Part shown: piece after piece, positions 1 to 64,000 of the stretch | Position numbering within the stretch: the stretch's first letter is position 1 | How the letters are laid out: every line of letters starts with the position of its first letter | Source of the DNA: Caldilineaceae bacterium | GTDB lineage: Bacteria; Chloroflexota; Anaerolineae; Caldilineales; Caldilineaceae | Direction of reading: 5' to 3' | Assembly: GCA_019637685.1 (NCBI GenBank) | Contig: JAHBVF010000001.1 | Location: 186,001-250,000 of the forward strand | Length of the DNA stretch: 64,000 nt | Program-made: the position numbers and the translations under genes | Notes under the pieces: model-generated | Database searches by the model: none | Told to the model about the DNA's origin: nothing | What the model saw: the letters and a program-made list of their open reading frames with translations, nothing else

Positions 1-359
1 GCAGGGATATGCCCGGCGGGAATCCACCAGAGAACCTGCATAGGCGTTTCTATCGGCTGGAACCACTCCTTGCGCTGGCGCAGAAAGTCCACGTGCGCGC
101 TTTTGTAGACATAAGCCCGCAGCGCATGGATGGATTCCCAGACCGACATATTGACCAGCAGGTGGGGATCGTCAAAAGCCTGAATGTCTGTGGCGTTCCC
201 GCTTTCGCTCTGCAAGCGCCAGACAAAACCATCGGCCGCGTCCGCCAGCGTATTTATCTCATCCAGCCCATTGACAAAACCGGCCATTTCCGGGCTGTCC
301 AGGGGAAAGCGAACTGTGCCGATATTGAGTTGGGCCAGGTGAAAAGTAGCTGTTGACAT
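1..359 (-). CDS. DUF3291-type protein, partial (runs off left edge)
   Basis: The minus frame opens with ATG at 357-359 and stays open to the window edge, giving 119 codons. The N-terminus reads MSTATFHLAQLNIG, followed by a PLDSPEMAGFVNGLDEIN segment and then GFVWRLQSE. This order (AQLN, an aspartate-rich MAGFV segment, GFVWRLQ) is typical of the DUF3291 family, small dimeric alpha-beta barrel-like proteins of unknown function. The C-terminus lies outside the window. The next gene upstream on the same strand ends 3 bases before this start, so the two are probably co-transcribed. The long plus-strand frame over the same bases has no recognisable family and is taken as a shadow. Confidence 0.75.
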   Translation of the reverse strand, partial: MSTATFHLAQLNIGTVRFPLDSPEMAGFVNGLDEINTLADAADGFVWRLQSESGNATDIQAFDDPHLLVNMSVWESIHALRAYVYKSAHVDFLRQRKEWFQPIETPMQVLWWIPAGHIP

Positions 360-362
360 CGG

Positions 363-629
363 CTACACCAGATTGTCCAGCCAGGCCCGATGCAGCATCC
401 AGCGGTCTGCTGCCGGGTCCCAGCGCAGTTCGTATTGGCTGTTGTCCACCGCTTTGATCAGAAAACAGCGCAGGCTTTTGCCCTCGACTCTCTCCTCCCA
501 CTGGCGGCCCACATCCGACACATAGCGGGTCTGATCCCGCCAGACAAAGGAGGTGGGCCGGACTGAACCGGACGGCAACATCCGGACGAGCACGAGGACT
601 TCTTCCTGCACAAGCACTTGGGTTGTCAT
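363..629 (-). CDS. small hypothetical protein (DUF6504-like)
   Basis: This encodes 88 residues from ATG at 627-629. An AGGAG motif lies about 8 bases upstream of this ATG, which supports it over the longer reading that starts at 704. The protein begins MTTQVLVQEEVLVLVRML and contains RPTSFVWRDQTRYV and YELRWDPAADRWMLHRAW. The FVWR and W-LHR spacing resembles short DUF6504-type proteins, but that is a weak match from memory. No signal peptide or membrane segment is visible. It sits between the cinA-like gene (11-base gap) and the DUF3291 gene (3-base gap), so it is likely part of one minus-strand unit. Function unknown. Confidence 0.65.
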   Translation of the reverse strand: MTTQVLVQEEVLVLVRMLPSGSVRPTSFVWRDQTRYVSDVGRQWEERVEGKSLRCFLIKAVDNSQYELRWDPAADRWMLHRAWLDNLV

Positions 630-639
630 TGAAAAACTC

Positions 640-1131
640 CTATTTTGCCGCGAATTCCAGCAGCATTTGCAGGGCCAATTGGGCGCTGAGCAATTTGTTT
701 CCACGCCGATCCGACGTCCAAACGACGCGCTCGGCCCGTTCGGTTCCGTCGGTAGCGCTCAGGTGCAGGTGGACCAGTCCTGTGGGCTTTTCGGCTGTGC
801 CTCCCCCAGGCCCGGCGATTCCAGTGATGGCGACCGCCACATCCGCGGCATAGAGCGGCAGCGCGCCCTGGGCCATCTGGCGGGCTGTTTGCGCGCTCAC
901 CGCGCCGAACGCCAGCAGAGTTTCGTGGGCCACGCCCAACAGCCGCTCTTTGGCCGCGTTGCTATAGACACCCGCACAGCCCACAAACCAGCCCGACGAG
1001 CCGGGGATTTCGGTGATCAGATGGCCCACCAGTCCACCTGTGCAGCTTTCCGCGGTGGCGGCCACCAGCCCGGCCTGGGCCAGCGCTTCTCCCACAGACC
1101 GGGCCAGGGGAATCAGATCAGTTTCTGTCAT
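640..1131 (-). CDS. pncC: CinA C-terminal family nicotinamide-nucleotide amidase
   Basis: The 163-residue product matches the stand-alone CinA C-terminal domain, which deamidates nicotinamide mononucleotide to nicotinate mononucleotide in pyridine nucleotide salvage. Visible hallmarks are AESCTGGL near residues 27-34, GCAGVYSNAAK, the SAQTARQMAQGA segment and the glycine-rich ITGIAGPGGGTAEKPTG loop. The length is normal for this single-domain form; the N-terminal MoaB-like domain of full-length CinA is absent. An AAAGG ribosome site lies about 8 bases before the ATG. The reaction is inferred from the family. Confidence 0.9.
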   Translation of the reverse strand: MTETDLIPLARSVGEALAQAGLVAATAESCTGGLVGHLITEIPGSSGWFVGCAGVYSNAAKERLLGVAHETLLAFGAVSAQTARQMAQGALPLYAADVAVAITGIAGPGGGTAEKPTGLVHLHLSATDGTERAERVVWTSDRRGNKLLSAQLALQMLLEFAAK

Positions 1132-1186
1132 CAGTAAAGCCTTTGCACTGGTGCAATTGGTTGCAATTGGTTAAGTTAGCCGGTGT

Positions 1187-2383
1187 TCACACCCGGCGCG
1201 CCATCAACAATAGCCGCTCGTCTCCCCGGCGGGTGAGGATCGCCACACCGGGTCGCCCGCCCGCCACCAATTTCAGCCGGGGACGCAGGCTCTCCGGCTC
1301 GATGGGGGGTCCCCGCCGCTTCAACTCCACCTGCCCAATCCCCAGGGCTTGCAGCCGCCGGTTCAGCGTCTTCAAGCTGAAGGGGTGAATCTCGTCGATC
1401 TGAAAACTCTGCACAAAGGGCGCTGCCTGGCTTCCTGCCGGGTGCTGGGGACCCACCAAATAGGCGATCTGGGGATCAAAGAGATGGCTGTCCAGCATTT
1501 GGCAGAGTTCGACAAAAGGCCCCGCCCGAATTACTGCCGGGTCTGGCTCGTGGAGAAAGTCACCCTCCCGCAGCACACCCACGGGCGGGGGGACCAGCGA
1601 CGCCACAATTTCGTGCCAGCCTGTGCCGTTGTGGACAGACGCCCACCGTCCCCGACCAGCGCCCAAGGGGCCAAACCAGAGCACCGCCTCTTTGCACGTG
1701 CGCTCGTGGCTGATAAACTCCACGCCGCAATTGGGTGGAATCTCACCGTCTGCTACCCCAGGCGCCACCTTCACGCCCAACGCGGGTATCTGCCCCTGCA
1801 ATTGCAGCAGAACGGAAAGGGGCGGGAGCATCTGCTCCAGGCCGAAGAGCCGCCGTCCCTCTGCCCGCCGGGCCGGATCGGCAAAGGCCGCGGCTGCCGG
1901 GGGCAAGCGATTGGCGGCCAATTCCGCGGTCCAATCGGCCTGACGGAATTCAATCTGGGCGGCCAACCCCTGGCGGTCCGCATTGGCCTGGGCAAAGCGC
2001 AGGCGCAGGCCATCGGTCTCATAGGCGATGACGTGTCGGTGGCGGGCCAATGCCAGCGTATCCCCGCCGATGCCACAGCCCAGGTCCAACACCGGGCCGG
2101 GCGGCGCGTGGCCGTGCAGCCAGGCGGCCCGATGGCGGGCAATCGGCGTGGCTGTAGCCTGCTCCAACGCTTCCGGCGTAAAGTAGAGATGCCGGGCGTC
2201 TGGAAATTTGACGGTTGCCTGTTGCCGGGTTTTGGCCAGGGTGAGAAGGGCCGCGGCTTCCTCCGCTGTATGGGTCATGCGCAGTTCGTGGAGCAGGGCC
2301 AGGTGGTTGGCTGGCGAGAGGTCAGCCGCGGCCAGCTTTCCCAAACTCTCCCCGGCCTGTGTCGAGAAGAGAAACTCCGCCAT
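1187..2383 (-). CDS. class I SAM methyltransferase with THUMP-like C-terminal domain
   Basis: This is a 398-residue protein from ATG at 2381-2383, chosen because AGGA lies about 8 bases upstream; a TTG at 2422 would add 13 residues. The SAM-binding motif VLDLGCGIGGDTLALA sits near residue 100, followed by an acidic strand end (YETDGLRL) and the sequence FADPARRAEGRRL. DPARR is characteristic of a bacterial and archaeal family of methyltransferase-like proteins whose C-terminal part (here GQVELKRRG...LRPRLKLVAGG) is called THUMP-like. The N-terminal 90 residues are helical. The substrate is probably RNA by analogy, but it is not established. Confidence 0.8.
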   Translation of the reverse strand: MAEFLFSTQAGESLGKLAAADLSPANHLALLHELRMTHTAEEAAALLTLAKTRQQATVKFPDARHLYFTPEALEQATATPIARHRAAWLHGHAPPGPVLDLGCGIGGDTLALARHRHVIAYETDGLRLRFAQANADRQGLAAQIEFRQADWTAELAANRLPPAAAAFADPARRAEGRRLFGLEQMLPPLSVLLQLQGQIPALGVKVAPGVADGEIPPNCGVEFISHERTCKEAVLWFGPLGAGRGRWASVHNGTGWHEIVASLVPPPVGVLREGDFLHEPDPAVIRAGPFVELCQMLDSHLFDPQIAYLVGPQHPAGSQAAPFVQSFQIDEIHPFSLKTLNRRLQALGIGQVELKRRGPPIEPESLRPRLKLVAGGRPGVAILTRRGDERLLLMARRV

Positions 2384-2781
2384 GCCTGTTTCCTGATTGT
2401 GTTCGTCGGCTATATCACCCAATTTTCTCTTCCCTTCTACATCCGTCCATTATAGCCCCCGCCCGCTGTGGGACAAACTTTCTGGCCCAACCGGGTGGGC
2501 TGAAAACCGGGAAAACGTACAGGAAATGTAGCCTGCTCAACTTGACGTACCCGTCACTCAACCGCTATGATAGATGGACCGGATATGTGACAAAGTTCAC
2601 GAAGTCGGATGCTGCCTCGCAATTTATCTTGAATTACAGGGTAATTCAGTGCGTAATGGCTGACAGCTATGCTTGCAGCGATCACTGTCAGATTTTCGGG
2701 CAAACAGAGTCTGTTGTGGTAGGATAGAAAGAGATTGTTGCCCATTAAGCCAATGGGTTTCGTTTGCAAAAAAGGAGAATC
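2384..2781. other. 398-base intergenic region between divergent genes
   Basis: No gene was found here. The region holds a sigma70-like promoter on the plus strand (2542-2571) and two small inverted repeats near 2631-2700: GAATTAC/GTAATTC and CTGACAG/CTGTCAG. These could be operators or mRNA structure in the long leader of the 2782 gene. AAAGGAG ends the region as that gene's ribosome site. The composition is more AT-rich than in the flanking genes. Confidence 0.5.
2542..2571 (+). promoter_or_regulatory. candidate sigma70-type promoter for the 2782 gene
   Basis: TTGACG (2542-2547) and TATGAT (2566-2571) are separated by 18 bases. Both hexamers are close to the bacterial housekeeping consensus. 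It would give a leader of about 200 bases. No experiment supports it. Confidence 0.45.
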
Positions 2782-3741
2782 ATGAGCGTTCAACAGGAAC
2801 ATTTGACGATGAAACAGGCCCCCGGTGCGGATCACGCGGAGACACAAGTGGAGAAGCCGCCGAAGCTGGAATACAGCGTCAAAGAGGCTGACGAGTCGTT
2901 AGAGGCGTACATTTCTGCCATCAGCGGGGCCATTATCGGTGTATTGGCGACTCTGCTCGTCCTCTACATTTTGAACGGCGGCACGTTGCGTTTTACCAAT
3001 CCGGCCAAGCTTTCGGCCATCGAAGCCAGCCTGACACGGGTGGATGAAAATGTGGGTGCGGTAAACCAGAATGTGGGGATTGTGGCCGAACGATTGGCCG
3101 CGCTGGAAGGCGAAGCCGGTGTGATTACCCAATTGCAGACCAGCCTGACCGATCTGGATTCTGTGCTGACTGCACAGAGCGGACGGCTGGAGGGTCTGGA
3201 CGAATCGGTGGCCGCGCTGAATGTGACCCGCAAGAACTTCGACACCTTCACTGCGGCCCTGGCCTCGGCCCTGTCGGAAATGGGCAGCAACGCGGCTCCC
3301 GCGGCTGAATCTGCGAACGCGGTTGAAGCGCCGGTCGCAGAGGCTGCGCCAGCCGCCCAGACACCGGCAGAGACAGCACCCACAGAGACAGCAGTGACTG
3401 CCGCGCTGGTGACATCGGCTGTGGCTGTCGATACGGACCTGGCCGCTGACGCTGTGCAGGTGATGCTCTTTGTGGATGCCAATGGCGATGGCGCATTGGA
3501 CGACGGCGAAGCCGCACTGGTTGGGTCAACTGTGACGCTGACGCCTGCCCAGGGCGAAGCCGTCAACGCGGATAGCACGGACACGGGCGCACTCTTCGAG
3601 GGGCTGTCTTCGGGTGAATACACACTCTCTGTGGAGAGCGTTCCCGGCTACACGCTGGACGGCGAGACCAGCGCGGCTGTGACTGTGGATATCGACGCTG
3701 AGGCAGGCCAGGTGGTCTACTTTGCCGTGGCTGCTGAATAG
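2782..3741 (+). CDS. membrane-anchored coiled-coil protein with C-terminal SdrD-B/Cna-B-like domain
   Basis: This is a 319-residue protein whose ATG is preceded by AAAGGAG, which decides the start. After a polar N-terminus (about 45 residues) comes one membrane segment, ISGAIIGVLATLLVLYIL. A heptad-rich, probably coiled-coil region follows (SLTRVDENVGAVNQNVGIV and on), then an Ala/Pro/Glu-rich linker. The last part, from about residue 225, carries VMLFVDANGDGALDDGE, GSTVTL and GLSSGEYTLSVESVPGY, the layout of a prealbumin-like SdrD-B repeat. The likely topology is a short cytoplasmic N-terminus with the coiled coil and the beta domain outside. It stands alone between two terminators or promoters. 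A role in envelope structure is inference. Confidence 0.65.
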   Translation: MSVQQEHLTMKQAPGADHAETQVEKPPKLEYSVKEADESLEAYISAISGAIIGVLATLLVLYILNGGTLRFTNPAKLSAIEASLTRVDENVGAVNQNVGIVAERLAALEGEAGVITQLQTSLTDLDSVLTAQSGRLEGLDESVAALNVTRKNFDTFTAALASALSEMGSNAAPAAESANAVEAPVAEAAPAAQTPAETAPTETAVTAALVTSAVAVDTDLAADAVQVMLFVDANGDGALDDGEAALVGSTVTLTPAQGEAVNADSTDTGALFEGLSSGEYTLSVESVPGYTLDGETSAAVTVDIDAEAGQVVYFAVAAE

Positions 3742-3761
3742 AATCTGAGTTTGAGAATAAC

Positions 3762-3802
3762 AAAAATGGGCGGGTCTGCATTGCAGACCCGCCCATTTTT
3801 TT
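3762..3802. terminator. strong bidirectional intrinsic terminator
   Basis: A near-perfect hairpin has arms of about 18 bases (AATGGGCGGGTCTGC and its complement), a 3-base loop, A-run on one side and T-run on the other. It lies between the convergent 2782 gene and rsmD and can serve both. Confidence 0.9.
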
Positions 3803-4361
3803 ATTCTTGCGGTAGGGGCTGTTCGTAGAAAAGCAGCAGAACAGAACCGTAGCGGCGGCGGTCGTATTCGACCAGATTGCTCAGGGCAACGGGCTGGTCC
3901 TCTTTGGGATGAATCTGGACGATGACAATTCCATCGTCGCTCAATAGTTCTGGTCGCTTGTCCACCAGCAACAGCGCCCGCATCCACAATTCCTGGTATT
4001 GGGGCGGCGCGATGAATACAATATCAAAGGGTTCGCCCCGGTAGCTCTCCAAAACAGTGAAGCTGTCTCCCTGCAACACTTGGGCAAATTCAGCCAACTT
4101 GCAATGTTCCAGATTGGCCCGAATCGTCTCCACCGCCTGCCGGTTACGATCGATGAACTGGACAAAGCCCGCTTCCCGGCTCAGCGCTTCGATTCCCACC
4201 GCGCCTGTGCCGCCGAAAAGGTCCAGCACCCGGGCATCCACCACCCAATCGCCCAAAATGGAAAAGAGCGACTCTTTGGCCCGGTCGGTGATGGGCCGGG
4301 TGGAATCCCCCGGCACGGATCGTAATTTGAACCCCCGGGCACTGCCCGCGATGACGCGCAT
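3801..4361 (-). CDS. rsmD: 16S rRNA (guanine(966)-N(2))-methyltransferase RsmD
   Basis: The 186-residue protein has the RsmD layout: MRVIAGSARGFKL start, the TRPITDRAKESLFSIL motif, VLDLFGGTGAVGIEALSR for SAM binding, and FIDRNRQAVETIRANL. The enzyme methylates G966 of 16S rRNA during 30S assembly. The catalytic loop reads FIAPPQY where E. coli-type enzymes have DPPF/DPPY, so the first acidic residue is alanine and one residue is inserted before the tyrosine. I believe similar loops occur in related phyla, so this is probably not inactivating. GGAGGAAG lies just before the ATG. The stop codon is next to the bidirectional terminator. Confidence 0.88.
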   Translation of the reverse strand: MRVIAGSARGFKLRSVPGDSTRPITDRAKESLFSILGDWVVDARVLDLFGGTGAVGIEALSREAGFVQFIDRNRQAVETIRANLEHCKLAEFAQVLQGDSFTVLESYRGEPFDIVFIAPPQYQELWMRALLLVDKRPELLSDDGIVIVQIHPKEDQPVALSNLVEYDRRRYGSVLLLFYEQPLPQE

Positions 4362-4436
4362 ACTTCCTCCCCGAAAATAGTGACCTGTGAACGGTGTTCA
4401 TCCAGCTTTAATGTTCCATCACGCATGGCTCACTGA

Positions 4437-6773
4437 TCACCGATTGTTTGTTTTGTCCACCCGCACCGGCCCCAGATCAATCGCAAAATCCCCTGGCCCC
4501 GCGCTGCTGGGCTGGCGTTCCCCCGTCTCCGGATCGTAGAGGCCCACGGCCACCCGATATTCTCCAGCGGGCAGATCGTCGGGCAACAGCAGGCCATAGC
4601 GATCCACAATGCGCTCGCCGGGCTGCCATCCGCTGGTGGGGCGCAGCCAGAGAACCGGCTGTCCATCCCGCTGGGCCAGTTTTGTCCCATTGCTGTCCAG
4701 CAGGTGTACGAAGACCCGATAGTCCTGTTTTACGCTTGTCAGACTCTCCCATTCCAGCGCGACCAGCAGACTGCCGCCGGGCTGCACCAGCCGGGGCAAC
4801 CCGTAGCCATTCAGCCGCACCCAGGCCGGATCGCCGAAGCGAACACCCAGGCCGGTTTGGGTCAGGGGCTGTTCTTGCGCACCGGCATAGAGCACCAGAC
4901 GCCGACCATCCGGGGGAATTGTTTCGTCGTTGAGCAGAAAGACCCGCCCGCGCAGGGTGCGTTCCCAGCCTGACTGCTGGGGGGGCGCAAAGTCGGGAAC
5001 CACCCACAGCCGGTGATAGCGTTGCAGCAAAGTATCCAGCAGAGCGGCTTCTCTGGCTGCCAGATTGTCCACAGGAAAAAGGCCATAGACGGGCAGTTGG
5101 CCGTGATAGGCATTGGCGAAATTCTGGGTTTCCAGGGGGCGCAAATGCAGAATGGCATCTCCCGCGGCCTCCTTCGCCTGAATCTCCTGGGCAAGCGTAC
5201 TGTTTTCCATACCGCTGCCCGGCACCTGCACGCGCACCAGCAGCACAAGCGCAATCAGCCCCAGGGCAGTGGCGTAGAGCAACCCGGCCATCTGTTCGCC
5301 TTCTTCCTCCGGGCGCAACAGCCGCGCCAACAGCAATACGCCCCCCAGCAACCCGGCCAACAGCAGAGCCAGGGCGAGCCAGTCGGGGCCATTATAGCCC
5401 AACCGCCACCAGGCAAAGGCGATTGTATCGTCGCTGATAAAATCCCACTGGCGCAAGAGGGGCGAGTAGGGCAGACGGGTAAACGTTTCCGGCGCGAAGA
5501 GAGGCTTCACTGTTTTGTCCAGCCAATCCTGCACCAGAGAAAAGGGGATAAGCATTCCCAGCCACTGGACTGTCAGGGACAGGAGCACCAGCAGTGTCGT
5601 GAGCCAGCGCCCCGCCCGCCCCCAGCGATTTTCGACAAAAATTCGTTGCCAGGCCGGGGCCGTCATCAACAGCAGAAAGGGCAACACCGGAACCAGAAAG
5701 CGCGGCCCCCAGCTATAGCCGCCGTGCCACATATACCACTTGCCATAAAAAAGCCAATAGAGCAGGGCCACACACGCGCTGCTCAGGAGCAGCCAGCGCG
5801 CCCGCCGCCAGAACCAGCCCACCCCCAAAGGGGCCAGCAGCAGCACCGGGCTATACCAGACGAGTCCCCGGCCAGGACTGATGAGCAGACCGGCCAGCCC
5901 AAAGAGCCAGTCCCCATTGAAGGCTTCGCTCTCCACATAGCCGCTGTCCAGCGGCGCGCCAAAACGCAGCCAGTTCCACCAGAGGGAGATCAGCCCCGCG
6001 GCCAGAATGGGAGACGCGAAAAGAATCCACTCACGGAATCGGGGATTGATGCGTCCTGTGCCCAATCGCCAATCGCCAATCCTCAGCCCCTTGCCTTCTG
6101 TCAGCAGGGAGAGCAATGCCAGCCCATAGACCGGCAATGTGACCAGATTGATGGCCCGGGATAGATAGGCCAGCCCCCAGGCCAGACCGGCCCAAAAGAG
6201 GAGATGCTTGCGTCTGTCCTGTTGAAAAGCCAGCAGCCAGTAGAGCGCGGCAAAGAGACCCCAGCCGGCCATTGTATCGCTGAAAAAGGTCTGGGTATAG
6301 GGCCAGGCCAGGGTTGCCAACCCAAAGGCCAGGGCCGCGGCAATGGCGGCAAAACGGCTCCAGCCCAGACGTATGACTGCCAGATAGAGCAGGCCGCCCG
6401 TCCACGCGGTGAGCAGCGGATTGAGCAGCAGCGCTGTTTGGGTCAGGCCGATCGCAGGCCACAGGCGGGCCAACCAGACCAGCGGCAGAGCCAGCAGTGT
6501 CATCCCCAACCCTTTGCGGCTGTAGAGTTCGCCGTCCGGGCCAAAGCTGCCCTGTTGAATATCCATCCAGCGCAGTTGGTTGATGTCGGCCGCGCCACGT
6601 CGGACAATACTTTCGGTGGTGGCAAACATCGCCAGCCCGTCGCTGCTCTGGATGATGCCCGTGTAGGTGAGCAGATAGCAGGCAAAGAGCAGCGCCGCCA
6701 CGAGAAAGGCTGTCCGGTGCTCCCGGCGGGTGATGGGTTTCGATTCGTTTGGGTCAGCGGATGGGGTGTTCAT
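4437..6773 (-). CDS. large GT-C type membrane glycosyltransferase (family 39-like) with C-terminal beta-sandwich tail
   Basis: This 778-residue protein has about 11-12 membrane segments in its first 540 residues, beginning AFLVAALLFACYLLTYTGI. The first loop carries the acidic and aromatic motifs expected for dolichyl/undecaprenyl-phosphate-sugar-dependent GT-C enzymes, and RFLVPVLPFLLL appears later. The final 200 residues form a soluble tail with LNGYGLPRLVQPGGSLLVAL, DYRVFVHLLDSNG, WQPGERIVDRYGL and PAGEYRVAVGLYDPETG, an immunoglobulin-like layout also found in the next two GT-C proteins. It probably transfers a lipid-linked sugar to an extracellular acceptor. A heptamer-type repeat (about 6060-6090) encodes IGDWRLGTGR in a loop. 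No clear ribosome site was seen. Confidence 0.7.
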   Translation of the reverse strand: MNTPSADPNESKPITRREHRTAFLVAALLFACYLLTYTGIIQSSDGLAMFATTESIVRRGAADINQLRWMDIQQGSFGPDGELYSRKGLGMTLLALPLVWLARLWPAIGLTQTALLLNPLLTAWTGGLLYLAVIRLGWSRFAAIAAALAFGLATLAWPYTQTFFSDTMAGWGLFAALYWLLAFQQDRRKHLLFWAGLAWGLAYLSRAINLVTLPVYGLALLSLLTEGKGLRIGDWRLGTGRINPRFREWILFASPILAAGLISLWWNWLRFGAPLDSGYVESEAFNGDWLFGLAGLLISPGRGLVWYSPVLLLAPLGVGWFWRRARWLLLSSACVALLYWLFYGKWYMWHGGYSWGPRFLVPVLPFLLLMTAPAWQRIFVENRWGRAGRWLTTLLVLLSLTVQWLGMLIPFSLVQDWLDKTVKPLFAPETFTRLPYSPLLRQWDFISDDTIAFAWWRLGYNGPDWLALALLLAGLLGGVLLLARLLRPEEEGEQMAGLLYATALGLIALVLLVRVQVPGSGMENSTLAQEIQAKEAAGDAILHLRPLETQNFANAYHGQLPVYGLFPVDNLAAREAALLDTLLQRYHRLWVVPDFAPPQQSGWERTLRGRVFLLNDETIPPDGRRLVLYAGAQEQPLTQTGLGVRFGDPAWVRLNGYGLPRLVQPGGSLLVALEWESLTSVKQDYRVFVHLLDSNGTKLAQRDGQPVLWLRPTSGWQPGERIVDRYGLLLPDDLPAGEYRVAVGLYDPETGERQPSSAGPGDFAIDLGPVRVDKTNNR
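6060..6090. repeat. short heptanucleotide repeat inside the 4437 gene
   Basis: About four 7-base units of the type CCAATCG/CCAATCC lie in the coding sequence and add a short hydrophilic loop. It is the same style as the repeats at 8671, 11411 and 16324. Confidence 0.55.
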
Positions 6774-6873
6774 ACAAATTGGATGTTCATGCAGATTTCA
6801 TACAGATTTTATACGGATCGCAGCGGTGCTATTGGCTGTGCCCGTTGGCTGGCATCCGCCACAAACAGCGCGC

Positions 6874-9084
6874 CTACGGCTTGGCAATGGATAGGGAAAG
6901 TTCGACAAATTCGTTCTGACTGCCGTCGGCCAGCCGCACAGGGACACGCCCCGCGTCGGTGTATAGCCCCACAATCAGACGGTAATTTCCAGGCGGCGTT
7001 TGGGCTGGAATTGTCAGCCGATAGGGATCGCGCACAACAATTCCCGGCTGCCACGTATCGGTAGGGGCCAGCCCCATCACAGGCAGATTGTCCTGCTGGG
7101 CGATGAGTTGCCCGGCTTCATTCAGCAATTGGGTGAAGACCGTATAGCTTTGGGCTACGGCTTCTTCCGCCTGCCAGTATACCACGAAATTGAGGTCTTC
7201 TCCCGGCTTGGCTGTGCCTGTGTGGACAGCCAGCAGACGGATGGGGCCACCCTCTGTCTGTGCGACTGCGATTGGGGACGGGGGCAGTTGGACGACGCGC
7301 GCCAGGTGGCAAGTGCCCAGGGCTTGAGCGTCGAGCCTCTGCACATCGGGCCGCTGGAAATAGTCTGCGGCCTGGGTCGGTCGATCGTCCCGCGTCAGCC
7401 ACCAGAATCCGCCCGTCTCCTCGCCCAGGGCGGTCAGCTTTTCCGCAATCACCCGTTCCGGAGCGATGTCAGGCCGATAGCCGTCGATGAGCCGCAGATC
7501 GTAACTTTGGCGTAGCCAGGGATAGAACTGCTCCCACACATCGCTCTGATCTGTGGCGATGACTTTCTCCGGCCATTCGGCTTCGGCCTGCAAATAGGCC
7601 ACGGCTTCCCGGCAGGGGTGGGCGGCCAGACGCGAATCGACGTAGGCCCGCGCCAGCGCGGGTGTGGCTGCTAATCCAGCCAGCACACCGACCGTCAACA
7701 CACCCCAGCTCAACCGGCTGCTCCACCTGCGAATGGGCTGGCTTCCCCCGCCCGGCCAGATCTGGCCCAGGAACTCCGCGGCCACCAGCAGCAGCAGCCC
7801 CGTGCGAAAGAGAACTGTGCCCCACAGCAGCCAGTGCTCGTTGGGCAGCATAATGATAAAGATGTGGGACTCGACGAAGTTGCTGAACATCAGCCCCACA
7901 GAAATGGCGATTCCCCGAAAATCGGGCAGGAGCAGGACCAGAAAAGCCATCACCCAAACGACAAATTGGGGGCTCCAGCCTTTGCTGTAGAGAAAGAGCC
8001 AAATGACACTGACCCCGGCAAAGGCGATGAGCGTGCGGGGCTGTTGCCAGTCGTAGGCGCGGGTATAGAGCCAGAGAAAGAGCAGCCCGAAGGCGAGGGT
8101 AATGGCGGACCAGGGCAAGTGGCTCTGCCAGAGAGGGCCGTCCAGCCCGGCCAGGTTGCGCATGTCCAGCGGGACCTGGCCGAAGCCGTAGTAGCCGTCC
8201 AGCACAGCCCATAGGCTTTGCCAGGGCGGGCGGATGCTATTGGCGCGCAGACTGCTGAAGGCCAGGGCCGGGTTGCCCCCCACAAGCGGGTAGCCAAAGC
8301 CCACGACCGCGGCAGCAGTCAGCAGCGTATAGAGGGTGGGGCGCAGGAGGTTTCCCGGCGAGTGGCGGTTGAACCATTCCGAACGGGCCGCGCTCAGGCT
8401 CAACTTTGCGCCCAGCCAGCGCACGGCCAGAGGAATGAGCAGCGCAGGCGTCAGCTTTGCCAGAATCCCTAGGCCCGCGGCCAGCGCGCTCGCGGCCCAG
8501 CCCCAGCGGCGTCGGCGGCTCTCCAACAGCAGGTCCAGCCCCAGGAGCATAAAAAAGAGGGGCATCGGCTCGAACCAGCCCAGAAAAGTGTAGGCAGGGG
8601 TGAAGAGGAGAGCGTAGAGGATGACAGAGAGGAGGGATGAGGGGATGAGGAGATTATGGACTGAGACGTCAGTCCCCAGTCCCCGGTCTCCAGTTCCCGG
8701 TCCCCGCTCCCCAGTCCCCAGTTTCCTTGCCAGCCGGTAGATAAGCAAAAAGTTGCCGATTTCGAAGAGGAGAAGGGAGAGGCTGAGAAATGTGTAGAAG
8801 AAGAGGCGGGGATCGGCCCAGGGCGGGATGCGCGCCGAGAGGTTGAACATTGCCAGCATCAGGCCGGGAAAGAGGGGTGGATAGACCGTCCACATATTCT
8901 CAAAAGCCCGATAGCCCGCGGGGGTCAGGAGCGCCCACGTGCGGTAGTAGTCGTAGTCGGAAAAGTCGGCCACAAAGCCGCCAGGCCGGAAGAGAAAGAC
9001 GGACATCACGCGGAAGCTGACGAAGAGAAGCAGGAGGAGGGCAAAGAATTTGCGCTCGGTGTCGGGCTGGGCGTGGGAAGTCAA
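6874..9084 (-). CDS. polytopic membrane glycosyltransferase with C-terminal beta-sandwich tail
   Basis: This 736-residue protein starts with a membrane segment (FFALLLLLFVSFRVMSVFLF) and has about 10-12 segments up to residue 470. DFSDYDYYRTW in the first loop resembles the acidic motif of GT-C/GT87-type enzymes. The last 220 residues carry GGPIRLLAVHTGTAKPGEDL, SYTVFTQLLNEAGQ and PPGNYRLIVGLYTD, the same tail domain as in the 4437 protein. The start is uncertain: the frame opens with TTG at 9082-9084 and no strong ribosome site is visible. A heptamer repeat (8671-8725) inserts a Gly/Thr/Arg-rich stretch between two membrane segments. The gene precedes the 4437 gene in the same direction with a 100-base gap, so they may be co-transcribed. 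Confidence 0.65.
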   Translation of the reverse strand: MTSHAQPDTERKFFALLLLLFVSFRVMSVFLFRPGGFVADFSDYDYYRTWALLTPAGYRAFENMWTVYPPLFPGLMLAMFNLSARIPPWADPRLFFYTFLSLSLLLFEIGNFLLIYRLARKLGTGERGPGTGDRGLGTDVSVHNLLIPSSLLSVILYALLFTPAYTFLGWFEPMPLFFMLLGLDLLLESRRRRWGWAASALAAGLGILAKLTPALLIPLAVRWLGAKLSLSAARSEWFNRHSPGNLLRPTLYTLLTAAAVVGFGYPLVGGNPALAFSSLRANSIRPPWQSLWAVLDGYYGFGQVPLDMRNLAGLDGPLWQSHLPWSAITLAFGLLFLWLYTRAYDWQQPRTLIAFAGVSVIWLFLYSKGWSPQFVVWVMAFLVLLLPDFRGIAISVGLMFSNFVESHIFIIMLPNEHWLLWGTVLFRTGLLLLVAAEFLGQIWPGGGSQPIRRWSSRLSWGVLTVGVLAGLAATPALARAYVDSRLAAHPCREAVAYLQAEAEWPEKVIATDQSDVWEQFYPWLRQSYDLRLIDGYRPDIAPERVIAEKLTALGEETGGFWWLTRDDRPTQAADYFQRPDVQRLDAQALGTCHLARVVQLPPSPIAVAQTEGGPIRLLAVHTGTAKPGEDLNFVVYWQAEEAVAQSYTVFTQLLNEAGQLIAQQDNLPVMGLAPTDTWQPGIVVRDPYRLTIPAQTPPGNYRLIVGLYTDAGRVPVRLADGSQNEFVELSLSIAKP
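8671..8725. repeat. CCCCAGT-type heptanucleotide tandem repeat in a coding region
   Basis: Seven to eight consecutive units vary around CCCCAGT (CCCCGGT, CTCCAGT, TCCCGGT, CCCCGCT). The array is read in frame in the 6874 gene and encodes a Gly-Thr-Arg/Asp-rich loop. The unit resembles the short tandemly repeated repetitive (STRR) heptamers described in filamentous cyanobacteria. Confidence 0.75.
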
Positions 9085-9258
9085 GACTGGGCGGCTCTCG
9101 GCTGGCGGTGGGAAATGAGAAATTCTGTTCCGCCTATTATACGCTTCGGAGGGAAGATGGGGGAATCCCCGCGTCGGTTGGGCTGAATTGATTCAATGGC
9201 TGCTTTGCGCTACAGTATCACCCAAACTCGTCCATCCATCCAACCCGGAGCGACCGCA

Positions 9259-9780
9259 ATGAGTGAAGAAATTCCCGAACGCACACCGGCTGATCTGGCC
9301 CGTTTTATTGCTGCCGAGTCCATTGCGGCGCGGCTGATCGCCGACATCGGCGAGACGCCCACTGTGCCCGCGGCGGCCGCGGCCCTGGGCGTGCGCCCTG
9401 AACAGATTGTCAAGACGCTGCTCTTTCTGGTGGAGACGCCCGCCGCGCCTGATGGGCAGCCGGTGGTGGTCATCAGTAATGGGGAGAGCCGGGTGGACAG
9501 GCGTCCTGTGGCCGACTATTTTGGCGTGGGTAAGAAACGGGTGAGGCTGGCCCCGCCGGAGGTCGTGCTGGCATTGCTGGGATACCCAACGGGCGGCGTG
9601 CCCCCTTTCGGCCACATCACCCGGCTGCCTGTACTGCTGGACAGCGCGATCACTGCCTTTGACGAAGACGAACTGGTCTATGGCGGCGGCGGGGATCACC
9701 GAACAATGCTGGAATTGACAGTGGGCGAACTGGTGCGGGTGGTGCAGCCCGAACTGCTGGCCCTCAGCGCGGCCGTCTAA
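9259..9780 (+). CDS. YbaK/aminoacyl-tRNA deacylase family protein
   Basis: The 173-residue product has the YbaK/ProX fold signature: VPAAAAALGVRPEQIVKTLLF, VVVISNGESRVDRRPVADYF, VRLAPPEVVLALLGYPTGGVPPFGH and LPVLLDSAI. Family members hydrolyse mischarged aminoacyl-tRNAs (for example Cys-tRNA-Pro), and the conserved lysine after IV is present. An upstream in-frame ATG at 9196 exists, but GGAG lies about 9 bases before the ATG at 9259, which fits the family N-terminus better. The gene converges with the lamin-tail gene and overlaps it by 4 bases. Substrate specificity cannot be read from sequence. Confidence 0.85.
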   Translation: MSEEIPERTPADLARFIAAESIAARLIADIGETPTVPAAAAALGVRPEQIVKTLLFLVETPAAPDGQPVVVISNGESRVDRRPVADYFGVGKKRVRLAPPEVVLALLGYPTGGVPPFGHITRLPVLLDSAITAFDEDELVYGGGGDHRTMLELTVGELVRVVQPELLALSAAV

Positions 9781-10568
9781 TGTTTGGATAGCAGAGGCAA
9801 ATAAGTGGATTTTTGTGCTTCGCTGGTTCCCGTGGGTGTCGGTGTAGGTGTTTCCACCGTTGCCGCAGTCGGTGTCAGAGTCGGTGTCGGCGTCACTGTC
9901 GGCGATTGTGTCGCTGTTGGCGTAAGCGTCGGGGTGCTGGTCAGTTGGGGGATTGCGTTGTCCTGGCCCTGGCTGGGTGCGCCGTTCTGCCAATCGGTGC
10001 TGTGAGTCAACAGCCCGCTGCCGCTGTTAATACCCCGCCAGGCCAGTGTCTGCCCATCAGCGGATCGGGGCACAAAGTCGTATTGCCCTGGCGACAGTTC
10101 CCGCCAGATGCCTTTGGCAACGGCCACACTGCCCCGGCCAATCGCCGCGCCCGATCCCCACTGCACAAAATCCACCATCGATGTGGCGCTGAAGAAATTG
10201 CTGTCGATGTACAGTCCCAAATCGGAGGCGTTGTCGTCCAGGTCGGTCCAGGGCCGGACGACGAGTATCTCCCCCGGTGTGAGGATGTAGTCGTCGCCAT
10301 TGATAATGGGGAGCAGGCCCACCTGTCCATAATCAAACCGGGCGCAAAACCACCAGTTGCCGACATCGATTGTCTGGCTGCCGGTATTGCGGATTTCGAT
10401 CCAATCGTCCGCTGAACCGACGCCCCGGTAGTGGACTTCGTTGATGACGATGTCCTCGTTGGCGGATGGCTGGGCAGACAGTTCACCCTCGCCCACGGCC
10501 AGAGAGAAGAGTCCGGGCAGCAGGATGGCAAAGAGTGCAACCACCAGTGGGTGTTGGCGTCGGATCAT
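9777..10568 (-). CDS. secreted lamin-tail-domain surface protein with Thr/Pro stalk
   Basis: The ATG at 10566-10568 is preceded by GAGG at 7 bases and gives a 263-residue protein with a clear signal peptide (HPLVVALFAILLPGLFSLAV). A lamin-tail domain follows, recognised by NEDIVINEVHYRG, DDWIEIRNTGSQTIDVGNWW and LTPGEILVVRP. The C-terminal 55 residues are a Thr/Pro repeat stalk that ends in KSTYLPLLSKH. This Thr/Pro plus Y-L-P-L tail recurs on secreted proteins of Chloroflexota in my recollection and may be a sorting signal. Lamin-tail domains in bacteria are often on cell-surface or nuclease-associated proteins. A good promoter lies at 10621-10649. Confidence 0.75.
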   Translation of the reverse strand: MIRRQHPLVVALFAILLPGLFSLAVGEGELSAQPSANEDIVINEVHYRGVGSADDWIEIRNTGSQTIDVGNWWFCARFDYGQVGLLPIINGDDYILTPGEILVVRPWTDLDDNASDLGLYIDSNFFSATSMVDFVQWGSGAAIGRGSVAVAKGIWRELSPGQYDFVPRSADGQTLAWRGINSGSGLLTHSTDWQNGAPSQGQDNAIPQLTSTPTLTPTATQSPTVTPTPTLTPTAATVETPTPTPTGTSEAQKSTYLPLLSKH

Positions 10569-10620
10569 TGGAAACCTCGCAGAGATAGGGGACTCGCGGG
10601 AAAAGAAGGGGCTGATGACC

Positions 10621-10649
10621 AGTATACAGAGGTTTGACGCTGGACGCAA
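10621..10649 (-). promoter_or_regulatory. sigma70-type promoter for the lamin-tail gene
   Basis: On the minus strand TTGCGT (plus 10644-10649) and TATACT (plus 10621-10626) are spaced by exactly 17 bases. It lies about 55 bases before the chosen start at 10568. Confidence 0.6.
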
Positions 10650-10665
10650 TCGCTGTCGAACGCTT

Positions 10666-11610
10666 TCAACGGCTGGTGATGACTGGACAGCCCGCGGCCA
10701 TTGCTTCCAGCAGCATCATTCCAAAGCCTTCGTAGTGGCTGGGGAAGAGATAGGCTGTGGCCCCGGCGTAGAGCGCGGGTTTGTCGGCTTCGTCCACCCA
10801 GCCCGCGTAATGGATGTGATCGGCCAGATTCAGCGCCGCGGCCATGCGCCGGGGATCGGGGAAGAAGTCGGTGTCCCGCGTCGGCAACTTCCCGGCCAGG
10901 ACGAGCTTTACCGCGGGGTCGCCGTCCTTGTCCAGATAGCGCCGGTAGCCCGCCAGAATGCCCTGCACATTTTTGCGCGCATCAAAACCGCCCAGATAGA
11001 GGAAATAGCGGTCGGGCAGGCTGTACTTGGCGCGCATGGCGTCGCGGCGCGGCATCTCTTGCGAGGCTGCCTCCTCCATATTCGGGCCGTGATGTACAGG
11101 AAAAACCTGCGTTGGGGGGATAGACAGATGCGTCGTCACATCCCGCGCCCCGGCCTGGCTGACGGTTATCACCGCGGCCGCGCGCCGGGCTGTGAAGCTG
11201 ACCAGCCCGGTGTAGAGCCGGTTGAGCAGATCGCCCCGATAGACGGGCAGGAGCAGAGGGATCAGATCGTGGACAGTGACGACAGTGGGGATGGGCTGCC
11301 ACAAAGGGGCCGCCCAATAGGGGACGAACAGCACATCCGCGCCCAGTCGTCGGGCCGCGGCTGGGACGGCGATCTGTTCCCAATAGAGTTTGGCGAGCTG
11401 GCGGGGGAGGTTGGGGATTGGGGATGGGAGAGTGGAGAGTGGAGATTGGGGCGTCCCACTCTCCACTCTCCACTCTCCCTTTTCCGGCGTCAGGAGGGTA
11501 AATCTCGTGCTGGTTCCCGCACGGGCCAAATGTTCCACCAGCCGGTGCAGATATTGTCCGCTGCCGGTGGTGGATTGACCCCAGAACCAGCCGTTGATGA
11601 GGATGTGCAT
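10666..11610 (-). CDS. GT4-family glycosyltransferase, C-terminally truncated
   Basis: The protein has 314 residues. It begins MHILINGWFWGQSTTGSGQY, has VVTVHDLIPLLLP and AAAVITVSQAGARDV in the N-terminal Rossmann half, and FLYLGGFDARKNVQGIL and YLFPSHYEGFGMMLLEAMA in the nucleotide-sugar binding half. It stops at GCPVITSR. Full GT4 enzymes continue about 60-70 residues (compare the 47440 protein, which has SSLPEVAGDAALLV and two more helices). The missing part includes the final helix that packs on the N-domain, so activity is doubtful. An in-frame heptamer repeat (11411-11481) also inserts an unusual Pro/Ser-rich stretch after LLTPEKG. This is probably a decaying gene or a recent truncation. 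Confidence 0.75.
   Translation of the reverse strand: MHILINGWFWGQSTTGSGQYLHRLVEHLARAGTSTRFTLLTPEKGEWRVESGTPQSPLSTLPSPIPNLPRQLAKLYWEQIAVPAAARRLGADVLFVPYWAAPLWQPIPTVVTVHDLIPLLLPVYRGDLLNRLYTGLVSFTARRAAAVITVSQAGARDVTTHLSIPPTQVFPVHHGPNMEEAASQEMPRRDAMRAKYSLPDRYFLYLGGFDARKNVQGILAGYRRYLDKDGDPAVKLVLAGKLPTRDTDFFPDPRRMAAALNLADHIHYAGWVDEADKPALYAGATAYLFPSHYEGFGMMLLEAMAAGCPVITSR
11411..11481. repeat. heptanucleotide repeat with inverted arms inside the GT4 gene
   Basis: About ten 7-base units (GGGGATT, GGAGAGT, then TCCACTC) form two arms that are complementary to each other around GGGGCGTCCC, so the block is both tandem and palindromic. It is translated as a Pro/Ser/Glu-rich insertion. Confidence 0.7.
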
Positions 11611-11622
11611 TTGCGCCCGCCG

Positions 11623-11651
11623 TTGACTTTGCCAAACTGCTCAGGTATACT
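11623..11651 (+). promoter_or_regulatory. strong sigma70-type promoter for the DUF433/DUF5615 pair
   Basis: TTGACT (11623-11628) and TATACT (11646-11651) are spaced by 17 bases. The strong ribosome site AAAGGAGG (11664-11671) follows 8 bases before the ATG at 11680. This is one of the best promoter matches in the window. Confidence 0.7.
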
Positions 11652-11679
11652 GCCGATCAATACAAAGGAGGTTTGACCA

Positions 11680-11913
11680 ATGGATCAAAATCGAATCGTT
11701 ATCGATCCCGAAGTGCATTTTGCCCAACCGACTGTGGCCGGTACACGGGTCCCAGTCTATGCTGTCTTGGAGTTGCTCGAAGCCGGTATTGGCTTCGATA
11801 CAATCATCCGGGACTATTATCCAGTCCTCACAATTGATGACATCCGCGCCTGTGTTCGCTATGCGGTCAATCTGATCAAAGCTGAGGAAGTTCATCTGGC
11901 CCTGGCAGTCTGA
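11680..11913 (+). CDS. DUF433 family antitoxin-like protein
   Basis: The 77-residue protein has the DUF433 pattern: IVIDPEVHFAQPTVAGTRVPVYAVLE (shown here in parts: a PTVAGTRVPV core), then LLEAGIGFDTIIRDYYPVL and TIDDIRACVRYAV. DUF433 proteins are short winged-helix-like proteins usually encoded next to a PIN-like DUF5615 toxin and presumed to be the antitoxin. Here the stop codon overlaps the start of the DUF5615 gene by one base (TGATG), which indicates translational coupling. A near-consensus promoter and a full AAAGGAGG ribosome site precede it. Confidence 0.85.
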   Translation: MDQNRIVIDPEVHFAQPTVAGTRVPVYAVLELLEAGIGFDTIIRDYYPVLTIDDIRACVRYAVNLIKAEEVHLALAV

Positions 11914-12272
11914 TGCATTTCTTCTGCGATCAGGACGTTTATCGTTTGACCTCCGAGTTTCTTGGATCCCTGGGCCACGACGTAGTGACGGCGGCTGATA
12001 AAGGAATGAGTCAAGCGGTTGACCGGGAAATCCTGCAATTTGCGGCTGACCACAACCGCATTCTTATCACTCGCGACAAAGATTTCGGATCCCTCGTCTT
12101 CTCCCGAATGTTTCCCCACCGCGGCGTAATTCTTCTGCGCGTCACACCACAGACGCTGTCCGATATTCACACCGAACTCAAACGATTTCTGTCCCTCCAA
12201 GCCGAGGAGGATATTCAGCGCAGTTTTGTTGTTATCGAAAAAGATCGCCACCGAATCCGTCGGATCGATTAA
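11913..12272 (+). CDS. DUF5615 PIN-like toxin candidate
   Basis: The 119-residue protein begins MHFFCDQDVYRLTSEFLGSL and carries GHDVVTAADKG, ADREIL-like VDREILQFA and ILITRDKDFGSLVF. The acidic residues at D7 and in TRDKDFG are the expected metal-binding positions of the DUF5615/Mut7-C-like PIN fold, presumed to be an RNase. Paired with the upstream DUF433 gene it forms a type II toxin-antitoxin-like module. The 3-prime end overlaps the convergent epimerase gene by 4 bases. Toxicity has not been shown for this pair. Confidence 0.8.
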   Translation: MHFFCDQDVYRLTSEFLGSLGHDVVTAADKGMSQAVDREILQFAADHNRILITRDKDFGSLVFSRMFPHRGVILLRVTPQTLSDIHTELKRFLSLQAEEDIQRSFVVIEKDRHRIRRID

Positions 12273-13210
12273 GAAAAATTGCCCCGCAGCCACGCCACTG
12301 TCCGCGCCATCCCCTCTTCCAGCGTAACTTCTGCCTGCCAGCCCAGCACATTTTTCGCCTTTGTGCTGTCCAGATAAGTCGCCAGCACCTCGCCCGCGGG
12401 CCGGGGGACGTAGACCGGGGCCTGGGTGTAGCCGGTGGCTACGGATAGCACCGCGTGGACCCGGTTGATATCCGTGGGGACGCCTGTGCCCACATTGATG
12501 ATGCCGTGGGCGTCGCTTTCCAACGCCAGCCGGTTGGCACGGGCAATGTCGCCCACATAGCAGAAGTCCCGAATCTGCTTGCCGTCGCCGGTGATTTTGG
12601 TGGGCAAGTTTTGCAACATCGCGCCGGCAAAGATGGCGATGACGCCCGCCTCGCCTTTGCTGTCCTGGCGGGGGCCATAGACATTCGGGTAGCGCAGGGC
12701 TACGTAGTCCAGCCCGTAGTTCTGCCAGTAGAGGTCCAGGTGATACTCGCAGCTCAGTTTGTTGGCTCCGTAGTTGTCTTTGGGCTGTGCTCTGCTCTCT
12801 TCCGTAAAGGGCAGTTTGCTCCCGTCCTCGCTGTAGCCCTCGCCGTAGGTGGCCCCGCCGGTGCTGGCAAAGACAATCTTCTTCACCCCGTGCTGGCGGG
12901 CCAGTTCCAGCAGATGGAGCGTGCCTACGACGTTCACCTGGGCGTAGGTGGCCGGGTCTGTCATGCTGTCGCGCACATTGGCCAGCGCGGCCTGATGGGC
13001 GATGGCATCGGGCTGCTCTGCCGCAAAGATTTCGGCCAACCGGGGCTGATCCCGCAGGTCGGCCTCGTAAAACGCAGCCTCTGCCGGGATGTTCGCCTTC
13101 TTCCCCGTGTACAGATTGTCCGCCACCACCACCTGATGGCCCGCGGCCAGCAGCCCGTCGGCCACGTGGCTCCCGATAAAACCGGCCCCGCCGGTGACAA
13201 GAACTTTCAT
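12269..13210 (-). CDS. NAD-dependent sugar epimerase/dehydratase (extended SDR, GalE-like)
   Basis: This 313-residue extended SDR has a GGAGFIGSH nucleotide-binding loop at residues 7-15, DNLYTGKKANI after the second strand, and the catalytic Tyr-Lys as Y147 and K151 in DNYGANK with S116/T117. VALRYPNVYGPRQ and the FCYVGDIARAN segment match UDP-glucose 4-epimerase-like enzymes. It probably makes a nucleotide sugar for the surface glycan enzymes in this region; the exact substrate is unknown. AAGGAAAG lies upstream of the ATG. It is followed by the toxin gene on the other strand. Confidence 0.88.
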   Translation of the reverse strand: MKVLVTGGAGFIGSHVADGLLAAGHQVVVADNLYTGKKANIPAEAAFYEADLRDQPRLAEIFAAEQPDAIAHQAALANVRDSMTDPATYAQVNVVGTLHLLELARQHGVKKIVFASTGGATYGEGYSEDGSKLPFTEESRAQPKDNYGANKLSCEYHLDLYWQNYGLDYVALRYPNVYGPRQDSKGEAGVIAIFAGAMLQNLPTKITGDGKQIRDFCYVGDIARANRLALESDAHGIINVGTGVPTDINRVHAVLSVATGYTQAPVYVPRPAGEVLATYLDSTKAKNVLGWQAEVTLEEGMARTVAWLRGNFS

Positions 13211-13280
13211 AAATCATCTTTCCTTCGGTAAAAAGAAACTACCCAGAGATGAGCGGTATCGAACTGTATCATCACTTTAA

Positions 13281-13341
13281 TGCGTGGTGCGTGGTGCGTG
13301 AACGAATATCACTACCAGTTCACGTACGACGCACTACGCAT
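13281..13341. repeat. palindromic intergenic repeat (GCGTGGT type)
   Basis: Two 23-base arms (13281-13303 and 13319-13341) pair at about 20 of 23 positions. The left arm is built of GCGTGGT heptamers. A related element lies at 19922-19970. It sits between the aldo/keto reductase and epimerase genes. Confidence 0.7.
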
Positions 13342-13347
13342 CACCTA

Positions 13348-14310
13348 TCAGCCCGCCCCGCCGTTGATATACGCCACTTCATCCGCGCTCAGTTTCACCT
13401 GGCTGGCGTGGATATTTTCGCGGAATTCATCGCCCGTGCGGGTCCCCACCAGCGCGTAGACATCCAGCCCGCTGTGCAGCACGTAGGAAAGGGCAATCTG
13501 GGGCAGAGTCAGCCCCTTGGCTTTGCCGATCTCCTCGGCCCGGTCGATGCGGCCAAAGTTCTCTTCGGTGCAATAGCAGCGCACCACCAGTTCGTCGTTG
13601 TAACCGCTGAAGCTGTCCAGATTGTCCCGGCGGAAGCGACCGGTGAGAAAGCCACCGGCCAGGCTGGACCAGACAAAGAGGGGCATCTTCTGCGCTTTGT
13701 ACCAGGCCCGGTCCGCCGCGGCTTCGGGACCGGCGATGCTCAGGCAATTCTCCCAGGGGGATTCCTTCTGCACGGCCATGCTGAAGTTGGGGCTGCTGAC
13801 GACGAAGGGCTTCAGCCCGTTGGCCGCGGCATAGGTGTTGGCCTCGGCAATGCGGGCGGGCGTCCAGTTGGAGCCGCCAAAGCTGCCGATCTTGCCCGCC
13901 TTGTGATGCTCGTTGAGCACTTCCACAATCGGCCCCACCGGGTTGCGGGGATCGTCCCGGTGCAGCACGTAGAGGTCGATGAAGTCCACATTCATGCGGG
14001 CCAGGGAGTCGTGGAGATCGCTGGTGATGTCGTAGGGTGTCACCCGCTGGCGGTCCCGGTTGTGGTGCGCACCCTTGCCCAGAATCACCACTTTGTCCCG
14101 GATACCCCGGCTGTTGATCCACGCGCCCAAACTGCGCTCGCATTCGCCGCCGCCGTAGCCGTGGGCAGTGTCAAAAGTCGTGCCGCCTGCTTCAAAGATG
14201 GCGTCGAGCAGGGCGAAATCCTCGTCCAGATGGCTGGTGTGCAACATTACTGTGCCCTGCACCAGACGGGAGATGGGTTTGTCGATGCCAGGTATTTTTC
14301 CGTAGTCCAT
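13348..14310 (-). CDS. aldo/keto reductase
   Basis: The 320-residue TIM-barrel enzyme has the aldo/keto reductase tetrad at D47, Y52, K79 and H117, in FDTAHGYGGG, VVILGKGAHHN and LYVLHRDDP. The segment GSFGGSNWTPARI and the C-terminal ALVGTRTGDEFRENI match the NADP-binding part. It is likely an NADPH-dependent oxidoreductase acting on a carbonyl or sugar; the neighbours suggest sugar metabolism. GGGAGAAC lies about 5 bases before the ATG. It shares its direction with the oxidoreductase upstream and the epimerase downstream, each separated by a palindromic repeat, so the three may form one transcript. Confidence 0.87.
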   Translation of the reverse strand: MDYGKIPGIDKPISRLVQGTVMLHTSHLDEDFALLDAIFEAGGTTFDTAHGYGGGECERSLGAWINSRGIRDKVVILGKGAHHNRDRQRVTPYDITSDLHDSLARMNVDFIDLYVLHRDDPRNPVGPIVEVLNEHHKAGKIGSFGGSNWTPARIAEANTYAAANGLKPFVVSSPNFSMAVQKESPWENCLSIAGPEAAADRAWYKAQKMPLFVWSSLAGGFLTGRFRRDNLDSFSGYNDELVVRCYCTEENFGRIDRAEEIGKAKGLTLPQIALSYVLHSGLDVYALVGTRTGDEFRENIHASQVKLSADEVAYINGGAG

Positions 14311-14359
14311 TTGTGTTCTCCCAAAAATGTTGATTGGTTGCTTAGTTCATTGGTTGATT

Positions 14360-14435
14360 GGTGGATTGGTTCATCTGTTGACTGGTGGTACTCGCAGAAT
14401 CCCAATCAACCAGTGAACAGATGAACCAATCCACC
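14360..14435. repeat. palindromic intergenic repeat (GGATTGGTT type)
   Basis: Two 29-base arms (14360-14388 and 14407-14435) pair at about 27 positions with an 18-base spacer. The left arm continues upstream with further GGTTGATT units. It lies between two oxidoreductase genes and can form a strong hairpin in the transcript. Confidence 0.7.
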
Positions 14436-14441
14436 CGCCAA

Positions 14442-15422
14442 CTACTCCATCGGATAGCGCAGACCCCACTCGGCCCGCAGCCCGTCCAGCAGACGCATAA
14501 CGGCCAGGGTGTCGGCGTGAGGGACGATGGGACTTTCGGTCAGGCCGGCGCGCAGACAGCGGCCCGCCTCAATGGCTTCGTAGTTCCAGCCGTTGCCCAC
14601 ACTTTCCGGGGCAAATTCCTGGGGTTCGTGGCCGTCCCGGCGCAGGGTGAAACTGGACGGTGCCCACCAGCGCTCGTGGATGACGATTTCGCCCGCGGAG
14701 CCGGAGATGCGGGCGATGTGATGGGTGTTGGCCCGCACAGATGTGGTCAACACCGCCATAGCACCGCTGTTGTAGCCAAAAACCATCCCCGCGTTCTCAT
14801 CCACGCCGGTCACGCCCAGGTGTGCCCAGGTACGCACCGCGTCGGGCTGGCCCAAAAAGCGGTAGGCCAGGGCCACGGGATAGACGCCCACATCCAGCAG
14901 CGCGCCGCCGCCCAACTCCGGGCGATAGAGACGACTGGCCGGATTCACCTTCGAGCGGAAGCAGAAATCGGCCTGGATGACCTGAATGTCACCGATGGCC
15001 CCGTCGGCAATCAGCCGGGCCACCTCCTGCATGTGGGGCAGGCAGTGGGTCCACATGGCCTCCATCAAAAACAGACCAGTGCGCTTGGAGGCAGCGATCA
15101 TTTCCTCGGCTTCGCCACTGTTGATGGCGAAGGGTTTTTCGCAGAGGACCGCCCGCCCCCCTTCCAGGCAAAGGATTGTATTTTCCTTGTGCAGGGAATG
15201 GGGCGTGGCCACATAGACAATATCCACATTTGGGTCGTTTGCCAGCGCCGCGTAGGAGGCGTGGCGGGTGGGCACGGAAAATTTATCGGCGAAGGCGTTG
15301 GCCGATTCCGTGCTGCGGGAGCCGACGGCCACCAGCTCGGCGTCGTCCACCGCGGTCAAGCCCCGGGCAAAGTCCCCGGCAATGCGGCCTGTGCCCAGAA
15401 TACCCCAGCGTATTTTCTCCAT
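14442..15422 (-). CDS. Gfo/Idh/MocA family oxidoreductase
   Basis: From ATG at 15420-15422, with GGAG 7 bases upstream, the protein has 326 residues; an upstream reading to 15533 is not supported. WGILGTGRIAGDFARGL is the N-terminal Rossmann motif, and AVLCEKPFAIN carries the family EKP motif at residues 95-97. The C-terminal half (GGGALLDVGVYPVALAYRFLG) is the typical beta-sheet domain. Members oxidise or reduce sugars, inositols or dehydrosugars with NAD(P). The substrate is unknown. Confidence 0.88.
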   Translation of the reverse strand: MEKIRWGILGTGRIAGDFARGLTAVDDAELVAVGSRSTESANAFADKFSVPTRHASYAALANDPNVDIVYVATPHSLHKENTILCLEGGRAVLCEKPFAINSGEAEEMIAASKRTGLFLMEAMWTHCLPHMQEVARLIADGAIGDIQVIQADFCFRSKVNPASRLYRPELGGGALLDVGVYPVALAYRFLGQPDAVRTWAHLGVTGVDENAGMVFGYNSGAMAVLTTSVRANTHHIARISGSAGEIVIHERWWAPSSFTLRRDGHEPQEFAPESVGNGWNYEAIEAGRCLRAGLTESPIVPHADTLAVMRLLDGLRAEWGLRYPME

Positions 15423-15662
15423 CGTGTGCTCCAATTCGTGTGTGGTTCTGTCGGAAGATGTGCGTCCTGTTCGGCGTGGCAGACGGGCTTGTACGCACCT
15501 TCGCAGTAAAGCACGCGCTGGCTTGGCTGTCAAACCCTACAGGACTCAGATCGGCGGCAGGCCGGGATATTGTGATATACTGGGGCCAAGCGTGGGGAGA
15601 ATTTTCCGTGAGCAACTATTCATACTTCATCCGCATCCCCGCTTTCATTGTGGCCTACTGGG

Positions 15663-18584
15663 ATGCCTAGCCCTTCTTCTAACTTTTTTCGTGTTGCCCT
15701 GCTGGCGCTGATTCTCTGCGCCTTTGGGCTGCGCATCTACAAACTGGACGCCCAGAGCCTCTGGTATGACGAGGGCGTGACCGCAATTGTCGCCCAATAC
15801 GATCTGCCTTCCCTGGCCCAATGGACCGCGGATGACATCCAACCGCCGCTCTACTACGCGCTCGTCTCTGGCTGGGGACGGCTGGCAGGATGGGGCGAGT
15901 GGAGCCTGCGCTTTCCGTCGGTCTTTTTCGGCCTGTTGATCGTCCCCCTCCTCGCCGCCCTGACCATTCGTTGGAGCCGCAGTCGGCTGGCCGGTATACT
16001 GGCCGGGCTTTTCGCGGCCTTTCACCCTCTTCTCCTCTACTACAGCCAGGAAGCCCGGATGTATAGCCTGCTGGTGGCCCTGGGAGTGGGGATTGCATAT
16101 TGCGTAGTAGATAGTGGATATGGGGAAGGAGATACACCCGCTGCAACGGGGCAAAAAAGCGGTGACGCAAAGAGCTTTCAGGTAATTTTGTGGGGCGTTT
16201 ATGCAGCGTTGGCTACGGCTGCACTCTATACTCATTATTTTGCTGTCTTTCTACTCGTAGCGGTCAATGGTGCCTACCTGCTCGACTTGCTTCGCTCTTC
16301 ACGTTTTCTTCGTCACACTTCGCCCAATCCTCAGTCCCCAATCCCCAGTCCCCGATTTTGGCTTCTCGCCAACGCCGTCGTCTTCCTTCTCTTCACGCCC
16401 TGGCTGGGCAATCTTCTCACCCGGCTGGATGTGGACACCAGCTATTGGGAGGGCGCGTTCAAACTGTGGGAAGCCCTGACCGCCATCGCCATCCGCTTTA
16501 CCAGCGGCGAAACGGTGCTGGAAGGCCAGGCCACCCGTCTGCTCTGGATGTACGGCGCGGTGACTCTCTTAGCTCTGTTTGGTCTGGTGGCAGATGGGAA
16601 ACGGAAGGTGGCAAAAAACGCCGAGACGATCGCCCATTCCGCCTTCCGCATTCTGCGTTTCGCATTGTCCACCCTCCAATACCCGCTCCTCCTCCTGCTC
16701 ATCCCCATCGCCGGTGTCCTCGCCCTCGCTGCCTTCACGCCCAAATTCAATGCCCGCTATGTGATGGTGGCGCTGCCCGGTCTGTTAATGATTTGGAGCG
16801 CGGGCCTGGCCGGGCTGCTGCGGGCCTTCATTCCTGTGTGGCAGCGGCTGCAACGGGTGGCCTGTAACACCCAACCCCGTGCCTTGCCCGCGATTGCCGG
16901 TCTGGTGGGGACGGGCCTGCTCCTGGCCGGGTTTATACAGGCGGATCGCAACTGGTTCACGGACAACGCCTTTACCAAAGACCAGTGGCGGGAACTCGCC
17001 GCTTATGTGCAGGGGCAGATGGGCGAGAACGACGCGGTGGTGCTGGTTAGCGGCCACGCCTGGCCGGTCTGGCGCTACTATGCACAGTCGATCGAACCCG
17101 TGCGTCTGCCGGATATCGAAATTCTCGATGTGAATGCGGTGGTAGACCTGGACAACAGCACCGCGATTCTGCGTCCCGCGCTGCTGGGCAAGGACGCGGC
17201 CTGGCTGGTGGACTGGCAAGCACAGGTCATCGATCCCACCGACGTGGCCGGTCTGCAATTGGCCCGGGCCGGGGTGGAACACCCCCTGGACGCCCAATTC
17301 TGGGGATTGGACCTGCGCCGCTACACTGAACTGGACGCGCGGGCCATCAGCAATGCGCCGCCCATTCAGCAACCCTTTCGGGCCAATTTTGGCGATGCCG
17401 TGGAATTGCTGGGCTATTCTGTCGAGCCGTCCGGCGATCTGCTTCTCTTTTGGCGGCTGACCCACCCGGCCCAGCCCCTGCCCGATCTCTACCTGACTGG
17501 GGAGACCCGTACAGAGGCCGGTCTGCTCTTCTCCCGCATTGGCGATCGGCGTCTCTCTGCCTACGACTTCCCCACCTTCCGCTGGCAGATCGGCCAAATT
17601 GTGGCCGGGCGGATTCCGATGGAGGAGTGGATTGGCGCGGGCGCGCCCGCCGGGAACTATCAGTTGCGCCTGGGCGTTTACGACCCAGCCGGCGATTCTG
17701 CCGGTTTCGATCTGTTGGGGCCTCAGGGCGATCGCCAGGGCAAGCGGGTCAGTGTGGAGGTGGCCCTGGATGAACCGATTGCTATGCCCGCGGACGAAGA
17801 CCCGACCACCTGGCATCCGCTTGTGGACGGTCTCTTTGTGCGTCCGATTCTGGTCAACAGCAGCGCGGGACCGGGACAATCTTTTCTGCTGCAAATCCTC
17901 TGGTTTTCCCAAACATCCCGGCGGGTTGGCGGGTTGGTGGTCCATTGGAACGAGCAGGAGGGGACTGTTCAGCACGACGGCCAGCGGGTGGCCGTGGACC
18001 TGGCCCTGCCCGCGGGGCAGCCCATCCGCACTGTGCATCAAATTTCTGTGCCCATCGACCTGCCGCCAGGTGAGTATTGGCTGGAGCTTACATCTGAATC
18101 TGGGCCGACCCGACCCGTGGAATTGCCTGTGACGGTCGTAGCCAATGAGCGGCAGTTCCATCTGCCCGCCCTGGCCCCGGCCCTGACCGCATCTTTTGAC
18201 GGTCAGATCGTACTGGCTGGCCTGACCGAAAGTGAAGTGCCTGCCCAGGTTGCGCCCGGTTTCGTCCTGCCTTTGACATTCGTCTGGCAGTCGTCCGCGG
18301 ATATTGCGACCGACTACACAGTGAGCGTGCAGTGGTTGGACGCGGATGGCCGCGCAGTGGGGCAGGCGGATGAGGCCCTGCCCCACCGTTCGTCGAGCTG
18401 GTTGCCCAATGAAGTCGTTTCCCAGATAATAAAGCTGGCTGCGCCCGCACAGCCAGGCGAATATCGCCTGATCGTCGCGCTCTATGACGCCAACCGCAAT
18501 GGATTGCCCCGTCTGCATTTGCCTGATGGGACTGATTTTGTCGAGGTGGCCCGCGTGCGGGTCGTCTCTCCTGCCCAGCCATGA
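15663..18584 (+). CDS. very large GT-C glycosyltransferase (family 39-like) with long beta-sandwich C-terminal region
   Basis: This is a 973-residue protein from ATG at 15663; a TTG 15 bases upstream is the alternative and no strong ribosome site is visible. Membrane segment 1 is followed by LDAQSLWYDEGVTA, the acidic loop motif of GT-C enzymes, and then DDIQPPLYYALVSGWGRL and YYSQEARMYSLL, all typical of family 39 / YngA-like transferases. About 10 membrane segments end near residue 420. The extracellular remainder has two or three beta-sandwich units, including VELLGYSVEPSGDLLLFW, PAGNYQLRLGVYDPAGD and DYTVSVQWLDADG. A heptamer repeat (16324-16355) lies in a loop. It likely acts on lipid-linked sugars for surface glycans, and leads directly into the aminotransferase gene 12 bases downstream. 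Confidence 0.75.
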   Translation: MPSPSSNFFRVALLALILCAFGLRIYKLDAQSLWYDEGVTAIVAQYDLPSLAQWTADDIQPPLYYALVSGWGRLAGWGEWSLRFPSVFFGLLIVPLLAALTIRWSRSRLAGILAGLFAAFHPLLLYYSQEARMYSLLVALGVGIAYCVVDSGYGEGDTPAATGQKSGDAKSFQVILWGVYAALATAALYTHYFAVFLLVAVNGAYLLDLLRSSRFLRHTSPNPQSPIPSPRFWLLANAVVFLLFTPWLGNLLTRLDVDTSYWEGAFKLWEALTAIAIRFTSGETVLEGQATRLLWMYGAVTLLALFGLVADGKRKVAKNAETIAHSAFRILRFALSTLQYPLLLLLIPIAGVLALAAFTPKFNARYVMVALPGLLMIWSAGLAGLLRAFIPVWQRLQRVACNTQPRALPAIAGLVGTGLLLAGFIQADRNWFTDNAFTKDQWRELAAYVQGQMGENDAVVLVSGHAWPVWRYYAQSIEPVRLPDIEILDVNAVVDLDNSTAILRPALLGKDAAWLVDWQAQVIDPTDVAGLQLARAGVEHPLDAQFWGLDLRRYTELDARAISNAPPIQQPFRANFGDAVELLGYSVEPSGDLLLFWRLTHPAQPLPDLYLTGETRTEAGLLFSRIGDRRLSAYDFPTFRWQIGQIVAGRIPMEEWIGAGAPAGNYQLRLGVYDPAGDSAGFDLLGPQGDRQGKRVSVEVALDEPIAMPADEDPTTWHPLVDGLFVRPILVNSSAGPGQSFLLQILWFSQTSRRVGGLVVHWNEQEGTVQHDGQRVAVDLALPAGQPIRTVHQISVPIDLPPGEYWLELTSESGPTRPVELPVTVVANERQFHLPALAPALTASFDGQIVLAGLTESEVPAQVAPGFVLPLTFVWQSSADIATDYTVSVQWLDADGRAVGQADEALPHRSSSWLPNEVVSQIIKLAAPAQPGEYRLIVALYDANRNGLPRLHLPDGTDFVEVARVRVVSPAQP
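16324..16355. repeat. CCCCAAT/CCCCAGT heptanucleotide repeat inside a GT-C gene
   Basis: Four to five 7-base units (AATCCTC, AGTCCCC, AATCCCC, AGTCCCC) are read in frame as SPNPQSPIPSPR. It is the same unit type as at 8671. Confidence 0.65.
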
Positions 18585-18596
18585 AAGGGACCCCCA

Positions 18597-19880
18597 ATGA
18601 CGACTCACAACGCCAGCCCCGCGAAATTGGCAATTCACGGCGGCCCGCCCGCGCGCCAACAGCCCGACCCGCCGATGTTTCCCGGCGGAATGATTATTGC
18701 CGAGGAGGAGGAGGCCGCGGTGTTGGAAGTGCTGCGCTCCAAGCGGCTCTTTCGTTTCTACGGCCCCGAAGGGGGAGAATCAAAAGTGGAGGCACTGGAA
18801 AAGGTCTTTGCGGCGTCGGTGGGTGTGAAGCGGGCATTGGCCGTCACATCCGGCACAGCCGCGCTGATCTGCGGCCTGCAGGCGGTGGGGGTGGGGCCGG
18901 GGGATGAGGTGATTGTGCCCGCCTATACGTGGATTGCTTCGGCCACCGCGGTGCTGGCCGTCGGTGGCATTCCGATTGTGGCCGAGATCGACGAATCGCT
19001 GACTCTCGACCCCACGGATGTGGCTGCCAAGATTTCCCCGTATACAAAGGCGATTCTGCCTGTCCACATGCGGGGCGCGCCCAGCCGGATGGATGAATTG
19101 ATGGCTCTGGCCCGCCAGCACAATCTGCGGGTGGTGGAGGATTGCGCGCAGGGCAATGGGGCCAGCTACAAAGGCCGGCGGCTGGGATCGATTGGGGATG
19201 TGGGCTGTTTCAGCCTCCAATTCAGCAAAATTATCACCACCGGCGAGGGCGGGGTGATGACGACAAATGACGAGGCCATCTGGCAGCGGGCCTTTATGTA
19301 TCACGACGTTTCGGCCTGGAACCGGCTGGACCTGCCCGAAGAGGATATTCTCTGGGGGGCCAACTTCCGTATGTCCGAACTGCCCGCGGCTGTGGGGCTG
19401 GTGCAGATGCAACGGCTGGGCGGGCTGGTGGATGGGATTCAGGCCCGCCAGCGGATGCTCCTGGCCGGTATCGCCGAGACCGCGGCCCAGCGGGGCGTCA
19501 CCTTCCGGGATGTGCCCGACCCGGCGGGTGACAGCGGTATCCACGTCTTTTTCTTTGCGGAGACACCCGAAAAGGCCGAGCAGATCAGCGCGGCGTTGCG
19601 CGGCGAGAACATCAGCGCAGGCCAGGTCTACCGCCCGGATCGACGGGATTTTCATGTCTACGCCCACTGGTTTCCTGTGCTGGAAAAACGCACGTGGACA
19701 GCCGACGGCGGTCCCTGGCGCTGGGCACAGCGGGCGATCGATTATTCAGCGGAGATGTGTCCCCGCTCGTTGGGCCTGCTGGGCCGGGCGGTGATGCTCA
19801 ATGTGAATCCGATGTTGAGTAATTCGGAGATGGAAGAGACGATCGACGGGGTGAACAAAGTGCTGGACGCGCTGGCTTAA
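18597..19880 (+). CDS. DegT/DnrJ/EryC1/StrS family PLP aminotransferase
   Basis: The 427-residue enzyme shows ALAVTSGTAALICGL, PGDEVIVPAYTWIASATAVL, the PLP-phosphate aspartate in VVEDCAQGNGA (D182) and the Schiff-base lysine K211 in FSKIITTGEGG. This is the sugar aminotransferase family that makes amino-deoxy sugars (or AHBA) from keto-sugar nucleotides. AAAGGGA lies about 7 bases before the ATG and the gene follows the GT-C gene by 12 bases, so the two are probably an operon: one makes an amino sugar and the other may use it. The exact sugar is unknown. Confidence 0.87.
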   Translation: MTTHNASPAKLAIHGGPPARQQPDPPMFPGGMIIAEEEEAAVLEVLRSKRLFRFYGPEGGESKVEALEKVFAASVGVKRALAVTSGTAALICGLQAVGVGPGDEVIVPAYTWIASATAVLAVGGIPIVAEIDESLTLDPTDVAAKISPYTKAILPVHMRGAPSRMDELMALARQHNLRVVEDCAQGNGASYKGRRLGSIGDVGCFSLQFSKIITTGEGGVMTTNDEAIWQRAFMYHDVSAWNRLDLPEEDILWGANFRMSELPAAVGLVQMQRLGGLVDGIQARQRMLLAGIAETAAQRGVTFRDVPDPAGDSGIHVFFFAETPEKAEQISAALRGENISAGQVYRPDRRDFHVYAHWFPVLEKRTWTADGGPWRWAQRAIDYSAEMCPRSLGLLGRAVMLNVNPMLSNSEMEETIDGVNKVLDALA

Positions 19881-19921
19881 AGCTGGTACAACTTGGCGGA
19901 AATAATTCAATAATTTCTGAT

Positions 19922-19970
19922 GTGGTACGTGGTGCGTGTACTAGTTCACGGACTACGCACCACGCACCAC
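19922..19970. repeat. palindromic intergenic repeat (GCGTGGT type), second copy
   Basis: GTGGTACGTGGTGCGTG on the left pairs with ACGCACCACGCACCAC on the right around AGTTCACG. It shares the GTGGTGCGTG arm and the AGTTCACG centre with the element at 13281-13341. A CGGATGAACGCTGAT-like fragment follows at about 20020. Confidence 0.7.
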
Positions 19971-20089
19971 AAAATTCATAGGCGTATTTGCGCTGTCCTG
20001 TACTAGCGTCTTATGAAGACGGATGAACGCTGATAAAGACGGGTTTGGGCGGATACTATTCGGCTCAATTGCGTCCTGTGACAAACGGA

Positions 20090-21412
20090 ATGGTTATGTG
20101 TAGACACTCTTTGTACGCTTCTTTACGACCTTTGCGATTGCTGTTTTTTGTCCTGCTGCTGGCTGGCTGCGGGCGGCTGGATTTGAGCTTCGGCCCGCTC
20201 TTGCGCGATGTGACGGTCGCGCCGGATGCGATCTCGCCCAACGCGGACGGCGACACGGACGCCACGGCCATTCACTACAGTTTGAGCCGTTCGGCGGATG
20301 TGAGCATTTACTTTGAGAATGCAGCCGGGGAACGCTTCTACTTTCGCCAGGAGCGGCGGCGCTCCCCCGGCGACTACGACGTTCTCTGGGGCGGGGTGGT
20401 GGACGAACCGCGGATCATTGAGACCGCGGGTGGCCGAGAGGAGATTTTGAGCCAGGTGTTGGCCGACGGCGTCTATCGCTGGGTGATCGAAGCTGTGGAG
20501 GACAACGGCAACCGGCAGGAAGCCAGCGGCCAGATTACACTGGAAGGGGGCGATACACAACTCCCCGAACTGCATAACTTCGCGGTCGTGCCCCAAGTTT
20601 TTCGCCCCAACCAGGACGGCCTGCGCGATGATTGGGTGAGCATCAGTTATTACCTGACCAAAGATGTGGACGCTGTGCAGGTCTATCTGATCGATCCGGC
20701 GAACCCGGGATTCAAGTATCACATCGCCGAAGGGCCGAATGTGGTGGAACCGGAGAAGCAGGGCTATCACGAATACCGCTACGAAGGCGGCGTGGACCTG
20801 AACGCAGAGCCGCCGCCGGATGGGACGTATCAGATTGTGGGTGAGGCCAGAGACAAAGCTGGCAATCGCGTGCGGGTAGTCAGCGAGTTGACGATTGAGG
20901 AGGGGGGCAAGCCCCGGGCCGATGTGGCCCAGGGGGAGATCGACTGGTCGGGCGAGATGAACCGGGTGGTCAGCGTGCCCCTGGGCGAGAAGCTCTGCTT
21001 CGAGGCCGTAGTGGTGAACGAAGGCACAGTGCCGATCCGCACCACTGGCCCCTGGCCGGGGCAAGAGTACCGCTTCAGCGAGAACTACAATACGCTGGCC
21101 GCGGATGGCCACAAAGAGTGGTTTCAACAGGCCGGTGTCTGGCGTTTCGGCATCAATTTTGACACCACCGGCATCGACTTTCCCTATCGGTTTGCGGTTG
21201 GCAGCAAAGACGAACTGGAGCGGCGGGTGATCGACGGGGTGGAGCAGTGGTATCTGCTGCCGGGCAAAGCCGGGCGGGTGAGCGGCTGTATTGTGATGGA
21301 CGAGCGCCCGCCCGTGGGCACGAACTTTTGGTGGGGCGGACTGATCCACGAATTTGTGGGAGTGGCGAACAATTACATCGACCGCATTTCGGTGGATGTG
21401 GGGATGCCGTAG
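20090..21412 (+). CDS. lipoprotein with FlgD-like/immunoglobulin-like domains
   Basis: The product has about 440 residues (ATG at 20090 or 20096; the ribosome site is weak). The signal peptide LRLLFFVLLLAGCG ends in a lipobox with Cys, so it should be lipid-anchored outside. VTVAPDAISPNADGDTDATA is the FlgD/T9SS-like Ig motif (P-N-x-D-G), followed by DVSIYFENAAGE, and a second copy FRPNQDGLRDDWVSISYYL. DGVYRWVIEAVEDNGN is the end of the first domain. The last 150 residues are a separate beta-rich domain of unknown type. It is probably a surface or periplasmic structural or carbohydrate-related lipoprotein. Confidence 0.7.
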   Translation: MVMCRHSLYASLRPLRLLFFVLLLAGCGRLDLSFGPLLRDVTVAPDAISPNADGDTDATAIHYSLSRSADVSIYFENAAGERFYFRQERRRSPGDYDVLWGGVVDEPRIIETAGGREEILSQVLADGVYRWVIEAVEDNGNRQEASGQITLEGGDTQLPELHNFAVVPQVFRPNQDGLRDDWVSISYYLTKDVDAVQVYLIDPANPGFKYHIAEGPNVVEPEKQGYHEYRYEGGVDLNAEPPPDGTYQIVGEARDKAGNRVRVVSELTIEEGGKPRADVAQGEIDWSGEMNRVVSVPLGEKLCFEAVVVNEGTVPIRTTGPWPGQEYRFSENYNTLAADGHKEWFQQAGVWRFGINFDTTGIDFPYRFAVGSKDELERRVIDGVEQWYLLPGKAGRVSGCIVMDERPPVGTNFWWGGLIHEFVGVANNYIDRISVDVGMP

Positions 21413-21431
21413 GCGCTGGTGGTCGGGTGAT

Positions 21432-22499
21432 TTATAGCTGCCCCAACGGTTCTTTGTGCTTCATCTGTTCGGCCTCTACCATCTCGTCAATAATCCGTTC
21501 CAGGGGGTATTGCAGACGCCAGTCCGGGAAGTGGGAGCGGAATTTTCCCATATCGGTGAAGTAGCAGATGTGGTCGCCCACCCGGTTTTGCGGGTCATAG
21601 CGCCATTGGATAGACCTGCCGGCCCGTTCCTGGATCAGCGCGATACACTCCAGAATGGATGCGCTGTTGGAGCGTCCGCCGCCCAGATTGTAGACTTCGC
21701 CGGGCCTGGGCGCGTTGGCAAAAGCGTCCAGCGCCCGGATCACATCCTGGCTGTGGATCTGGTCCCGCACCTGCTTGCCTTTGTAGCCAAAGATCGTATA
21801 CTCTTTCCCCGTCATCGCCACGTGGACCAGATAGGACAGAAAGCCGTGGAGCTGCACCCCCGAATGGGCAGATCCGGTCAGGCAGCCCCCCCGAAAGACT
21901 CCCACCTTCAGCCCAAAATAGCGGCCATATTCCTGGGCCATCACATCCGCGGCCACTTTGGACGCGCCAAAGAGCGAATGCAGGGATTGATCGATGCGGC
22001 AATGTTCGTCAATGCCTTCGTAGTCTTCTGCCCGGGCAAAGTCGTAGCGCGTCTCCCGTTCGTCCAAGGGCAGTTCATTGGGCGCATCGCCGTAGACTTT
22101 GTTGGTGCTCAGCAGCAGGAAAGGGGCTTCCGGTGCATGGAGCCGGGTTGCCTCGAGCAGATTCATTGTCCCCATGGCATTGACTTCAAAATCGAGGATC
22201 GGGATTTCTTTGGCTTTGTCGTGGGAGGGCTGGGCCGCGCAGTGGATGACCAGATCGATGGCGTGGCGCTGAAACAGCCCATACATCGCTTCCCGATCGC
22301 GAATGTCCAGGTCAAAATGGGTGAATCGTCGGGTGTTCTTGCGAAGCCGGTTGAGATTCCAGGTGGTATCGCCCATTTGCCCAAAAAACACCTTGCGGAA
22401 ATTATTGTCAATGCCCAGGACGGTGTGGCCCTGGCGCTCGTAATGGAGTACAGCCTCCGAGCCGATCAGCCCGCTGCTGCCTGTCACCAAAACATTCAT
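21432..22499 (-). CDS. NAD-dependent epimerase of the CDP-paratose 2-epimerase-like group
   Basis: The 355-residue extended SDR has GSSGLIGSE at residues 7-15, LLLSTNKVYGDAPNELP (residues 128-144) and FGASKVAADVMAQEYGRYFG around K181. The TNKVYGD motif is typical of CDP-paratose/tyvelose epimerase relatives. The catalytic tyrosine position holds F177 (FGASK in place of YGxSK). I recall whole subfamilies with this phenylalanine, so it may be normal, but classical SDR chemistry would be altered. It ends 19 bases from the convergent lipoprotein gene. A perfect 11-base inverted repeat (22532-22574) lies upstream of its start. Confidence 0.82.
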   Translation of the reverse strand: MNVLVTGSSGLIGSEAVLHYERQGHTVLGIDNNFRKVFFGQMGDTTWNLNRLRKNTRRFTHFDLDIRDREAMYGLFQRHAIDLVIHCAAQPSHDKAKEIPILDFEVNAMGTMNLLEATRLHAPEAPFLLLSTNKVYGDAPNELPLDERETRYDFARAEDYEGIDEHCRIDQSLHSLFGASKVAADVMAQEYGRYFGLKVGVFRGGCLTGSAHSGVQLHGFLSYLVHVAMTGKEYTIFGYKGKQVRDQIHSQDVIRALDAFANAPRPGEVYNLGGGRSNSASILECIALIQERAGRSIQWRYDPQNRVGDHICYFTDMGKFRSHFPDWRLQYPLERIIDEMVEAEQMKHKEPLGQL

Positions 22500-22531
22500 A
22501 TCAATTCGTTCCCATTGTCTGCGGCTGCCAG

Positions 22532-22574
22532 CCGAATATGCCTACCCTACTGTAGCGTAGAATGGCATATTCGG
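22532..22574. other. inverted repeat upstream of the epimerase gene
   Basis: CCGAATATGCC (22532-22542) and GGCATATTCGG (22564-22574) are perfect complements, with a smaller CTAC/GTAG pair inside. This could be an operator or a leader hairpin of the 21432 gene. Confidence 0.5.
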
Positions 22575-22582
22575 GAATAAAT

Positions 22583-22619
22583 GAAAGTGTTTGGTCCGGG
22601 TTGCAGACCAAACACTTTC
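22583..22619 (-). terminator. hairpin terminator of the beta-propeller lipoprotein gene
   Basis: Perfect 14-base arms (GAAAGTGTTTGGTC and complement) enclose a 9-base loop just downstream of the stop of the 22655 gene. The T-tract is only moderate (ATTTATT on the minus strand). Confidence 0.75.
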
Positions 22620-22654
22620 TTCCCTCTACATTCGTCTGTGGATGTTCCCGTGCG

Positions 22655-23869
22655 CTATGGGTTGATCCACTGGGGATCGACGTCATCCGCAGGATTGTTG
22701 ATGAGCAACTGCTTGTCGCTGCCATCCCGATTGACAACAAAGATGTCGAAATTTCCTTCTTCATTGCTGTCAAAATAGAGTTGGCTGCCATCGGGCGACC
22801 AGATGTAGTTGTTTTCCCGTGCTGCGGGACTGTTGGAAATGTTCACCAATTCTTGAGAGGCCAAGTCCAGCACATACACATCCATGCCGTTGTCCCGATC
22901 CGACTGAAAGGCAACCATCGAGCCATCGGGCGACCAGACCGGATTCATATCGGCAGCGGGATTATTTGTCAGGTTTTTCAGGTTTGTCCCCTCCGGGCTG
23001 ACTGTATAAATCTCCAAATTCTCATCCCGGATGGTCTCGAAAAGGATTGACTTGCCATCGGGCGACCAACTGGCATTGCTCTCTACGACGAGATCTGTCC
23101 CCAGAGTCATACCGCTCAGATTTCTACGCTCGGACCCGTCTGGATTCATCAGCCAGATATTCGAGATACCTGCCGCGTCGGATAAGAACATAATCTGCTG
23201 TCCATCCGGCGACCACTGGGGCGATACTTCTCGCGTGCGGATATTGGTGAGATTCGCCCAACCCGCGCCGCCGAGCCGGGATGTGCAGATGTCGAGATCG
23301 TTCTGCACGCAGACAAATGCGAAATCTTCCGAGTTGGGGGCAACCGATGCCGCCCCTTCGTCAATCGGGTCTGCGGTAATGGGTGCAATGAGCGCACCAG
23401 AAAAATCGTGCAGATAGAGATCGGACTGTTGAAGGCTATCTACCCGTTGTAGCACGAAGGCATGCAATTCTGGCAGCCAGAAGGCATTTCGCACGGTGTA
23501 TCCTGGAATTTCTTGAAAGGGAGCAAAGGTCTGTGTATTCTGCTCCAGATCGTAGAGATACCAGCCGGGTTTGCTTTCATTGGATGAATAAAACAGAAGA
23601 TAAGGCCGATCCGGTTTGGCGTATTGCCGCGTATTGAGTGCAGGCAAGGGGGTGCTGACCGGTGAAGAAAGAGGTGATTGCATACTCTGAGATGGTGCTG
23701 GTGTATCGACAGTCTGCGCAGAGACGGCTGGCACAGAGACAGTCTCTGCTGGCGTCGGTTCCTGGGTTGGCAGAACCACAACTGTCGGTTCTTCGTCACC
23801 CCCGCAGCCACCCAGCACCAGCAGCGCCAAGAGTAGGGTATATACCAGACCTTTACGAATGAGTTCCAT
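22655..23869 (-). CDS. TolB-like beta-propeller lipoprotein (PD40 repeats)
   Basis: From ATG at 23867-23869, with AGGAG 7 bases upstream, the protein has 404 residues. The signal peptide LLLALLVLGGCGGDEE ends in a lipobox. A Thr/Pro/Ser-rich linker leads into about six WD40-like PD40 blades with the motifs SPQWSPDGQQIMFLSDAAG, ASWSPDGKSILFET, NPVWSPDGSMVAFQSDRD and YIWSPDGSQLYFDSN. Such propellers bind other proteins or glycans on the outside of the membrane. There is no tolA/tolQ context, so this is not a classical Tol system. It stands as a single gene with its own terminator. Confidence 0.85.
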   Translation of the reverse strand: MELIRKGLVYTLLLALLVLGGCGGDEEPTVVVLPTQEPTPAETVSVPAVSAQTVDTPAPSQSMQSPLSSPVSTPLPALNTRQYAKPDRPYLLFYSSNESKPGWYLYDLEQNTQTFAPFQEIPGYTVRNAFWLPELHAFVLQRVDSLQQSDLYLHDFSGALIAPITADPIDEGAASVAPNSEDFAFVCVQNDLDICTSRLGGAGWANLTNIRTREVSPQWSPDGQQIMFLSDAAGISNIWLMNPDGSERRNLSGMTLGTDLVVESNASWSPDGKSILFETIRDENLEIYTVSPEGTNLKNLTNNPAADMNPVWSPDGSMVAFQSDRDNGMDVYVLDLASQELVNISNSPAARENNYIWSPDGSQLYFDSNEEGNFDIFVVNRDGSDKQLLINNPADDVDPQWINP

Positions 23870-24009
23870 ATCGCGCTCCTCACGAAAATTGTTTTCAGTC
23901 CCCAAAGATGGACAGGCCGCTATTGGCTGCGGGCAAATTCTGTACTTCAGAGAGTGTACTTCAGACTGAACAACTCCCCAAAGTTAACAAACCACGCTGG
24001 GTCTGTGAC

Positions 24010-24047
24010 GGAATAAGACCACCAGGATTTCCTGGTGGTCTTATTCC
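24010..24047 (-). terminator. 17-base perfect hairpin after the repeat surface protein gene
   Basis: GGAATAAGACCACCAGG pairs perfectly with its complement across a 4-base loop. It lies about 85 bases past the stop of the 24133 gene. No clear T-run follows, so it may stabilise the mRNA end as much as terminate. Confidence 0.65.
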
Positions 24048-24132
24048 AGATCGTCTATTTGTCGGTCCTGACCAGAGATAACAGAGCGGTTAGATATCTA
24101 CATGTGCTCTCTTGCCAGTCCTGTTTCTAGTC

Positions 24133-25671
24133 CTATTGTACGTTGAATGCGTTGAAGGAGTACAGCGAATCGCGGGTGGCTGCCTGAGGAGCCGAATTGC
24201 TCTCCGAGTTGACGAAAGCCACGATGTTGGAGCCGCTGACAACTTCGATCACAGCCGAACCAATGAATCGCCCTGTGCCACCAGACTTCCACGCCGCATC
24301 GTCCAGAATGTCGCTCTGGGCTGCTGTGGCGGGAGGACCCTCATAGCGGTTCAGCACGCCATTTGTGGTGGACATGGTGTATTCCTTTGATGTATTCTTC
24401 ACCGAAGAGAAGGTGCCATCAGAGGTGTATTTGATCTTCACTGTGGCGTCCGTGCCATCCACCGTAGCGATGGTCAGGGATGTGTAGTAGCCATAGAAGT
24501 CAGACTGAATCAGAGGAACGCTGATCTTCTTCGTGCCTTCGGTCGAGGAAGCACCATTGTATGCACCAGCCTGGTTGCCAGCCGCGGCAGTAGCTTCCTG
24601 GTTCACAACTGCCACTACAGGAACGCTGTTGGTGGACTCGATCTTCACACTGCCAAAGAAGCGATTGGTGGTTCCATTGGGGTAAGCGGCCGACAGGTCG
24701 GATGCACCAGTGCCTGGACCATCATAGATGGTGATGGACTTGCCAGCGGGAACCGTATGATTGGCTGTGATGGCAGCAGTCGGGTTGGAGCCTGCCGCAG
24801 GTGTATAGGTCAGCTTGACTGTGGCATCGGTAGCGCCAGGATTGGCAATGGTCAGGCTGGCGTAGTAGTTGTACCAGTTGCGCAGGTAGGCGGGAAAGAT
24901 TACTGTCGTGCCGCCGGTGTTGGAGAAACCATTGTAGGTGAAGAGCTTGTCCTGCACATACTGATTGACAACCACGGCAATGTCGCCGCCCGTGGACTTG
25001 ACAGTCGCCGCGCCCAGGAATTTGCCGTTGAATGCCGCACAGCTACCGGTCAGGCCGGTCGCAGCAATGGATGTCAATGTCTTTTGGGAGACAGACTTGG
25101 CTGTGCTGGCGGGCAGAGTGCCCACTGCATTGCCAGAGGTGGCGGTTCCGGTCGTGCAGCCGTTCAGAGAGGTGGGTTTGTAATCAATGGTCACAGTCGC
25201 GGCCGTGCCACTCACGTTCTGAATGAAGAGTTCGGTGTGATAGCCAAACCATTCGTGCATAACAATGGGAATCGTCACTTCTTTGGAGCCGCTGCTGATG
25301 GCACCATAGGAACTGAACGGAGCAGTGGAATTACCGCTGCCTGTCTCACCCAACTGCTGGTTCACGATAGCAGCCAGAGGCTCGCTCGCGCTCAACACAG
25401 CCGAAAATTGGCCGGAAGGCAGACCGGATTCCAGCGCCTGCTGGACAGTCACCACACCATTGGCGGGTACATTGGTGAAGGTATTGGTGAAGGCTTTTGT
25501 ACCATCGCTCTTGTAATAATCGGCCTGGATCGTCGTCGGATTCGTGCCCAGGTTGACGACCTGATAGCTGGTGATGGTGGCTTTTTCGTAGGTGATCTGG
25601 GCACCCGCCACTGTCGTAATCAACAGTGCCAGGATAATCGAGAAGATCACAACTGACTTTCGTGCTTTCAT
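24133..25671 (-). CDS. secreted repeat-containing surface protein (possible S-layer type)
   Basis: From ATG at 25669-25671, with GGAGA upstream, the product has 512 residues and a signal peptide (VVIFSIILALLITTVAGAQ). The mature part consists of four related units of about 110-120 residues. Each has a Y/W-rich strand, then an ATVTI/ATVKI strand, for example WFGYHTELFIQNVSG, WYNYYASLTIANPGATDATV and FYGYYTSLTIATVDGTDATV. Each unit also contains a VAVVNQ-type strand (AAIVNQQLG, VVVNQYVQ, VAVVNQEA, VAFVNSES). It is rich in Thr, Ala, Gly and Asn, and its base composition is lower in GC than its neighbours. It has its own promoter and hairpin. An abundant envelope protein is plausible; the family is not recognised. 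Confidence 0.65.
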   Translation of the reverse strand: MKARKSVVIFSIILALLITTVAGAQITYEKATITSYQVVNLGTNPTTIQADYYKSDGTKAFTNTFTNVPANGVVTVQQALESGLPSGQFSAVLSASEPLAAIVNQQLGETGSGNSTAPFSSYGAISSGSKEVTIPIVMHEWFGYHTELFIQNVSGTAATVTIDYKPTSLNGCTTGTATSGNAVGTLPASTAKSVSQKTLTSIAATGLTGSCAAFNGKFLGAATVKSTGGDIAVVVNQYVQDKLFTYNGFSNTGGTTVIFPAYLRNWYNYYASLTIANPGATDATVKLTYTPAAGSNPTAAITANHTVPAGKSITIYDGPGTGASDLSAAYPNGTTNRFFGSVKIESTNSVPVVAVVNQEATAAAGNQAGAYNGASSTEGTKKISVPLIQSDFYGYYTSLTIATVDGTDATVKIKYTSDGTFSSVKNTSKEYTMSTTNGVLNRYEGPPATAAQSDILDDAAWKSGGTGRFIGSAVIEVVSGSNIVAFVNSESNSAPQAATRDSLYSFNAFNVQ

Positions 25672-25768
25672 AGACTTGTCTCCGATCAAATAATGGATGG
25701 ATTCACACGACACAACATAACACTTCCAACAAGCTTTTCAGGCAGTCTGCTCGGTTGGTCTGGTTGCA

Positions 25769-25796
25769 AGTATAGCAAACACAACTCAATAAGCAA
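25769..25796 (-). promoter_or_regulatory. candidate promoter of the repeat surface protein gene
   Basis: On the minus strand TTGCTT (plus 25791-25796) and TATACT (plus 25769-25774) are 16 bases apart in an AT-rich stretch, giving a leader of about 90 bases. It lies directly after the terminator of the upstream operon. Confidence 0.5.
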
Positions 25797-25820
25797 TACT
25801 TATTTCGAGTAAAATTTTGC

Positions 25821-25857
25821 AAAAACCCCATACCCCGAATGGGGTAGTAGGGGGTTA
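25821..25857 (-). terminator. intrinsic terminator of the glycan operon
   Basis: On the minus strand a C-rich/G-rich stem (ACCCCATTCGGGGT core, extended by flanking C and G runs) is followed by TTTTT. It overlaps the stop codon of the 25855 gene. Confidence 0.7.
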
Positions 25858-26829
25858 TTTCTCCTGTGAGGCGGGGTTTTGTGCGTTCTGACCAGCAATA
25901 TTTCTTGACCGACCCGAAATTGCCAGAACCAACAGCGCCCAGCCAACTTCGTCCAATGTGTGGAGCAATCGATAGGCCAGGCTGAACAGAATCGCGACGG
26001 ATGTGGGCATCCAGGGCAACAGCAGAGCGCTCATGGAAACTTCTTTTAATCCGAAGCCAACCGGTAAGATCAGGTTCAGTAAGGAAACCAGTGTGGACAA
26101 TGTGGAGATAGCCAACGCATCGCCCAATGTGAGCCGCACGCTGTCGGTGACACCGCGCACGCCAAAGTAGAGGGAGGCACCGGCCAGCAGCCAGGGCAAG
26201 GCATAGAGACTTGTCCACAGCAGAAAGTCTCTGGCTGTGGGCGAGTGTTCCAACTCTGCCAGATTCAGCCGACGCAACAGGCGATTGCCCAGATTGCGCA
26301 GCGCGTCAAAGCGCAGAGCAATCCCAGTCAACAGGGCCAGGGCAATGGCGGCCAATGAATAGGCCACATAGGCTGGCATCTCCCCGGTATACAGATTCCA
26401 GAAGATGACCAGCACGAAGCCGCCCGCAATGCCTAGCAGTAGATTTTCCAGCAGAATACTGTTGAGGACAACGGCAGACGAGACACCCACCTGGCGGTAA
26501 AGAACCAGGCGGCCACTGATATAGGGGATGCTGCTGGGGATGCGTTTGGCCAGAGTAGAGACATAATAGATGCGCAAGTTGGCCCACGGATCATTGAAGC
26601 CGCTGAAACGGTCGATGAGCAGATGCCATACCCAATAGGTGACCAGCAATGCCAGGGAATGAAAGGCTGAGGCCAAAAGGAGGGAAGGCCAATGAATCTG
26701 CCACGGAAACTGGAGAATCATTTGCCGGTTTTTGATGACCAGCCAGGCCATTAGCCCAATGACACCCAGCGGTACAAGCGTATAGATGACTTTGGCAATG
26801 AGGGGGCTTTTCAGCCAGGCGCCCTTCAC
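25855..26829 (-). CDS. lysylphosphatidylglycerol-synthase-TM-like / flippase-like membrane protein
   Basis: The product has about 324 residues with 8 or so membrane segments. It begins with a KVIYTLVPLGVIGLMAWLV segment and carries RIPSSIPYISGRLVLYRQVG, a polar loop typical of the LPG_synthase_TM (UPF0104) group. The C-terminal half has LNLILPVGFGLKEVSM. Members include lipid flippases such as the MprF N-domain. The start is chosen as GTG at 26827-26829, because it overlaps the upstream stop by 4 bases (GTGA); the ORF extends to a TTG at 26871. As the last gene of the glycan operon it might move a lipid-linked intermediate. Confidence 0.75.
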   Translation of the reverse strand: MKGAWLKSPLIAKVIYTLVPLGVIGLMAWLVIKNRQMILQFPWQIHWPSLLLASAFHSLALLVTYWVWHLLIDRFSGFNDPWANLRIYYVSTLAKRIPSSIPYISGRLVLYRQVGVSSAVVLNSILLENLLLGIAGGFVLVIFWNLYTGEMPAYVAYSLAAIALALLTGIALRFDALRNLGNRLLRRLNLAELEHSPTARDFLLWTSLYALPWLLAGASLYFGVRGVTDSVRLTLGDALAISTLSTLVSLLNLILPVGFGLKEVSMSALLLPWMPTSVAILFSLAYRLLHTLDEVGWALLVLAISGRSRNIAGQNAQNPASQEK

Positions 26830-27740
26830 GGCGTTGTTGTCTGCTGGCGCGGGGGATGGCCCAGCACCCAACTCATTTTGGTGGTCACCAATTCACGTGC
26901 CACGGGTGTCCACGCCAACTTACGCAGAAACCCCAGAATTTGGCTGTGGAAAGGACCGGACCGGGCAAAATAGTGATAGCCCAACGGCAGCATTTCCTGT
27001 CGAAGGACGCGCAGGTCCAGGGCATCCAGCAGATGGGCAAATTGTTGGGCCGTGACCCGGTTCAGTTCCGGCAGACGGTTCAACTCGCTCCACTTCACCT
27101 GGGCTGTCGGAATATAGGCTGTGTTGCGACGCTGCTCCTCTTCGATCCGACGTGCGGCTTCGATGAGCGTCTGATCGGAAAAGAAGACGTGGGGCCAGGG
27201 AAAGTTGATCCAGCCTTCCAAATGCGCACCCCAGGGGCTGTAAAAGGGGGGAAAGTGAAAGAGCATCACCCCACCGGGCCGCAAAACCCGCTTGCATTCC
27301 CGCAGGGTAAAGTAGAGGTCGTCCACGTGTTCCAGCACATTGACCGAAACGATCACATCGAAACTCGCATCGGCAAAGGCCATCGCCGCAGCATCAGACA
27401 GGCAGAAACGGACTTTTGCCGGGTCGGGATTGTGCTGACGATTTTCCTCGTCCGCGGCCCGCAGGCTGTGGCTGCGCAGGTCCAGCCCGGTGACACTGGC
27501 CGCGCCCATCTGCGCGTAGGCCACTGTCTTCCCACCCAGACCGCAGCCCAAATCCAGCACATCTTTCCTCGCAAAATCCCAAAAGGGACCGAAGCTCTCG
27601 GCAACGCGGGTCAACTCCTGGCGTTCCCACGCCTGATACCCGTCTACACTCCCCTTGGCCTGGTGGATTTCCTTCAGGTTGGGCGAGACTGGGAAGAGGC
27701 TGTTGATTGCCAGCAATAGTTCGACTGCCAGTGGATTCAT
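26826..27740 (-). CDS. class I SAM-dependent methyltransferase (operon copy 3)
   Basis: The 304-residue protein has VLDLGCGLGGKTVAYAQMGA as motif I, TGLDLRSHSLRAA, the FDVIVSVNVLEHVDD motif and VLRPGGVMLFHFPPFY. The VNVLEH(V) sequence is typical of small-molecule and sugar methyltransferases rather than rRNA enzymes. The C-terminal 120 residues are an extra helical region (KWSELNRLPELN and so on). Its start codon overlaps the preceding stop by one base, and its stop overlaps the flippase-like gene by four. A role in O-methylating a glycan or lipid head group is inferred. Confidence 0.82.
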   Translation of the reverse strand: MNPLAVELLLAINSLFPVSPNLKEIHQAKGSVDGYQAWERQELTRVAESFGPFWDFARKDVLDLGCGLGGKTVAYAQMGAASVTGLDLRSHSLRAADEENRQHNPDPAKVRFCLSDAAAMAFADASFDVIVSVNVLEHVDDLYFTLRECKRVLRPGGVMLFHFPPFYSPWGAHLEGWINFPWPHVFFSDQTLIEAARRIEEEQRRNTAYIPTAQVKWSELNRLPELNRVTAQQFAHLLDALDLRVLRQEMLPLGYHYFARSGPFHSQILGFLRKLAWTPVARELVTTKMSWVLGHPPRQQTTTP

Positions 27741-28507
27741 CAGGCCCGCTCCCCGTGCCCGTCATGGCTGCCTTCCGACAAAAAGGGCGTGCAGATAAAG
27801 ATGAATGTGTAGGTCAGATTGAAAGGGATCCAGCGATTGCCAAAGAGGCGGAAGAGGGTGTTGTACGCATACCAGAAAAGCTCGCGGCCGGGGCGGTAGA
27901 TGCGGGCCATGCCTGTGTCATATTTATGCACGGTTTCTACCCGCAGCCCGTTCTGGCTGAAGAGACGCTCCCATTCCCTGCGTGTAGCGAAGCGTTCGTA
28001 GTCCTGCAAATCCGACAGAATCTCGCCGTATTTGAATACATTGTAGATGGCTCGAATGTGATGGGAGTTGGGGACCAGAATGGCCGCGCGCCCCCCCGGC
28101 TTCAGCAGCCGAGCCACCTCGCGCACAGAGCAGGCCGGGTCCAGAAAGTGTTCCAGACTGCCCAGAATCGAGATGTGATCGAAAGTTTGATCGGGCCAGG
28201 GCAGGTCCTCTGCCGCAGCCAGGAAAACCCGGTTACGCAGGCCATAGACCTCCACCGCCTGGCCCAGCGCCACCGCCGAGATGTCCACCCCCACCGCGTC
28301 CAGCCCCCGATCCAGCGCCGCCCGCACGGTGTGGCCTGTGCCACAGCCCATGTCCAGCAGACTTTCGCCGGGGCGGATGTGCAGATAATCCAGCATCTTT
28401 TCGGCCTGGTCATCGTTTATGTGCTGGCCCATCCACTCGCCATAAAGTCGATCGTAGGAGTTTTGCAGATCCGAAAGGCTGGTGGGGACGGCTTGCAATT
28501 GGTTCAT
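27740..28507 (-). CDS. class I SAM-dependent methyltransferase (operon copy 2)
   Basis: The 255-residue protein carries LLDMGCGTGHTVRAALDRG (motif I), AVGVDISAVALGQA, ISILGSLEHFLDPA and LKPGGRAAILVPN. A final hydrophobic stretch near residues 220-245 (FNLTYTFIFICTPFL) suggests membrane association, in line with a lipid-linked substrate. It sits 6 bases after the preceding methyltransferase and overlaps the following one by one base, so all three are translated together. Confidence 0.82.
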   Translation of the reverse strand: MNQLQAVPTSLSDLQNSYDRLYGEWMGQHINDDQAEKMLDYLHIRPGESLLDMGCGTGHTVRAALDRGLDAVGVDISAVALGQAVEVYGLRNRVFLAAAEDLPWPDQTFDHISILGSLEHFLDPACSVREVARLLKPGGRAAILVPNSHHIRAIYNVFKYGEILSDLQDYERFATRREWERLFSQNGLRVETVHKYDTGMARIYRPGRELFWYAYNTLFRLFGNRWIPFNLTYTFIFICTPFLSEGSHDGHGERA

Positions 28508-28513
28508 AGGGTT

Positions 28514-29368
28514 TCACAGTTGGGCAGGAATAGGCTGTGGGCCTGAATCATCGACAGGGCGGCGGGCCAGTAGCACCATTGAATTTCCAAATACCTGATG
28601 CTGGCAGGCATCCCAATAGCCCAAGGCCAGGGCCAGGGGAAGCGTTGCCAATGCGGAAAGATTGCGCAGCCAGCGGTTACGCCAGAAAAGATTGTTCAGC
28701 TCAAAGGAGAGTTCGCCCCAGTAGCCAAAGCCGTAGCCAAAGCGTTGGATCTCCAAACCAGCCTCCTCTACCCGCACCACAATCTCTTCCGGCAGATACT
28801 CGTCCCGCACGTGATCGCTGACTGTGTGGCCGCGGAAAGCCGGAAATATCCGCTGTTGCACCTGATGGCGCAGGGGGACGTGTACGGCCAGGTAGCCGCC
28901 GGGCTTCAGCGCAGTGGCAAAGGCCCGCAGCGCGGCCCGATCGTCGGGCAGATGCTCCAGTACGTCGATGGCAATCAGCAGATCGTATGTGGCTTGGCCG
29001 GGCAGATCGTAGGGCGTTCCCGGGCGAAAACGCAGATGGGCAAACCCTCTGGCCTGGCTGGCCCGCTGACAGCCCGCGATCTGGCCCGCGTCCGTATCGA
29101 TCCCCTCCAGGCGCATGCTTGGGAAATGTTCGGCCAGCCAGAAGAGCGTATACCCGTGGCCGCAGCCCACATCCAGCGCACGCATCCCCGTCAGATCAAT
29201 GCCGGCCAACGTGTGGATCAGCCGGGCATTGCGGATGCGGGCGTGGGTTCCCAGCGGGCCGAAGCGGCGAAAAAAGAGCACGGCCAACGCATTGGCCTGG
29301 CCGTAGGATTGATGGGAGCCAAGACGCACAAAGTCCTGGAAGGAAATGGGCGCTGCAATTTGATTCAT
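28514..29368 (-). CDS. class I SAM-dependent methyltransferase (operon copy 1)
   Basis: From ATG at 29366-29368 the protein has 284 residues and overlaps the upstream GT2 stop by 4 bases (ATGA); the longer reading to 29521 lies inside that gene. Motifs are MRALDVGCGHGYTLFWLAEH, LEGIDTDAGQIAGCQ, DLLIAIDVLEHLPDD and LKPGGYLAVHVPLRH. The C-terminus is hydrophobic (LATLPLALALGYWD), again suggesting a membrane-proximal enzyme. The three methyltransferases are not close copies of each other, so they probably act on different positions or substrates. Confidence 0.82.
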   Translation of the reverse strand: MNQIAAPISFQDFVRLGSHQSYGQANALAVLFFRRFGPLGTHARIRNARLIHTLAGIDLTGMRALDVGCGHGYTLFWLAEHFPSMRLEGIDTDAGQIAGCQRASQARGFAHLRFRPGTPYDLPGQATYDLLIAIDVLEHLPDDRAALRAFATALKPGGYLAVHVPLRHQVQQRIFPAFRGHTVSDHVRDEYLPEEIVVRVEEAGLEIQRFGYGFGYWGELSFELNNLFWRNRWLRNLSALATLPLALALGYWDACQHQVFGNSMVLLARRPVDDSGPQPIPAQL

Positions 29369-30204
29369 AATTCTGCCCGGGACGCATCCCGGATCCCCCG
29401 CAGTTTGGCAAAGGCCATTCGGAAATCCAACTTCACCAGCTCCCAGTCCCGGCGCACAAGGAGATCCGGGGCTGTGTCTCGCCAGGCCAGGCGGCGCACT
29501 GTGCCCGCGGCCAGTGTCCACGGGTTGCGGCCATTCTTGCGTTTGACCACAAAAGCCCAGTAGTACCAGCGGTAGATCGTCTTTTCCATAGAGGCCAGAT
29601 CGTCCTGGCGCTGGTGATAGACAATTGCATCCGGGCGGTAGACCAGCCGATAGCCCGCGTCGTTCAGCCGATAGCCCACGTCCATATCTTCCGCGTTCGT
29701 GCGCAAATTCGTGTCAAATCCATTCACTGCGCGCAGCGCGCCTACCCGATAGGACATATTCAGACCGAAAAGATGGGGCGCTTTGCGTAGCGGTTGGCTG
29801 CCGTGCCCCTGAGTAGCGTGGAGTTGACGCCAGCGATCGACTTTGCTCTGAATGTTCGATTCGATACCCGGCCCCCCCGCGCCCGAAACGCCCGGCTCGC
29901 CATAGCTTTCCAGCAGTGTTCCCAGCCAGGCCGGGTCAGCGCTGGCGTCCACATCCACAAAGGCCAGCACATCCCCCTCTGTTTCGGCAACTGCTCTGTT
30001 GCGCACAGCCGAAAGTCCCTGATTGGTGGGGAGAGAGATGGTACGCACGGGATAACGGGCTGCAATCGAGGCGCTGTCGTCGGTGGAGCCGTCGTCCACC
30101 ACCAGCACTTTGTCGGCGGGCCGCTGCTGGGCAAGCACCGATCGAATCGTTTTGTCCAAATATTGTGCCCCATTATAGCAGGGAATCGCTACTGTCACGT
30201 GCAT
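29365..30204 (-). CDS. GT2-family glycosyltransferase
   Basis: The start is ATG at 30202-30204, giving 279 residues; the frame stays open upstream but lacks family features there. Visible motifs are VTVAIPCYNGAQYLDKTIRS, VLVVDDGSTDDSA, GLSAVRNRAVAETEGDVLAFVDVDASADPAW (the DxD metal site is DVDA) and LFGLNMSYRVGALRAVNGFD. NAEDMDVGYRL supplies the E-D acceptor motif. It is a GT-A fold inverting transferase using a nucleotide sugar. It is coupled to the following methyltransferase by a 4-base overlap. Confidence 0.85.
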   Translation of the reverse strand: MHVTVAIPCYNGAQYLDKTIRSVLAQQRPADKVLVVDDGSTDDSASIAARYPVRTISLPTNQGLSAVRNRAVAETEGDVLAFVDVDASADPAWLGTLLESYGEPGVSGAGGPGIESNIQSKVDRWRQLHATQGHGSQPLRKAPHLFGLNMSYRVGALRAVNGFDTNLRTNAEDMDVGYRLNDAGYRLVYRPDAIVYHQRQDDLASMEKTIYRWYYWAFVVKRKNGRNPWTLAAGTVRRLAWRDTAPDLLVRRDWELVKLDFRMAFAKLRGIRDASRAEL

Positions 30205-30265
30205 CTGGGCAGAACTCTCACTGAAAAACCGAATGATCCAAAGAAGTATAGCACGCAGCCGGGGA

Positions 30266-31156
30266 TCACGCGATTTTTTGCCGCCGCAGCGTATGGGCAG
30301 AACCCGCACACCAGGCCAGTTTGCTGAGCCAAATTCCCGGTGCTGCCTGCCAAACCCGGTGAGACCGGAGGGAGCGCGCCGTTGCCAGAGAGGCAAAGAG
30401 CGGGGAGAGGAGCAGCATCTGCCACCAGCGCCGGGGCAGCAGAGCTTCCGGTCCTGTGCGCGGCTGCCGCTTGCCCCCTGGGCGGCCAATCTTCGGCGAA
30501 TATTGGCCGTAGCGGTAACCGTGCCGCCACAGCGCGCGGGGGGATGTGCGCCGATCCATGTGGGTCACCCGTGCGTTGGGCTGGAAGTGCAGATCGTAAC
30601 CCGCGCTCCGCATTCGCTCTGTCCACTCTGTGTCTTCGCCCGCGGCCAGGGGATAGCGTGTGGACATTCCGCCCACGCTTTCATAAACCCCCCGCCGGAT
30701 GCTCAGATTAAGCGAGGGCAGGTGGGGGCGCAGACCGGACGGAGAAGATGACAAAAATTGATAGAACCAACTCAAGTTATCGCACAGAGACCAGTAGTTG
30801 GCCCTGTCAAAGATAACGCCACCGCCCACCACAGACACCTGTGGACTGGCATAGGGCGCGGTAATCTGTTCCAGCCAGTCGGGTGCAGGCACGCAGTCGG
30901 CATCGGTGAAGCAGAAGATGTCGCCCTTGGCCGCGGCCATTCCCCGGTTGCGATTCTCGGCCGCGCTGGCTCGCCCGCCTTCCGCAAGGAGACGCACCCG
31001 GTCGCCGGTCTGCACCAGCCCGGCTTCATCCACGCCCACGACCAAAATTTCCAGGTGGGCCGGATTCAGGCTTTGGGCACGGAGGGCCGCCAGTGTGCGG
31101 TCAATCAGTGGCGAGTTGAGGGTGGGGACGATCACAGAAATCAGCGGGGAAGTCAT
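30266..31156 (-). CDS. GT2-family glycosyltransferase
   Basis: The 296-residue protein starts LISVIVPTLNSPLIDRTLA and has SAAENRNRGMAAAKGDIFCF, FTDADCVPAPDW (the DxD site), LNLSIRRGVYESVGGM and AAGEDTEWTERMRSAGY (E-D motif). It lies 3 bases after the GT4 gene and 61 bases before the next GT2 gene. The C-terminal 60 residues are basic, with one hydrophobic stretch. It probably adds a sugar to a lipid-linked glycan; donor and acceptor are unknown. Confidence 0.84.
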   Translation of the reverse strand: MTSPLISVIVPTLNSPLIDRTLAALRAQSLNPAHLEILVVGVDEAGLVQTGDRVRLLAEGGRASAAENRNRGMAAAKGDIFCFTDADCVPAPDWLEQITAPYASPQVSVVGGGVIFDRANYWSLCDNLSWFYQFLSSSPSGLRPHLPSLNLSIRRGVYESVGGMSTRYPLAAGEDTEWTERMRSAGYDLHFQPNARVTHMDRRTSPRALWRHGYRYGQYSPKIGRPGGKRQPRTGPEALLPRRWWQMLLLSPLFASLATARSLRSHRVWQAAPGIWLSKLAWCAGSAHTLRRQKIA

Positions 31157-31159
31157 CGT

Positions 31160-32308
31160 TTACGGCCTGCGCAGCCTTTCCAGAATGGACCGGGCGCGCT
31201 TTCCCACTGGCCCCAATCCGTATCCCTGGCGAAAGAGCGCGTTCCCCTGTTCTGCCATCTCTTGCCGCAGGCGCGGATCGCCGTGCAGGGCGCGAATCGC
31301 TTCAACCAGCGCCCCGGGGCTTTGCCGTTTGCAAAAGTAGAGATGCTCTTTGTGGCGAAAATTCTCCATCACCGCTGGCCCTTCGCCCGTCAACACCGGC
31401 TTCCCCATTGCCATACATTCGTAGATTTTGTTCTGCACTGTCATCAGCGATTGGGGTGTTGTGCCAAAAACCCCCAGGCAGATATCCGCGTCGGCAATGT
31501 GCTGGCGCACTTCTTCGGGCTGTAACCAGCCGATGAATGTCACATTTGTCAGATTCTTCTCCGCGGCCAGGGCCGCGGCCGCGGGTCGATCCGGCCCATC
31601 ACCAATCAGCACAAAGTGGAGGGATGGATCATCCGCCAATAGCACAGCAGCTTCTATAATTGTCTGCACTCCGTGATTGGGAATGAATGTGCCGTAGTAA
31701 AGAACTGTGAAGCGGTCAGATTTGTTGGCGGAAGGGGGGGCTGGGTAGAAGAGCCTGTCGTCTGCGCCGGTGGGCACAAGGCCAAAACGAGACGCGGCCA
31801 CGCCGTGGGTTTTCTCGAACCAGGCGGCATAGGCCGCGGTGTCCATAATCAAATGGTCGGGCAACCGGCAGGCCAGCCATTCCAGCCGGCGCAGCAGACC
31901 CACACCCAGCCGGCTCTTTTTGTCCAGCCCCCGTTCCAGGGCGATGAGATAGATGGACATAAAGATGTCCCAGGCCAGGGGCTTGCCATCCAGCCAAGTG
32001 AGCAGCCGGGCCAGAAAAACGTCCAACTGGCCGGGATAGCCCACCACCAGCACATCGTAGCTCCCGCGCACCTGCCAATAGCGCCGGATGAGCCGGGCAT
32101 AGACCGTTGCCACCCGCCACCAGAAACCCGGATGTTTCCAGCCGCTCTCTACGGTTTCCACCCGGTCTTCGATCCCGCCCCAAAGCTGTTCGTGACACTC
32201 GATGACCTGGACGCCGTTGCGCCGCAGCCCCTCCATCAGAATGCGGTTGCGCGAGTATTCAGATCGATAGGTTCCAAAGTAGCAGACCCGCAAAGTGGCA
32301 CCGGTCAT
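31160..32308 (-). CDS. GT4-family glycosyltransferase
   Basis: The 382-residue GT-B enzyme starts LRVCYFGTYRSEYSRNRIL. It carries FTVLYYGTFIPNHGVQTIIEA, HFVLIGDGPDR, NVTFIGWLQPEEVRQHIADADICLGVF and NKIYECMAMGKPVLTGEGPA in the C-terminal donor-binding half. This is a retaining transferase of the family 4/1 type and appears complete, in contrast to the truncated one at 10666. Its start overlaps the stop of the aminotransferase gene by 4 bases (ATGA). Confidence 0.85.
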   Translation of the reverse strand: MTGATLRVCYFGTYRSEYSRNRILMEGLRRNGVQVIECHEQLWGGIEDRVETVESGWKHPGFWWRVATVYARLIRRYWQVRGSYDVLVVGYPGQLDVFLARLLTWLDGKPLAWDIFMSIYLIALERGLDKKSRLGVGLLRRLEWLACRLPDHLIMDTAAYAAWFEKTHGVAASRFGLVPTGADDRLFYPAPPSANKSDRFTVLYYGTFIPNHGVQTIIEAAVLLADDPSLHFVLIGDGPDRPAAAALAAEKNLTNVTFIGWLQPEEVRQHIADADICLGVFGTTPQSLMTVQNKIYECMAMGKPVLTGEGPAVMENFRHKEHLYFCKRQSPGALVEAIRALHGDPRLRQEMAEQGNALFRQGYGLGPVGKRARSILERLRRP

Positions 32309-33165
32309 GGATTTTCGCAGTAGCTACGACCGGTTGCCGCAGCAAAATAGGTCTCAAAGCGGCGAGAGAGCGTGTGGGTAATCGGGCCGGGTGTGCCATC
32401 GCCAAGTACCGCGCCATCCAGCCGCACCAGAGGCAGAATGTGGCGGCTGGTGCTGGTGAGAAAGGCTTCGTCCCACTGCTGGCATTGGGTCAGGGGCAAA
32501 GCCACCCGACGCACAGGGATGCCCGCTTCTTCGGCCAGACGCAGCACAATCTGCAATGTCACACCCTCCAGAATATCTTCTGCGGGGGGAATGAGCAACT
32601 GACCATTCTGGACCGCGTAGAAGGTGCTGCTGGCCCCTTCCCGCACGTGACCGGTCTTGTCGATCAGCAGCCCTTCGTGTGCTCCCGCGGCCTGGGCCGC
32701 GCGCCGGGCCAGGGTATTGACCAGTGTGTTGAGCGACTTCACTGTGGGCAGCGCGCGTTCGCCCCCATAGCTGACCGCGCCCACGCCCTCCCGGTTCATC
32801 TGGGCGGTGGGTGGGTGCAGGGCTTCCAGCCAAATGAAGCTGCGGGGTGGCGTGCCCGCGTCCGGCCCTACAGAAAAGAGACGAATGGTGGCGTCGGGTG
32901 GGCTGCCTTCTGCCCGGATCAACTGATGGACCCACCCCCTGTGCGCGGCCAAATCCCCGGCCAATGGCAGCTCAATTGCCCGGGCCGAGGCCAGCAACCG
33001 TTCTAAATGATCGTCCAGATGGAAGACGACGCCATTCCAAAGCTGGATGCTCTCGTAGACGCCGAACGCGCCGTAGAGTGTGCTGCCCAACACAGAAATC
33101 GTCGCGGTCGGGGGCGGAATCACCTCGCCATTGCAAACTACAAAGCTGGGGGATAGGCTACTCAT
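32305..33165 (-). CDS. class IV PLP aminotransferase (branched-chain / D-alanine / ADC-lyase type)
   Basis: From ATG at 33163-33165 the protein has 286 residues. Family hallmarks are GAFGVYESIQLWNGVVFHLDDHLERL, the lysine-bearing TVKSLNTLVNTLARRAA (K is the PLP lysine), EGLLIDKTGHVREGASSTFYAV and LEGVTLQIVLRLAEEAGI. The C-terminal EAFLTSTSRHILPLVRLDG matches the family. The exact reaction (branched-chain amino acid, D-alanine or aminodeoxychorismate lyase) cannot be told from sequence alone. As the first gene of the glycan operon it may supply an amino compound for the glycan or may be a housekeeping neighbour. The ribosome site is weak. Confidence 0.82.
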   Translation of the reverse strand: MSSLSPSFVVCNGEVIPPPTATISVLGSTLYGAFGVYESIQLWNGVVFHLDDHLERLLASARAIELPLAGDLAAHRGWVHQLIRAEGSPPDATIRLFSVGPDAGTPPRSFIWLEALHPPTAQMNREGVGAVSYGGERALPTVKSLNTLVNTLARRAAQAAGAHEGLLIDKTGHVREGASSTFYAVQNGQLLIPPAEDILEGVTLQIVLRLAEEAGIPVRRVALPLTQCQQWDEAFLTSTSRHILPLVRLDGAVLGDGTPGPITHTLSRRFETYFAAATGRSYCENP

Positions 33166-33265
33166 TCGCAATTACCAATCACATTTTCTGGCGCAACAGG
33201 AATACAGGGAATTCGTCTGATTTCGACGCATCGGGATATTTCTGCCCCATACGACCGGCCACCGC

Positions 33266-34612
33266 TCACACCTGCGCGGCTATCTCTTCGGGCGTGCCCG
33301 TCAGCCGCCGCACTTTTACTCCCTGGGTTGAGAGGTAGATCAGCTGAAATTCGGGGATGACGTTCCCGTCCCCAATCACAGTGACCTGTTCCGCGTTGGC
33401 CGCCTCCTGATAGTCGAAGCCAAAGCCCAGTCCTTTTTCGGCCAAATGGGGCAGCAGCGCGGCCATCTGCTGCCGGACCGCGGGCGTGTCCTGCGCGGAA
33501 AAGAGTACGTAATGCGCCAGGGGCGAGCCGCTGCTGGCCGGGGCTGCGGCTGCTTCTTCGGGAGCCGACACTTCGTTGGGTTTTTCGGCCGCGGGCGCGG
33601 GAATGCGCAGATCGACTGTGCGCCGGTTCTTGCCGTCCATTTCCAGTGTGGGAGAGATCACCAGCGGTTCGGTCTGGCCGGGCCGCAACACCTGCACGTG
33701 ATAGCTGCCCGCGGTCAGGTTGCGCAGACGAAAAGCCCCGCTCTGTCCTAGGGGACCCTCGGCCAAAATTTCGCCGTCCTTCACCAGCCGCAAAATCAGA
33801 CCGCCGCCGTCCGGCACTGTGCCTTCCAGCACACTGCCGCTGGCTGCCAGTGTCAGTGTCACCTGTGCCACCCCATTTGTCTGCACCTGCACAGGGACGC
33901 TCTGTTCGCCCAGGCGCACGGAATAGTCGCCCGGCTCTACAGCCGGGAAAACAAATGTGCCATCCCCCGCCACCGGCGCGGAGGCTGTCACCGCGCCCGC
34001 CTGCACCAGTTCCACTGTCAGGCCCTCGTGGCTGTTTTCCACCCGGCCCTCAATCGTCCCGGTTGTCACCGGCTGGGGCGCGGTCACTTCGTGGAAAATG
34101 ACCAAAAACGAGTGATGGAAAAGGGTGTTGCCGCTTTGGGTTCCATCGGGGTTTGGTTCGTCCGGGTGGCTGCTGCTGATGCCGTGGACTTTGTCACTGG
34201 GCATTCCCTGCATTTCGACCGTACACTTCTGCCACTTAAACATTGGAAAATTGGCTGCGGGTTCGTTCAGCGGTTTGTCCAATGTGGCGGTATGTTCGCC
34301 CCCTTCCCAGGTGATGTGGGCCTGGGTGTTGAAGGCGCGTGTGCCATCTGCCTTCACCGCATCAATATAAATGTGGTGGCGTCCGTTGTTCTCCTGGGGG
34401 CTGAGGTGGTGGACCCGCGTTGCCCGCCAGTAGCGGGAGCCGGGCATAACCTCGGCAGTTTCCACTGTCACGCCATAGGGTTCTGCGTTCGTCTCCAGGG
34501 CCAGCAGCCCGCTTCCATCCGCGTTGCGAATGGGGCTGCGGTCACCCATAGATGGATTTTCGCCCCCCTCTTCTCCGGTCAGCCAGCGTACAAATCGGTC
34601 CATAGAACTCAT
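33266..34612 (-). CDS. carboxypeptidase-regulatory-like repeat protein with shared C-terminal module
   Basis: The 448-residue protein has no signal peptide. Residues about 30-180 form a domain with YWRATRVHHLSPQENNGRHH, FPMFKWQKCTVEMQGMPSDK and HHSFLVIFHEV. It is followed by two carboxypeptidase-regulatory-like beta units (GTIEGRVENSHEGLTVEL, FVFPAVEPGDYSVRLG; FRLRNLTAGSYHVQVLRPGQ). The last 85 residues (AHYVLFSAQDTP..GFGFDYQEAANAEQVTVIG in outline) match the end of the 34612 protein. The gene overlaps that one by one base (TAATG), so both are made together. Function unknown; carbohydrate or wall binding is a guess. Confidence 0.65.
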   Translation of the reverse strand: MSSMDRFVRWLTGEEGGENPSMGDRSPIRNADGSGLLALETNAEPYGVTVETAEVMPGSRYWRATRVHHLSPQENNGRHHIYIDAVKADGTRAFNTQAHITWEGGEHTATLDKPLNEPAANFPMFKWQKCTVEMQGMPSDKVHGISSSHPDEPNPDGTQSGNTLFHHSFLVIFHEVTAPQPVTTGTIEGRVENSHEGLTVELVQAGAVTASAPVAGDGTFVFPAVEPGDYSVRLGEQSVPVQVQTNGVAQVTLTLAASGSVLEGTVPDGGGLILRLVKDGEILAEGPLGQSGAFRLRNLTAGSYHVQVLRPGQTEPLVISPTLEMDGKNRRTVDLRIPAPAAEKPNEVSAPEEAAAAPASSGSPLAHYVLFSAQDTPAVRQQMAALLPHLAEKGLGFGFDYQEAANAEQVTVIGDGNVIPEFQLIYLSTQGVKVRRLTGTPEEIAAQV

Positions 34613-37600
34613 TACAGCGCCTCCAATTCCTGGCGAATCCTGTCCAGATCGTCCGACACCCGTTGCACGGGAATACGGGCCGCGGCCAGGTTCTGGATGA
34701 CCTGGGACGAAACCGGGCCGACAATTGTCACCTGTTCGGCCTTTGTGACAACGTCGCGATCGAAGCCGACAGTTGCTTTGGTGCGGAAGATGAAGTCCTG
34801 GGCCGCGGTCAGCCGTTGGGCTGTGGCCGCGGGATTGCTGTTGTCCAGCAGAAGATAGTGGCGCAGGGGCTTTGTAGCCGGGGCTGGTTGGCCGGTTGTT
34901 GGCTTGTCAGTGGATGGCTGGCCGGCGTCTGGCCGGGATGGGCGCACAGACGGTGCTGTCTGGGGGCGCGGCGCGGACAGACGCACGTCGCGTTCCACAT
35001 CCGCTACGCCGTCCAGGCGGATGGCTGAGGCCACAATGCCCTGCCCCTCCAATTCGATGGAGTAGGAAGCCGCGGCCAGCCCGGCAAAGCGATAACGCCC
35101 GTCGTCGTCGGTCTGGGTTTCGGCCACCCGGCGGCCAGGCGTGCGCAAAAAGACAAGACGACCGCCAGCCGGTTCGTCCGTATGGGTAGTGATCTGTCCG
35201 CTGAGTACGCTCTGCTCGCCCTGCTCCCGGTCGAAAACAGGCCCGTTGCTGGCGCTTTGCCCATCGCAATGGGCTTTCTGCGCGGGCAGATCGCTGGCCT
35301 CCAGTGTCAGGATGCAGACGTCCGCGGGCAGCCCGGTCAGGCGATAGATGCCGTCCGGCCCGGTGGTGGCCTGTTTGCGAATACTGTATTCCTGGCAGGT
35401 CAGGCTGACTTTCTCCCCGGCTTTGGCGGGCAGCACTTGTCCGTTGATCTGCCCCTGCATGGGAAATTCGATGCTGATTTCGTCGATCCCGCTCAGGACC
35501 AGCTCCTCGGCAATCATTCCCACGCCTTCCAGGCTGAGCTGATAGACACCCGCGGCCAGCCCGTCAAAGCGGAAGGCCCGCTGCTGGTCAAGCCGCTGGG
35601 CTTTGGGATCGCCGCCCCCGCCGCTGAGTGTCACCGCGCCGTTGAGCGGTCCGCCGGGAATGCGTCCGGCAATGCTGCTGCGGGCCGCGGGCTGGGCCGT
35701 GGAGAGGAGCTGGAAGGTGACTTCGTAGGTGATGGGGCGGCTGTGCTGGGGCATATCCGCTGTGATCAGGTTGTCGGCCACTTCGCTTTCGTGGGCAGGG
35801 TCCATCACTTCCACCGCAAAGACGCCGGGGGTGTGGATGAAGGAGAAATAGCCCCTGGGCTTGAAAGGGTCCTGGCCGCTCTTGACAGTGGGGAAATTGG
35901 TCTCAGGCGCTGCGCCGGTCCAGCGCATACGAATAATCTTGCCATCCAGAGGCTTTCCCTCCGCGTCCAATACCTGCCCCTGGATTTTGTTCTCGTTGCC
36001 CGTCTCCTGGGGAGAAAGCAACTTTTTGCTCGTCACCTGATAGCGCAGTTTGGCGGCCTGGGGCACAGAGAGATTCTGCTCCTCGTTTTCCCAGCCGTCG
36101 ATGTCGATTCCCCGGCGCTCGGTGGCCTGTTCGGTTCCAGGGGCCACGTGCAGGGCATAGATGCCCGCAGTCAGGTCGCCGAATTCATAGCTGCCCCCCG
36201 CATCCACCTTCGTCTGCGCCACCAGTCGATTAGGATTGGTCTGGTGCAGGCTGACGGCCAGGCCGGGCTGAATGGCGCCCGTGGGATCGGTCACTTTGCC
36301 GCGCAGGGTGCTGCGTTGGCCTGTCTGCGCGGCCAGGTCTAAATGTTCGGTCTCGCCGTCAGCCAGTGTCACCTGGCCCAGCACTGTGTCAAAGAGGAGC
36401 AGCTGGTAGCTGTCTGCGGGCACCTGCTCCAGACTGATGTGCCCTTCCCCGTCGGTGGTGGCAGGGATGCGACGCCGAAAACTTCCGCTGCCGACTGTTG
36501 TGGATTCCAGCGCGACGGGGATATTGGGCAGAGGCTGGCCGTTGTCTCCCCGCACAATTGTGGCGGTCAGGCTGGCTGTGCCCCGGCGCAATTCGGGGCG
36601 CACCACCGGGGGGAGTTCTTTCAGCGCCTGGACGATTGGGAGGCGACCGGCCAGGCCGAAGCGCTCGTTCCAGGCGTCCGTATACCAGCTCATCTGTTCC
36701 CAGGTGGGGTTGAAATCGCCCAGGGCACGGCTGGCCAGCAGCCAGGTGCAGCACGAGAAATACCATTCCGGCGCGCTCTCCTGCAGAAAACGGGTGATGC
36801 CGATCTGCATTTCGGCCTGCTGGTCCGGGGTGATTTTGTTGTAGCGCAGGTCATCGCCCCAGCCCACCACTGGCCCGCCTTCGGTGCTGATGACCGGCAG
36901 GTGACGGCCCAGTGTATGGAACATCAACTGTCCGGCCCATTCCCAGCCCCGGAAGCAGGCCGCGTCCTCGGCCAATGTTTGGCCGGGGTTTTTGTCCCTG
37001 GCCCGGCGGGCGTTGATCATTTCCATAGAGCGGTGATCCCACGACCAGGCCGGGTGACGTTCAAACTCTTCTCTGGTCAGGGGTTGGCCCATCTGGTTCA
37101 CCGGGTCGTCGGGATAGTCCAGCGGGTGGTTGAGGGTGTAGTTGTGGATGGCAAGCCAACAGCCTTTTTCGAAGAGATCGCCCCGGCCCTGCTGCATAAC
37201 CCGCTCTATGGCATTGTCACGGCCACCAGGACCCATCGCGGGCACGGCTATCAGGCCGCCTTCGCCGGTTACAATATCCGCGTCGTAGATGAAATTGTCC
37301 ACGACAATATCCAGCCAGTTGTCGGGCTTGTGATTCTTCTCCCACTCCGCGGGCAGGTCCGGCTCGTTGTTGGTTTCCATATAGCGCACGCCCGCGGCTA
37401 CCAGCTTGCGCACGCCGCTCACCTCTCGACCACCGATTCGGCCAGGGTTGGGCCGTTCCCGAAAGAGGCGCACCACCGGCATCATTCCCGCGTCGAGCAG
37501 GCGGCGGCAGAGTTCCAGCGAAGAGCCGTCGCCGTCGTCCAGCACTTTGATCCATTTCATGTGCATGGCGGTCAATTCGGAAATCCAGAAATCCAAATCA

Positions 37601-37686
37601 GAGCCGCTGGGATGATATATCCGGGCTGACCAGTGAACGCCCCGCCCGTTGTCATCGGGTGGTCGGGGGTAGTCGGATAGTTGCAT
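34612..37686 (-). CDS. glycoside-hydrolase-like TIM-barrel protein with carboxypeptidase-regulatory repeats
   Basis: The start is ATG at 37684-37686 with AGGAG 7-8 bases before it, giving 1024 residues and no signal peptide. Residues 15-360 look like a clan GH-A barrel: W45-IKVLDDGDG, MPVVRLF, YMETNNEPDLPAEW with E108 in the acid/base position, WLAIHNYTLNHPLDYPD, and PVISTEGGPVVGW with E269 in the nucleophile position. Five to six carboxypeptidase-regulatory-like units follow (NIPVALESTTVGSG, LAVSLHQTNPNRL, GPLNGAVTLSGGGG, GGRLVFLRTPGRRV). A Thr/Pro-rich linker leads to an 80-residue C-terminal module shared with the 33266 protein. Substrate and location are unknown. Confidence 0.65.
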   Translation of the reverse strand: MQLSDYPRPPDDNGRGVHWSARIYHPSGSDLDFWISELTAMHMKWIKVLDDGDGSSLELCRRLLDAGMMPVVRLFRERPNPGRIGGREVSGVRKLVAAGVRYMETNNEPDLPAEWEKNHKPDNWLDIVVDNFIYDADIVTGEGGLIAVPAMGPGGRDNAIERVMQQGRGDLFEKGCWLAIHNYTLNHPLDYPDDPVNQMGQPLTREEFERHPAWSWDHRSMEMINARRARDKNPGQTLAEDAACFRGWEWAGQLMFHTLGRHLPVISTEGGPVVGWGDDLRYNKITPDQQAEMQIGITRFLQESAPEWYFSCCTWLLASRALGDFNPTWEQMSWYTDAWNERFGLAGRLPIVQALKELPPVVRPELRRGTASLTATIVRGDNGQPLPNIPVALESTTVGSGSFRRRIPATTDGEGHISLEQVPADSYQLLLFDTVLGQVTLADGETEHLDLAAQTGQRSTLRGKVTDPTGAIQPGLAVSLHQTNPNRLVAQTKVDAGGSYEFGDLTAGIYALHVAPGTEQATERRGIDIDGWENEEQNLSVPQAAKLRYQVTSKKLLSPQETGNENKIQGQVLDAEGKPLDGKIIRMRWTGAAPETNFPTVKSGQDPFKPRGYFSFIHTPGVFAVEVMDPAHESEVADNLITADMPQHSRPITYEVTFQLLSTAQPAARSSIAGRIPGGPLNGAVTLSGGGGDPKAQRLDQQRAFRFDGLAAGVYQLSLEGVGMIAEELVLSGIDEISIEFPMQGQINGQVLPAKAGEKVSLTCQEYSIRKQATTGPDGIYRLTGLPADVCILTLEASDLPAQKAHCDGQSASNGPVFDREQGEQSVLSGQITTHTDEPAGGRLVFLRTPGRRVAETQTDDDGRYRFAGLAAASYSIELEGQGIVASAIRLDGVADVERDVRLSAPRPQTAPSVRPSRPDAGQPSTDKPTTGQPAPATKPLRHYLLLDNSNPAATAQRLTAAQDFIFRTKATVGFDRDVVTKAEQVTIVGPVSSQVIQNLAAARIPVQRVSDDLDRIRQELEAL

Positions 37687-38003
37687 GGATTTTCTCCTAT
37701 CGCTGGAAGCCGCATCGAAGTGAGACTGTATGCGTACTGAGAGGGCGATGGGGGGATTATAGCATAGCATTGGCTGGAAGAAAACGCTGGCGCTGCTGCT
37801 GATGTGTGTTGCCAATTGCTGTACATTTCCCTGTCTGTCCAGCCCCTCGGTGTGCGGGGGAATGCGTTGGGCCGGCTGCTGTCCGTTGCCAACCTCCGGC
37901 CTTTTTACCTGCGCTGCCCTGACCAGATTGTGCAAATATTTCTGGTCAGATGATACAATCGACCAGAGCAAACAACGATTGAAAAGCCAAATGGGATACT
38001 TAT
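37687..38003. other. 317-base divergent intergenic region
   Basis: No gene was seen. On the minus side a TATAAT (plus 37756-37761) is a likely -10 element for the 34612 gene. On the plus side TACAAT (37954-37959) could be the thyX -10. A palindrome lies just upstream (37919-37949). The middle holds a C/T-rich stretch with no recognised element. Confidence 0.5.
37919..37949. promoter_or_regulatory. palindrome in the thyX promoter region
   Basis: CTGACCAG (37919-37926) and CTGGTCAG (37942-37949) are perfect inverted arms with a 15-base spacer, ending 4 bases before a TACAAT hexamer. The spacing, about two helical turns between arm centres, would suit a dimeric repressor. CGACCAG follows as a possible third half-site. 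Confidence 0.45.
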
Positions 38004-39059
38004 ATGCACATTGAACTTCTCGCCTACACCCAGCCCAACCCAGCGCTCCACCCCGCCGAATTGGCAGACACAAGCGATCTGGCGACGATCTGGAACGGCC
38101 AAAGCACCTATCAGGAGAATGTCATCGAATATGCCGGGCGGGTCTGCTATCGCAGCACCCACCGCATGGGCACTGCGCCCGGTTTTATCAGCGCCCGGGT
38201 GCGGGAAGGCCACGAGGACATCATCGAACATATCGTCATTACCCTGCGCGTGACGGGCAGCGACGATCCCCTGCGCTGGCGGATGCTCAATCGCCACTGC
38301 GAAGTGACCCAGGACGCGGACGGCAGTTGGGTTGTCAGCGGCAATACACGCGTCTGGCTGGATTTTCTGCGCCGGGGTATTGCTGTGGAAGCGCTGCCCC
38401 TTCTCTATGCCATTGCACCCAATGTCTATGCGGAATACGCGGGAAAGGTGTCCCCCGCGCCCCTTGCGCCCCTGCCCACACAGGCCACAATCGATCTGTC
38501 TGCGCTGCTGCCCTCTGCGCTGGATGGGATGCGGGTCACGCTGCTCGGCTATACCCAGCCGATGCTGGACGACACGGAAAGTCGCACCCATCACGGCTCG
38601 GCCACCTTTCTCTTCGAGGGTATCAGCCGGGCCTGCACCCACCAACTTGTGCGCCATCGCCTGGCCAGCTTCAGCCAGGAATCCCAACGGTATGTGGATT
38701 TGAGCAAAGGCGAATGGAGTGCGATTATCCCCCCGGCAGTGTCCGAACACCCGGAAGCCAGAGCCAGGCTGGAGGAAGCCTGGGAATATCTGCAAAACAC
38801 CTATCGGGACCTGCGGGCGATGGGGATTCGCAAGGAGGACGCCCGTTTTCTGTTGCCCAATGCCGCCGAGACCCGCATCGTCACCACAATGAACTTTGCG
38901 GCCTGGAGCCACTTTCTTTGGCTGCGGGCGGTGGACAAAGCGGCCCAATGGGAGATTCGAGCAATGGGCCAGCGGGTGCTGGAGATGCTGCATACGATTG
39001 CGCCCGATGTCTTTGCTGAACATTGGGCAGTCTATCTGGAGCGCTTTGCCGAGGAATAA
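38004..39059 (+). CDS. thyX: FAD-dependent thymidylate synthase ThyX, extended and partly duplicated
   Basis: The 351-residue protein makes dTMP from dUMP with FAD and NADPH. The catalytic half carries [26 protein letters not shown], which includes the ThyX motif RHR(x7)S-type at 217-229 (shown as [14 protein letters not shown]), and later [22 protein letters not shown]. Typical ThyX has about 220-250 residues. Here a further N-terminal half has [18 protein letters not shown] and a degenerate [12 protein letters not shown] segment but no RHR motif, and IELLAYTQP (residues 3-11) is echoed by VTLLGYTQP (178-186). It looks like a partial tandem duplication in which each half has kept different parts. 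No ThyA gene is present in the window. Confidence 0.85.
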
Positions 39060-39069
39060 TGAGCTAACC

Positions 39070-39113
39070 AAAAGAAGAGGGGTGGCCTCGACGGGCCACC
39101 CCTCTTCTTTTTT
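39070..39113. terminator. strong bidirectional terminator after thyX
   Basis: Eighteen-base perfect arms (AAGAAGAGGGGTGGCC and complement) enclose a 6-base loop, with A-run before and T-run after. It separates the convergent thyX and 39140 genes. Confidence 0.92.
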
Positions 39114-39139
39114 AAGGCGTTTGTCCAGCGATAGCCGAT

Positions 39140-42100
39140 TTAGAAACCGTCGGCCAGTTTGCCCAGTTTGTTGATGGCACGCAGTGTGATGTAGACCGTC
39201 TGTGTCTTGCGGTTGACCGCAATCTCGTAGGGGTCCACGCCCACATCGACAGTCGCGACGACAGTGTTGGCTGGCCCGATAACTGTCACCGTACCCGCTG
39301 CCGTGTCTGCCACGAAGAGGTTGTTGGTGTCCGGGTTGATGGCCAGACCTGTGCCGCCCACATTGGGGCTGCGGTCGCTGCCGCTGTCGCCCACGGGCAG
39401 GGTTGCCATTGTCAACAGAGAGTTCATCGAACGCTTTTCGATAACATCCACATACCATTTGCCGCTGGGCATCATATAGGTGATGTAGATGCGGTTGTTG
39501 TTCGGGTTGTAGGCCGCCTCAAAGGGCTGGGTGCGCTCTGTATTCCCAAAATTCTTCATCTCGGAGCGGTCATTGAGCCGCCAGGAAGCGCCGTCTTGAT
39601 AGATGATCCAGGCGTTGCCCGTGTCCCGGTTGGTGACGATTAGCTGCTTGTTTACCTTGTCCGAGGCCAGACCGTAGGGTCCTGTGCCGCCGGAGGAGAC
39701 GTACTGTACCACATTGCCGTCTCGGATGATGGCGATGCTTTGCAACTTGCGCACCACCACAGCCACTGTGTTGATATCCGGGAAGATTTCCATCAGGGCT
39801 GCTTCGGCGCCCACCGAGATTTTCTTCTTGACAGCCAGGGTGGTGGCATCATAGACCCAGACATCACCGCTGGCAAAGTTGCTCACATAGATTTCGCCCA
39901 GGGCTTCGTTGATGACCACATCCCACGGCTCATCACCGGCAGAAACCACCGCGACAACTTTGTTGGTCTCCGGGTTGTATTTGATGAGCGAGTCGGTGTC
40001 CCGGCTGGCTACATAGAGCATCTGCTGGCCTTCGTGTACGGCAATGCCCTTGGGGTGAATCAGTGTATCCACCGGGCAGCCCGCGGGCGGGCATTCCGGC
40101 TCACCCGTGCCACTGGGTGTCCCTGTGGGGGTCGGGGTGGGGGGTACGCCCAGCAACATTGGCGCCCACAGGTCGTATTTGCCAGCCGGGCGTACGTTGG
40201 CTGGTGCCTGACCGAATACAGGATCAACCTTGTCGCCATTTTCATCGGTCGCAATGCCGGTCGAAATAGCGTTGTCCGTGCTTCTGGACGAAATCAACCG
40301 GAAGGTGACTGTGTATTCAACAAAAGCGCCAGGGGCCAGGTCGCCCAGGTCCGTCGTCACGTCGGCCCAGTTCAGCGTGCCGTTATTGCCCGATACATTT
40401 ATCGAAGGTGTGCTGATGCTGGTGCGCACATACTCAATGACATCGGCTTCGTAGATATCCTGCACCGGAATTTTGACCAGTGTTGTGTCGCCTTTGTTCT
40501 CCACACGGATGGTGAAGATGACCTCGCCGCCCAGCGCCACAATGCCATTCGCCGGGCTGGTTGTCGTTTTGTTGATGCCGATGGCCGGGTTCGTAATGCG
40601 TACGGGAGCCTGGCTCTGTTTGTCGGGCAAAGTGTTGCCGTTGTTATCCTGTACGCCGGTAGCAGTTGCCACGTTGATGGTCTGCTTGTTGGCCAGCAGG
40701 TCGGTGCTCTTCTTGGTCAGGAAGGTGACAGCCAGCACTTTGCTCTCGCCGGGCTGCATTGTGCCAGCACCGGTGATATCGTTCCAGCGCAACTTGCCAT
40801 TGGTGTTGTCCACCACATCAGGCAGAGGGATGGCATTGACATAGCCCAGGTAGATTGGGTCAAAGGTGTCTTCTACGGGCACTGTCACCAGCGTGGTGTT
40901 GCCTGTGTTGATGACTGTGATGACATAGCTGACTGTGCTGCCCACGACTACAATGCCATCTTCTGCCCCGCCCGACGGAATCAGCCGTTTGGTGATGCTG
41001 TAGTTGGGCTGACCCACCGGCGTCGGTGTCTGTGTCGGTGTGTTGCTGGCCGTCGGCGTAATCGTCGGTGTGTTGCTGGCCGTCGGTGTGTGGGTCGGTG
41101 TATGTGTCGGCGTTGCCGTCGGTGTGCTGCTGACCGTCGGTGTATGGGTCGGTGTCGCCGAAGCCGTCGGTGTATTGCTGGCCGTTGGCGTATGGGTTGG
41201 TGTAAATGTAGGCGTCGAAGTATGGGTCGGTGTGCTGGTCGGTGTGTTGGTCGACGGCGTTGTTGGCGTCGGTGTCGGTGTCGGGCCAGTCGGCTTGTAG
41301 AGACCGGCGTCAATGGTGTTGTCGTTCGTGCCGGAGATCACCACAATCACATCGGTTTTGCCCGTGCCCGGATTGACATTGCTGTCGTTGGCTGGGTCGC
41401 CGCCCTGCTCTTTGGGGCTGTGGAAGAAACCGGCAGGTTTCACCACTTCCACCACATAGCTGCCCGGGGCCAGATTGCTAAAGCCATAGATGCCCAGGCT
41501 GTCGGTTGTCGTCGTCGCAATGGGATTGGGGTTGCCAACCACATACAGATTGACTGTCACACCATCCAGGCCTGGTTCGCCACTTTCCTGTATGCCATCT
41601 TCGTCTTTGTCATCCCACACCCGGTCACCGATGGAACCCGGTTTGTAGAGACCGGCGTCGATGGTGTTGTTGTTCTCGCCGGAAGCCAGGGTGATGGTAT
41701 CTGTACGACCCGTGCCCACATTGGCATTGCTGTCGTTGTTGATGTCACCGCCCTGGCCCTTGGGGGCGAAGACATAGCCGGAAGGTGCCTCGAAGCCAAC
41801 TTCGTAATCGCCGGGTACAAGGCCGGTGAAGCTATAGTTGCCGTTGGTGTCTGTGGCAGTTGTAGCCACTGGATTGGGGTTGCCTGGCTTGTAGAGCTTC
41901 ACAACTACGTTCTTCAGCCCTGGCTCGCCGCCATCCTGCACGCCGTTGCCGTTCAGATCGTCCCACACCCGGTCGCCAATGCTGGCTGGCTGGTAGAGAC
42001 CGGCATCAATGGTTGTGTCTGTCTGGCCAGAGGTCATCACGATGGTGCCGGTCTGGCCGCTGCTGTTGGGGTTGCTGTCTTTGGCCGGGTCGCCACCAGC

Positions 42101-43927
42101 ACCAGACAGCGAAAAGACATAGCCGCCCGGTGCCTCAAAGGTGACGGTGTAGCTGCCGGGCTTCAGGTTGGAGAAGCTATAGTTGCCGTTGTCGTTGCCA
42201 TTGCCATTGCTGTTGGTGGTTGTGGTAGCAATCGGATTGGGATTGCCCACCTCGTAGAGCTTGACAGTCACATTTTCCAGACCGCTCTCGCCATTGTCCT
42301 GAATACCATTGCCATTCGCATCAACCCACACCCGGTCACCGATGGTAACGGGTTGATAAAGGCCAGCGTCTATATCTGTCCGTGTATCGCCAGAGATGAG
42401 TGTGATCGTGCCCGTCTTGCCTGTGCCGGGGTTCGGATCACTGTCTGTGGCTGCGGTGCTGCCTGTCGCGTTCTGGGTTGTTATGACATAGCCACTGCCG
42501 TTGGGCGCAATGAACTCAACCGAATAGTTGCCAGGGGCCAGATTGCTGAAGGTGTAGTTGCCATTGCCATCGGTGGTTGTAGAAGTACCTGTGTCAATGC
42601 CATCTTTGTAGAGCTTGACGGTCACACCTGGCAACCCACTTTCGCCGCCATCCTGAATGCCGTTGCCATTGGCGTCAATCCAGGCCCGGTCACCGATGCT
42701 GGCCGGTGTATAGAGACCCGCATCAATGGTCGGGTTGTCTTCGCCAGCACCAATTACAATTATATCTGTGCGACCGGTTCCGGTGTTGGCATTGCTGTCC
42801 ACCGAGGCATCATTGCCAGCACCTTTGGGGGAAAAAGCACGCCCGTTTGGCAGAACAAATTCTACGAAGTAACTGCCTGGTTGCAGGTTGCTGAATGTAT
42901 AGTTTCCATTACCGTTTGTGGGCATGGATGTGATAAGACTGCCATTGCTATCGAGCAATTTGACAGTAACACCGCTCAGCCCATTTTCGCCCACATCCTG
43001 AATGCCATTGCCATTTGTGTCCACCCACACCCGGTCGCCGATAGAGCCAGTGATTGCTACTTTGGCGTCGTCTTTGTCGGTGACGTCTGTGTTGGGGATA
43101 GGCGTGCCAAAGGGATCGGACGGCTTGGCGTGCACGGTGCCGATATTCGTGTAATTGCCAGTGATGCTGCGTGTAACAGTGCAGGTTGCTCCTGTATTGG
43201 GGGCATATGGACCTGCTTTTGTGCAGACAGTGAAGTCGTCGCTTGTATCGCCCGGTGTGCCGTTGTCATCCGTAATGACAACATTGATCAGGTCGATCTC
43301 GCCTGTGTTGGTAAATGTATAGGTGAAGGGGACATTGCTCGTGCCGGGAATCTGAAATGTACCGCCATCCGGCGCATTCCCCGCTGTTTTCACAAGATCA
43401 ATCGACGCTTTGGCAAAACCGAAATCAAAATCAGTACGATTTGCAATCGCGTTCGGCTCGATAACCAAGGCCGGATTCTGGTAGACTGTGCTGCCACTGG
43501 TCAGCACATACCCATCCAAAGGCTGCCCTGGCCCAAACATATTATCGGGAATTTCTACGTGATAGACCGGGCCACCAAAAGTGATCTGTACAAGATAATA
43601 GCCAGGCGTGGTGGTCGAGGTAACTGTGGTGGCAAAAATGGTGTCGCCGCTGTCCAATTGATTGGCGGTCGTTCCATCATCATTCCAGACCCGAACGAGA
43701 ACGCCTGGAATTCCCGGTTCGCCTGGGTCCTGATACCCATTTGCGTTAAGGTCATGCCAGACAAAGTCGCCCAGCGAGGAAGCGCCGGAAGGGGCATCTC
43801 CTGCTTGGGGTTCAGCTGCCGCGGCAGAACCAACACCAAGCAGAAAAACAATCATCATTCCGCAGAGTGCCAGAAAGATCGCGGATTTTGTGTAGTTGTT
43901 CCGTTTCATAGTTGCTCGCTTATTCAT
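39140..43927 (-). CDS. giant secreted SdrD-B / DUF11 / YVTN-propeller surface protein
   Basis: The 1595-residue protein has ATG at 43925-43927 preceded by AGGAGGG. The signal peptide is [19 protein letters not shown]. Domain order: SdrD-B-like unit ([20 protein letters not shown]); a DUF11-like unit ([20 protein letters not shown]); five SdrD-B units opening with SIGDRVWVD-type motifs and GIQDxGE; a Thr/Pro stalk of about 90 residues; two DUF11 units ([34 protein letters not shown]); a [19 protein letters not shown] linker; and a C-terminal YVTN-type beta-propeller ([20 protein letters not shown]). It should be a long extracellular stalk with a propeller head, probably an adhesin. The composition is lower in GC than its neighbours. 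Confidence 0.8.
41020..41290. repeat. degenerate tandem repeat encoding a Thr/Pro stalk
   Basis: GTCGGTGT and related units repeat with periods of 6, 12 and 18 bases across about 270 bases, coding (on the minus strand) for the TPTHTPT stalk of the giant surface protein. Length variation between strains is likely. Confidence 0.7.
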
Positions 43928-44144
43928 AGAAACAATACCCTCCTAAGTAAGAAAAACATATCTGGCACTACCTTATCACAAAAGACTGACGGGAACTATT
44001 ACGATTTGCTGATAGAAATCAGGGTTGTTGGCAAAGAATATAGGATTTGTTCGCTGGGAACTGCTCCGGTGTGGCGCACCCGCCAGGAGAATATTTCTGT
44101 GCAAAAATTGTGGGGCGAGCGCGACACGCCCAAAGCCTGGATAG

Positions 44145-45236
44145 TTACTTCACTCGCTTGCTTCCAACATCTTTGTGGGGCATCGCAGCCCAAATCAGCA
44201 CGGCCAGACCCACCAAACCCAGCCCTGCCAGCGCAAACAACTTGTACAGCCTGCCGTCCAACACAAGCGTCAGCGCGCCAAAGACCGCGCAGAAGAGCCA
44301 ATAGGCCAGCACAATTGTTCGTTCTCCCAGGCCGATATCCAACAGACGAAAATGGAGGTGATCCCGTCCTGCCTGGCCGGGGGACAGACCCCGCCGCCGC
44401 CGGCTGTAGATCAGCCAGGCTACATCCAGCGCGGGCAGACCGATGACCAGCAGCACTGTCGCCAGCCGCGCGCCGCCGATGATACCCAGGCAGGCCAGGG
44501 CAAAGCCAAGAAAAAAGCTGCCGCTGCTCCCCATAAAAATTCGCCCCCGGAAGTTGGCAGGTAGAAATCCCAGCGTCGCCCCCAACAGAGCCACAGGCAA
44601 CACCGCCACACTGGCCTGGGGTGGATCAGCCTGAAAAAGCATATGCAGGGCCAGAATCGCACAGACAATCGCGGCCACGCCTGTGGCCAGCCCGCTTAGC
44701 CCATCCAGAAAGTTGACAGTGTTCATCATCCCGATAAACCAGAAAATCGTCAACGGGACAACGATCCACCAGGGAAATCCCCCGTCGCCAAAAAAGAGGC
44801 CGGGGGCAAAGGGATTGTTTACGTGCTTAATAAAAATCAGTCCGGCAATGGCGATCAGACCGGCTGCAATTTGAATGGCGTATTGGGGCAGTGCGGAAAA
44901 GCGGAAGCGATCGTCCAGCAGCCCGGCCCCGGCACAGAAGACGCTACCCACCAGCAGCGCGGTCAGACGGCGGCCTTCGTTGGGATCGTTGCGCGGGGGC
45001 AGCCACTGGGCAGCGATTTCAGGGGGGAGAAGGGAGGGCAAAATCAGCGTGAGCACCACTGTCAGCCCAAACGCGCCAAAAAGGGCCAGCCCACCCGTGC
45101 GGGCAATGATGCCCCGGTGACTGCGCCGCCCGCCCGGACGATCCACCAAACCCAGGCGATGGCCCAGGCGGGCAGAAAGCGGGGTGAGCGCGAAGGCGAG
45201 GAGGAAGGAGACGAGAAGGACAGTTAGGGTAAACAT
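44145..45236 (-). CDS. WecA/TagO-like undecaprenyl-phosphate sugar-1-phosphate transferase
   Basis: The protein has about 363 residues and 10-11 membrane segments. Family motifs are RLGLVDRPGGRRSHRGIIARTGGLALF, GAGLLDDRFRFSALPQ and FIGMMNTVNFLDGLSGLATG. The enzyme class transfers a sugar-1-phosphate from UDP-sugar to undecaprenyl phosphate, the first step in many surface glycans. The usual FMGDSGS motif reads FMGSSGSFFLGF and the HIHHRL motif reads DHLHFRLLD, so two conserved positions differ. The start is put at ATG 45234-45236, because the ATG at 45278 lies inside a hairpin; the longer start has an AGAGG site. Confidence 0.78.
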   Translation of the reverse strand: MFTLTVLLVSFLLAFALTPLSARLGHRLGLVDRPGGRRSHRGIIARTGGLALFGAFGLTVVLTLILPSLLPPEIAAQWLPPRNDPNEGRRLTALLVGSVFCAGAGLLDDRFRFSALPQYAIQIAAGLIAIAGLIFIKHVNNPFAPGLFFGDGGFPWWIVVPLTIFWFIGMMNTVNFLDGLSGLATGVAAIVCAILALHMLFQADPPQASVAVLPVALLGATLGFLPANFRGRIFMGSSGSFFLGFALACLGIIGGARLATVLLVIGLPALDVAWLIYSRRRRGLSPGQAGRDHLHFRLLDIGLGERTIVLAYWLFCAVFGALTLVLDGRLYKLFALAGLGLVGLAVLIWAAMPHKDVGSKRVK

Positions 45237-45248
45237 GGAGGGATAGGG

Positions 45249-45288
45249 AGAGGACAGGATGACCTTTGTTTCGGTCATCCTGTCCTCT
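45249..45288 (-). terminator. 16-base perfect hairpin between asnS and the WecA-like gene
   Basis: AGAGGACAGGATGACC pairs perfectly with its complement over an 8-base loop. It follows the asnS stop by about 8 bases. There is no T-run. It buries an alternative ATG of the next gene. Confidence 0.6.
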
Positions 45289-45296
45289 GGTCAGGG

Positions 45297-46640
45297 CTAG
45301 GGTCGCATAGACTGGAGCAGCCGGGGAAAGGCAATCGCCTCGCGCAGGTGTCCAATGCCACATATCCACGCAACCGTACGCTCCACACCCAGGCCAAAGC
45401 CGCTGTGAACCATCGAGCCATATTTGCGCAGGTCCACATACCACTCATAGGGTTCCATGGGCAGGTTGTGCTTTTCAATCGCGGCGATCAGTTTGTCCGG
45501 GTCGCTCATGCGCTCGCTGCCGCCCGTAATCTCGCCATAACCTTCTGGGGCCAGCAGATCCACACTGCGGCAGACCTCCGCCCGGCCCGGCTCCGGCTCC
45601 ATATAAAACGCCTTCACCTGTGTGGGGTAATGGTGGACAAAGACCGGTTTGTCAAACTGGGCCGCAATATACGTTTCGTGGGGACTGCCAAAATCCTCGC
45701 CCCAGGGAATGGGCGGGACCGCATCCTCGTAGCCAGGGACCAGTTCGCCTGCTTCCGCGGCTGCATTCACCATAGCTACCGCTTCGTCGTAGTGGATGCG
45801 GGGGAAGGGAGCCACCACCCGCTGCAAACCAGTGGTGTCCCGCTCCAGCAACTTCAACTCTTCGGCGTTTTCGGTCAGACAGCGCTGGACCACATAACTG
45901 ACCATTTCTTCCTCAATCTCCATCAACTGTTCCAGATTGCAGAAGGCAATCTCCGGCTCTACCATCCAGAATTCCTGAAGATGGCGGCGGGTCTTGCTCT
46001 TCTCTGCCCGAAAAGTAGGGCCAAAGCAATAGACTTTCCCAAAGGCAAAAATATTGGCTTCGTTATAGAGTTGACCGGTCTGGGCCAGATAGGCCGGTTC
46101 CCCGTGGAAATCGATCTCAAAGAGAGTGGTCGTTCCCTCCGCGGCTGCCGGGGTGAGGATGGGCGTGTCCATATTGAGAAAGCCGTGATCGTCCAGCCAA
46201 TCCCGCAGGGCGCGGATGACAGTGGCCCGCACCCGCAGCACAGCCCATTGGCGGGAAGAGCGAATCCACAGATGGCGGTTCTTCATCAGAAATTCCACCC
46301 CGTGCTCTTTGGGCTGGATGGGGTATTCGCCGGCCACCTGGACAACTTCCAGGCTGGCCGCGTCCAGCTCATAGCCGCCGGGAACACCGGGCGCGCGCTC
46401 GTTGGCAACGACTGTTCCCGTCACCCGCAGGCTGCTTTCCTGGGTCAGCTCTTTGGCCGCGGCAAAGTCCTCTTCGCTCACATTCTTCTTAAAGACCACC
46501 GCCTGGCAGATACCAGAACCGTCTCGCATCTGCAAAAATTGCAGGCGGCCTTTGTTGGTCTTGGCATAGAGCCAGCCCTGTAAAGTTACTGCTTCGCCGA
46601 TATGCTCGGCCATCTCGCGTATAGAAATTATTGGGGCCAC
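45297..46640 (-). CDS. asnS: asparaginyl-tRNA synthetase
   Basis: The chosen GTG start at 46638-46640 has AAGGA 8 bases upstream and gives 447 residues; the frame remains open to 46724. The N-terminal OB-fold contains [28 protein letters not shown]. The class II core has [54 protein letters not shown] and [14 protein letters not shown]. The close [12 protein letters not shown] motif and [11 protein letters not shown] are class IIb features; the [11 protein letters not shown] ending favours AsnRS over AspRS. It charges tRNA-Asn in the cytoplasm. Confidence 0.9.
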
Positions 46641-46709
46641 GTTGCCATTCCTTTGCCTGATGCTCAGTTTCGGGTGAGTGTTTGTGCCCGTTGCGGACAC
46701 AAGGAACAA

Positions 46710-46787
46710 TGAAAATAGAGACACAGAGAAATGCAGATTAAATCCGTGTGAATCCGGTCTTTCCGTGTCATCCGTGTTCTATTTTCA
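46710..46787. repeat. ATCCGTG-type repeat with terminal inverted arms
   Basis: TGAAAATAGAGACAC on the left pairs with GTGTTCTATTTTCA on the right, and between them are AATCCGTGTGAATCCGG and TCCGTGTCATCCGTG units. Similar AATCCGC pieces occur at about 54866 and 56030-56115. The right arm overlaps the stop of the 46785 gene. Confidence 0.55.
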
Positions 46788-47372
46788 GGTCCGGTCCTCT
46801 TCGCTGATTTCCTCCTCGTCATCCCAGTCTTCATCACCCGCTGTCCGCGTCACTTTGACCGGGCCAGCGGGCTGATCAAACCATTTGTCCAAATGGCCGC
46901 GCAACTCCTCTTGCAGCCGTTCGATGTGAACAGAGGCTTCCGGGGGGCGACGCCCGGAAAGAAAGGTAGCTTCGGAGACATAATCGCTGCCCGCGTCCCG
47001 ATAGGCCGGGCGCACAATATGCGTATGTACGAAGACATCCACCGGTTCCACGTAGTGCTCCGGCTCCGGGGCCACAGGAGGCAACTTCTCGGTCTGTTCC
47101 TGGCGGCGCTGTCTGCGGCTGGACGAAGAGCGCCGTTTGTTGCTGTTGTTGGAACGCCGTCGCTTGCGGCGTTTCTCCTGTCCTTCGCTCTTTGCTTCCG
47201 CGGGACGCTCGCTCTGGGATTGGGCCGCGGGCTGGCTTTTGTCCTGCTCTTTCGCTCCCTGGCCCTCCTTGCCGCCACCAGACCCTTTGCGTCGGCGGCG
47301 GAAATAGCGGCGATTTTTACTTTTGCCGCCCTGGGATTTTTCGTTGCCACCACTCTTCTGTTCTTCTGCCAT
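46785..47372 (-). CDS. basic low-complexity protein, possibly nucleic-acid binding
   Basis: The 195-residue protein has a very basic first half rich in Lys, Arg, Gly, Ser and Gln (for example KNRRYFRRRRKGSGGGKEGQ and KRRKRRRSNNSNKRR). A more ordered second half follows: EHYVEPVDVFVHTHIVRPAYRD, and an acidic end (DEDWDDEEEISEEDRT). The charge pattern suggests RNA or ribosome contact, similar to basic tails on other bacterial RNA-binding proteins. No family is recognised and no signal peptide is present. It lies between asnS and a GT4 gene with about 70 bases on the downstream side. Function unknown. Confidence 0.6.
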   Translation of the reverse strand: MAEEQKSGGNEKSQGGKSKNRRYFRRRRKGSGGGKEGQGAKEQDKSQPAAQSQSERPAEAKSEGQEKRRKRRRSNNSNKRRSSSSRRQRRQEQTEKLPPVAPEPEHYVEPVDVFVHTHIVRPAYRDAGSDYVSEATFLSGRRPPEASVHIERLQEELRGHLDKWFDQPAGPVKVTRTAGDEDWDDEEEISEEDRT

Positions 47373-47439
47373 CGTTCATTTCCCTTCTCTCTCAGCAAGC
47401 AACGCTACTATCCCACGTCACTGTCTCACGCCACGTTAA

Positions 47440-48588
47440 TTACAAACCGGCCACTTCCCGATAGACCGCCACTGTCTCTGCCGCGCATTGCTCCCAGCGG
47501 AAACGGGCTGCCTGACGCACACCCCGCCGCCGCAATTCATCCGCCAGCCCCGGCTCCGCCAAGATTCGTTCCACCGCGCCGGCCAGGGCTTCGTCATCCA
47601 TCGCGGGCACAAGCAGGGCCGCGTCCCCCGCCACTTCGGGCAAGCTGCTGCTGTCGGCACAGACCACCGGTGTGCGGCAGGCCATAGCTTCCAAAACCGG
47701 AAATCCAAAGCCCTCGTACAGACTGGGCAGTAGCAATACGTCGGCCCCGGCATAGAGCGCGGGCAATTCCGCGTCCGGGACCCGCCCGGCAAAGGAGACA
47801 TCGCCGGTCAGCCCCAGTCCCTCCACCAACTGGCGCACCGGCTCAAAAAGCCAGCCCTGGCCACCGGAGATCAACAATCGGTGGGGATAGCCCCGCTCTT
47901 TCAATCGGGCCAGCGCCCGCATGGCTGTGCTGTGATTCTTGCGGGGTTCCAGCGTGCCCACCATCAACAGATAGGGTCGCTCCGGGCTATACTTCTGGCG
48001 GACGCGGGCCACTTCTGGCGGGCCAATGGGGGCGAATCGGCTGTCGATCCCCTCGTAAACTACCCGGATTTTGGATTCTGGTGTTCCATAGCGGCTCACC
48101 AAATCCCGCCGGGTCTGCTGGCTGACTGCAATGATAGCATCTGCGGCCCGCACAAACAAAGGCATTGCCACCCGCAGAAATGTCCGGTTGGTGCGGGTGT
48201 GATGTTGGGGAAAGGCTTCAAAGATCAGATCGTGTACAGTCAGCACAGCGGGCCGGGCCAATCCCGGCAGCAGATGTTCGCTGGCGTGGAAGAGATCGCC
48301 CCTGGGCAGCGCCTTTTCCAGCCGGGGAAATCCCACCAGTTGGCTTGCCAATGCGCCCAGCCGCCACCCATACGGCCCCCGCTCTGTGGTGACGGTCTGT
48401 GCTCCTGCCAGGCTGGCGGGCAGTTGGTGGCCGCTGTGCCGGTTATAAAAAAGAGTCAGATCGATCTCCTCCCCGTGCCCCGCCAGCAGGTGAGACGCCA
48501 GCCGCTCCGCGTAGCGGGCCAACCCCGCGTTCTGATGCACAGCCGGGCCAACATCCAGCACCACCCGGGGTTTAGAGGCCGCGCCCAT
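47440..48588 (-). CDS. GT4-family glycosyltransferase
   Basis: The ATG at 48586-48588 overlaps the uridine kinase stop (TGATG) and gives 382 residues. Family features: RVVLDVGPAVHQNAGLARYAE, PAVLTVHDLIFEAFPQHH, AADAIIAVSQQTRRDL, YLLMVGTLEPRKNHSTAMRA, LLLPSLYEGFGFPVLEAMAC and SSSLPEVAGDAALLVPAMDD. The last segment is what the truncated GT4 at 10666 lacks. It resembles mannosyl/glucosyltransferases of surface polysaccharide synthesis. It is translationally coupled to udk. Confidence 0.85.
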   Translation of the reverse strand: MGAASKPRVVLDVGPAVHQNAGLARYAERLASHLLAGHGEEIDLTLFYNRHSGHQLPASLAGAQTVTTERGPYGWRLGALASQLVGFPRLEKALPRGDLFHASEHLLPGLARPAVLTVHDLIFEAFPQHHTRTNRTFLRVAMPLFVRAADAIIAVSQQTRRDLVSRYGTPESKIRVVYEGIDSRFAPIGPPEVARVRQKYSPERPYLLMVGTLEPRKNHSTAMRALARLKERGYPHRLLISGGQGWLFEPVRQLVEGLGLTGDVSFAGRVPDAELPALYAGADVLLLPSLYEGFGFPVLEAMACRTPVVCADSSSLPEVAGDAALLVPAMDDEALAGAVERILAEPGLADELRRRGVRQAARFRWEQCAAETVAVYREVAGL

Positions 48589-49244
48589 CAACCCGCCTCG
48601 TCCAGCAGCTTTTGCACCCGGCTGATAATCATCTCCATTGCCACCTGATTGCGCCCACCCTCCGGCACAATCACATTCGCATAGCGCTTGCTCGGTTCCA
48701 CAAACTCCAGATGCATAGGCCGCACAGTCTTCAAATATTGCTCCACCACCGAATCCAGCGAACGTCCCCGCTCAAACATATCCCGGCGCAGGCGACGGAT
48801 GAAGCGGATGTCCGCGTCGGTGTCCACAAAAATGCGAATGTCCATCAGTTCCCGCAGGGCACGCTCAGCGAAAATAAGAATCCCCTCCACCAGCACGACC
48901 GGCGCGGCATCCACCCGCCGGCTCTCGGCCCGGCGGCTATAGGTGGCAAAGTCGTAGATAGGCACATCCACTGCTTCTCCCCGGCGCAGGGAAAGCAGAT
49001 GCGTTACCAACAAAGGCGTATCCAGACTTTGCGGATGGTCGTAGTTGCGTGTGGCCCGCTCGGCCAAAGAGAGGTGGCTTTCTTCGCGATAGTAGCTGTC
49101 GTGCTGCAAAAATGCAATCTGATGGGGACTGATGCAGGCGAGAATCTGCTCGCTGACCGTCGTTTTGCCGCTGGCTGTGCCCCCGGCCACGCCAATCACA
49201 ATCGGCAGCGGCGTCAGTTGGTCAACGGATATCCCCTGGCCCAT
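48588..49244 (-). CDS. udk: uridine kinase
   Basis: From ATG at 49242-49244 (overlapping the ResB stop by one base, TGATG) the protein has 218 residues, the usual length for Udk. Walker A is GVAGGTASGKTT at residues 18-29. The family follows with FLQHDSYYREESHLSLAERA, NYDHPQSLDTPLLVTHL, VPIYDFATYSRR and VVLVEGILIFAERALRELMDIRIFVDTDADIRFIRRLRRD (shown here only to mark order). It phosphorylates uridine and cytidine for pyrimidine salvage and would feed UTP for UDP-sugars. The operon order is resB, udk, GT4. Confidence 0.92.
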   Translation of the reverse strand: MGQGISVDQLTPLPIVIGVAGGTASGKTTVSEQILACISPHQIAFLQHDSYYREESHLSLAERATRNYDHPQSLDTPLLVTHLLSLRRGEAVDVPIYDFATYSRRAESRRVDAAPVVLVEGILIFAERALRELMDIRIFVDTDADIRFIRRLRRDMFERGRSLDSVVEQYLKTVRPMHLEFVEPSKRYANVIVPEGGRNQVAMEMIISRVQKLLDEAG

Positions 49245-50659
49245 CAAACTTCTATCCTTCCTTCCAGTTCGGTCAGCGGTTCGGGGCTGCTGCTCTGCAC
49301 CACCAGCACAGAGCGATCCCCCGGCCAGACGCCAAGCTGCACCAGGGCAAAGAAGGGGCGGCGCACATAGCCAACACCCCCGATCAAGGCCAGGACCAGC
49401 GCGGCCCACAGCAGGCCATCCCCCGGCAAATAGCGGATGCCCACTGTCAGCCCGGGCAAAAAACGCAGACGGATGGTAACTTCCTGCCCAGCCTGCTCCC
49501 CCTGGATGAGCGGAATCGCCCAGCTTTCGTTCTGGCTGATCTCAGAGCGGGTCACCGCACCGCTTGTGCCCGTAATCGTCTCCACCAGAAACCGGCCCTC
49601 TTCTGCCAGCCGCACCAGCCGCAAGCCCATATCCGCATCGGGGATCAGCACAGACTCCTCGCTGCCCGGCGCGGGAAAGACAAAGCCAATGCGGTCGGTG
49701 GTCCCGTTGTCGCCGGGGAGCAACAGTGTGCCTGGCCTGTCGCTTTCCAGAAAAATGCCCGGCACAGTGGGCTGCATGTGGATGGTTGTATTGTTCAGGC
49801 GGGCAGTCTGGGTTCGCCCCACTGCCAGCAATTGGGTGGCATCGCCCAATTCCACCTGCAACGCCGCGTTCTGGCTCCCGCCTTCCCCCAGGACACTGTA
49901 GCGCAGGTGAAGCCCCTGCCGGGGGAAACGAAATTCACTGCCCGGCGCGAGAGGAGGGGGTGTCACCTCCCAGCCAAAATTGGTGCCACCCCACAGAACC
50001 GCCAGGGCCAGCAAAATCCCCGCCAGCAGCAGGGGGCGCAGATAATAGGCCCAGGTGTGGCCCTGGACCAGCCAGCGCAGTTCGCCATCTGTCTGTGTGC
50101 GGCGCACCAGCACCGATGGGCTGGCATCAAAGCGATCGCCCAGTCGCCCGCCGATGGCGTCGGACATACGCGCGAAAGGCTGGGCCAGCCCGGAGCGGGA
50201 GCGGAAGACAAGGCCCCCGCCGGGCACAGGCAGGGGTTCCCCCGGCCCATCCGTGGCCGCGCCCAGCAGCCCGGGCAGCCGTCGGCTGCGATGGATGTCG
50301 GCCATCTGTTCGCCCAGATGGACAAAAAGCAGCAGTCCCAGCACAGCCAGCCCACCCCGGATCAGCGGGCTGTGGATCAGATCAAAGAGGCCCAGGCCGT
50401 TGAGCAGCGTGCCCAGACTGCCGTATTCGTTGCGGATGGAGAGCAGCCAGCGGGTTGCGCCCGCCGGGTCATCGGCAAATTGGCCGGGCAATTGGGGCAG
50501 GGCCACGCCGATCAGCACCAGCAGCAGCAGAAAGAGGGCCGCGGCCACCAGCAACAGCGGGTGGCGCAGCGTCTCCCAAAAGAGCAGAAACGGACCCCGG
50601 CCCGGGGCAGGTGTCGGCTTCGCCTTCGATGTAGAATTGCCAGAGATGGATTCAACCAT
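49244..50659 (-). CDS. ResB-like cytochrome c biogenesis membrane protein
   Basis: The 471-residue protein has four to five membrane segments: HPLLLVAAALFLLLLVLIGVAL and GGLAVLGLLLFVHLG at the N-terminus, YYLRPLLLAGILLALAVL in the middle and WAALVLALIGGVGYV near the end. Between them is a large extracellular beta-rich part. This layout and the WxxLRHPLLL start match ResB, which with ResC (CcmF/CcsA-like) delivers haem to apocytochrome c. ResC is not in the window. The ATG is followed by a Pro/Ser-rich 25-residue N-terminus. It is transcribed with udk and the GT4 gene, 10 bases after the DinG-like gene. Confidence 0.7.
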   Translation of the reverse strand: MVESISGNSTSKAKPTPAPGRGPFLLFWETLRHPLLLVAAALFLLLLVLIGVALPQLPGQFADDPAGATRWLLSIRNEYGSLGTLLNGLGLFDLIHSPLIRGGLAVLGLLLFVHLGEQMADIHRSRRLPGLLGAATDGPGEPLPVPGGGLVFRSRSGLAQPFARMSDAIGGRLGDRFDASPSVLVRRTQTDGELRWLVQGHTWAYYLRPLLLAGILLALAVLWGGTNFGWEVTPPPLAPGSEFRFPRQGLHLRYSVLGEGGSQNAALQVELGDATQLLAVGRTQTARLNNTTIHMQPTVPGIFLESDRPGTLLLPGDNGTTDRIGFVFPAPGSEESVLIPDADMGLRLVRLAEEGRFLVETITGTSGAVTRSEISQNESWAIPLIQGEQAGQEVTIRLRFLPGLTVGIRYLPGDGLLWAALVLALIGGVGYVRRPFFALVQLGVWPGDRSVLVVQSSSPEPLTELEGRIEV

Positions 50660-50669
50660 CAGAGATTCC

Positions 50670-53609
50670 TCAAAACGATGACAAAAACATCTGTCCGGCC
50701 CGCAGCCAGGGATCGTTGTCCAGCCACTGGGAGACTGTCTCTTCCAGATTCATCAGGGGAGCGTTGCGCTGGGTACAGGAGGGCAGCGCCTCCAGAAAGG
50801 CCGCGCCATACTCCCGCTTCCAGGCCCGGTTGTCCAAGATGACAACTACGCCCCGATCGGTGGCCTGGCGGATCAAACGGCCAAAGCCCTGGCGAAAGCG
50901 CAGCACCGCATCGGGAACCACATACTCGTGGAAAGAGTCGTCGTAGGTCGCGCTGCGGGCCGCCACCAGCGGGTCGGTGGGCACGGCAAAGGGCAGGCGC
51001 ACAATCAGCAGACAGGTCAACTGTTCGCCGGGCAGGTCGATCCCTTCCCAGAATGTGCCCGTGCCCATCAGCACAAAACGCCCGCCGCTGCGGAACTCTT
51101 GCAACAACCGCCGCCGACTGCCAGAGCCGTGTTCCAGCAGTCCGATGCCCATCTGATCCAGCGGGGCGCGGATGGAATCCGCGGTGGCGCGCAGGTGCGC
51201 GTAGCTGGTGAAGAGGACGAGCGTATGACCCTCCGCGGCCTTGGCCCCGGCCATAATCGCCCGCTCCACGCTCTGCTGATAGTTGCCTTTGTCCGGCGCA
51301 GGCATATCGCTGGGCAGATAGAGCAACACATTCGAGCGGTAGTCAAAGGGGCTGGCAATGGCCGAAACTTCGGTGCTCCACCCGCCCACCCGGTCCTGCA
51401 TAAAGTCGAACCCTTCGCTGGTGCGCAGGGTCGCGCCGGTCAACACGACAGTGCGCAGGCGATGGAAAATCTTCTTTTCCAGCAGATCGCCCACAAAGAC
51501 CGGCGCGGCGCAAAGCTCCACATTCTGTTCCTGGGCACGGTGGCCGCCGGGCAGAGAAAGCCAAGTAACGATCTCTTCATCCGCGCCCACTGGACGAAAG
51601 ATAACCCGATCCGCGGCACCGGTCAGCTCGGCCAGATAATCGACTTGGGAGCGCAGTTCGTTCAGAAAGAGGCCAGTGGTGTCGTCCGCCCACCAGCGGG
51701 CCTGCTCCAGCGCGTCGGCCAGGACACGGGCCTTTTCCACCAGCCCGTGCAGACTGCGGCTCAGCCGATCCCATTCCATTTCGATCTGGCTCCAGCGGGG
51801 CTGGGCGCGCATACCGCTGTCCAGCCGCAGCCGCTGCGCGTAGTCTGCCTGGGCGCGTATGCCCTCCTGGCCGCGGGCAAACTGGAAGAGGGAGAGCGCG
51901 ATTTCGCCCAGGGGTGTGGGGAGGGTGCGGGCGGCTTCTTCGATCTGGCGGGCCTGGCGCTGCCATTCCGGCTGGCTGTCCAGATGGCGATGCATCTCCC
52001 GGGAAAAGCTGAGTCGGGCCAGCGCGCCTTCGATCTGCGCCCGATCCGTGCGGGTGGTCAGCGCTTCGGTGGCCGCCTCTTCCAGCCGGTGGGCCTCGTC
52101 GATAATCAGATGGTCATAGGCGGGCAATAGCCGGTGGCCCGTCTCCACATCGGCCAAAAGCAGCGCGTGATTGACCACCAGCAGATGGGCGGTTTCGGCC
52201 CGCCGCCGGGCCTGCCAATAGAAGTCGTGGGAGCCGAACTCGCCGCGCTGATGGGCGTTACTGCCACAGCGCTCTTCCGTGCAGATGACCGGGTCCGAAG
52301 CAATCTGCCGCCAGATCGCCCGTTCTGCCGGATCGTTGATGGAAAGCTCACTCAGATCGCCGGTGCGGGTGGTGGGCAGCCAGACCAGCACCTTTGCCAG
52401 CAGCCGCAACTCCATCACCGATAGCTGCCGTCCCCGCTGCCACTGTTCCAGCCGTTGGGTGCAGAGATAATTCTGGCGGCCTTTGAGCAAGGCAGCCCGC
52501 AGCGGCGGCAATGCGGGATCAGCCTCGGCCAATACGCCAGCCAGGCGGGGAATCTCCTTTTCCAGCAGTTGTTCCTGCAAGGGAATTGTGTTGGTGGCGA
52601 TAACAGCCCGCCGGTTGTGGGCTGTGGCCCACAGGGCCGCGGGCAGCAGATAGGCCATACTTTTGCCTGTGCCTGTGCCGGCTTCGATCATCCGGTGGCG
52701 GCCCGCGGTAAAGGCGTCCAGCACCAGTTGGGCCATCTCGACCTGTCCCCGCCGGGTCTCGTACTGGCTGTCCGTTTGGCCTCCCCTTTGATCGCTCGGC
52801 TGTCCGTCCGGTTGTCCGGCCGGCTGTCCGTTCGCTCGCCTGTTCAGTTGGCGGGCCAGCGGGCCGTCGGGTGCAAAGGCGGCTTCGACGGTCTCGGGCA
52901 CAAGCAGGCTTTGCACAATTTCGCTGGCAGGCGCGGGGGGCAAGGGCGGAATCGCTTCGGTCGCGTCCGGGTGAATCCACGCCAGGCGCGGTGTTGTCCA
53001 CACGCGGCTCAGTCGTTCGCTCAGCGCGTCTTCCAGCAGAAAGCGCAGGGACCAGCCGCTTTCCGCGCTGCGCTCAACCAGAATTTGCAAAGTGGGCAGC
53101 GGAACCTGGCGTAACCGCTCCATCAGGTGCATAAAGAGTTGGGCAGTGGCCTCGGCATCCGCATTGGCCCGGTGCGCGTCGTCCAGGCGAATCTCCAGCG
53201 CGTTGCACAATTGGCCCAGATTATAGCTGGGCATACTGGGCAGCAGAATCGTTGCCAGCTCGTGGGTGTCCAGGCCGGGGCGGTGGAAATTGGCCCCCGC
53301 GGCCTGCAAAAAGGCCAGATCGAAGCCCACATTGTGGCCCACGATTGCAAAGACCGAACTATCCACAAAGGCCAGCAGTTCGGGCAGCGCGCGGTCCATC
53401 GAGGGCGCATCTGCCACATCTTTGTCCGAAATGTTTGTCAAGCGCTGGATGAAGAGGGGAATGGGGCGGGCCGGATTGATAAATGTCGCGAAGGTATCGA
53501 CAATGGCGCCATCGCAAAAGCGCACCGCGCCGATTTCGATAATCGCGTCTTTTTGGGGACTCAGCCCGGTGGTTTCCACATCTACAGCCACAAATGTACG
53601 CGGGGGCAT
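50670..53609 (-). CDS. DinG-family helicase fused to DnaQ-type exonuclease
   Basis: The 979-residue protein joins two parts. Residues 1-175 are a DEDD 3-prime exonuclease: AVDVETTGLSPQKD (D10, E12), IVGHNVGFDLAFL and HRANADAEATAQLF. Residues from about 260 are an XPD/DinG-like helicase with Walker A EAGTGTGKSMAY, a DEAH box (LIIDEAHRLEEAA), GTFWEGIDLPG and QGFGRLIRQ. Such fusions occur in Firmicutes and Chloroflexota and act in DNA repair. The Fe-S cluster site shows NYLC, VIC and ERCG, but the fourth cysteine expected before FYWQARRRAE is absent. A Gln/Pro/Gly linker encoded by short repeats joins the halves. Confidence 0.85.
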   Translation of the reverse strand: MPPRTFVAVDVETTGLSPQKDAIIEIGAVRFCDGAIVDTFATFINPARPIPLFIQRLTNISDKDVADAPSMDRALPELLAFVDSSVFAIVGHNVGFDLAFLQAAGANFHRPGLDTHELATILLPSMPSYNLGQLCNALEIRLDDAHRANADAEATAQLFMHLMERLRQVPLPTLQILVERSAESGWSLRFLLEDALSERLSRVWTTPRLAWIHPDATEAIPPLPPAPASEIVQSLLVPETVEAAFAPDGPLARQLNRRANGQPAGQPDGQPSDQRGGQTDSQYETRRGQVEMAQLVLDAFTAGRHRMIEAGTGTGKSMAYLLPAALWATAHNRRAVIATNTIPLQEQLLEKEIPRLAGVLAEADPALPPLRAALLKGRQNYLCTQRLEQWQRGRQLSVMELRLLAKVLVWLPTTRTGDLSELSINDPAERAIWRQIASDPVICTEERCGSNAHQRGEFGSHDFYWQARRRAETAHLLVVNHALLLADVETGHRLLPAYDHLIIDEAHRLEEAATEALTTRTDRAQIEGALARLSFSREMHRHLDSQPEWQRQARQIEEAARTLPTPLGEIALSLFQFARGQEGIRAQADYAQRLRLDSGMRAQPRWSQIEMEWDRLSRSLHGLVEKARVLADALEQARWWADDTTGLFLNELRSQVDYLAELTGAADRVIFRPVGADEEIVTWLSLPGGHRAQEQNVELCAAPVFVGDLLEKKIFHRLRTVVLTGATLRTSEGFDFMQDRVGGWSTEVSAIASPFDYRSNVLLYLPSDMPAPDKGNYQQSVERAIMAGAKAAEGHTLVLFTSYAHLRATADSIRAPLDQMGIGLLEHGSGSRRRLLQEFRSGGRFVLMGTGTFWEGIDLPGEQLTCLLIVRLPFAVPTDPLVAARSATYDDSFHEYVVPDAVLRFRQGFGRLIRQATDRGVVVILDNRAWKREYGAAFLEALPSCTQRNAPLMNLEETVSQWLDNDPWLRAGQMFLSSF

Positions 53610-53822
53610 TGCCTGTCCATTCTCTGCTTCAGGGATAGACCGCAGACCGTTGACGGCAGAAGTGTTTGCCTGCGTCCAGCCATGCGCGGTCTATTGATTA
53701 TAGCAGGCGGGCGGGATGGATGGCGAATAGAGCAGGGAATTGCCCACGGGAGGAATTGGCCGGGACGGGGTTCTGGGGCAAAATGGGAGGGAGAGGACAA
53801 CAGACAAAAAGGGAAGGCAAAG

Positions 53823-54830
53823 ATGGCCCGGCAGTCGGTCTCCGTCATCGCAACTGTATACAACGAAGGCCCGGCCATTGCCCGACTGCTGGACTCGCTG
53901 GTGGCCCAGTCGCGCCCGCCGGACGAAGTGGTGATCTGCGATGGGGGCAGCGCAGACAATACAGTGGCGATCGCCCGCGCCTACAGGGACCGGCTGCCCG
54001 GTTTGCAGGTGCTGGTGGAGCCGGGTGCTAACATCAGCCGGGGACGCAATCGGGCCATTGCCGCGGCCCAGGGGCCGGTTATCGCTGTGACCGACGCGGG
54101 TGTGCGTCTGGACCCGGTGTGGCTGGAACGTCTGGTGACGCCTTTTGAAGATGGCCGGAACGCGTCGGCGGTGGCCGGTTTCTTTCTGCCCGACGCGCAC
54201 GGAGTTTTCCAGACAGCAATGGCCGCCACTGTCCTGCCCCTGACCGATGAGATCAACCCGGACAGCTTTCTGCCCAGCAGCCGTTCGGTGGCCTTCCACA
54301 AAGATGTATGGGCGCGGGCGGGCGGCTATCCCGAATGGCTGGACTATTGCGAAGATTTGCTCTTTGACTTTGCGGTGAATGCCCAGCAGCCCGACCGTCC
54401 CAGCGCCTTTGTCTGGGCTTCTGACGCACTGGTCTACTTTCGCCCCCGTTCTTCTCTCTCCGGGTTTTGGAAGCAATACTATCGCTATGCCCGGGGCGAC
54501 GGCAAGGCGGACCTGTGGCGCAAACGTCACGTCATCCGCTACGCCACCTATTTTGTGGCCCTGCCTGCTCTGCTGGGCCACGCCTTTTGGGGCTTCTTTG
54601 CCCGCTGGCTGGGTTGGGCCGGGCTGGTCTTTGGGCTGATCCTTTACTGTCTGCGCCCCTGGCAACGGCTGGCCAAACTGGGCCGTGCCCTTTCGCGGCC
54701 AGAATGGATAGCGGCGGCGGCTCTGGTTCCCGTGATTCGGGCTGTGGGCGATCTGGCGAAAATGACGGGCTATCCAGTGGGTCTGTGGTGGAGGAGGAGA
54801 AGGAGAAGGGATGAAAGGATGAAAGGATGA
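53823..54830 (+). CDS. GT2-family glycosyltransferase with C-terminal membrane segments
   Basis: From ATG at 53823, with GGGAAGG about 7 bases upstream, the protein has 335 residues; the frame is open far upstream but that part is antisense to the helicase gene. Motifs are SVSVIATVYNEGPAIARLLD, VVICDGGSADNTVAIA, ANISRGRNRAIAAAQGPVIAV, TDAGVRLDPVW (metal site) and the acceptor motif WLDYCEDLLFDFA. The C-terminal 100 residues contain two hydrophobic segments (FVALPALLGHAFWGFF; WAGLVFGLILYCL), so it is membrane bound. The 3-prime end runs into an 8-base tandem repeat that includes the stop codon. Confidence 0.84.
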   Translation: MARQSVSVIATVYNEGPAIARLLDSLVAQSRPPDEVVICDGGSADNTVAIARAYRDRLPGLQVLVEPGANISRGRNRAIAAAQGPVIAVTDAGVRLDPVWLERLVTPFEDGRNASAVAGFFLPDAHGVFQTAMAATVLPLTDEINPDSFLPSSRSVAFHKDVWARAGGYPEWLDYCEDLLFDFAVNAQQPDRPSAFVWASDALVYFRPRSSLSGFWKQYYRYARGDGKADLWRKRHVIRYATYFVALPALLGHAFWGFFARWLGWAGLVFGLILYCLRPWQRLAKLGRALSRPEWIAAAALVPVIRAVGDLAKMTGYPVGLWWRRRRRRDERMKG

Positions 54831-54840
54831 AAGGATGAAA
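54809..54840. repeat. GGATGAAA octanucleotide tandem repeat over a stop codon
   Basis: Four perfect 8-base units run across the end of the GT2 gene; the third unit contains its stop codon. Change in copy number would alter the C-terminus. A purine-rich stretch precedes it. Confidence 0.85.
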
Positions 54841-54910
54841 GGAGTTTTCTGCTTCTATCCTTTATCCACTCAATCCGCAAAATCCGCGTTCTATTCTTTA
54901 GGGGGTACTC

Positions 54911-55483
54911 GTGCCGCTGCTGATCGACGGCCACAATCTAATCGGGTCAGGTTCGATCCCGGACATCAGCCTGGCTGATGAGGACGACGAAGCCAAACTG
55001 GTGGCGCGGCTGCGGGTCTGGCGCAGCAAAGTCAAAGACCGCATGACGGTCATCTTTGATCACGGCATTACCGGTGGGCGCTCGATTGGACTGAGCGGCG
55101 CGGGGGTGAATGTTATCTTTGCCCGCAACCCCCAGGACGCGGACGAACTGATCCGGCGGCGGTTGCGCAAGGACAGCCAGGGGCTGATTCTCGTTTCCAA
55201 CGACGCCGAACTACGCCGGGATGCCGCGGCCGCGGATGTGCAGGTCTGGCGCAGCGACGAATTTGTGCAGCGTATGCAAACGAAGACGCGCAAAAAAGGG
55301 GCCAAAGCCCCGGAAGCCGGGCAAGAAGCCGGGGCCGAAAGCCACGTGAATCTGTCCGAGCGGGAAGTGGACCAGTGGATGCGTCTCTTTGGCAAGAGTC
55401 AAAAGAGCGGTAAAGAGAGCAGCAAAGAGAGCAGCAAAGAGAGTGGCAAAGGCAAGGGCAAAAAACGACGGAAGAAGAAATGA
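54911..55483 (+). CDS. YacP-like NYN-domain protein
   Basis: The 190-residue protein starts at GTG 54911 and begins PLLIDGHNLIGSG, the metal-binding entry of the NYN (PIN-like) fold. It continues with TVIFDHGITGG, GVNVIFARNPQDADELI and LILVSNDAELRRDA, where the aspartates are the expected acidic cluster. YacP/Rae1-type proteins are endoribonucleases acting on ribosome-bound RNA; this is a family inference. The last 45 residues are a Lys/Ser/Gly-rich basic tail (GKESSKESSKES and so on). The start of the next gene overlaps its stop by 4 bases (ATGA). Confidence 0.82.
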   Translation: MPLLIDGHNLIGSGSIPDISLADEDDEAKLVARLRVWRSKVKDRMTVIFDHGITGGRSIGLSGAGVNVIFARNPQDADELIRRRLRKDSQGLILVSNDAELRRDAAAADVQVWRSDEFVQRMQTKTRKKGAKAPEAGQEAGAESHVNLSEREVDQWMRLFGKSQKSGKESSKESSKESGKGKGKKRRKKK

Positions 55484-56004
55484 CCGAAACATCGACTGAC
55501 ACAACGCCCGAAACGACCACAAAAGCGCCCCGCCGGGAAGTGCCCGCGCTGCTCATCGAGGCGACACCTGCTGTCAACGGCATTGGCTATTGGCTGCTGG
55601 CCTCGCCGCTGATTCTCTATCTGGCCTGGCTGTGGGTGGATATCTTCGCCTACTACAGCCCGATTCCCTGGCGCTGGCTGGATTGGATGCTGGGTGCGGT
55701 GATTTATTGGTTGCTCTTTGTGCTGCCGCTGGGCTATGCCGCCCACAAACTGGTCACATCCTTTCCCCGCCCCTTCCAGCACACGGGCTGGGATGTGCAG
55801 CCGCTGGAAGCCGTGCGACCCGCGGAAATGTACACAGTCCGCTATGTCTTCACCGGACGACGGCCTGCTGCGCGCGATCGCCAGCGCATCTGGCTGCGCG
55901 CGGCCCAGGGCTGGGTCTATTTGGAAGTGGCGGCTATTTTCATCGGCTTTGTGGTAATGATCCCGCTCTTTTTCAGCGCGCTCGACTTCGGCTTTGGGAG
56001 ATAA
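55480..56004 (+). CDS. hypothetical membrane protein
   Basis: The 174-residue protein has a polar, Thr-rich N-terminus and three hydrophobic segments: GYWLLASPLILYLAWLWVDIF, MLGAVIYWLLFVLPLGYAA and LEVAAIFIGFVVMIPLFF. Between the second and third lies a soluble region with DVQPLEAVRPAEMYTVRYVF. No family is recognised. It is coupled to the NYN gene by a 4-base overlap, so it may work with it, but nothing in the sequence shows how. Confidence 0.65.
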   Translation: MTETSTDTTPETTTKAPRREVPALLIEATPAVNGIGYWLLASPLILYLAWLWVDIFAYYSPIPWRWLDWMLGAVIYWLLFVLPLGYAAHKLVTSFPRPFQHTGWDVQPLEAVRPAEMYTVRYVFTGRRPAARDRQRIWLRAAQGWVYLEVAAIFIGFVVMIPLFFSALDFGFGR

Positions 56005-56019
56005 AAACCCAGCGGGGAA

Positions 56020-56115
56020 TTGGAACGCAGATTTTCGCAGATGACCGCAGGTTTCACAGCGGGGTTTAGCAGAAAGAATCCGTTTTTCTATCCGCATCCA
56101 TCAGCGTTTATCCGC
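56020..56115. repeat. ATCCGC/GCAGAT-type intergenic repeat
   Basis: AACGCAGATTTTCGCAGATGACCGCAG and AATCCG...ATCCGCATCCATCAGCGTTTATCCGCGG units fill the gap before the M20 gene (quoted in pieces). They belong to the same loose family as the elements near 20020, 46740 and 54866. Confidence 0.5.
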
Positions 56116-56177
56116 GGCTCAAATGGCTTTTTTGTGCGCTACTATTCGTACCTGTTCTCCACCCAAGGAGGAAATAA

Positions 56178-57338
56178 ATGTACAGCGAACGACTGATCGG
56201 CTTCTATCAGACCAAACACGAGGAAATTCTCCGCACCATTCGCCTGCTGGTGGAACACGAAACCCCCAGCGACGACAAAGCCCGGCTGGATGCCTTCGCC
56301 GAGTTGCTGGCGAAGCGCTACGCCAAAGTTGGGATGAAAACCGACATAATCCCCAACCCGGAGCGGGGCAACCATCTGCGGGCCGTCTTTGCCAATCCCG
56401 CCTATGTGACCGATCCAGCGGCCAAGCCAGCGCTGATCCTCTGCCACTTCGATACAGTGTGGCCGGTCGGCTCGCTGGCGACCCACCCCTTTCGCATCGA
56501 CGAGCAGGGCTGGGCCTATGGGCCGGGCATCTTCGATATGCAGTCCAGCCTGGCCCTAGTGGAATTTGTGGTCCACGGCGTGCAGGAGATGGGGCTGCGT
56601 CTGCCCCGGCCTGTGGTGCTGCTGGCAACTTCGGACGAGGAAGTGGGCAGCCACACTTCCCAGGAATTGATCGAAAACGAGGCGCGCAAAGCTGCCTATG
56701 TGCTGGTGATGGAGTCGCCCCTGCCCGGCGGTGTGATCAAAACCGCGCGCAAAGGCACGGGCCATTTTGAAGTGGAGATCACTGGGCGGGCCGCGCACGC
56801 GGGTGTCGAGCCGGAGAAGGGCATCAGCGCCATTCAGGAGTTGGCCCACCAGATTTTGACCCTGCACAAGCTGACCGATATGGAAGCGGGCACAACCGTC
56901 AATGTGGGCGTCGTCAGCGGCGGGACCCGCTCGAATGTGGTTGCGCCCAGCGCCAAAGCCATCATCGACGTGCGCTCCTGGACCGCCGAGGAGATGGACC
57001 GGGTGCGCCACGCCATCCGCGGCCTGACGCCGGTGCTGGCCGGGGCAAAAATCACCACCTACGACGGCGGCGGGCGACCCCCGCTGGAACGCAAAGTCAC
57101 GGCGGGCCTTTTCAAGCAGGCCCAGGCCATCGGGGCCAAAGTCGGGCTGGATTTAAAGGAAGGCGCGACCGGTGGCGGTAGCGACGGCAACCTGACCGGC
57201 GCGCTGGGCATCCCCACCCTGGACGGGCTGGGTGTACCCGGCCACGGCGCCCACGCGGACCACGAACACATCGAAGTGGACCAGATTGCGGGAAGATTGG
57301 CGCTGTTGACGGGATTGTTGATGGAATTGAGCGCATAG
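56178..57338 (+). CDS. M20-family metallopeptidase (glutamate carboxypeptidase type)
   Basis: The 386-residue protein has GGAGGAAAT before its ATG. The binuclear zinc site is visible: H90 and D92 (ILCHFDTVWPVG), bridging D120 (GPGIFDMQSSLA), E154/E155 (TSDEEVGSHTS), E179 (MESPLPGG) and a C-terminal histidine cluster HGAHADHEHIE. The lid domain carries KGTGHFEVEITGRAAHAGVEPEKG. The arrangement matches carboxypeptidase G2-like enzymes that cut C-terminal glutamate or related amino acids. No signal peptide is present, so it should be cytoplasmic. Confidence 0.9.
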   Translation: MYSERLIGFYQTKHEEILRTIRLLVEHETPSDDKARLDAFAELLAKRYAKVGMKTDIIPNPERGNHLRAVFANPAYVTDPAAKPALILCHFDTVWPVGSLATHPFRIDEQGWAYGPGIFDMQSSLALVEFVVHGVQEMGLRLPRPVVLLATSDEEVGSHTSQELIENEARKAAYVLVMESPLPGGVIKTARKGTGHFEVEITGRAAHAGVEPEKGISAIQELAHQILTLHKLTDMEAGTTVNVGVVSGGTRSNVVAPSAKAIIDVRSWTAEEMDRVRHAIRGLTPVLAGAKITTYDGGGRPPLERKVTAGLFKQAQAIGAKVGLDLKEGATGGGSDGNLTGALGIPTLDGLGVPGHGAHADHEHIEVDQIAGRLALLTGLLMELSA

Positions 57339-57485
57339 CGTAGGTTGGGTTCTCGCCGCCGGAAATCTCTGATTACCCAAGTGCGTGTGCGGCGAGAACC
57401 CAACACAGACCAGTCGAAGTTGGGTGAATGCCTGGGCTATTGGTTTTGTATACACTATTGGGTACGGCATTCACCCAACCTACGC
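57338..57485. repeat. nested palindromic element with two hairpins
   Basis: Outer 12-base arms GCGTAGGTTGGG (57338-57349) and CCCAACCTACGC (57474-57485) enclose two perfect hairpins: 16-base arms at 57344-57359 and 57389-57404, and 14-base arms at 57419-57432 and 57466-57479. GTTGGGT is present in both left arms. It begins at the stop codon of the M20 gene. The GTAGGTTGGGT start resembles palindromic repeats dispersed in many bacteria. Confidence 0.8.
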
Positions 57486-57506
57486 AATTTCACGAAAGAA
57501 CCGCAA

Positions 57507-59189
57507 ATGAACTTCAACCACTACTTCACAAACGACGAACTGGCCGAAGTCCTCTCTGGCTGGGTGAGCGAATATCCAGCGCTGGCTGCGCTTTCTGTCC
57601 TGGGCAGTAGCTACGAGGGGCGGGAGATTCCCCTGCTCACCCTCACCAATCGGAAAACCGGCCCGGACACGGACAAACCCGCGCTGTGGATCGACGCCAA
57701 CATCCACGCCACCGAACTGGCGGGCACGACGACGGCCCTGCACATTGCCCACACTCTCCTCACCGGCTATGGCACAGACGCCCGCGCCACCCGTCTGCTG
57801 GACAATTGCGCGGTCTACCTCGCGCCCCGGCTCAACCCGGACGGCGCGGCCCTGGCCCTGGCCGACGTGCCCCAATACATCCGTTCGGGAACCCGGCCCT
57901 ATCCCTTTGAAGAGAAGGCGGACGGCATCCACGCCGAGGATATGGACGGGGACGGGCGCATTTTACAGATGCGCATCCCCGATCCCAATGGCGACTGGAA
58001 GGTGAGCAGCCTGGACCCGAAGCTGATGGAGAAGCGGGGGCCGGACGAGCAGGAAGGCCAGTTCTACCGGCTCTTTCAGGAGGGACGCGTTGAGAACTAC
58101 GACGGCGTGCAGATTCAGGAGGCCCGTCCGTTGCAGGGGCTGGACTTCAACCGCAACTTCCCCTTTGAATGGAAGCCGGAGAACGAGCAGGCTGGCGCGG
58201 GTCCCTATCCCACCTCGGAAGTCGAGATTCGGGCGACAGTGGATTTCATCACCCGCCACCCCAACATCAACATTGCCATCACCTACCACACCTTCAGCGG
58301 CGTGATCCTGCGTCCCTTTAGCACCCGTCCCGACGACAAAATGGATGTGAACGATCTGTGGGTCTATCAGTTGATGGGCGAGCGGGGCAAAGAACTGACC
58401 GGCTACAAGTGCATTTCCGTCTATCACGACTTCCGCTATCATCCGACAGAAGTGACCACCGGCGCGTTCGACGATTGGGTCTACGACCACCTGGGCATCT
58501 TCGCCTTTACCGTCGAGCTGTGGGACCTGCCCGGCCGCGCGGGCATCGAAGATCGGGACTTCATCAAGTGGTTTCGCACCCATCCCCACGAGGACGACGT
58601 GAAGATTCTGCGCTGGCTGGAGGAGAACGCCGGGACAGATGCCTACCTCGACTGGTACGCGTACGAGCATCCCCAGCTTGGCCCGGTGGAGTTGGGCGGG
58701 CTGAACCGGATGTATACCTTCCGCAACCCGCCCCGCCATCTGATGGGCGAAGAGGCCGAGAAGAACAGCCCCTGGGCGCTGGCCCTGGCTGATATGCTGC
58801 CCCGGCTCACACTCCACGAATTGACAGCCACGGAAATCGGTGACGGACGCTATCGACTGCGGCTGGTGGCAGAAAACAGCGGCTTCCTCGCCACCACCAC
58901 CAGCGGCCAGGGGCAAAAGCGGGCCGCGGCCCGGCCTGTCCGGGTCGAATTGGCTTTGCCAGAAGGCGCGACTCTCGTTACCGGCAAAGCCCGCACAGAA
59001 CTCGGCCATTTGCAGGGACGCAGCAACAAGCTGGATGTCACCGGCGTTTATGGCAGCAGCCCCACGGACAATCGGGCCTGGGCCGAATGGATTGTCCAGG
59101 GCAAACCGGGGGATAAAATTGCGGTGGCTGTTCTCAGCGATCGGGCCGGGAATATCCGCACGTCAATCGTTTTGGCCGGGGGAAAATAG
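57507..59189 (+). CDS. M14-family zinc carboxypeptidase
   Basis: From ATG at 57507 (weak ribosome site) the protein has 560 residues. The zinc site starts with H67 and E70 in WIDANIHATELAGT. VYLAPRLNPDGAAL, FNRNFPFEWKPENE, ITYHTFSGVILRP (third zinc ligand) and AFTVELWDLPGRAG (catalytic Glu) follow in the correct order. The C-terminal 120 residues are a beta-rich extension. No signal peptide is visible, which is unusual for the family, so it may be cytoplasmic or exported by another route. Together with the preceding M20 enzyme it suggests peptide or folate-type breakdown. Confidence 0.88.
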   Translation: MNFNHYFTNDELAEVLSGWVSEYPALAALSVLGSSYEGREIPLLTLTNRKTGPDTDKPALWIDANIHATELAGTTTALHIAHTLLTGYGTDARATRLLDNCAVYLAPRLNPDGAALALADVPQYIRSGTRPYPFEEKADGIHAEDMDGDGRILQMRIPDPNGDWKVSSLDPKLMEKRGPDEQEGQFYRLFQEGRVENYDGVQIQEARPLQGLDFNRNFPFEWKPENEQAGAGPYPTSEVEIRATVDFITRHPNINIAITYHTFSGVILRPFSTRPDDKMDVNDLWVYQLMGERGKELTGYKCISVYHDFRYHPTEVTTGAFDDWVYDHLGIFAFTVELWDLPGRAGIEDRDFIKWFRTHPHEDDVKILRWLEENAGTDAYLDWYAYEHPQLGPVELGGLNRMYTFRNPPRHLMGEEAEKNSPWALALADMLPRLTLHELTATEIGDGRYRLRLVAENSGFLATTTSGQGQKRAAARPVRVELALPEGATLVTGKARTELGHLQGRSNKLDVTGVYGSSPTDNRAWAEWIVQGKPGDKIAVAVLSDRAGNIRTSIVLAGGK

Positions 59190-59202
59190 GGGCGCAACGC
59201 GG

Positions 59203-59379
59203 GCAGAAGCCCACAATAATCTGGCGCGGGTGTGGGAAAAGAGCGAAGAGGAACCGGCCAACCCTCAACACATTGTGATTGTGCGGGGTATGGGCTATCG
59301 CTTTGGAGGCGAGTGCCGTCTGATTTGCCCGGGCACAGACACGGGGCAAATCGATGGACTAATTTTGGCGGGATTGTGA
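59203..59379 (+). pseudogene. remnant of an OmpR/PhoB-type response regulator
   Basis: An open stretch with no start of its own reads LARVWEKSEEEPANPQHIVI and then VRGMGYRFGGE. This is the C-terminal wing of an OmpR-family winged-helix domain, which normally reads LR-K-E-DP-NP-xxI-TVRGVGYRF. The receiver domain and the recognition helix are missing. The stop is at 59377-59379. Its place just upstream of the pst operon fits a decayed phoB-like gene. Confidence 0.7.
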
Positions 59380-59390
59380 TATTATTCACA
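59375..59390. promoter_or_regulatory. perfect CRP/FNR-type palindrome upstream of pstS
   Basis: TGTGA (59375-59379), TATTAT and TCACA (59386-59390) form an exact TGTGA-N6-TCACA site, the consensus for CRP-type regulators and close to FNR-type sites. It ends about 105 bases before the pstS ATG. The TATTAT core could also be a -10 element. Confidence 0.55.
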
Positions 59391-59434
59391 CATACTTGAT
59401 GCCATCAACACAACCTTTCTCCGGCACTCTGACC

Positions 59435-59494
59435 GGTGATTCTGAAAAGAAGAAGGTAGACATTGGTGATTCTGAAAAGAAGAAGGTAGACATT
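59435..59494 (+). repeat. perfect 30-bp tandem duplication ahead of pstS
   Basis: Two identical 30-base copies (59435-59464 and 59465-59494) begin GGTGATTCTGAAAAGAAGAA and end GGTAGACATT. The second copy places AAGAAGG about 9 bases before the pstS ATG; the first copy duplicates that ribosome-binding sequence. Confidence 0.95.
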
Positions 59495-59495
59495 T

Positions 59496-60389
59496 ATGTA
59501 TGGATATGTACGGCTGTGGGCACTTTTTCTGATGGCCCTTCTGCTTTTGAGCGGATGCGGTGACAGTTCTGCCCAGGCTGAATCCGCGCCGGGCGAACAG
59601 CGGGCCATTCAAAACAAAGGCTCAGATACGCTTGTCAATCTGGCGTTGGCCTGGGCAGAAGCCTATCGAAACGTGGACTCGTCGGTTTCCATTGCCGTGA
59701 CGGGCGGCGGTTCGGGCACGGGCATCGCCGCGCTGATCAACGGCACAGTGGATATTGCCAACGCCTCCCGGCAGATGAAGGACAACGAGTTGGAGGCAGC
59801 CAAGGCCAACGGCATCGAAGCGCGGGAATTTACCGTTGCCATCGACGCGCTGGCGATTGTGGTGAATCTGGAGAATCCAGTCAGCGAGCTGACAATCCCG
59901 CAGATCGCGGATATATATACCGGGCGCATCACCAACTGGAAAGAGGTGGGCGGAAACGACGCGCCGATTATTCTGCTGTCCCGGGAAACCAACTCAGGAA
60001 CCCACGTCTATTTTTTGGAAGAGGTCGTGCGCAAGGGCGACAGCAGCAACACAGACATCTTTGCCCCCCAGACGCTTCTTATGCCTTCTTCGGTGGGAAT
60101 CACCAGCGAAGTGCGGCGCAACCCCAACGCCATCGGCTACGACGGCCTGGGGTATGTGGACCTGGCCCACGAAAAGACAGTTGCCGTTGCCATAGACGCG
60201 GATTCTCCCTTTGTCTTGCCCACTGTTGCCAGCGGCGCGGATGGGTCCTATCCCATCTCCCGCGGGTTGTATATGTACACCGCGGGCCAGCCCAGTGGCG
60301 CGGTCGGTGTCTATCTGAACTGGATTTTGGGACCAGAAGGGCAGCGTATCGTAGCCGAATTGGGCTTTGTTCCATTGCCGGAGAAGTAG
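59496..60389 (+). CDS. pstS: phosphate ABC transporter substrate-binding lipoprotein PstS
   Basis: The 297-residue protein has a signal peptide and lipobox (LLLLSGCGDSS), so it is lipid-anchored outside. The phosphate-binding elements are present: IQNKGSDTLVNLALAWAEAY, VTGGGSGTGIAALINGTVDIANASR and LSRETNSGTHVYFLEEV. DALAIVVNLENPVSELTIPQ and IADIYTGRITNWKEVGG are typical of the shorter PstS form. It binds phosphate and hands it to PstCA. The start follows the 30-base duplication that carries the ribosome site. First gene of the pst operon, only 4 bases before pstC. Confidence 0.93.
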   Translation: MYGYVRLWALFLMALLLLSGCGDSSAQAESAPGEQRAIQNKGSDTLVNLALAWAEAYRNVDSSVSIAVTGGGSGTGIAALINGTVDIANASRQMKDNELEAAKANGIEAREFTVAIDALAIVVNLENPVSELTIPQIADIYTGRITNWKEVGGNDAPIILLSRETNSGTHVYFLEEVVRKGDSSNTDIFAPQTLLMPSSVGITSEVRRNPNAIGYDGLGYVDLAHEKTVAVAIDADSPFVLPTVASGADGSYPISRGLYMYTAGQPSGAVGVYLNWILGPEGQRIVAELGFVPLPEK

Positions 60390-60393
60390 ACCA

Positions 60394-61335
60394 ATGACAA
60401 CCAATCCTTCTGTAACCAGCCCGGTGGTGGCCCCCCGAGAAGGCCCGCGCATACGTCCTGGCGAATGGCTGATCGAGAATTTGATCCGGCTGGCCGGACT
60501 TTCGACAATTGTCATTGTGGCGCTGATCTTTCTCTTCCTTGTGCGGGAAGGTGGCCCGGCCTTTCTGGATATCCCCCTGCGCAAACTTTTTGGCAGCCGC
60601 TGGTATCCCATCGAGGATATCTTCGGGCTGCTGCCCCTGCTGGTGGGATCGCTGATTGTCACTGTGGGTGCGGTGGTTATCGCCGTGCCCCTGGGGCTGA
60701 TCACCGCTATCTATCTGGGCGAAATCGCGCCGCTCTGGCAGCGGGAAATCCTCAAACCTCTCATTGAAATGTTGGCCGGTATTCCGTCGATTGTGCTGGG
60801 CTTTCTGGGCTGGGTGGTGCTGGCTCCCATCATCCAGAACGCGGGCGCGGCCACGGGACTGACCGCCTTCACCGGCGCGATTATCCTGGCCTATATGTCC
60901 CTGCCCACAATCATCAGCATCTCGGAAGATGCCCTCTACGCGGTGCCCAAGGAGTATCGGGACGGCGCGCTGGCGATTGGCGCCACCCAGTGGCAGACCA
61001 TCTGGCGGGTGGTGCTGCCCGCGGCCCGTTCCGGCATTGTGATTGCAGTGATGCTGGGGATTGGCCGGGCGATTGGGGAGACAATGGCGGTGATGATGGT
61101 GACGGGCAACGCGGCCAATATCCCCGCGCTGAGCAGCGGGCTGTTCTTTGCGCCGGTGCGCACAATGACAGCGACGATTGCCGCGGAGATGGGCGAAGTG
61201 GCCCAGGGCAGTCTCCACTACAACACACTTTTTGGCATCGGCATTGTGCTTTTTGTGATCACATTCGCCATCAATTCTCTGGCCGGGCGTATTGTGGGTA
61301 CACGGGGCGCACGGCGCACGGGAGCGAAATTATGA
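60394..61335 (+). CDS. pstC: phosphate ABC transporter permease PstC
   Basis: The 313-residue protein starts at ATG 60394 with GGAGAAG upstream. Six membrane segments are seen, beginning LSTIVIVALIFLFLV. The permease features are KLFGSRWYPIEDIFGLLPLLVGSLIVT, the EAA-like loop VPKEYRDGALAIGATQWQTIWRVVLPAARSGI, and IGRAIGETMAVMMVTGN. It forms the membrane channel with PstA. Its last codon overlaps pstA by 4 bases (ATGA). Confidence 0.93.
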   Translation: MTTNPSVTSPVVAPREGPRIRPGEWLIENLIRLAGLSTIVIVALIFLFLVREGGPAFLDIPLRKLFGSRWYPIEDIFGLLPLLVGSLIVTVGAVVIAVPLGLITAIYLGEIAPLWQREILKPLIEMLAGIPSIVLGFLGWVVLAPIIQNAGAATGLTAFTGAIILAYMSLPTIISISEDALYAVPKEYRDGALAIGATQWQTIWRVVLPAARSGIVIAVMLGIGRAIGETMAVMMVTGNAANIPALSSGLFFAPVRTMTATIAAEMGEVAQGSLHYNTLFGIGIVLFVITFAINSLAGRIVGTRGARRTGAKL

Positions 61336-62177
61336 GTCGTCAGAGAACCAACCGGCTGGCAATGGCACTGATTACCGGCACGGCAGTGCTGGTGGTGATA
61401 CCCATTGTGCTGGTCATTCTCTTTGTCTTCTACAACGGCATGGGGACTATCAGCTGGGAGTTCATCACCGCTCCGCCGACGAATGGGATGCGGGAAGGCG
61501 GGATTTGGCCCGCGCTGCTGGGGACGATATTCCTGACCTTTGGCACGGCAATTATCAGCTTCCCCTTGGCAATTGGCGCGGCCATTTATCTGTCGGAATA
61601 TGCCGCGGACAACCGGTTGACGCGGATGGTGCGGCTGGCGATTGTCAATCTGGCGGGCATCCCCTCAATTGTCTACGGCCTCTTTGGCCTGGGCGCGTTC
61701 GTCCTCTTTATGCAGTTTGGCACGTCGATTCTGGCCGGTTCGCTGACCCTGGGGATTCTGACGCTGCCCGTCGTCATCAGCACCGCAGAAGAGGCTATCG
61801 CGTCCGTGCCCCAGCAGTTCCGCACGGTCAGCCTGAGCCTGGGCGCGACCCGCTGGCAGACCATTCGCCATCAGGTGTTGCCCCACGCCCTGCCCGGCAT
61901 CATCACCGGGATTATTCTGGGGCTGGGCCGGGCCGCGGGCGAGACCGCGCCCATCCTTTTTACAGTGGCCGCGTTCTATCTGCCCGACCTGCCCCACTCG
62001 ATCTTCGACCAGACAATGGCCCTGCCCTATCACCTCTACGTGATTTCGACCCAAGTGCCGGGTATGCCGTTGAGCATTCAGTACGGGACCGCGCTGGTGT
62101 TGCTGCTCATCGTCCTCTCTCTGACGCTGGTCGCTACTTTCGTGCGGACGAGTATGCGGCGGCGGCGGGAGTGGTAG
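61332..62177 (+). CDS. pstA: phosphate ABC transporter permease PstA
   Basis: The 281-residue protein begins MSRQRTNRLAMALITGTAVL. PstA features are WEFITAPPTNGMREGGIWPALLGT, the EAA loop VPQQFRTVSLSLGATRWQTIRHQVLPHALPGI and GLGRAAGETAPILFTVAAFY. It pairs with PstC. A 76-base gap separates it from the first pstB; GGAGAAG lies before that next start. Confidence 0.92.
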   Translation: MSRQRTNRLAMALITGTAVLVVIPIVLVILFVFYNGMGTISWEFITAPPTNGMREGGIWPALLGTIFLTFGTAIISFPLAIGAAIYLSEYAADNRLTRMVRLAIVNLAGIPSIVYGLFGLGAFVLFMQFGTSILAGSLTLGILTLPVVISTAEEAIASVPQQFRTVSLSLGATRWQTIRHQVLPHALPGIITGIILGLGRAAGETAPILFTVAAFYLPDLPHSIFDQTMALPYHLYVISTQVPGMPLSIQYGTALVLLLIVLSLTLVATFVRTSMRRRREW

Positions 62178-62253
62178 GGGCGATGTTGGGTGTGGGGTAC
62201 AGGCTCTTTCGAGATCCGTGCCCTTTGTTTGATGGACAACCGCGGAGAAGTTA

Positions 62254-63015
62254 ATGGCGCAGGCAAAAATTTCGATTCAGCACCTTTACTACACCTACGA
62301 AGACGGCATCGAGGCTCTGCACGACATCAGCCTGGAGATTCCCGCCAACAAGATTTTTGTGCTCTTTGGCCCGGCGCGCAGTGGAAAATCGACGCTGCTG
62401 CGTCTGCTCAATCGTCTCTCCGATTTGGACGAGGGGACCGCGCGCCAGGGCACAGTGCTTTTCGACGGGCAGGACGTCTTCGCGCGCACTGTCAATGTGA
62501 GCGATCTGCGGCGACGCATCAGTATGGTTTTTGCCGTGCCCACGCCTCTGCCCGGCTCCATCTATGACAACCTGACCTATGGATTGAAGATGGCGGGTAT
62601 CCGGGAGCGGGGGGAACTGGACCGGCGGGTGGAGCAGTCGCTCAAGCAGAGCGCGCTGTGGGATGAGGTAAAGGACCGGCTGGGGGCCTCGGCCTTTGCC
62701 CTCTCTGGCGGCCAGAAGCAGCGCCTGTGCATTGCCCGCAGCCTGGCCCTGGAGCCGGATGTGGTGGTGCTGGACAATCCCACCTCCGGCTTGGACCCCA
62801 TCTCTACGGCTACTGTGGAGGAGTCGCTCTACAGTCTTAAAGAGCGCTACACAATTATTATGGTTCCCCACAGCGTGCAGCAGGCGGCCCGGGTCGCGGA
62901 TCAGGCGGCTTTCCTGCTGGACGGCGAACTGGTGGAAGTGGGCCAGGCCGGGAAGATGTTTGTCCAGCCTCAGGACCAGCGGACAGAAGATTACATCACA
63001 GGGCGGTTTGGGTAG
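62254..63015 (+). CDS. pstB: phosphate ABC transporter ATPase PstB1 with degenerate catalytic residues
   Basis: The 253-residue ATPase has Walker A GPARSGKST (residues 39-47), a consensus signature LSGGQKQR (150-157) and an H-loop histidine (VPHSVQQA, H206). Two catalytic positions are changed: the Q-loop reads VFAVPTPLP, so the usual Gln is A94, and Walker B reads VVVLDNPTSGLDP, so the catalytic Glu is N175. The residues were checked in the DNA (GAC AAT CCC). It should bind ATP but hydrolyse it poorly at its own site. It directly precedes pstB2 and ends with no gap. Confidence 0.92.
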   Translation: MAQAKISIQHLYYTYEDGIEALHDISLEIPANKIFVLFGPARSGKSTLLRLLNRLSDLDEGTARQGTVLFDGQDVFARTVNVSDLRRRISMVFAVPTPLPGSIYDNLTYGLKMAGIRERGELDRRVEQSLKQSALWDEVKDRLGASAFALSGGQKQRLCIARSLALEPDVVVLDNPTSGLDPISTATVEESLYSLKERYTIIMVPHSVQQAARVADQAAFLLDGELVEVGQAGKMFVQPQDQRTEDYITGRFG

Positions 63016-63771
63016 ATGGAAAACAAAATTGATGTACAGGACTTCAACTTCTACTACAACAATTTTCACGCCTTGAAAGGGCTGACAATTCCCATCCGGG
63101 AGCGGCAGATCACCGCGCTGATTGGCCCGTCGGGCTGCGGAAAGTCGACTTTTCTGCGCTCGCTCAACCGGATGAACGACACCATTGCCGGGACCAGAGC
63201 CACCGGCGAAGTGCTGCTGGACGGACAGAATATCTATGCCCCGGATGTGGATGTGACTGACCTGCGCACCCGGGTGGGGATGGTCTTCCAGCGCCCGAAT
63301 CCCTTTCCCCAGAGCATTTATGACAACGTGGCTTTTGGCCCCCGGGTGTTGGGCATGGCCGGGGGCAAAGCCCTGGGACGGGTTGTGGAGGAAAGCCTGG
63401 AACGGGCCGGGCTGTGGGGCGAGATCAAACATCGCTTGCAGGACTCTGCTCTCTCCCTCAACCCCGGCCAACAGCAACGGCTTTGCATCGCACGAACTAT
63501 TGCGGTCAAACCAGAAGTGATTCTGATGGACGAGCCGTGCTCGGCCTTGGACCCGGTGGCAACCTTGAAAGTGGAAGAGTTGATGCGCATTTTGGCAAAA
63601 GAGTATACAATCGTAATTGTTACCCACAATATGCAGCAGGCAGCCCGAGTCTCTGATTCTACTGGCTTTTTCTGGCTGGGCGAATTGATTGAGTTTGGGC
63701 CGACGGACCAACTCTTTGCCACACCACAAAAAGAATTGACTGAATCCTATATCACCGGACGGCGCGGGTAA
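63016..63771 (+). CDS. pstB: phosphate ABC transporter ATPase PstB2 with consensus catalytic residues
   Basis: The 251-residue ATPase begins immediately after the PstB1 stop. Walker A is GPSGCGKST (37-45), the Q-loop is VFQRPNPFP with Q92, Walker B is [13 protein letters not shown] with E173, and the H-loop is VTHNMQQAA with H204. The signature, however, reads LNPGQQQRL (148-156) instead of LSGGQ. So this subunit has good catalytic residues but a poor signature, the mirror image of PstB1. Tandem pstB genes occur in other bacteria (for example pstBA and pstBB of Bacillus subtilis). Confidence 0.92.
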
Positions 63772-63793
63772 GCGACACAATCAGGAGTATATT

Positions 63794-64000
63794 ATGTCCA
63801 CGCGAGAGCGTTTTGAACGGAAACTGAATGAACTGCGTGCCGACATCCTGGCCATGGGAAGTCTGGTGGAGGAAGAGCTGCACATGGCGCTGGATGCTCT
63901 GCGCACAATGGACCCAGCCATTGCCGCGGCTGTCAACGAGAAGGATGTGGTGGTCAACCAGACGCGCTTTGCCATTGAGGAAAAGTGCTTTGCCCTGATT
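63794..64000 (+). CDS. phoU: phosphate signalling protein PhoU, partial (runs off right edge)
   Basis: The ATG at 63794 has CAGGAG upstream. The 69 residues in the window (MSTRERFERKLNELRADILA, MGSLVEEELHMALDAL, EKDVVVNQTRFAIEEKCFALI) match the first helices of PhoU, including the E-K-D-V metal-binding motif start. PhoU is a cytoplasmic negative regulator that connects Pst transport with the PhoR/PhoB system. The rest of the gene lies outside the window. Confidence 0.88.
   Translation, partial: MSTRERFERKLNELRADILAMGSLVEEELHMALDALRTMDPAIAAAVNEKDVVVNQTRFAIEEKCFALI

Follow-up and report, generated by a model that had tools for sequence, protein, structure and literature searches.

In a Caldilineaceae bacterium (Chloroflexota), a gene cluster probably directs the synthesis of a cell-surface sugar chain that carries methyl groups. 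We read it, with a probability of about 0.5, as a polymorphic surface-glycan locus for an O-methylated, lipid-linked oligosaccharide that would be flipped by the integral membrane protein H and would have the secreted protein X as partner and possible acceptor. In the proposed pathway, the glycosyltransferases B, C and D, together with an initiating enzyme encoded outside the operon, would assemble a short polyprenyl-linked oligosaccharide, the sugars of which would be methylated by E, F and G. H would then flip the finished lipid-linked glycan, taking the role of the Wzx/MOP flippase of sister genomes, and the glycan would be displayed outside, possibly attached to X. Both the components and the logic are known from other surface-glycan or glycoprotein loci, and a possible new pathway, as implied by a preliminary description of this DNA, is hence too strong a term. 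That description also overlooked the secreted protein X beside H, as well as the polymorphic nature of the locus as a site of cassette replacement.

Genes of the locus

The window, that is, the whole stretch of 64,000 nucleotides analysed, contains the operon A to H and its neighbours as follows.

33266-38073, minus strand: W_up1 and W_up2, conserved flank genes with CarboxypepD_reg domains
32305-33165, minus strand: A, class IV aminotransferase (Pfam Aminotran_4, 2.9e-43)
31160-32308, minus strand: B, GT4 glycosyltransferase, with which the variable glycan cassette begins (Pfam Glyco_trans_1_4, 4.5e-20)
30266-31156, minus strand: C, GT2 glycosyltransferase (Pfam Glycos_transf_2, 1.8e-16)
29365-30204, minus strand: D, GT2 glycosyltransferase, ATG at 30204 (Pfam Glycos_transf_2, 5.8e-31)
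28514-29368, minus strand: E, class I SAM methyltransferase (Pfam Methyltransf_23, 1.1e-21)
27740-28507, minus strand: F, class I SAM methyltransferase of an H-linked subfamily (Pfam Methyltransf_11, 4.1e-20)
26826-27740, minus strand: G, class I SAM methyltransferase (Pfam Methyltransf_11, 8.9e-25)
25855-26829, minus strand: H, integral membrane protein with a GTG start, divergent relative of LPG_synthase_TM (PF03706), proposed flippase
25831-25846, minus strand: terminator-like hairpin 3' of H (consensus scan only)
24133-25671, minus strand: X, secreted four-repeat beta protein, candidate surface glycoprotein, conserved neighbour of H
21432-22499, minus strand: Z, NAD-dependent epimerase/dehydratase, conserved far flank (82% identical in G001, 71% in G005)

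The eight genes are co-directional at the coordinates given in the preliminary description, and its overlaps and short gaps were recovered: the spacings from A to H are -4, 3, 61, -4, 6, -1 and -4 bases, hence between -4 and +6 except for the single gap of 61 bases between the two GT2 genes C and D. Pfam agrees with its class IV aminotransferase, GT4, two GT2 and three SAM methyltransferases, the matches of the latter being spread over Methyltransf_11, Methyltransf_23 and Methyltransf_25. H is separated from X by 183 bases; the hairpin in this interval comes from a scan that overall barely exceeds shuffled sequence (21 sites versus 15.1, sd 4.3). The G+C content over H, X and Y (22000-27000) is 53-55%, compared with 60% window-wide. 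That the genes form a glycan operon stands insofar as they are co-directional, probably co-transcribed and include three methyltransferases, but the aminotransferase A is not a member of the pathway (see below).

E, F and G are predicted to O-methylate sugars. The solved structures nearest to the three methyltransferases are mixed, and those of F include a D-glucose O-methyltransferase (6uv6). The hydrophobic C-termini previously ascribed to two of these enzymes are weak: the best 19-residue segments within the last 100 residues reach hydropathies of 1.32 (E), 1.21 (F) and 0.73 (G), values under the usual transmembrane threshold, and a function of the tails as membrane anchors was rejected on this ground.

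The operon itself contains no initiating transferase, polymerase, ligase or oligosaccharyltransferase. A WecA/MraY-like polyprenyl-phosphate sugar-1-phosphate transferase, which falls below its NCBIfam cut-off, is encoded at 44145-45278 with a GT4 close by at 47440-48591; although unlinked to the operon, it is possibly the glycan initiator. Elsewhere in the window, 39140-43942 encodes a giant protein of surface type that matches SdrD_B six times, and beyond Z lie genes for a large, weakly PMT/Agl23-like membrane protein (15648-18584), a DegT aminotransferase (18597-19880) and a Big_13-like protein (20045-21412). Relatives of these last three genes follow a different H clade at four other loci (L045, L048, L051 and L052). 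With regard to an oligosaccharyltransferase, besides the PMT-like protein of the window, PMT_2 genes are found near X in G062 and G192.

Glycan cassettes and their flanks

The preliminary description had proposed gene order in Chloroflexota as a check, and the order is indeed kept in some genomes. In the one close relative that carries the operon (G001), all eight genes together with X, Y and Z occur in the same order with 72-90% identity. In G192, which belongs to another family of the same class, a single contig carries a GT4, a GT2, an inserted epimerase, a second GT2, E, G, H and X, and the identities of the core B-C-D-E-G-H-X range from 31% to 57% (31% for H, 38% for X). Since G001 retains the full order with 72-85% identity and G192 the core order, the eight-gene arrangement is not due to chance. 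Among the single genes, B is 72-78% identical in G001, G004 and G005 and 57% in G192, C 70-76% in G005 and G001 and 45% in G192, and D 71-77% in G005 and G001 and 50% in G192; for the methyltransferases E and G, the identities are 85% and 81% in G001 and 46% and 45% in G192. The unit is thus real, yet its spread is patchy, as G is present in only one of 120 sampled genomes of the family of G192, and this patchiness suggests horizontal transfer. G192 possesses three separate H-X cassettes (L147, L148 and L149, on contigs C125, C119 and C17), which differ in their glycosyltransferases and methyltransferases.

The aminotransferase A behaves differently from the genes that follow it. It is 77-79% identical in five congeners (G001, G003, G004, G005 and G006) and 57-67% identical in other genera, in several genomes of which it adjoins W_up1/W_up2 with neither B-H nor other glycan genes. 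A role of A as a pathway gene was rejected because it is conserved where the rest of the cassette is absent; instead, A, which overlaps B by 4 bases, belongs to the conserved flank next to which the glycan cassettes lie. What stands beside this flank varies. At the G005 locus, A-B-C-D are followed, in this order, by two phosphodiesterases, a flippase of the Polysacc_synt (Wzx) type, a GT4, an X of another type and Z; here B, C and D are 70-74%, X 25% and Z 71% identical to their counterparts in the window, while E, F, G and H are absent. At the G004 locus, which likewise lacks E, A-B are followed by a Polysacc_synt (Wzx) protein, a pyruvyltransferase and a GT4, and the loci of G006 and G003 carry other glycosyltransferases. 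Because the cassette content differs between congeners beside the same flank, we regard this as a serotype-like polymorphic surface locus. An IS66 transposase gene adjoins Z in the G005 locus (L097, 5113-6642) and is a possible agent of cassette exchange.

The membrane protein H and its partners

H has 324 residues and at least six hydrophobic segments, in keeping with the multi-spanning membrane domain of about 300 residues that characterises PF03706. Its earlier description as 'LPG-synthase-TM-like' holds through its homologues, but H by itself matches no Pfam or NCBIfam entry and misses the PF03706 cut-off. An hhalign comparison of a 20-homologue H alignment with four PF03706 proteins from this genome gave a probability of 99.4% over 270 columns, and 9 of the 20 H homologues match PF03706 directly, the best with 5.5e-22; the homologue at L093 scores 35.1 bits against a cut-off of 33.4. 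On account of the profile-profile probability and these nine matches, H is, by sequence comparison, assigned to the LPG_synthase_TM family as a divergent member. The H profile gave chance-level matches only against solved structures, and a structure predicted from a two-sequence alignment is all-helical with low confidence (pLDDT 43).

The preliminary description had noted the lack of a polymerase and of a classical Wzx flippase and proposed that the terminal membrane protein is the transporter. The two absences are confirmed: no Wzy polymerase or ligase was found in the operon or the scanned flanks, and no MOP-superfamily flippase is encoded among A-H, X, Y, Z or the scanned flanking genes. 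A MOP-type protein is present in three related loci that lack H, namely those of G005 and G004 (Polysacc_synt) and that of G022, where a MurJ-clan protein is encoded directly ahead of X. Conversely, none of the multi-spanning proteins checked at loci with both H and X is a MOP-type flippase. Together with the superfamily of H, this supports H as a candidate flippase of a non-classical family, situated at or near the position of Wzx in the sibling loci. We propose the flippase function of H mainly on the genomic ground that MOP flippases replace it at the same place in sister genomes, the independent H/Wzx replacements being few. Our literature search yielded no biochemical data on proteins of the H subfamily.

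H is closely linked to X. The two genes lie within 5 kb of each other in 15 of the 17 relatives that have both (0.05 expected by chance) and in 14 of 17 such genomes in a phylum sample (0.13 expected), with Poisson-binomial p-values of about 1e-37 and 1e-29, respectively, which exclude chance only, as the genomes are not independent. With the profile-building genomes left out, the linkage is seen in 11 of 14, and with profile-level cases counted, about 31 genomes from 19 Chloroflexota families have the two genes side by side. These counts were taken from search tables and not from gene calls alone, a few of which are wrong (among them X in L096 and H in L152). The methyltransferase F shares this linkage: 16 genomes each have a single closest homologue of F (E <= 1e-22), which in 15 of them is encoded beside H, and the F subfamily has a common GSLEHF motif and a conserved C-terminal motif. 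In a tree of H, several branches of which are long, the X/F-linked sequences fall into two well-supported groups; a third clade stands apart from these and is linked to large GT-C-like proteins. That H represents a separate, phylum-wide class of lipid-linked-oligosaccharide flippases dedicated to X-modifying glycans, with methylation by F licensing the flipping, is a doubtful extension of these observations.

X combines a signal peptide with about four beta-rich repeats in tandem, the latter in a low-confidence model from a two-sequence alignment (pLDDT 45), and has no Pfam family of its own. Contacts with DUF5719 (4 of 16 X-family members) and a weak match of the X profile to the Anabaena sensory rhodopsin transducer (7.6e-4) are leads only. 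Its serine plus threonine content of 24%, compared with a median of 10%, may only reflect a secreted beta protein. X would be the partner of the glycan and possibly its acceptor, which makes it a candidate surface glycoprotein. It is not an obligate acceptor, since in genus g8 (L083-L087) X occurs without H or glycan genes, beside a prephenate dehydrogenase and a small lipoprotein-like gene. In G135 and G176, 11-12 matches to the X-type repeat domain were found per genome, many of them within very long open frames.

Known systems and alternative readings

The logic of the locus is that of surface-glycan loci and archaeal agl clusters, and its unusual traits are the flippase class and the linkage of F, H and X across the phylum, for neither of which a description was found in the literature searched. 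Full-text searches on LPG_synthase_TM flippases, UPF0104 in glycan clusters, Anaerolineae surface glycans and DUF5719 returned nothing on the locus. As in Wzx-dependent O-antigen and capsule loci, a variable cassette of glycosyltransferases and decorating enzymes with one flippase-like gene stands beside conserved flanks, and sibling cassettes encode true Polysacc_synt (Wzx) proteins. However, here an LPG_synthase_TM-type protein replaces the flippase, the operon lacks Wzy and the exchanged unit includes the secreted repeat protein X. In Haloferax, strain-variable agl clusters encode the methyltransferase AglP and the proposed flippases AglR and Agl15, and similar clusters accompany similar S-layer protein types (PMC3871713, PMC5867893). 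The variable glycan genes, the methyltransferase, the proposed flippase and the covariation of cluster and surface protein are thus shared with our locus, whereas the Haloferax system is archaeal and dolichol-based and uses the oligosaccharyltransferase AglB, a comparable enzyme to which was not identified here. A methyltransferase is also tied to a lipid-linked glycan in the case of WbdD, which terminally methylates the E. coli O9a O-antigen (PMC3482155); WbdD, however, is a kinase/methyltransferase of an ABC-transporter pathway, while F is a stand-alone, H-linked enzyme.

In the superfamily of H, MprF sets a precedent for the translocation of lipids, which favours H as a flippase. MprF flips lysyl-phosphatidylglycerol (lysyl-PG). 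Its flippase domain has been shown to translocate lipids (PMC8131360), and H belongs to the same membrane-domain superfamily, going by the Pfam family name. Sequence and Pfam place the end of H directly after the membrane domain, so that, in contrast to MprF, it has no C-terminal aminoacyl-PG synthase domain, and it is encoded among glycosyltransferases rather than aminoacyl-lipid enzymes. With a phospholipid flippase as the characterised relative, a methylated glycolipid could be envisaged: a membrane lipid would receive its sugars from B-D and its methyl groups from E-G and would be flipped by H, X being an independent surface protein encoded at the end of the locus. The absence of a polymerase, ligase and initiator from the operon and the occurrence of X away from glycan genes agree with this, but the strong phylum-wide H-X linkage, the switch of X type together with the glycan cassette (G005) and the Wzx-type flippases of the sibling loci, a family known for polyprenyl-linked glycans, make it rather unlikely.

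A secreted or wall-bound polysaccharide made by a Wzx/Wzy-like route, with polymerase and ligase encoded elsewhere in the genome and X aiding assembly, export or anchoring, would account for the pyruvyltransferase and Wzx of the sibling G004, for the O-antigen ligase/Wzy_C protein encoded directly after X in G062 and for the large GT-C-like membrane proteins that recur near X. We consider this quite improbable, as the operon offers no Wzy or ligase candidate and neither a chain-length nor an outer export protein was found near it. H could also be an accessory protein that, for instance, associates in the membrane with the glycosyltransferases or with X, with a flippase encoded elsewhere carrying out the transport. 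PF03706 members are common, with six other matches in this genome, and the activity of the H subfamily is putative; yet H and MOP flippases substitute for each other at the locus, and we judge this the least probable of the alternatives.

The preferred reading, a polymorphic locus for a methylated, lipid-linked surface glycan, concerns a phylum whose surface glycans appear to be little described. If H is a flippase, it would represent an additional class of lipid-linked glycan transporter beyond the MOP and ABC families, and the sister genomes that carry Wzx in its place would provide a natural control. The F-H-X linkage further offers a handle on which protein carries the glycan and on whether export is gated by methylation.
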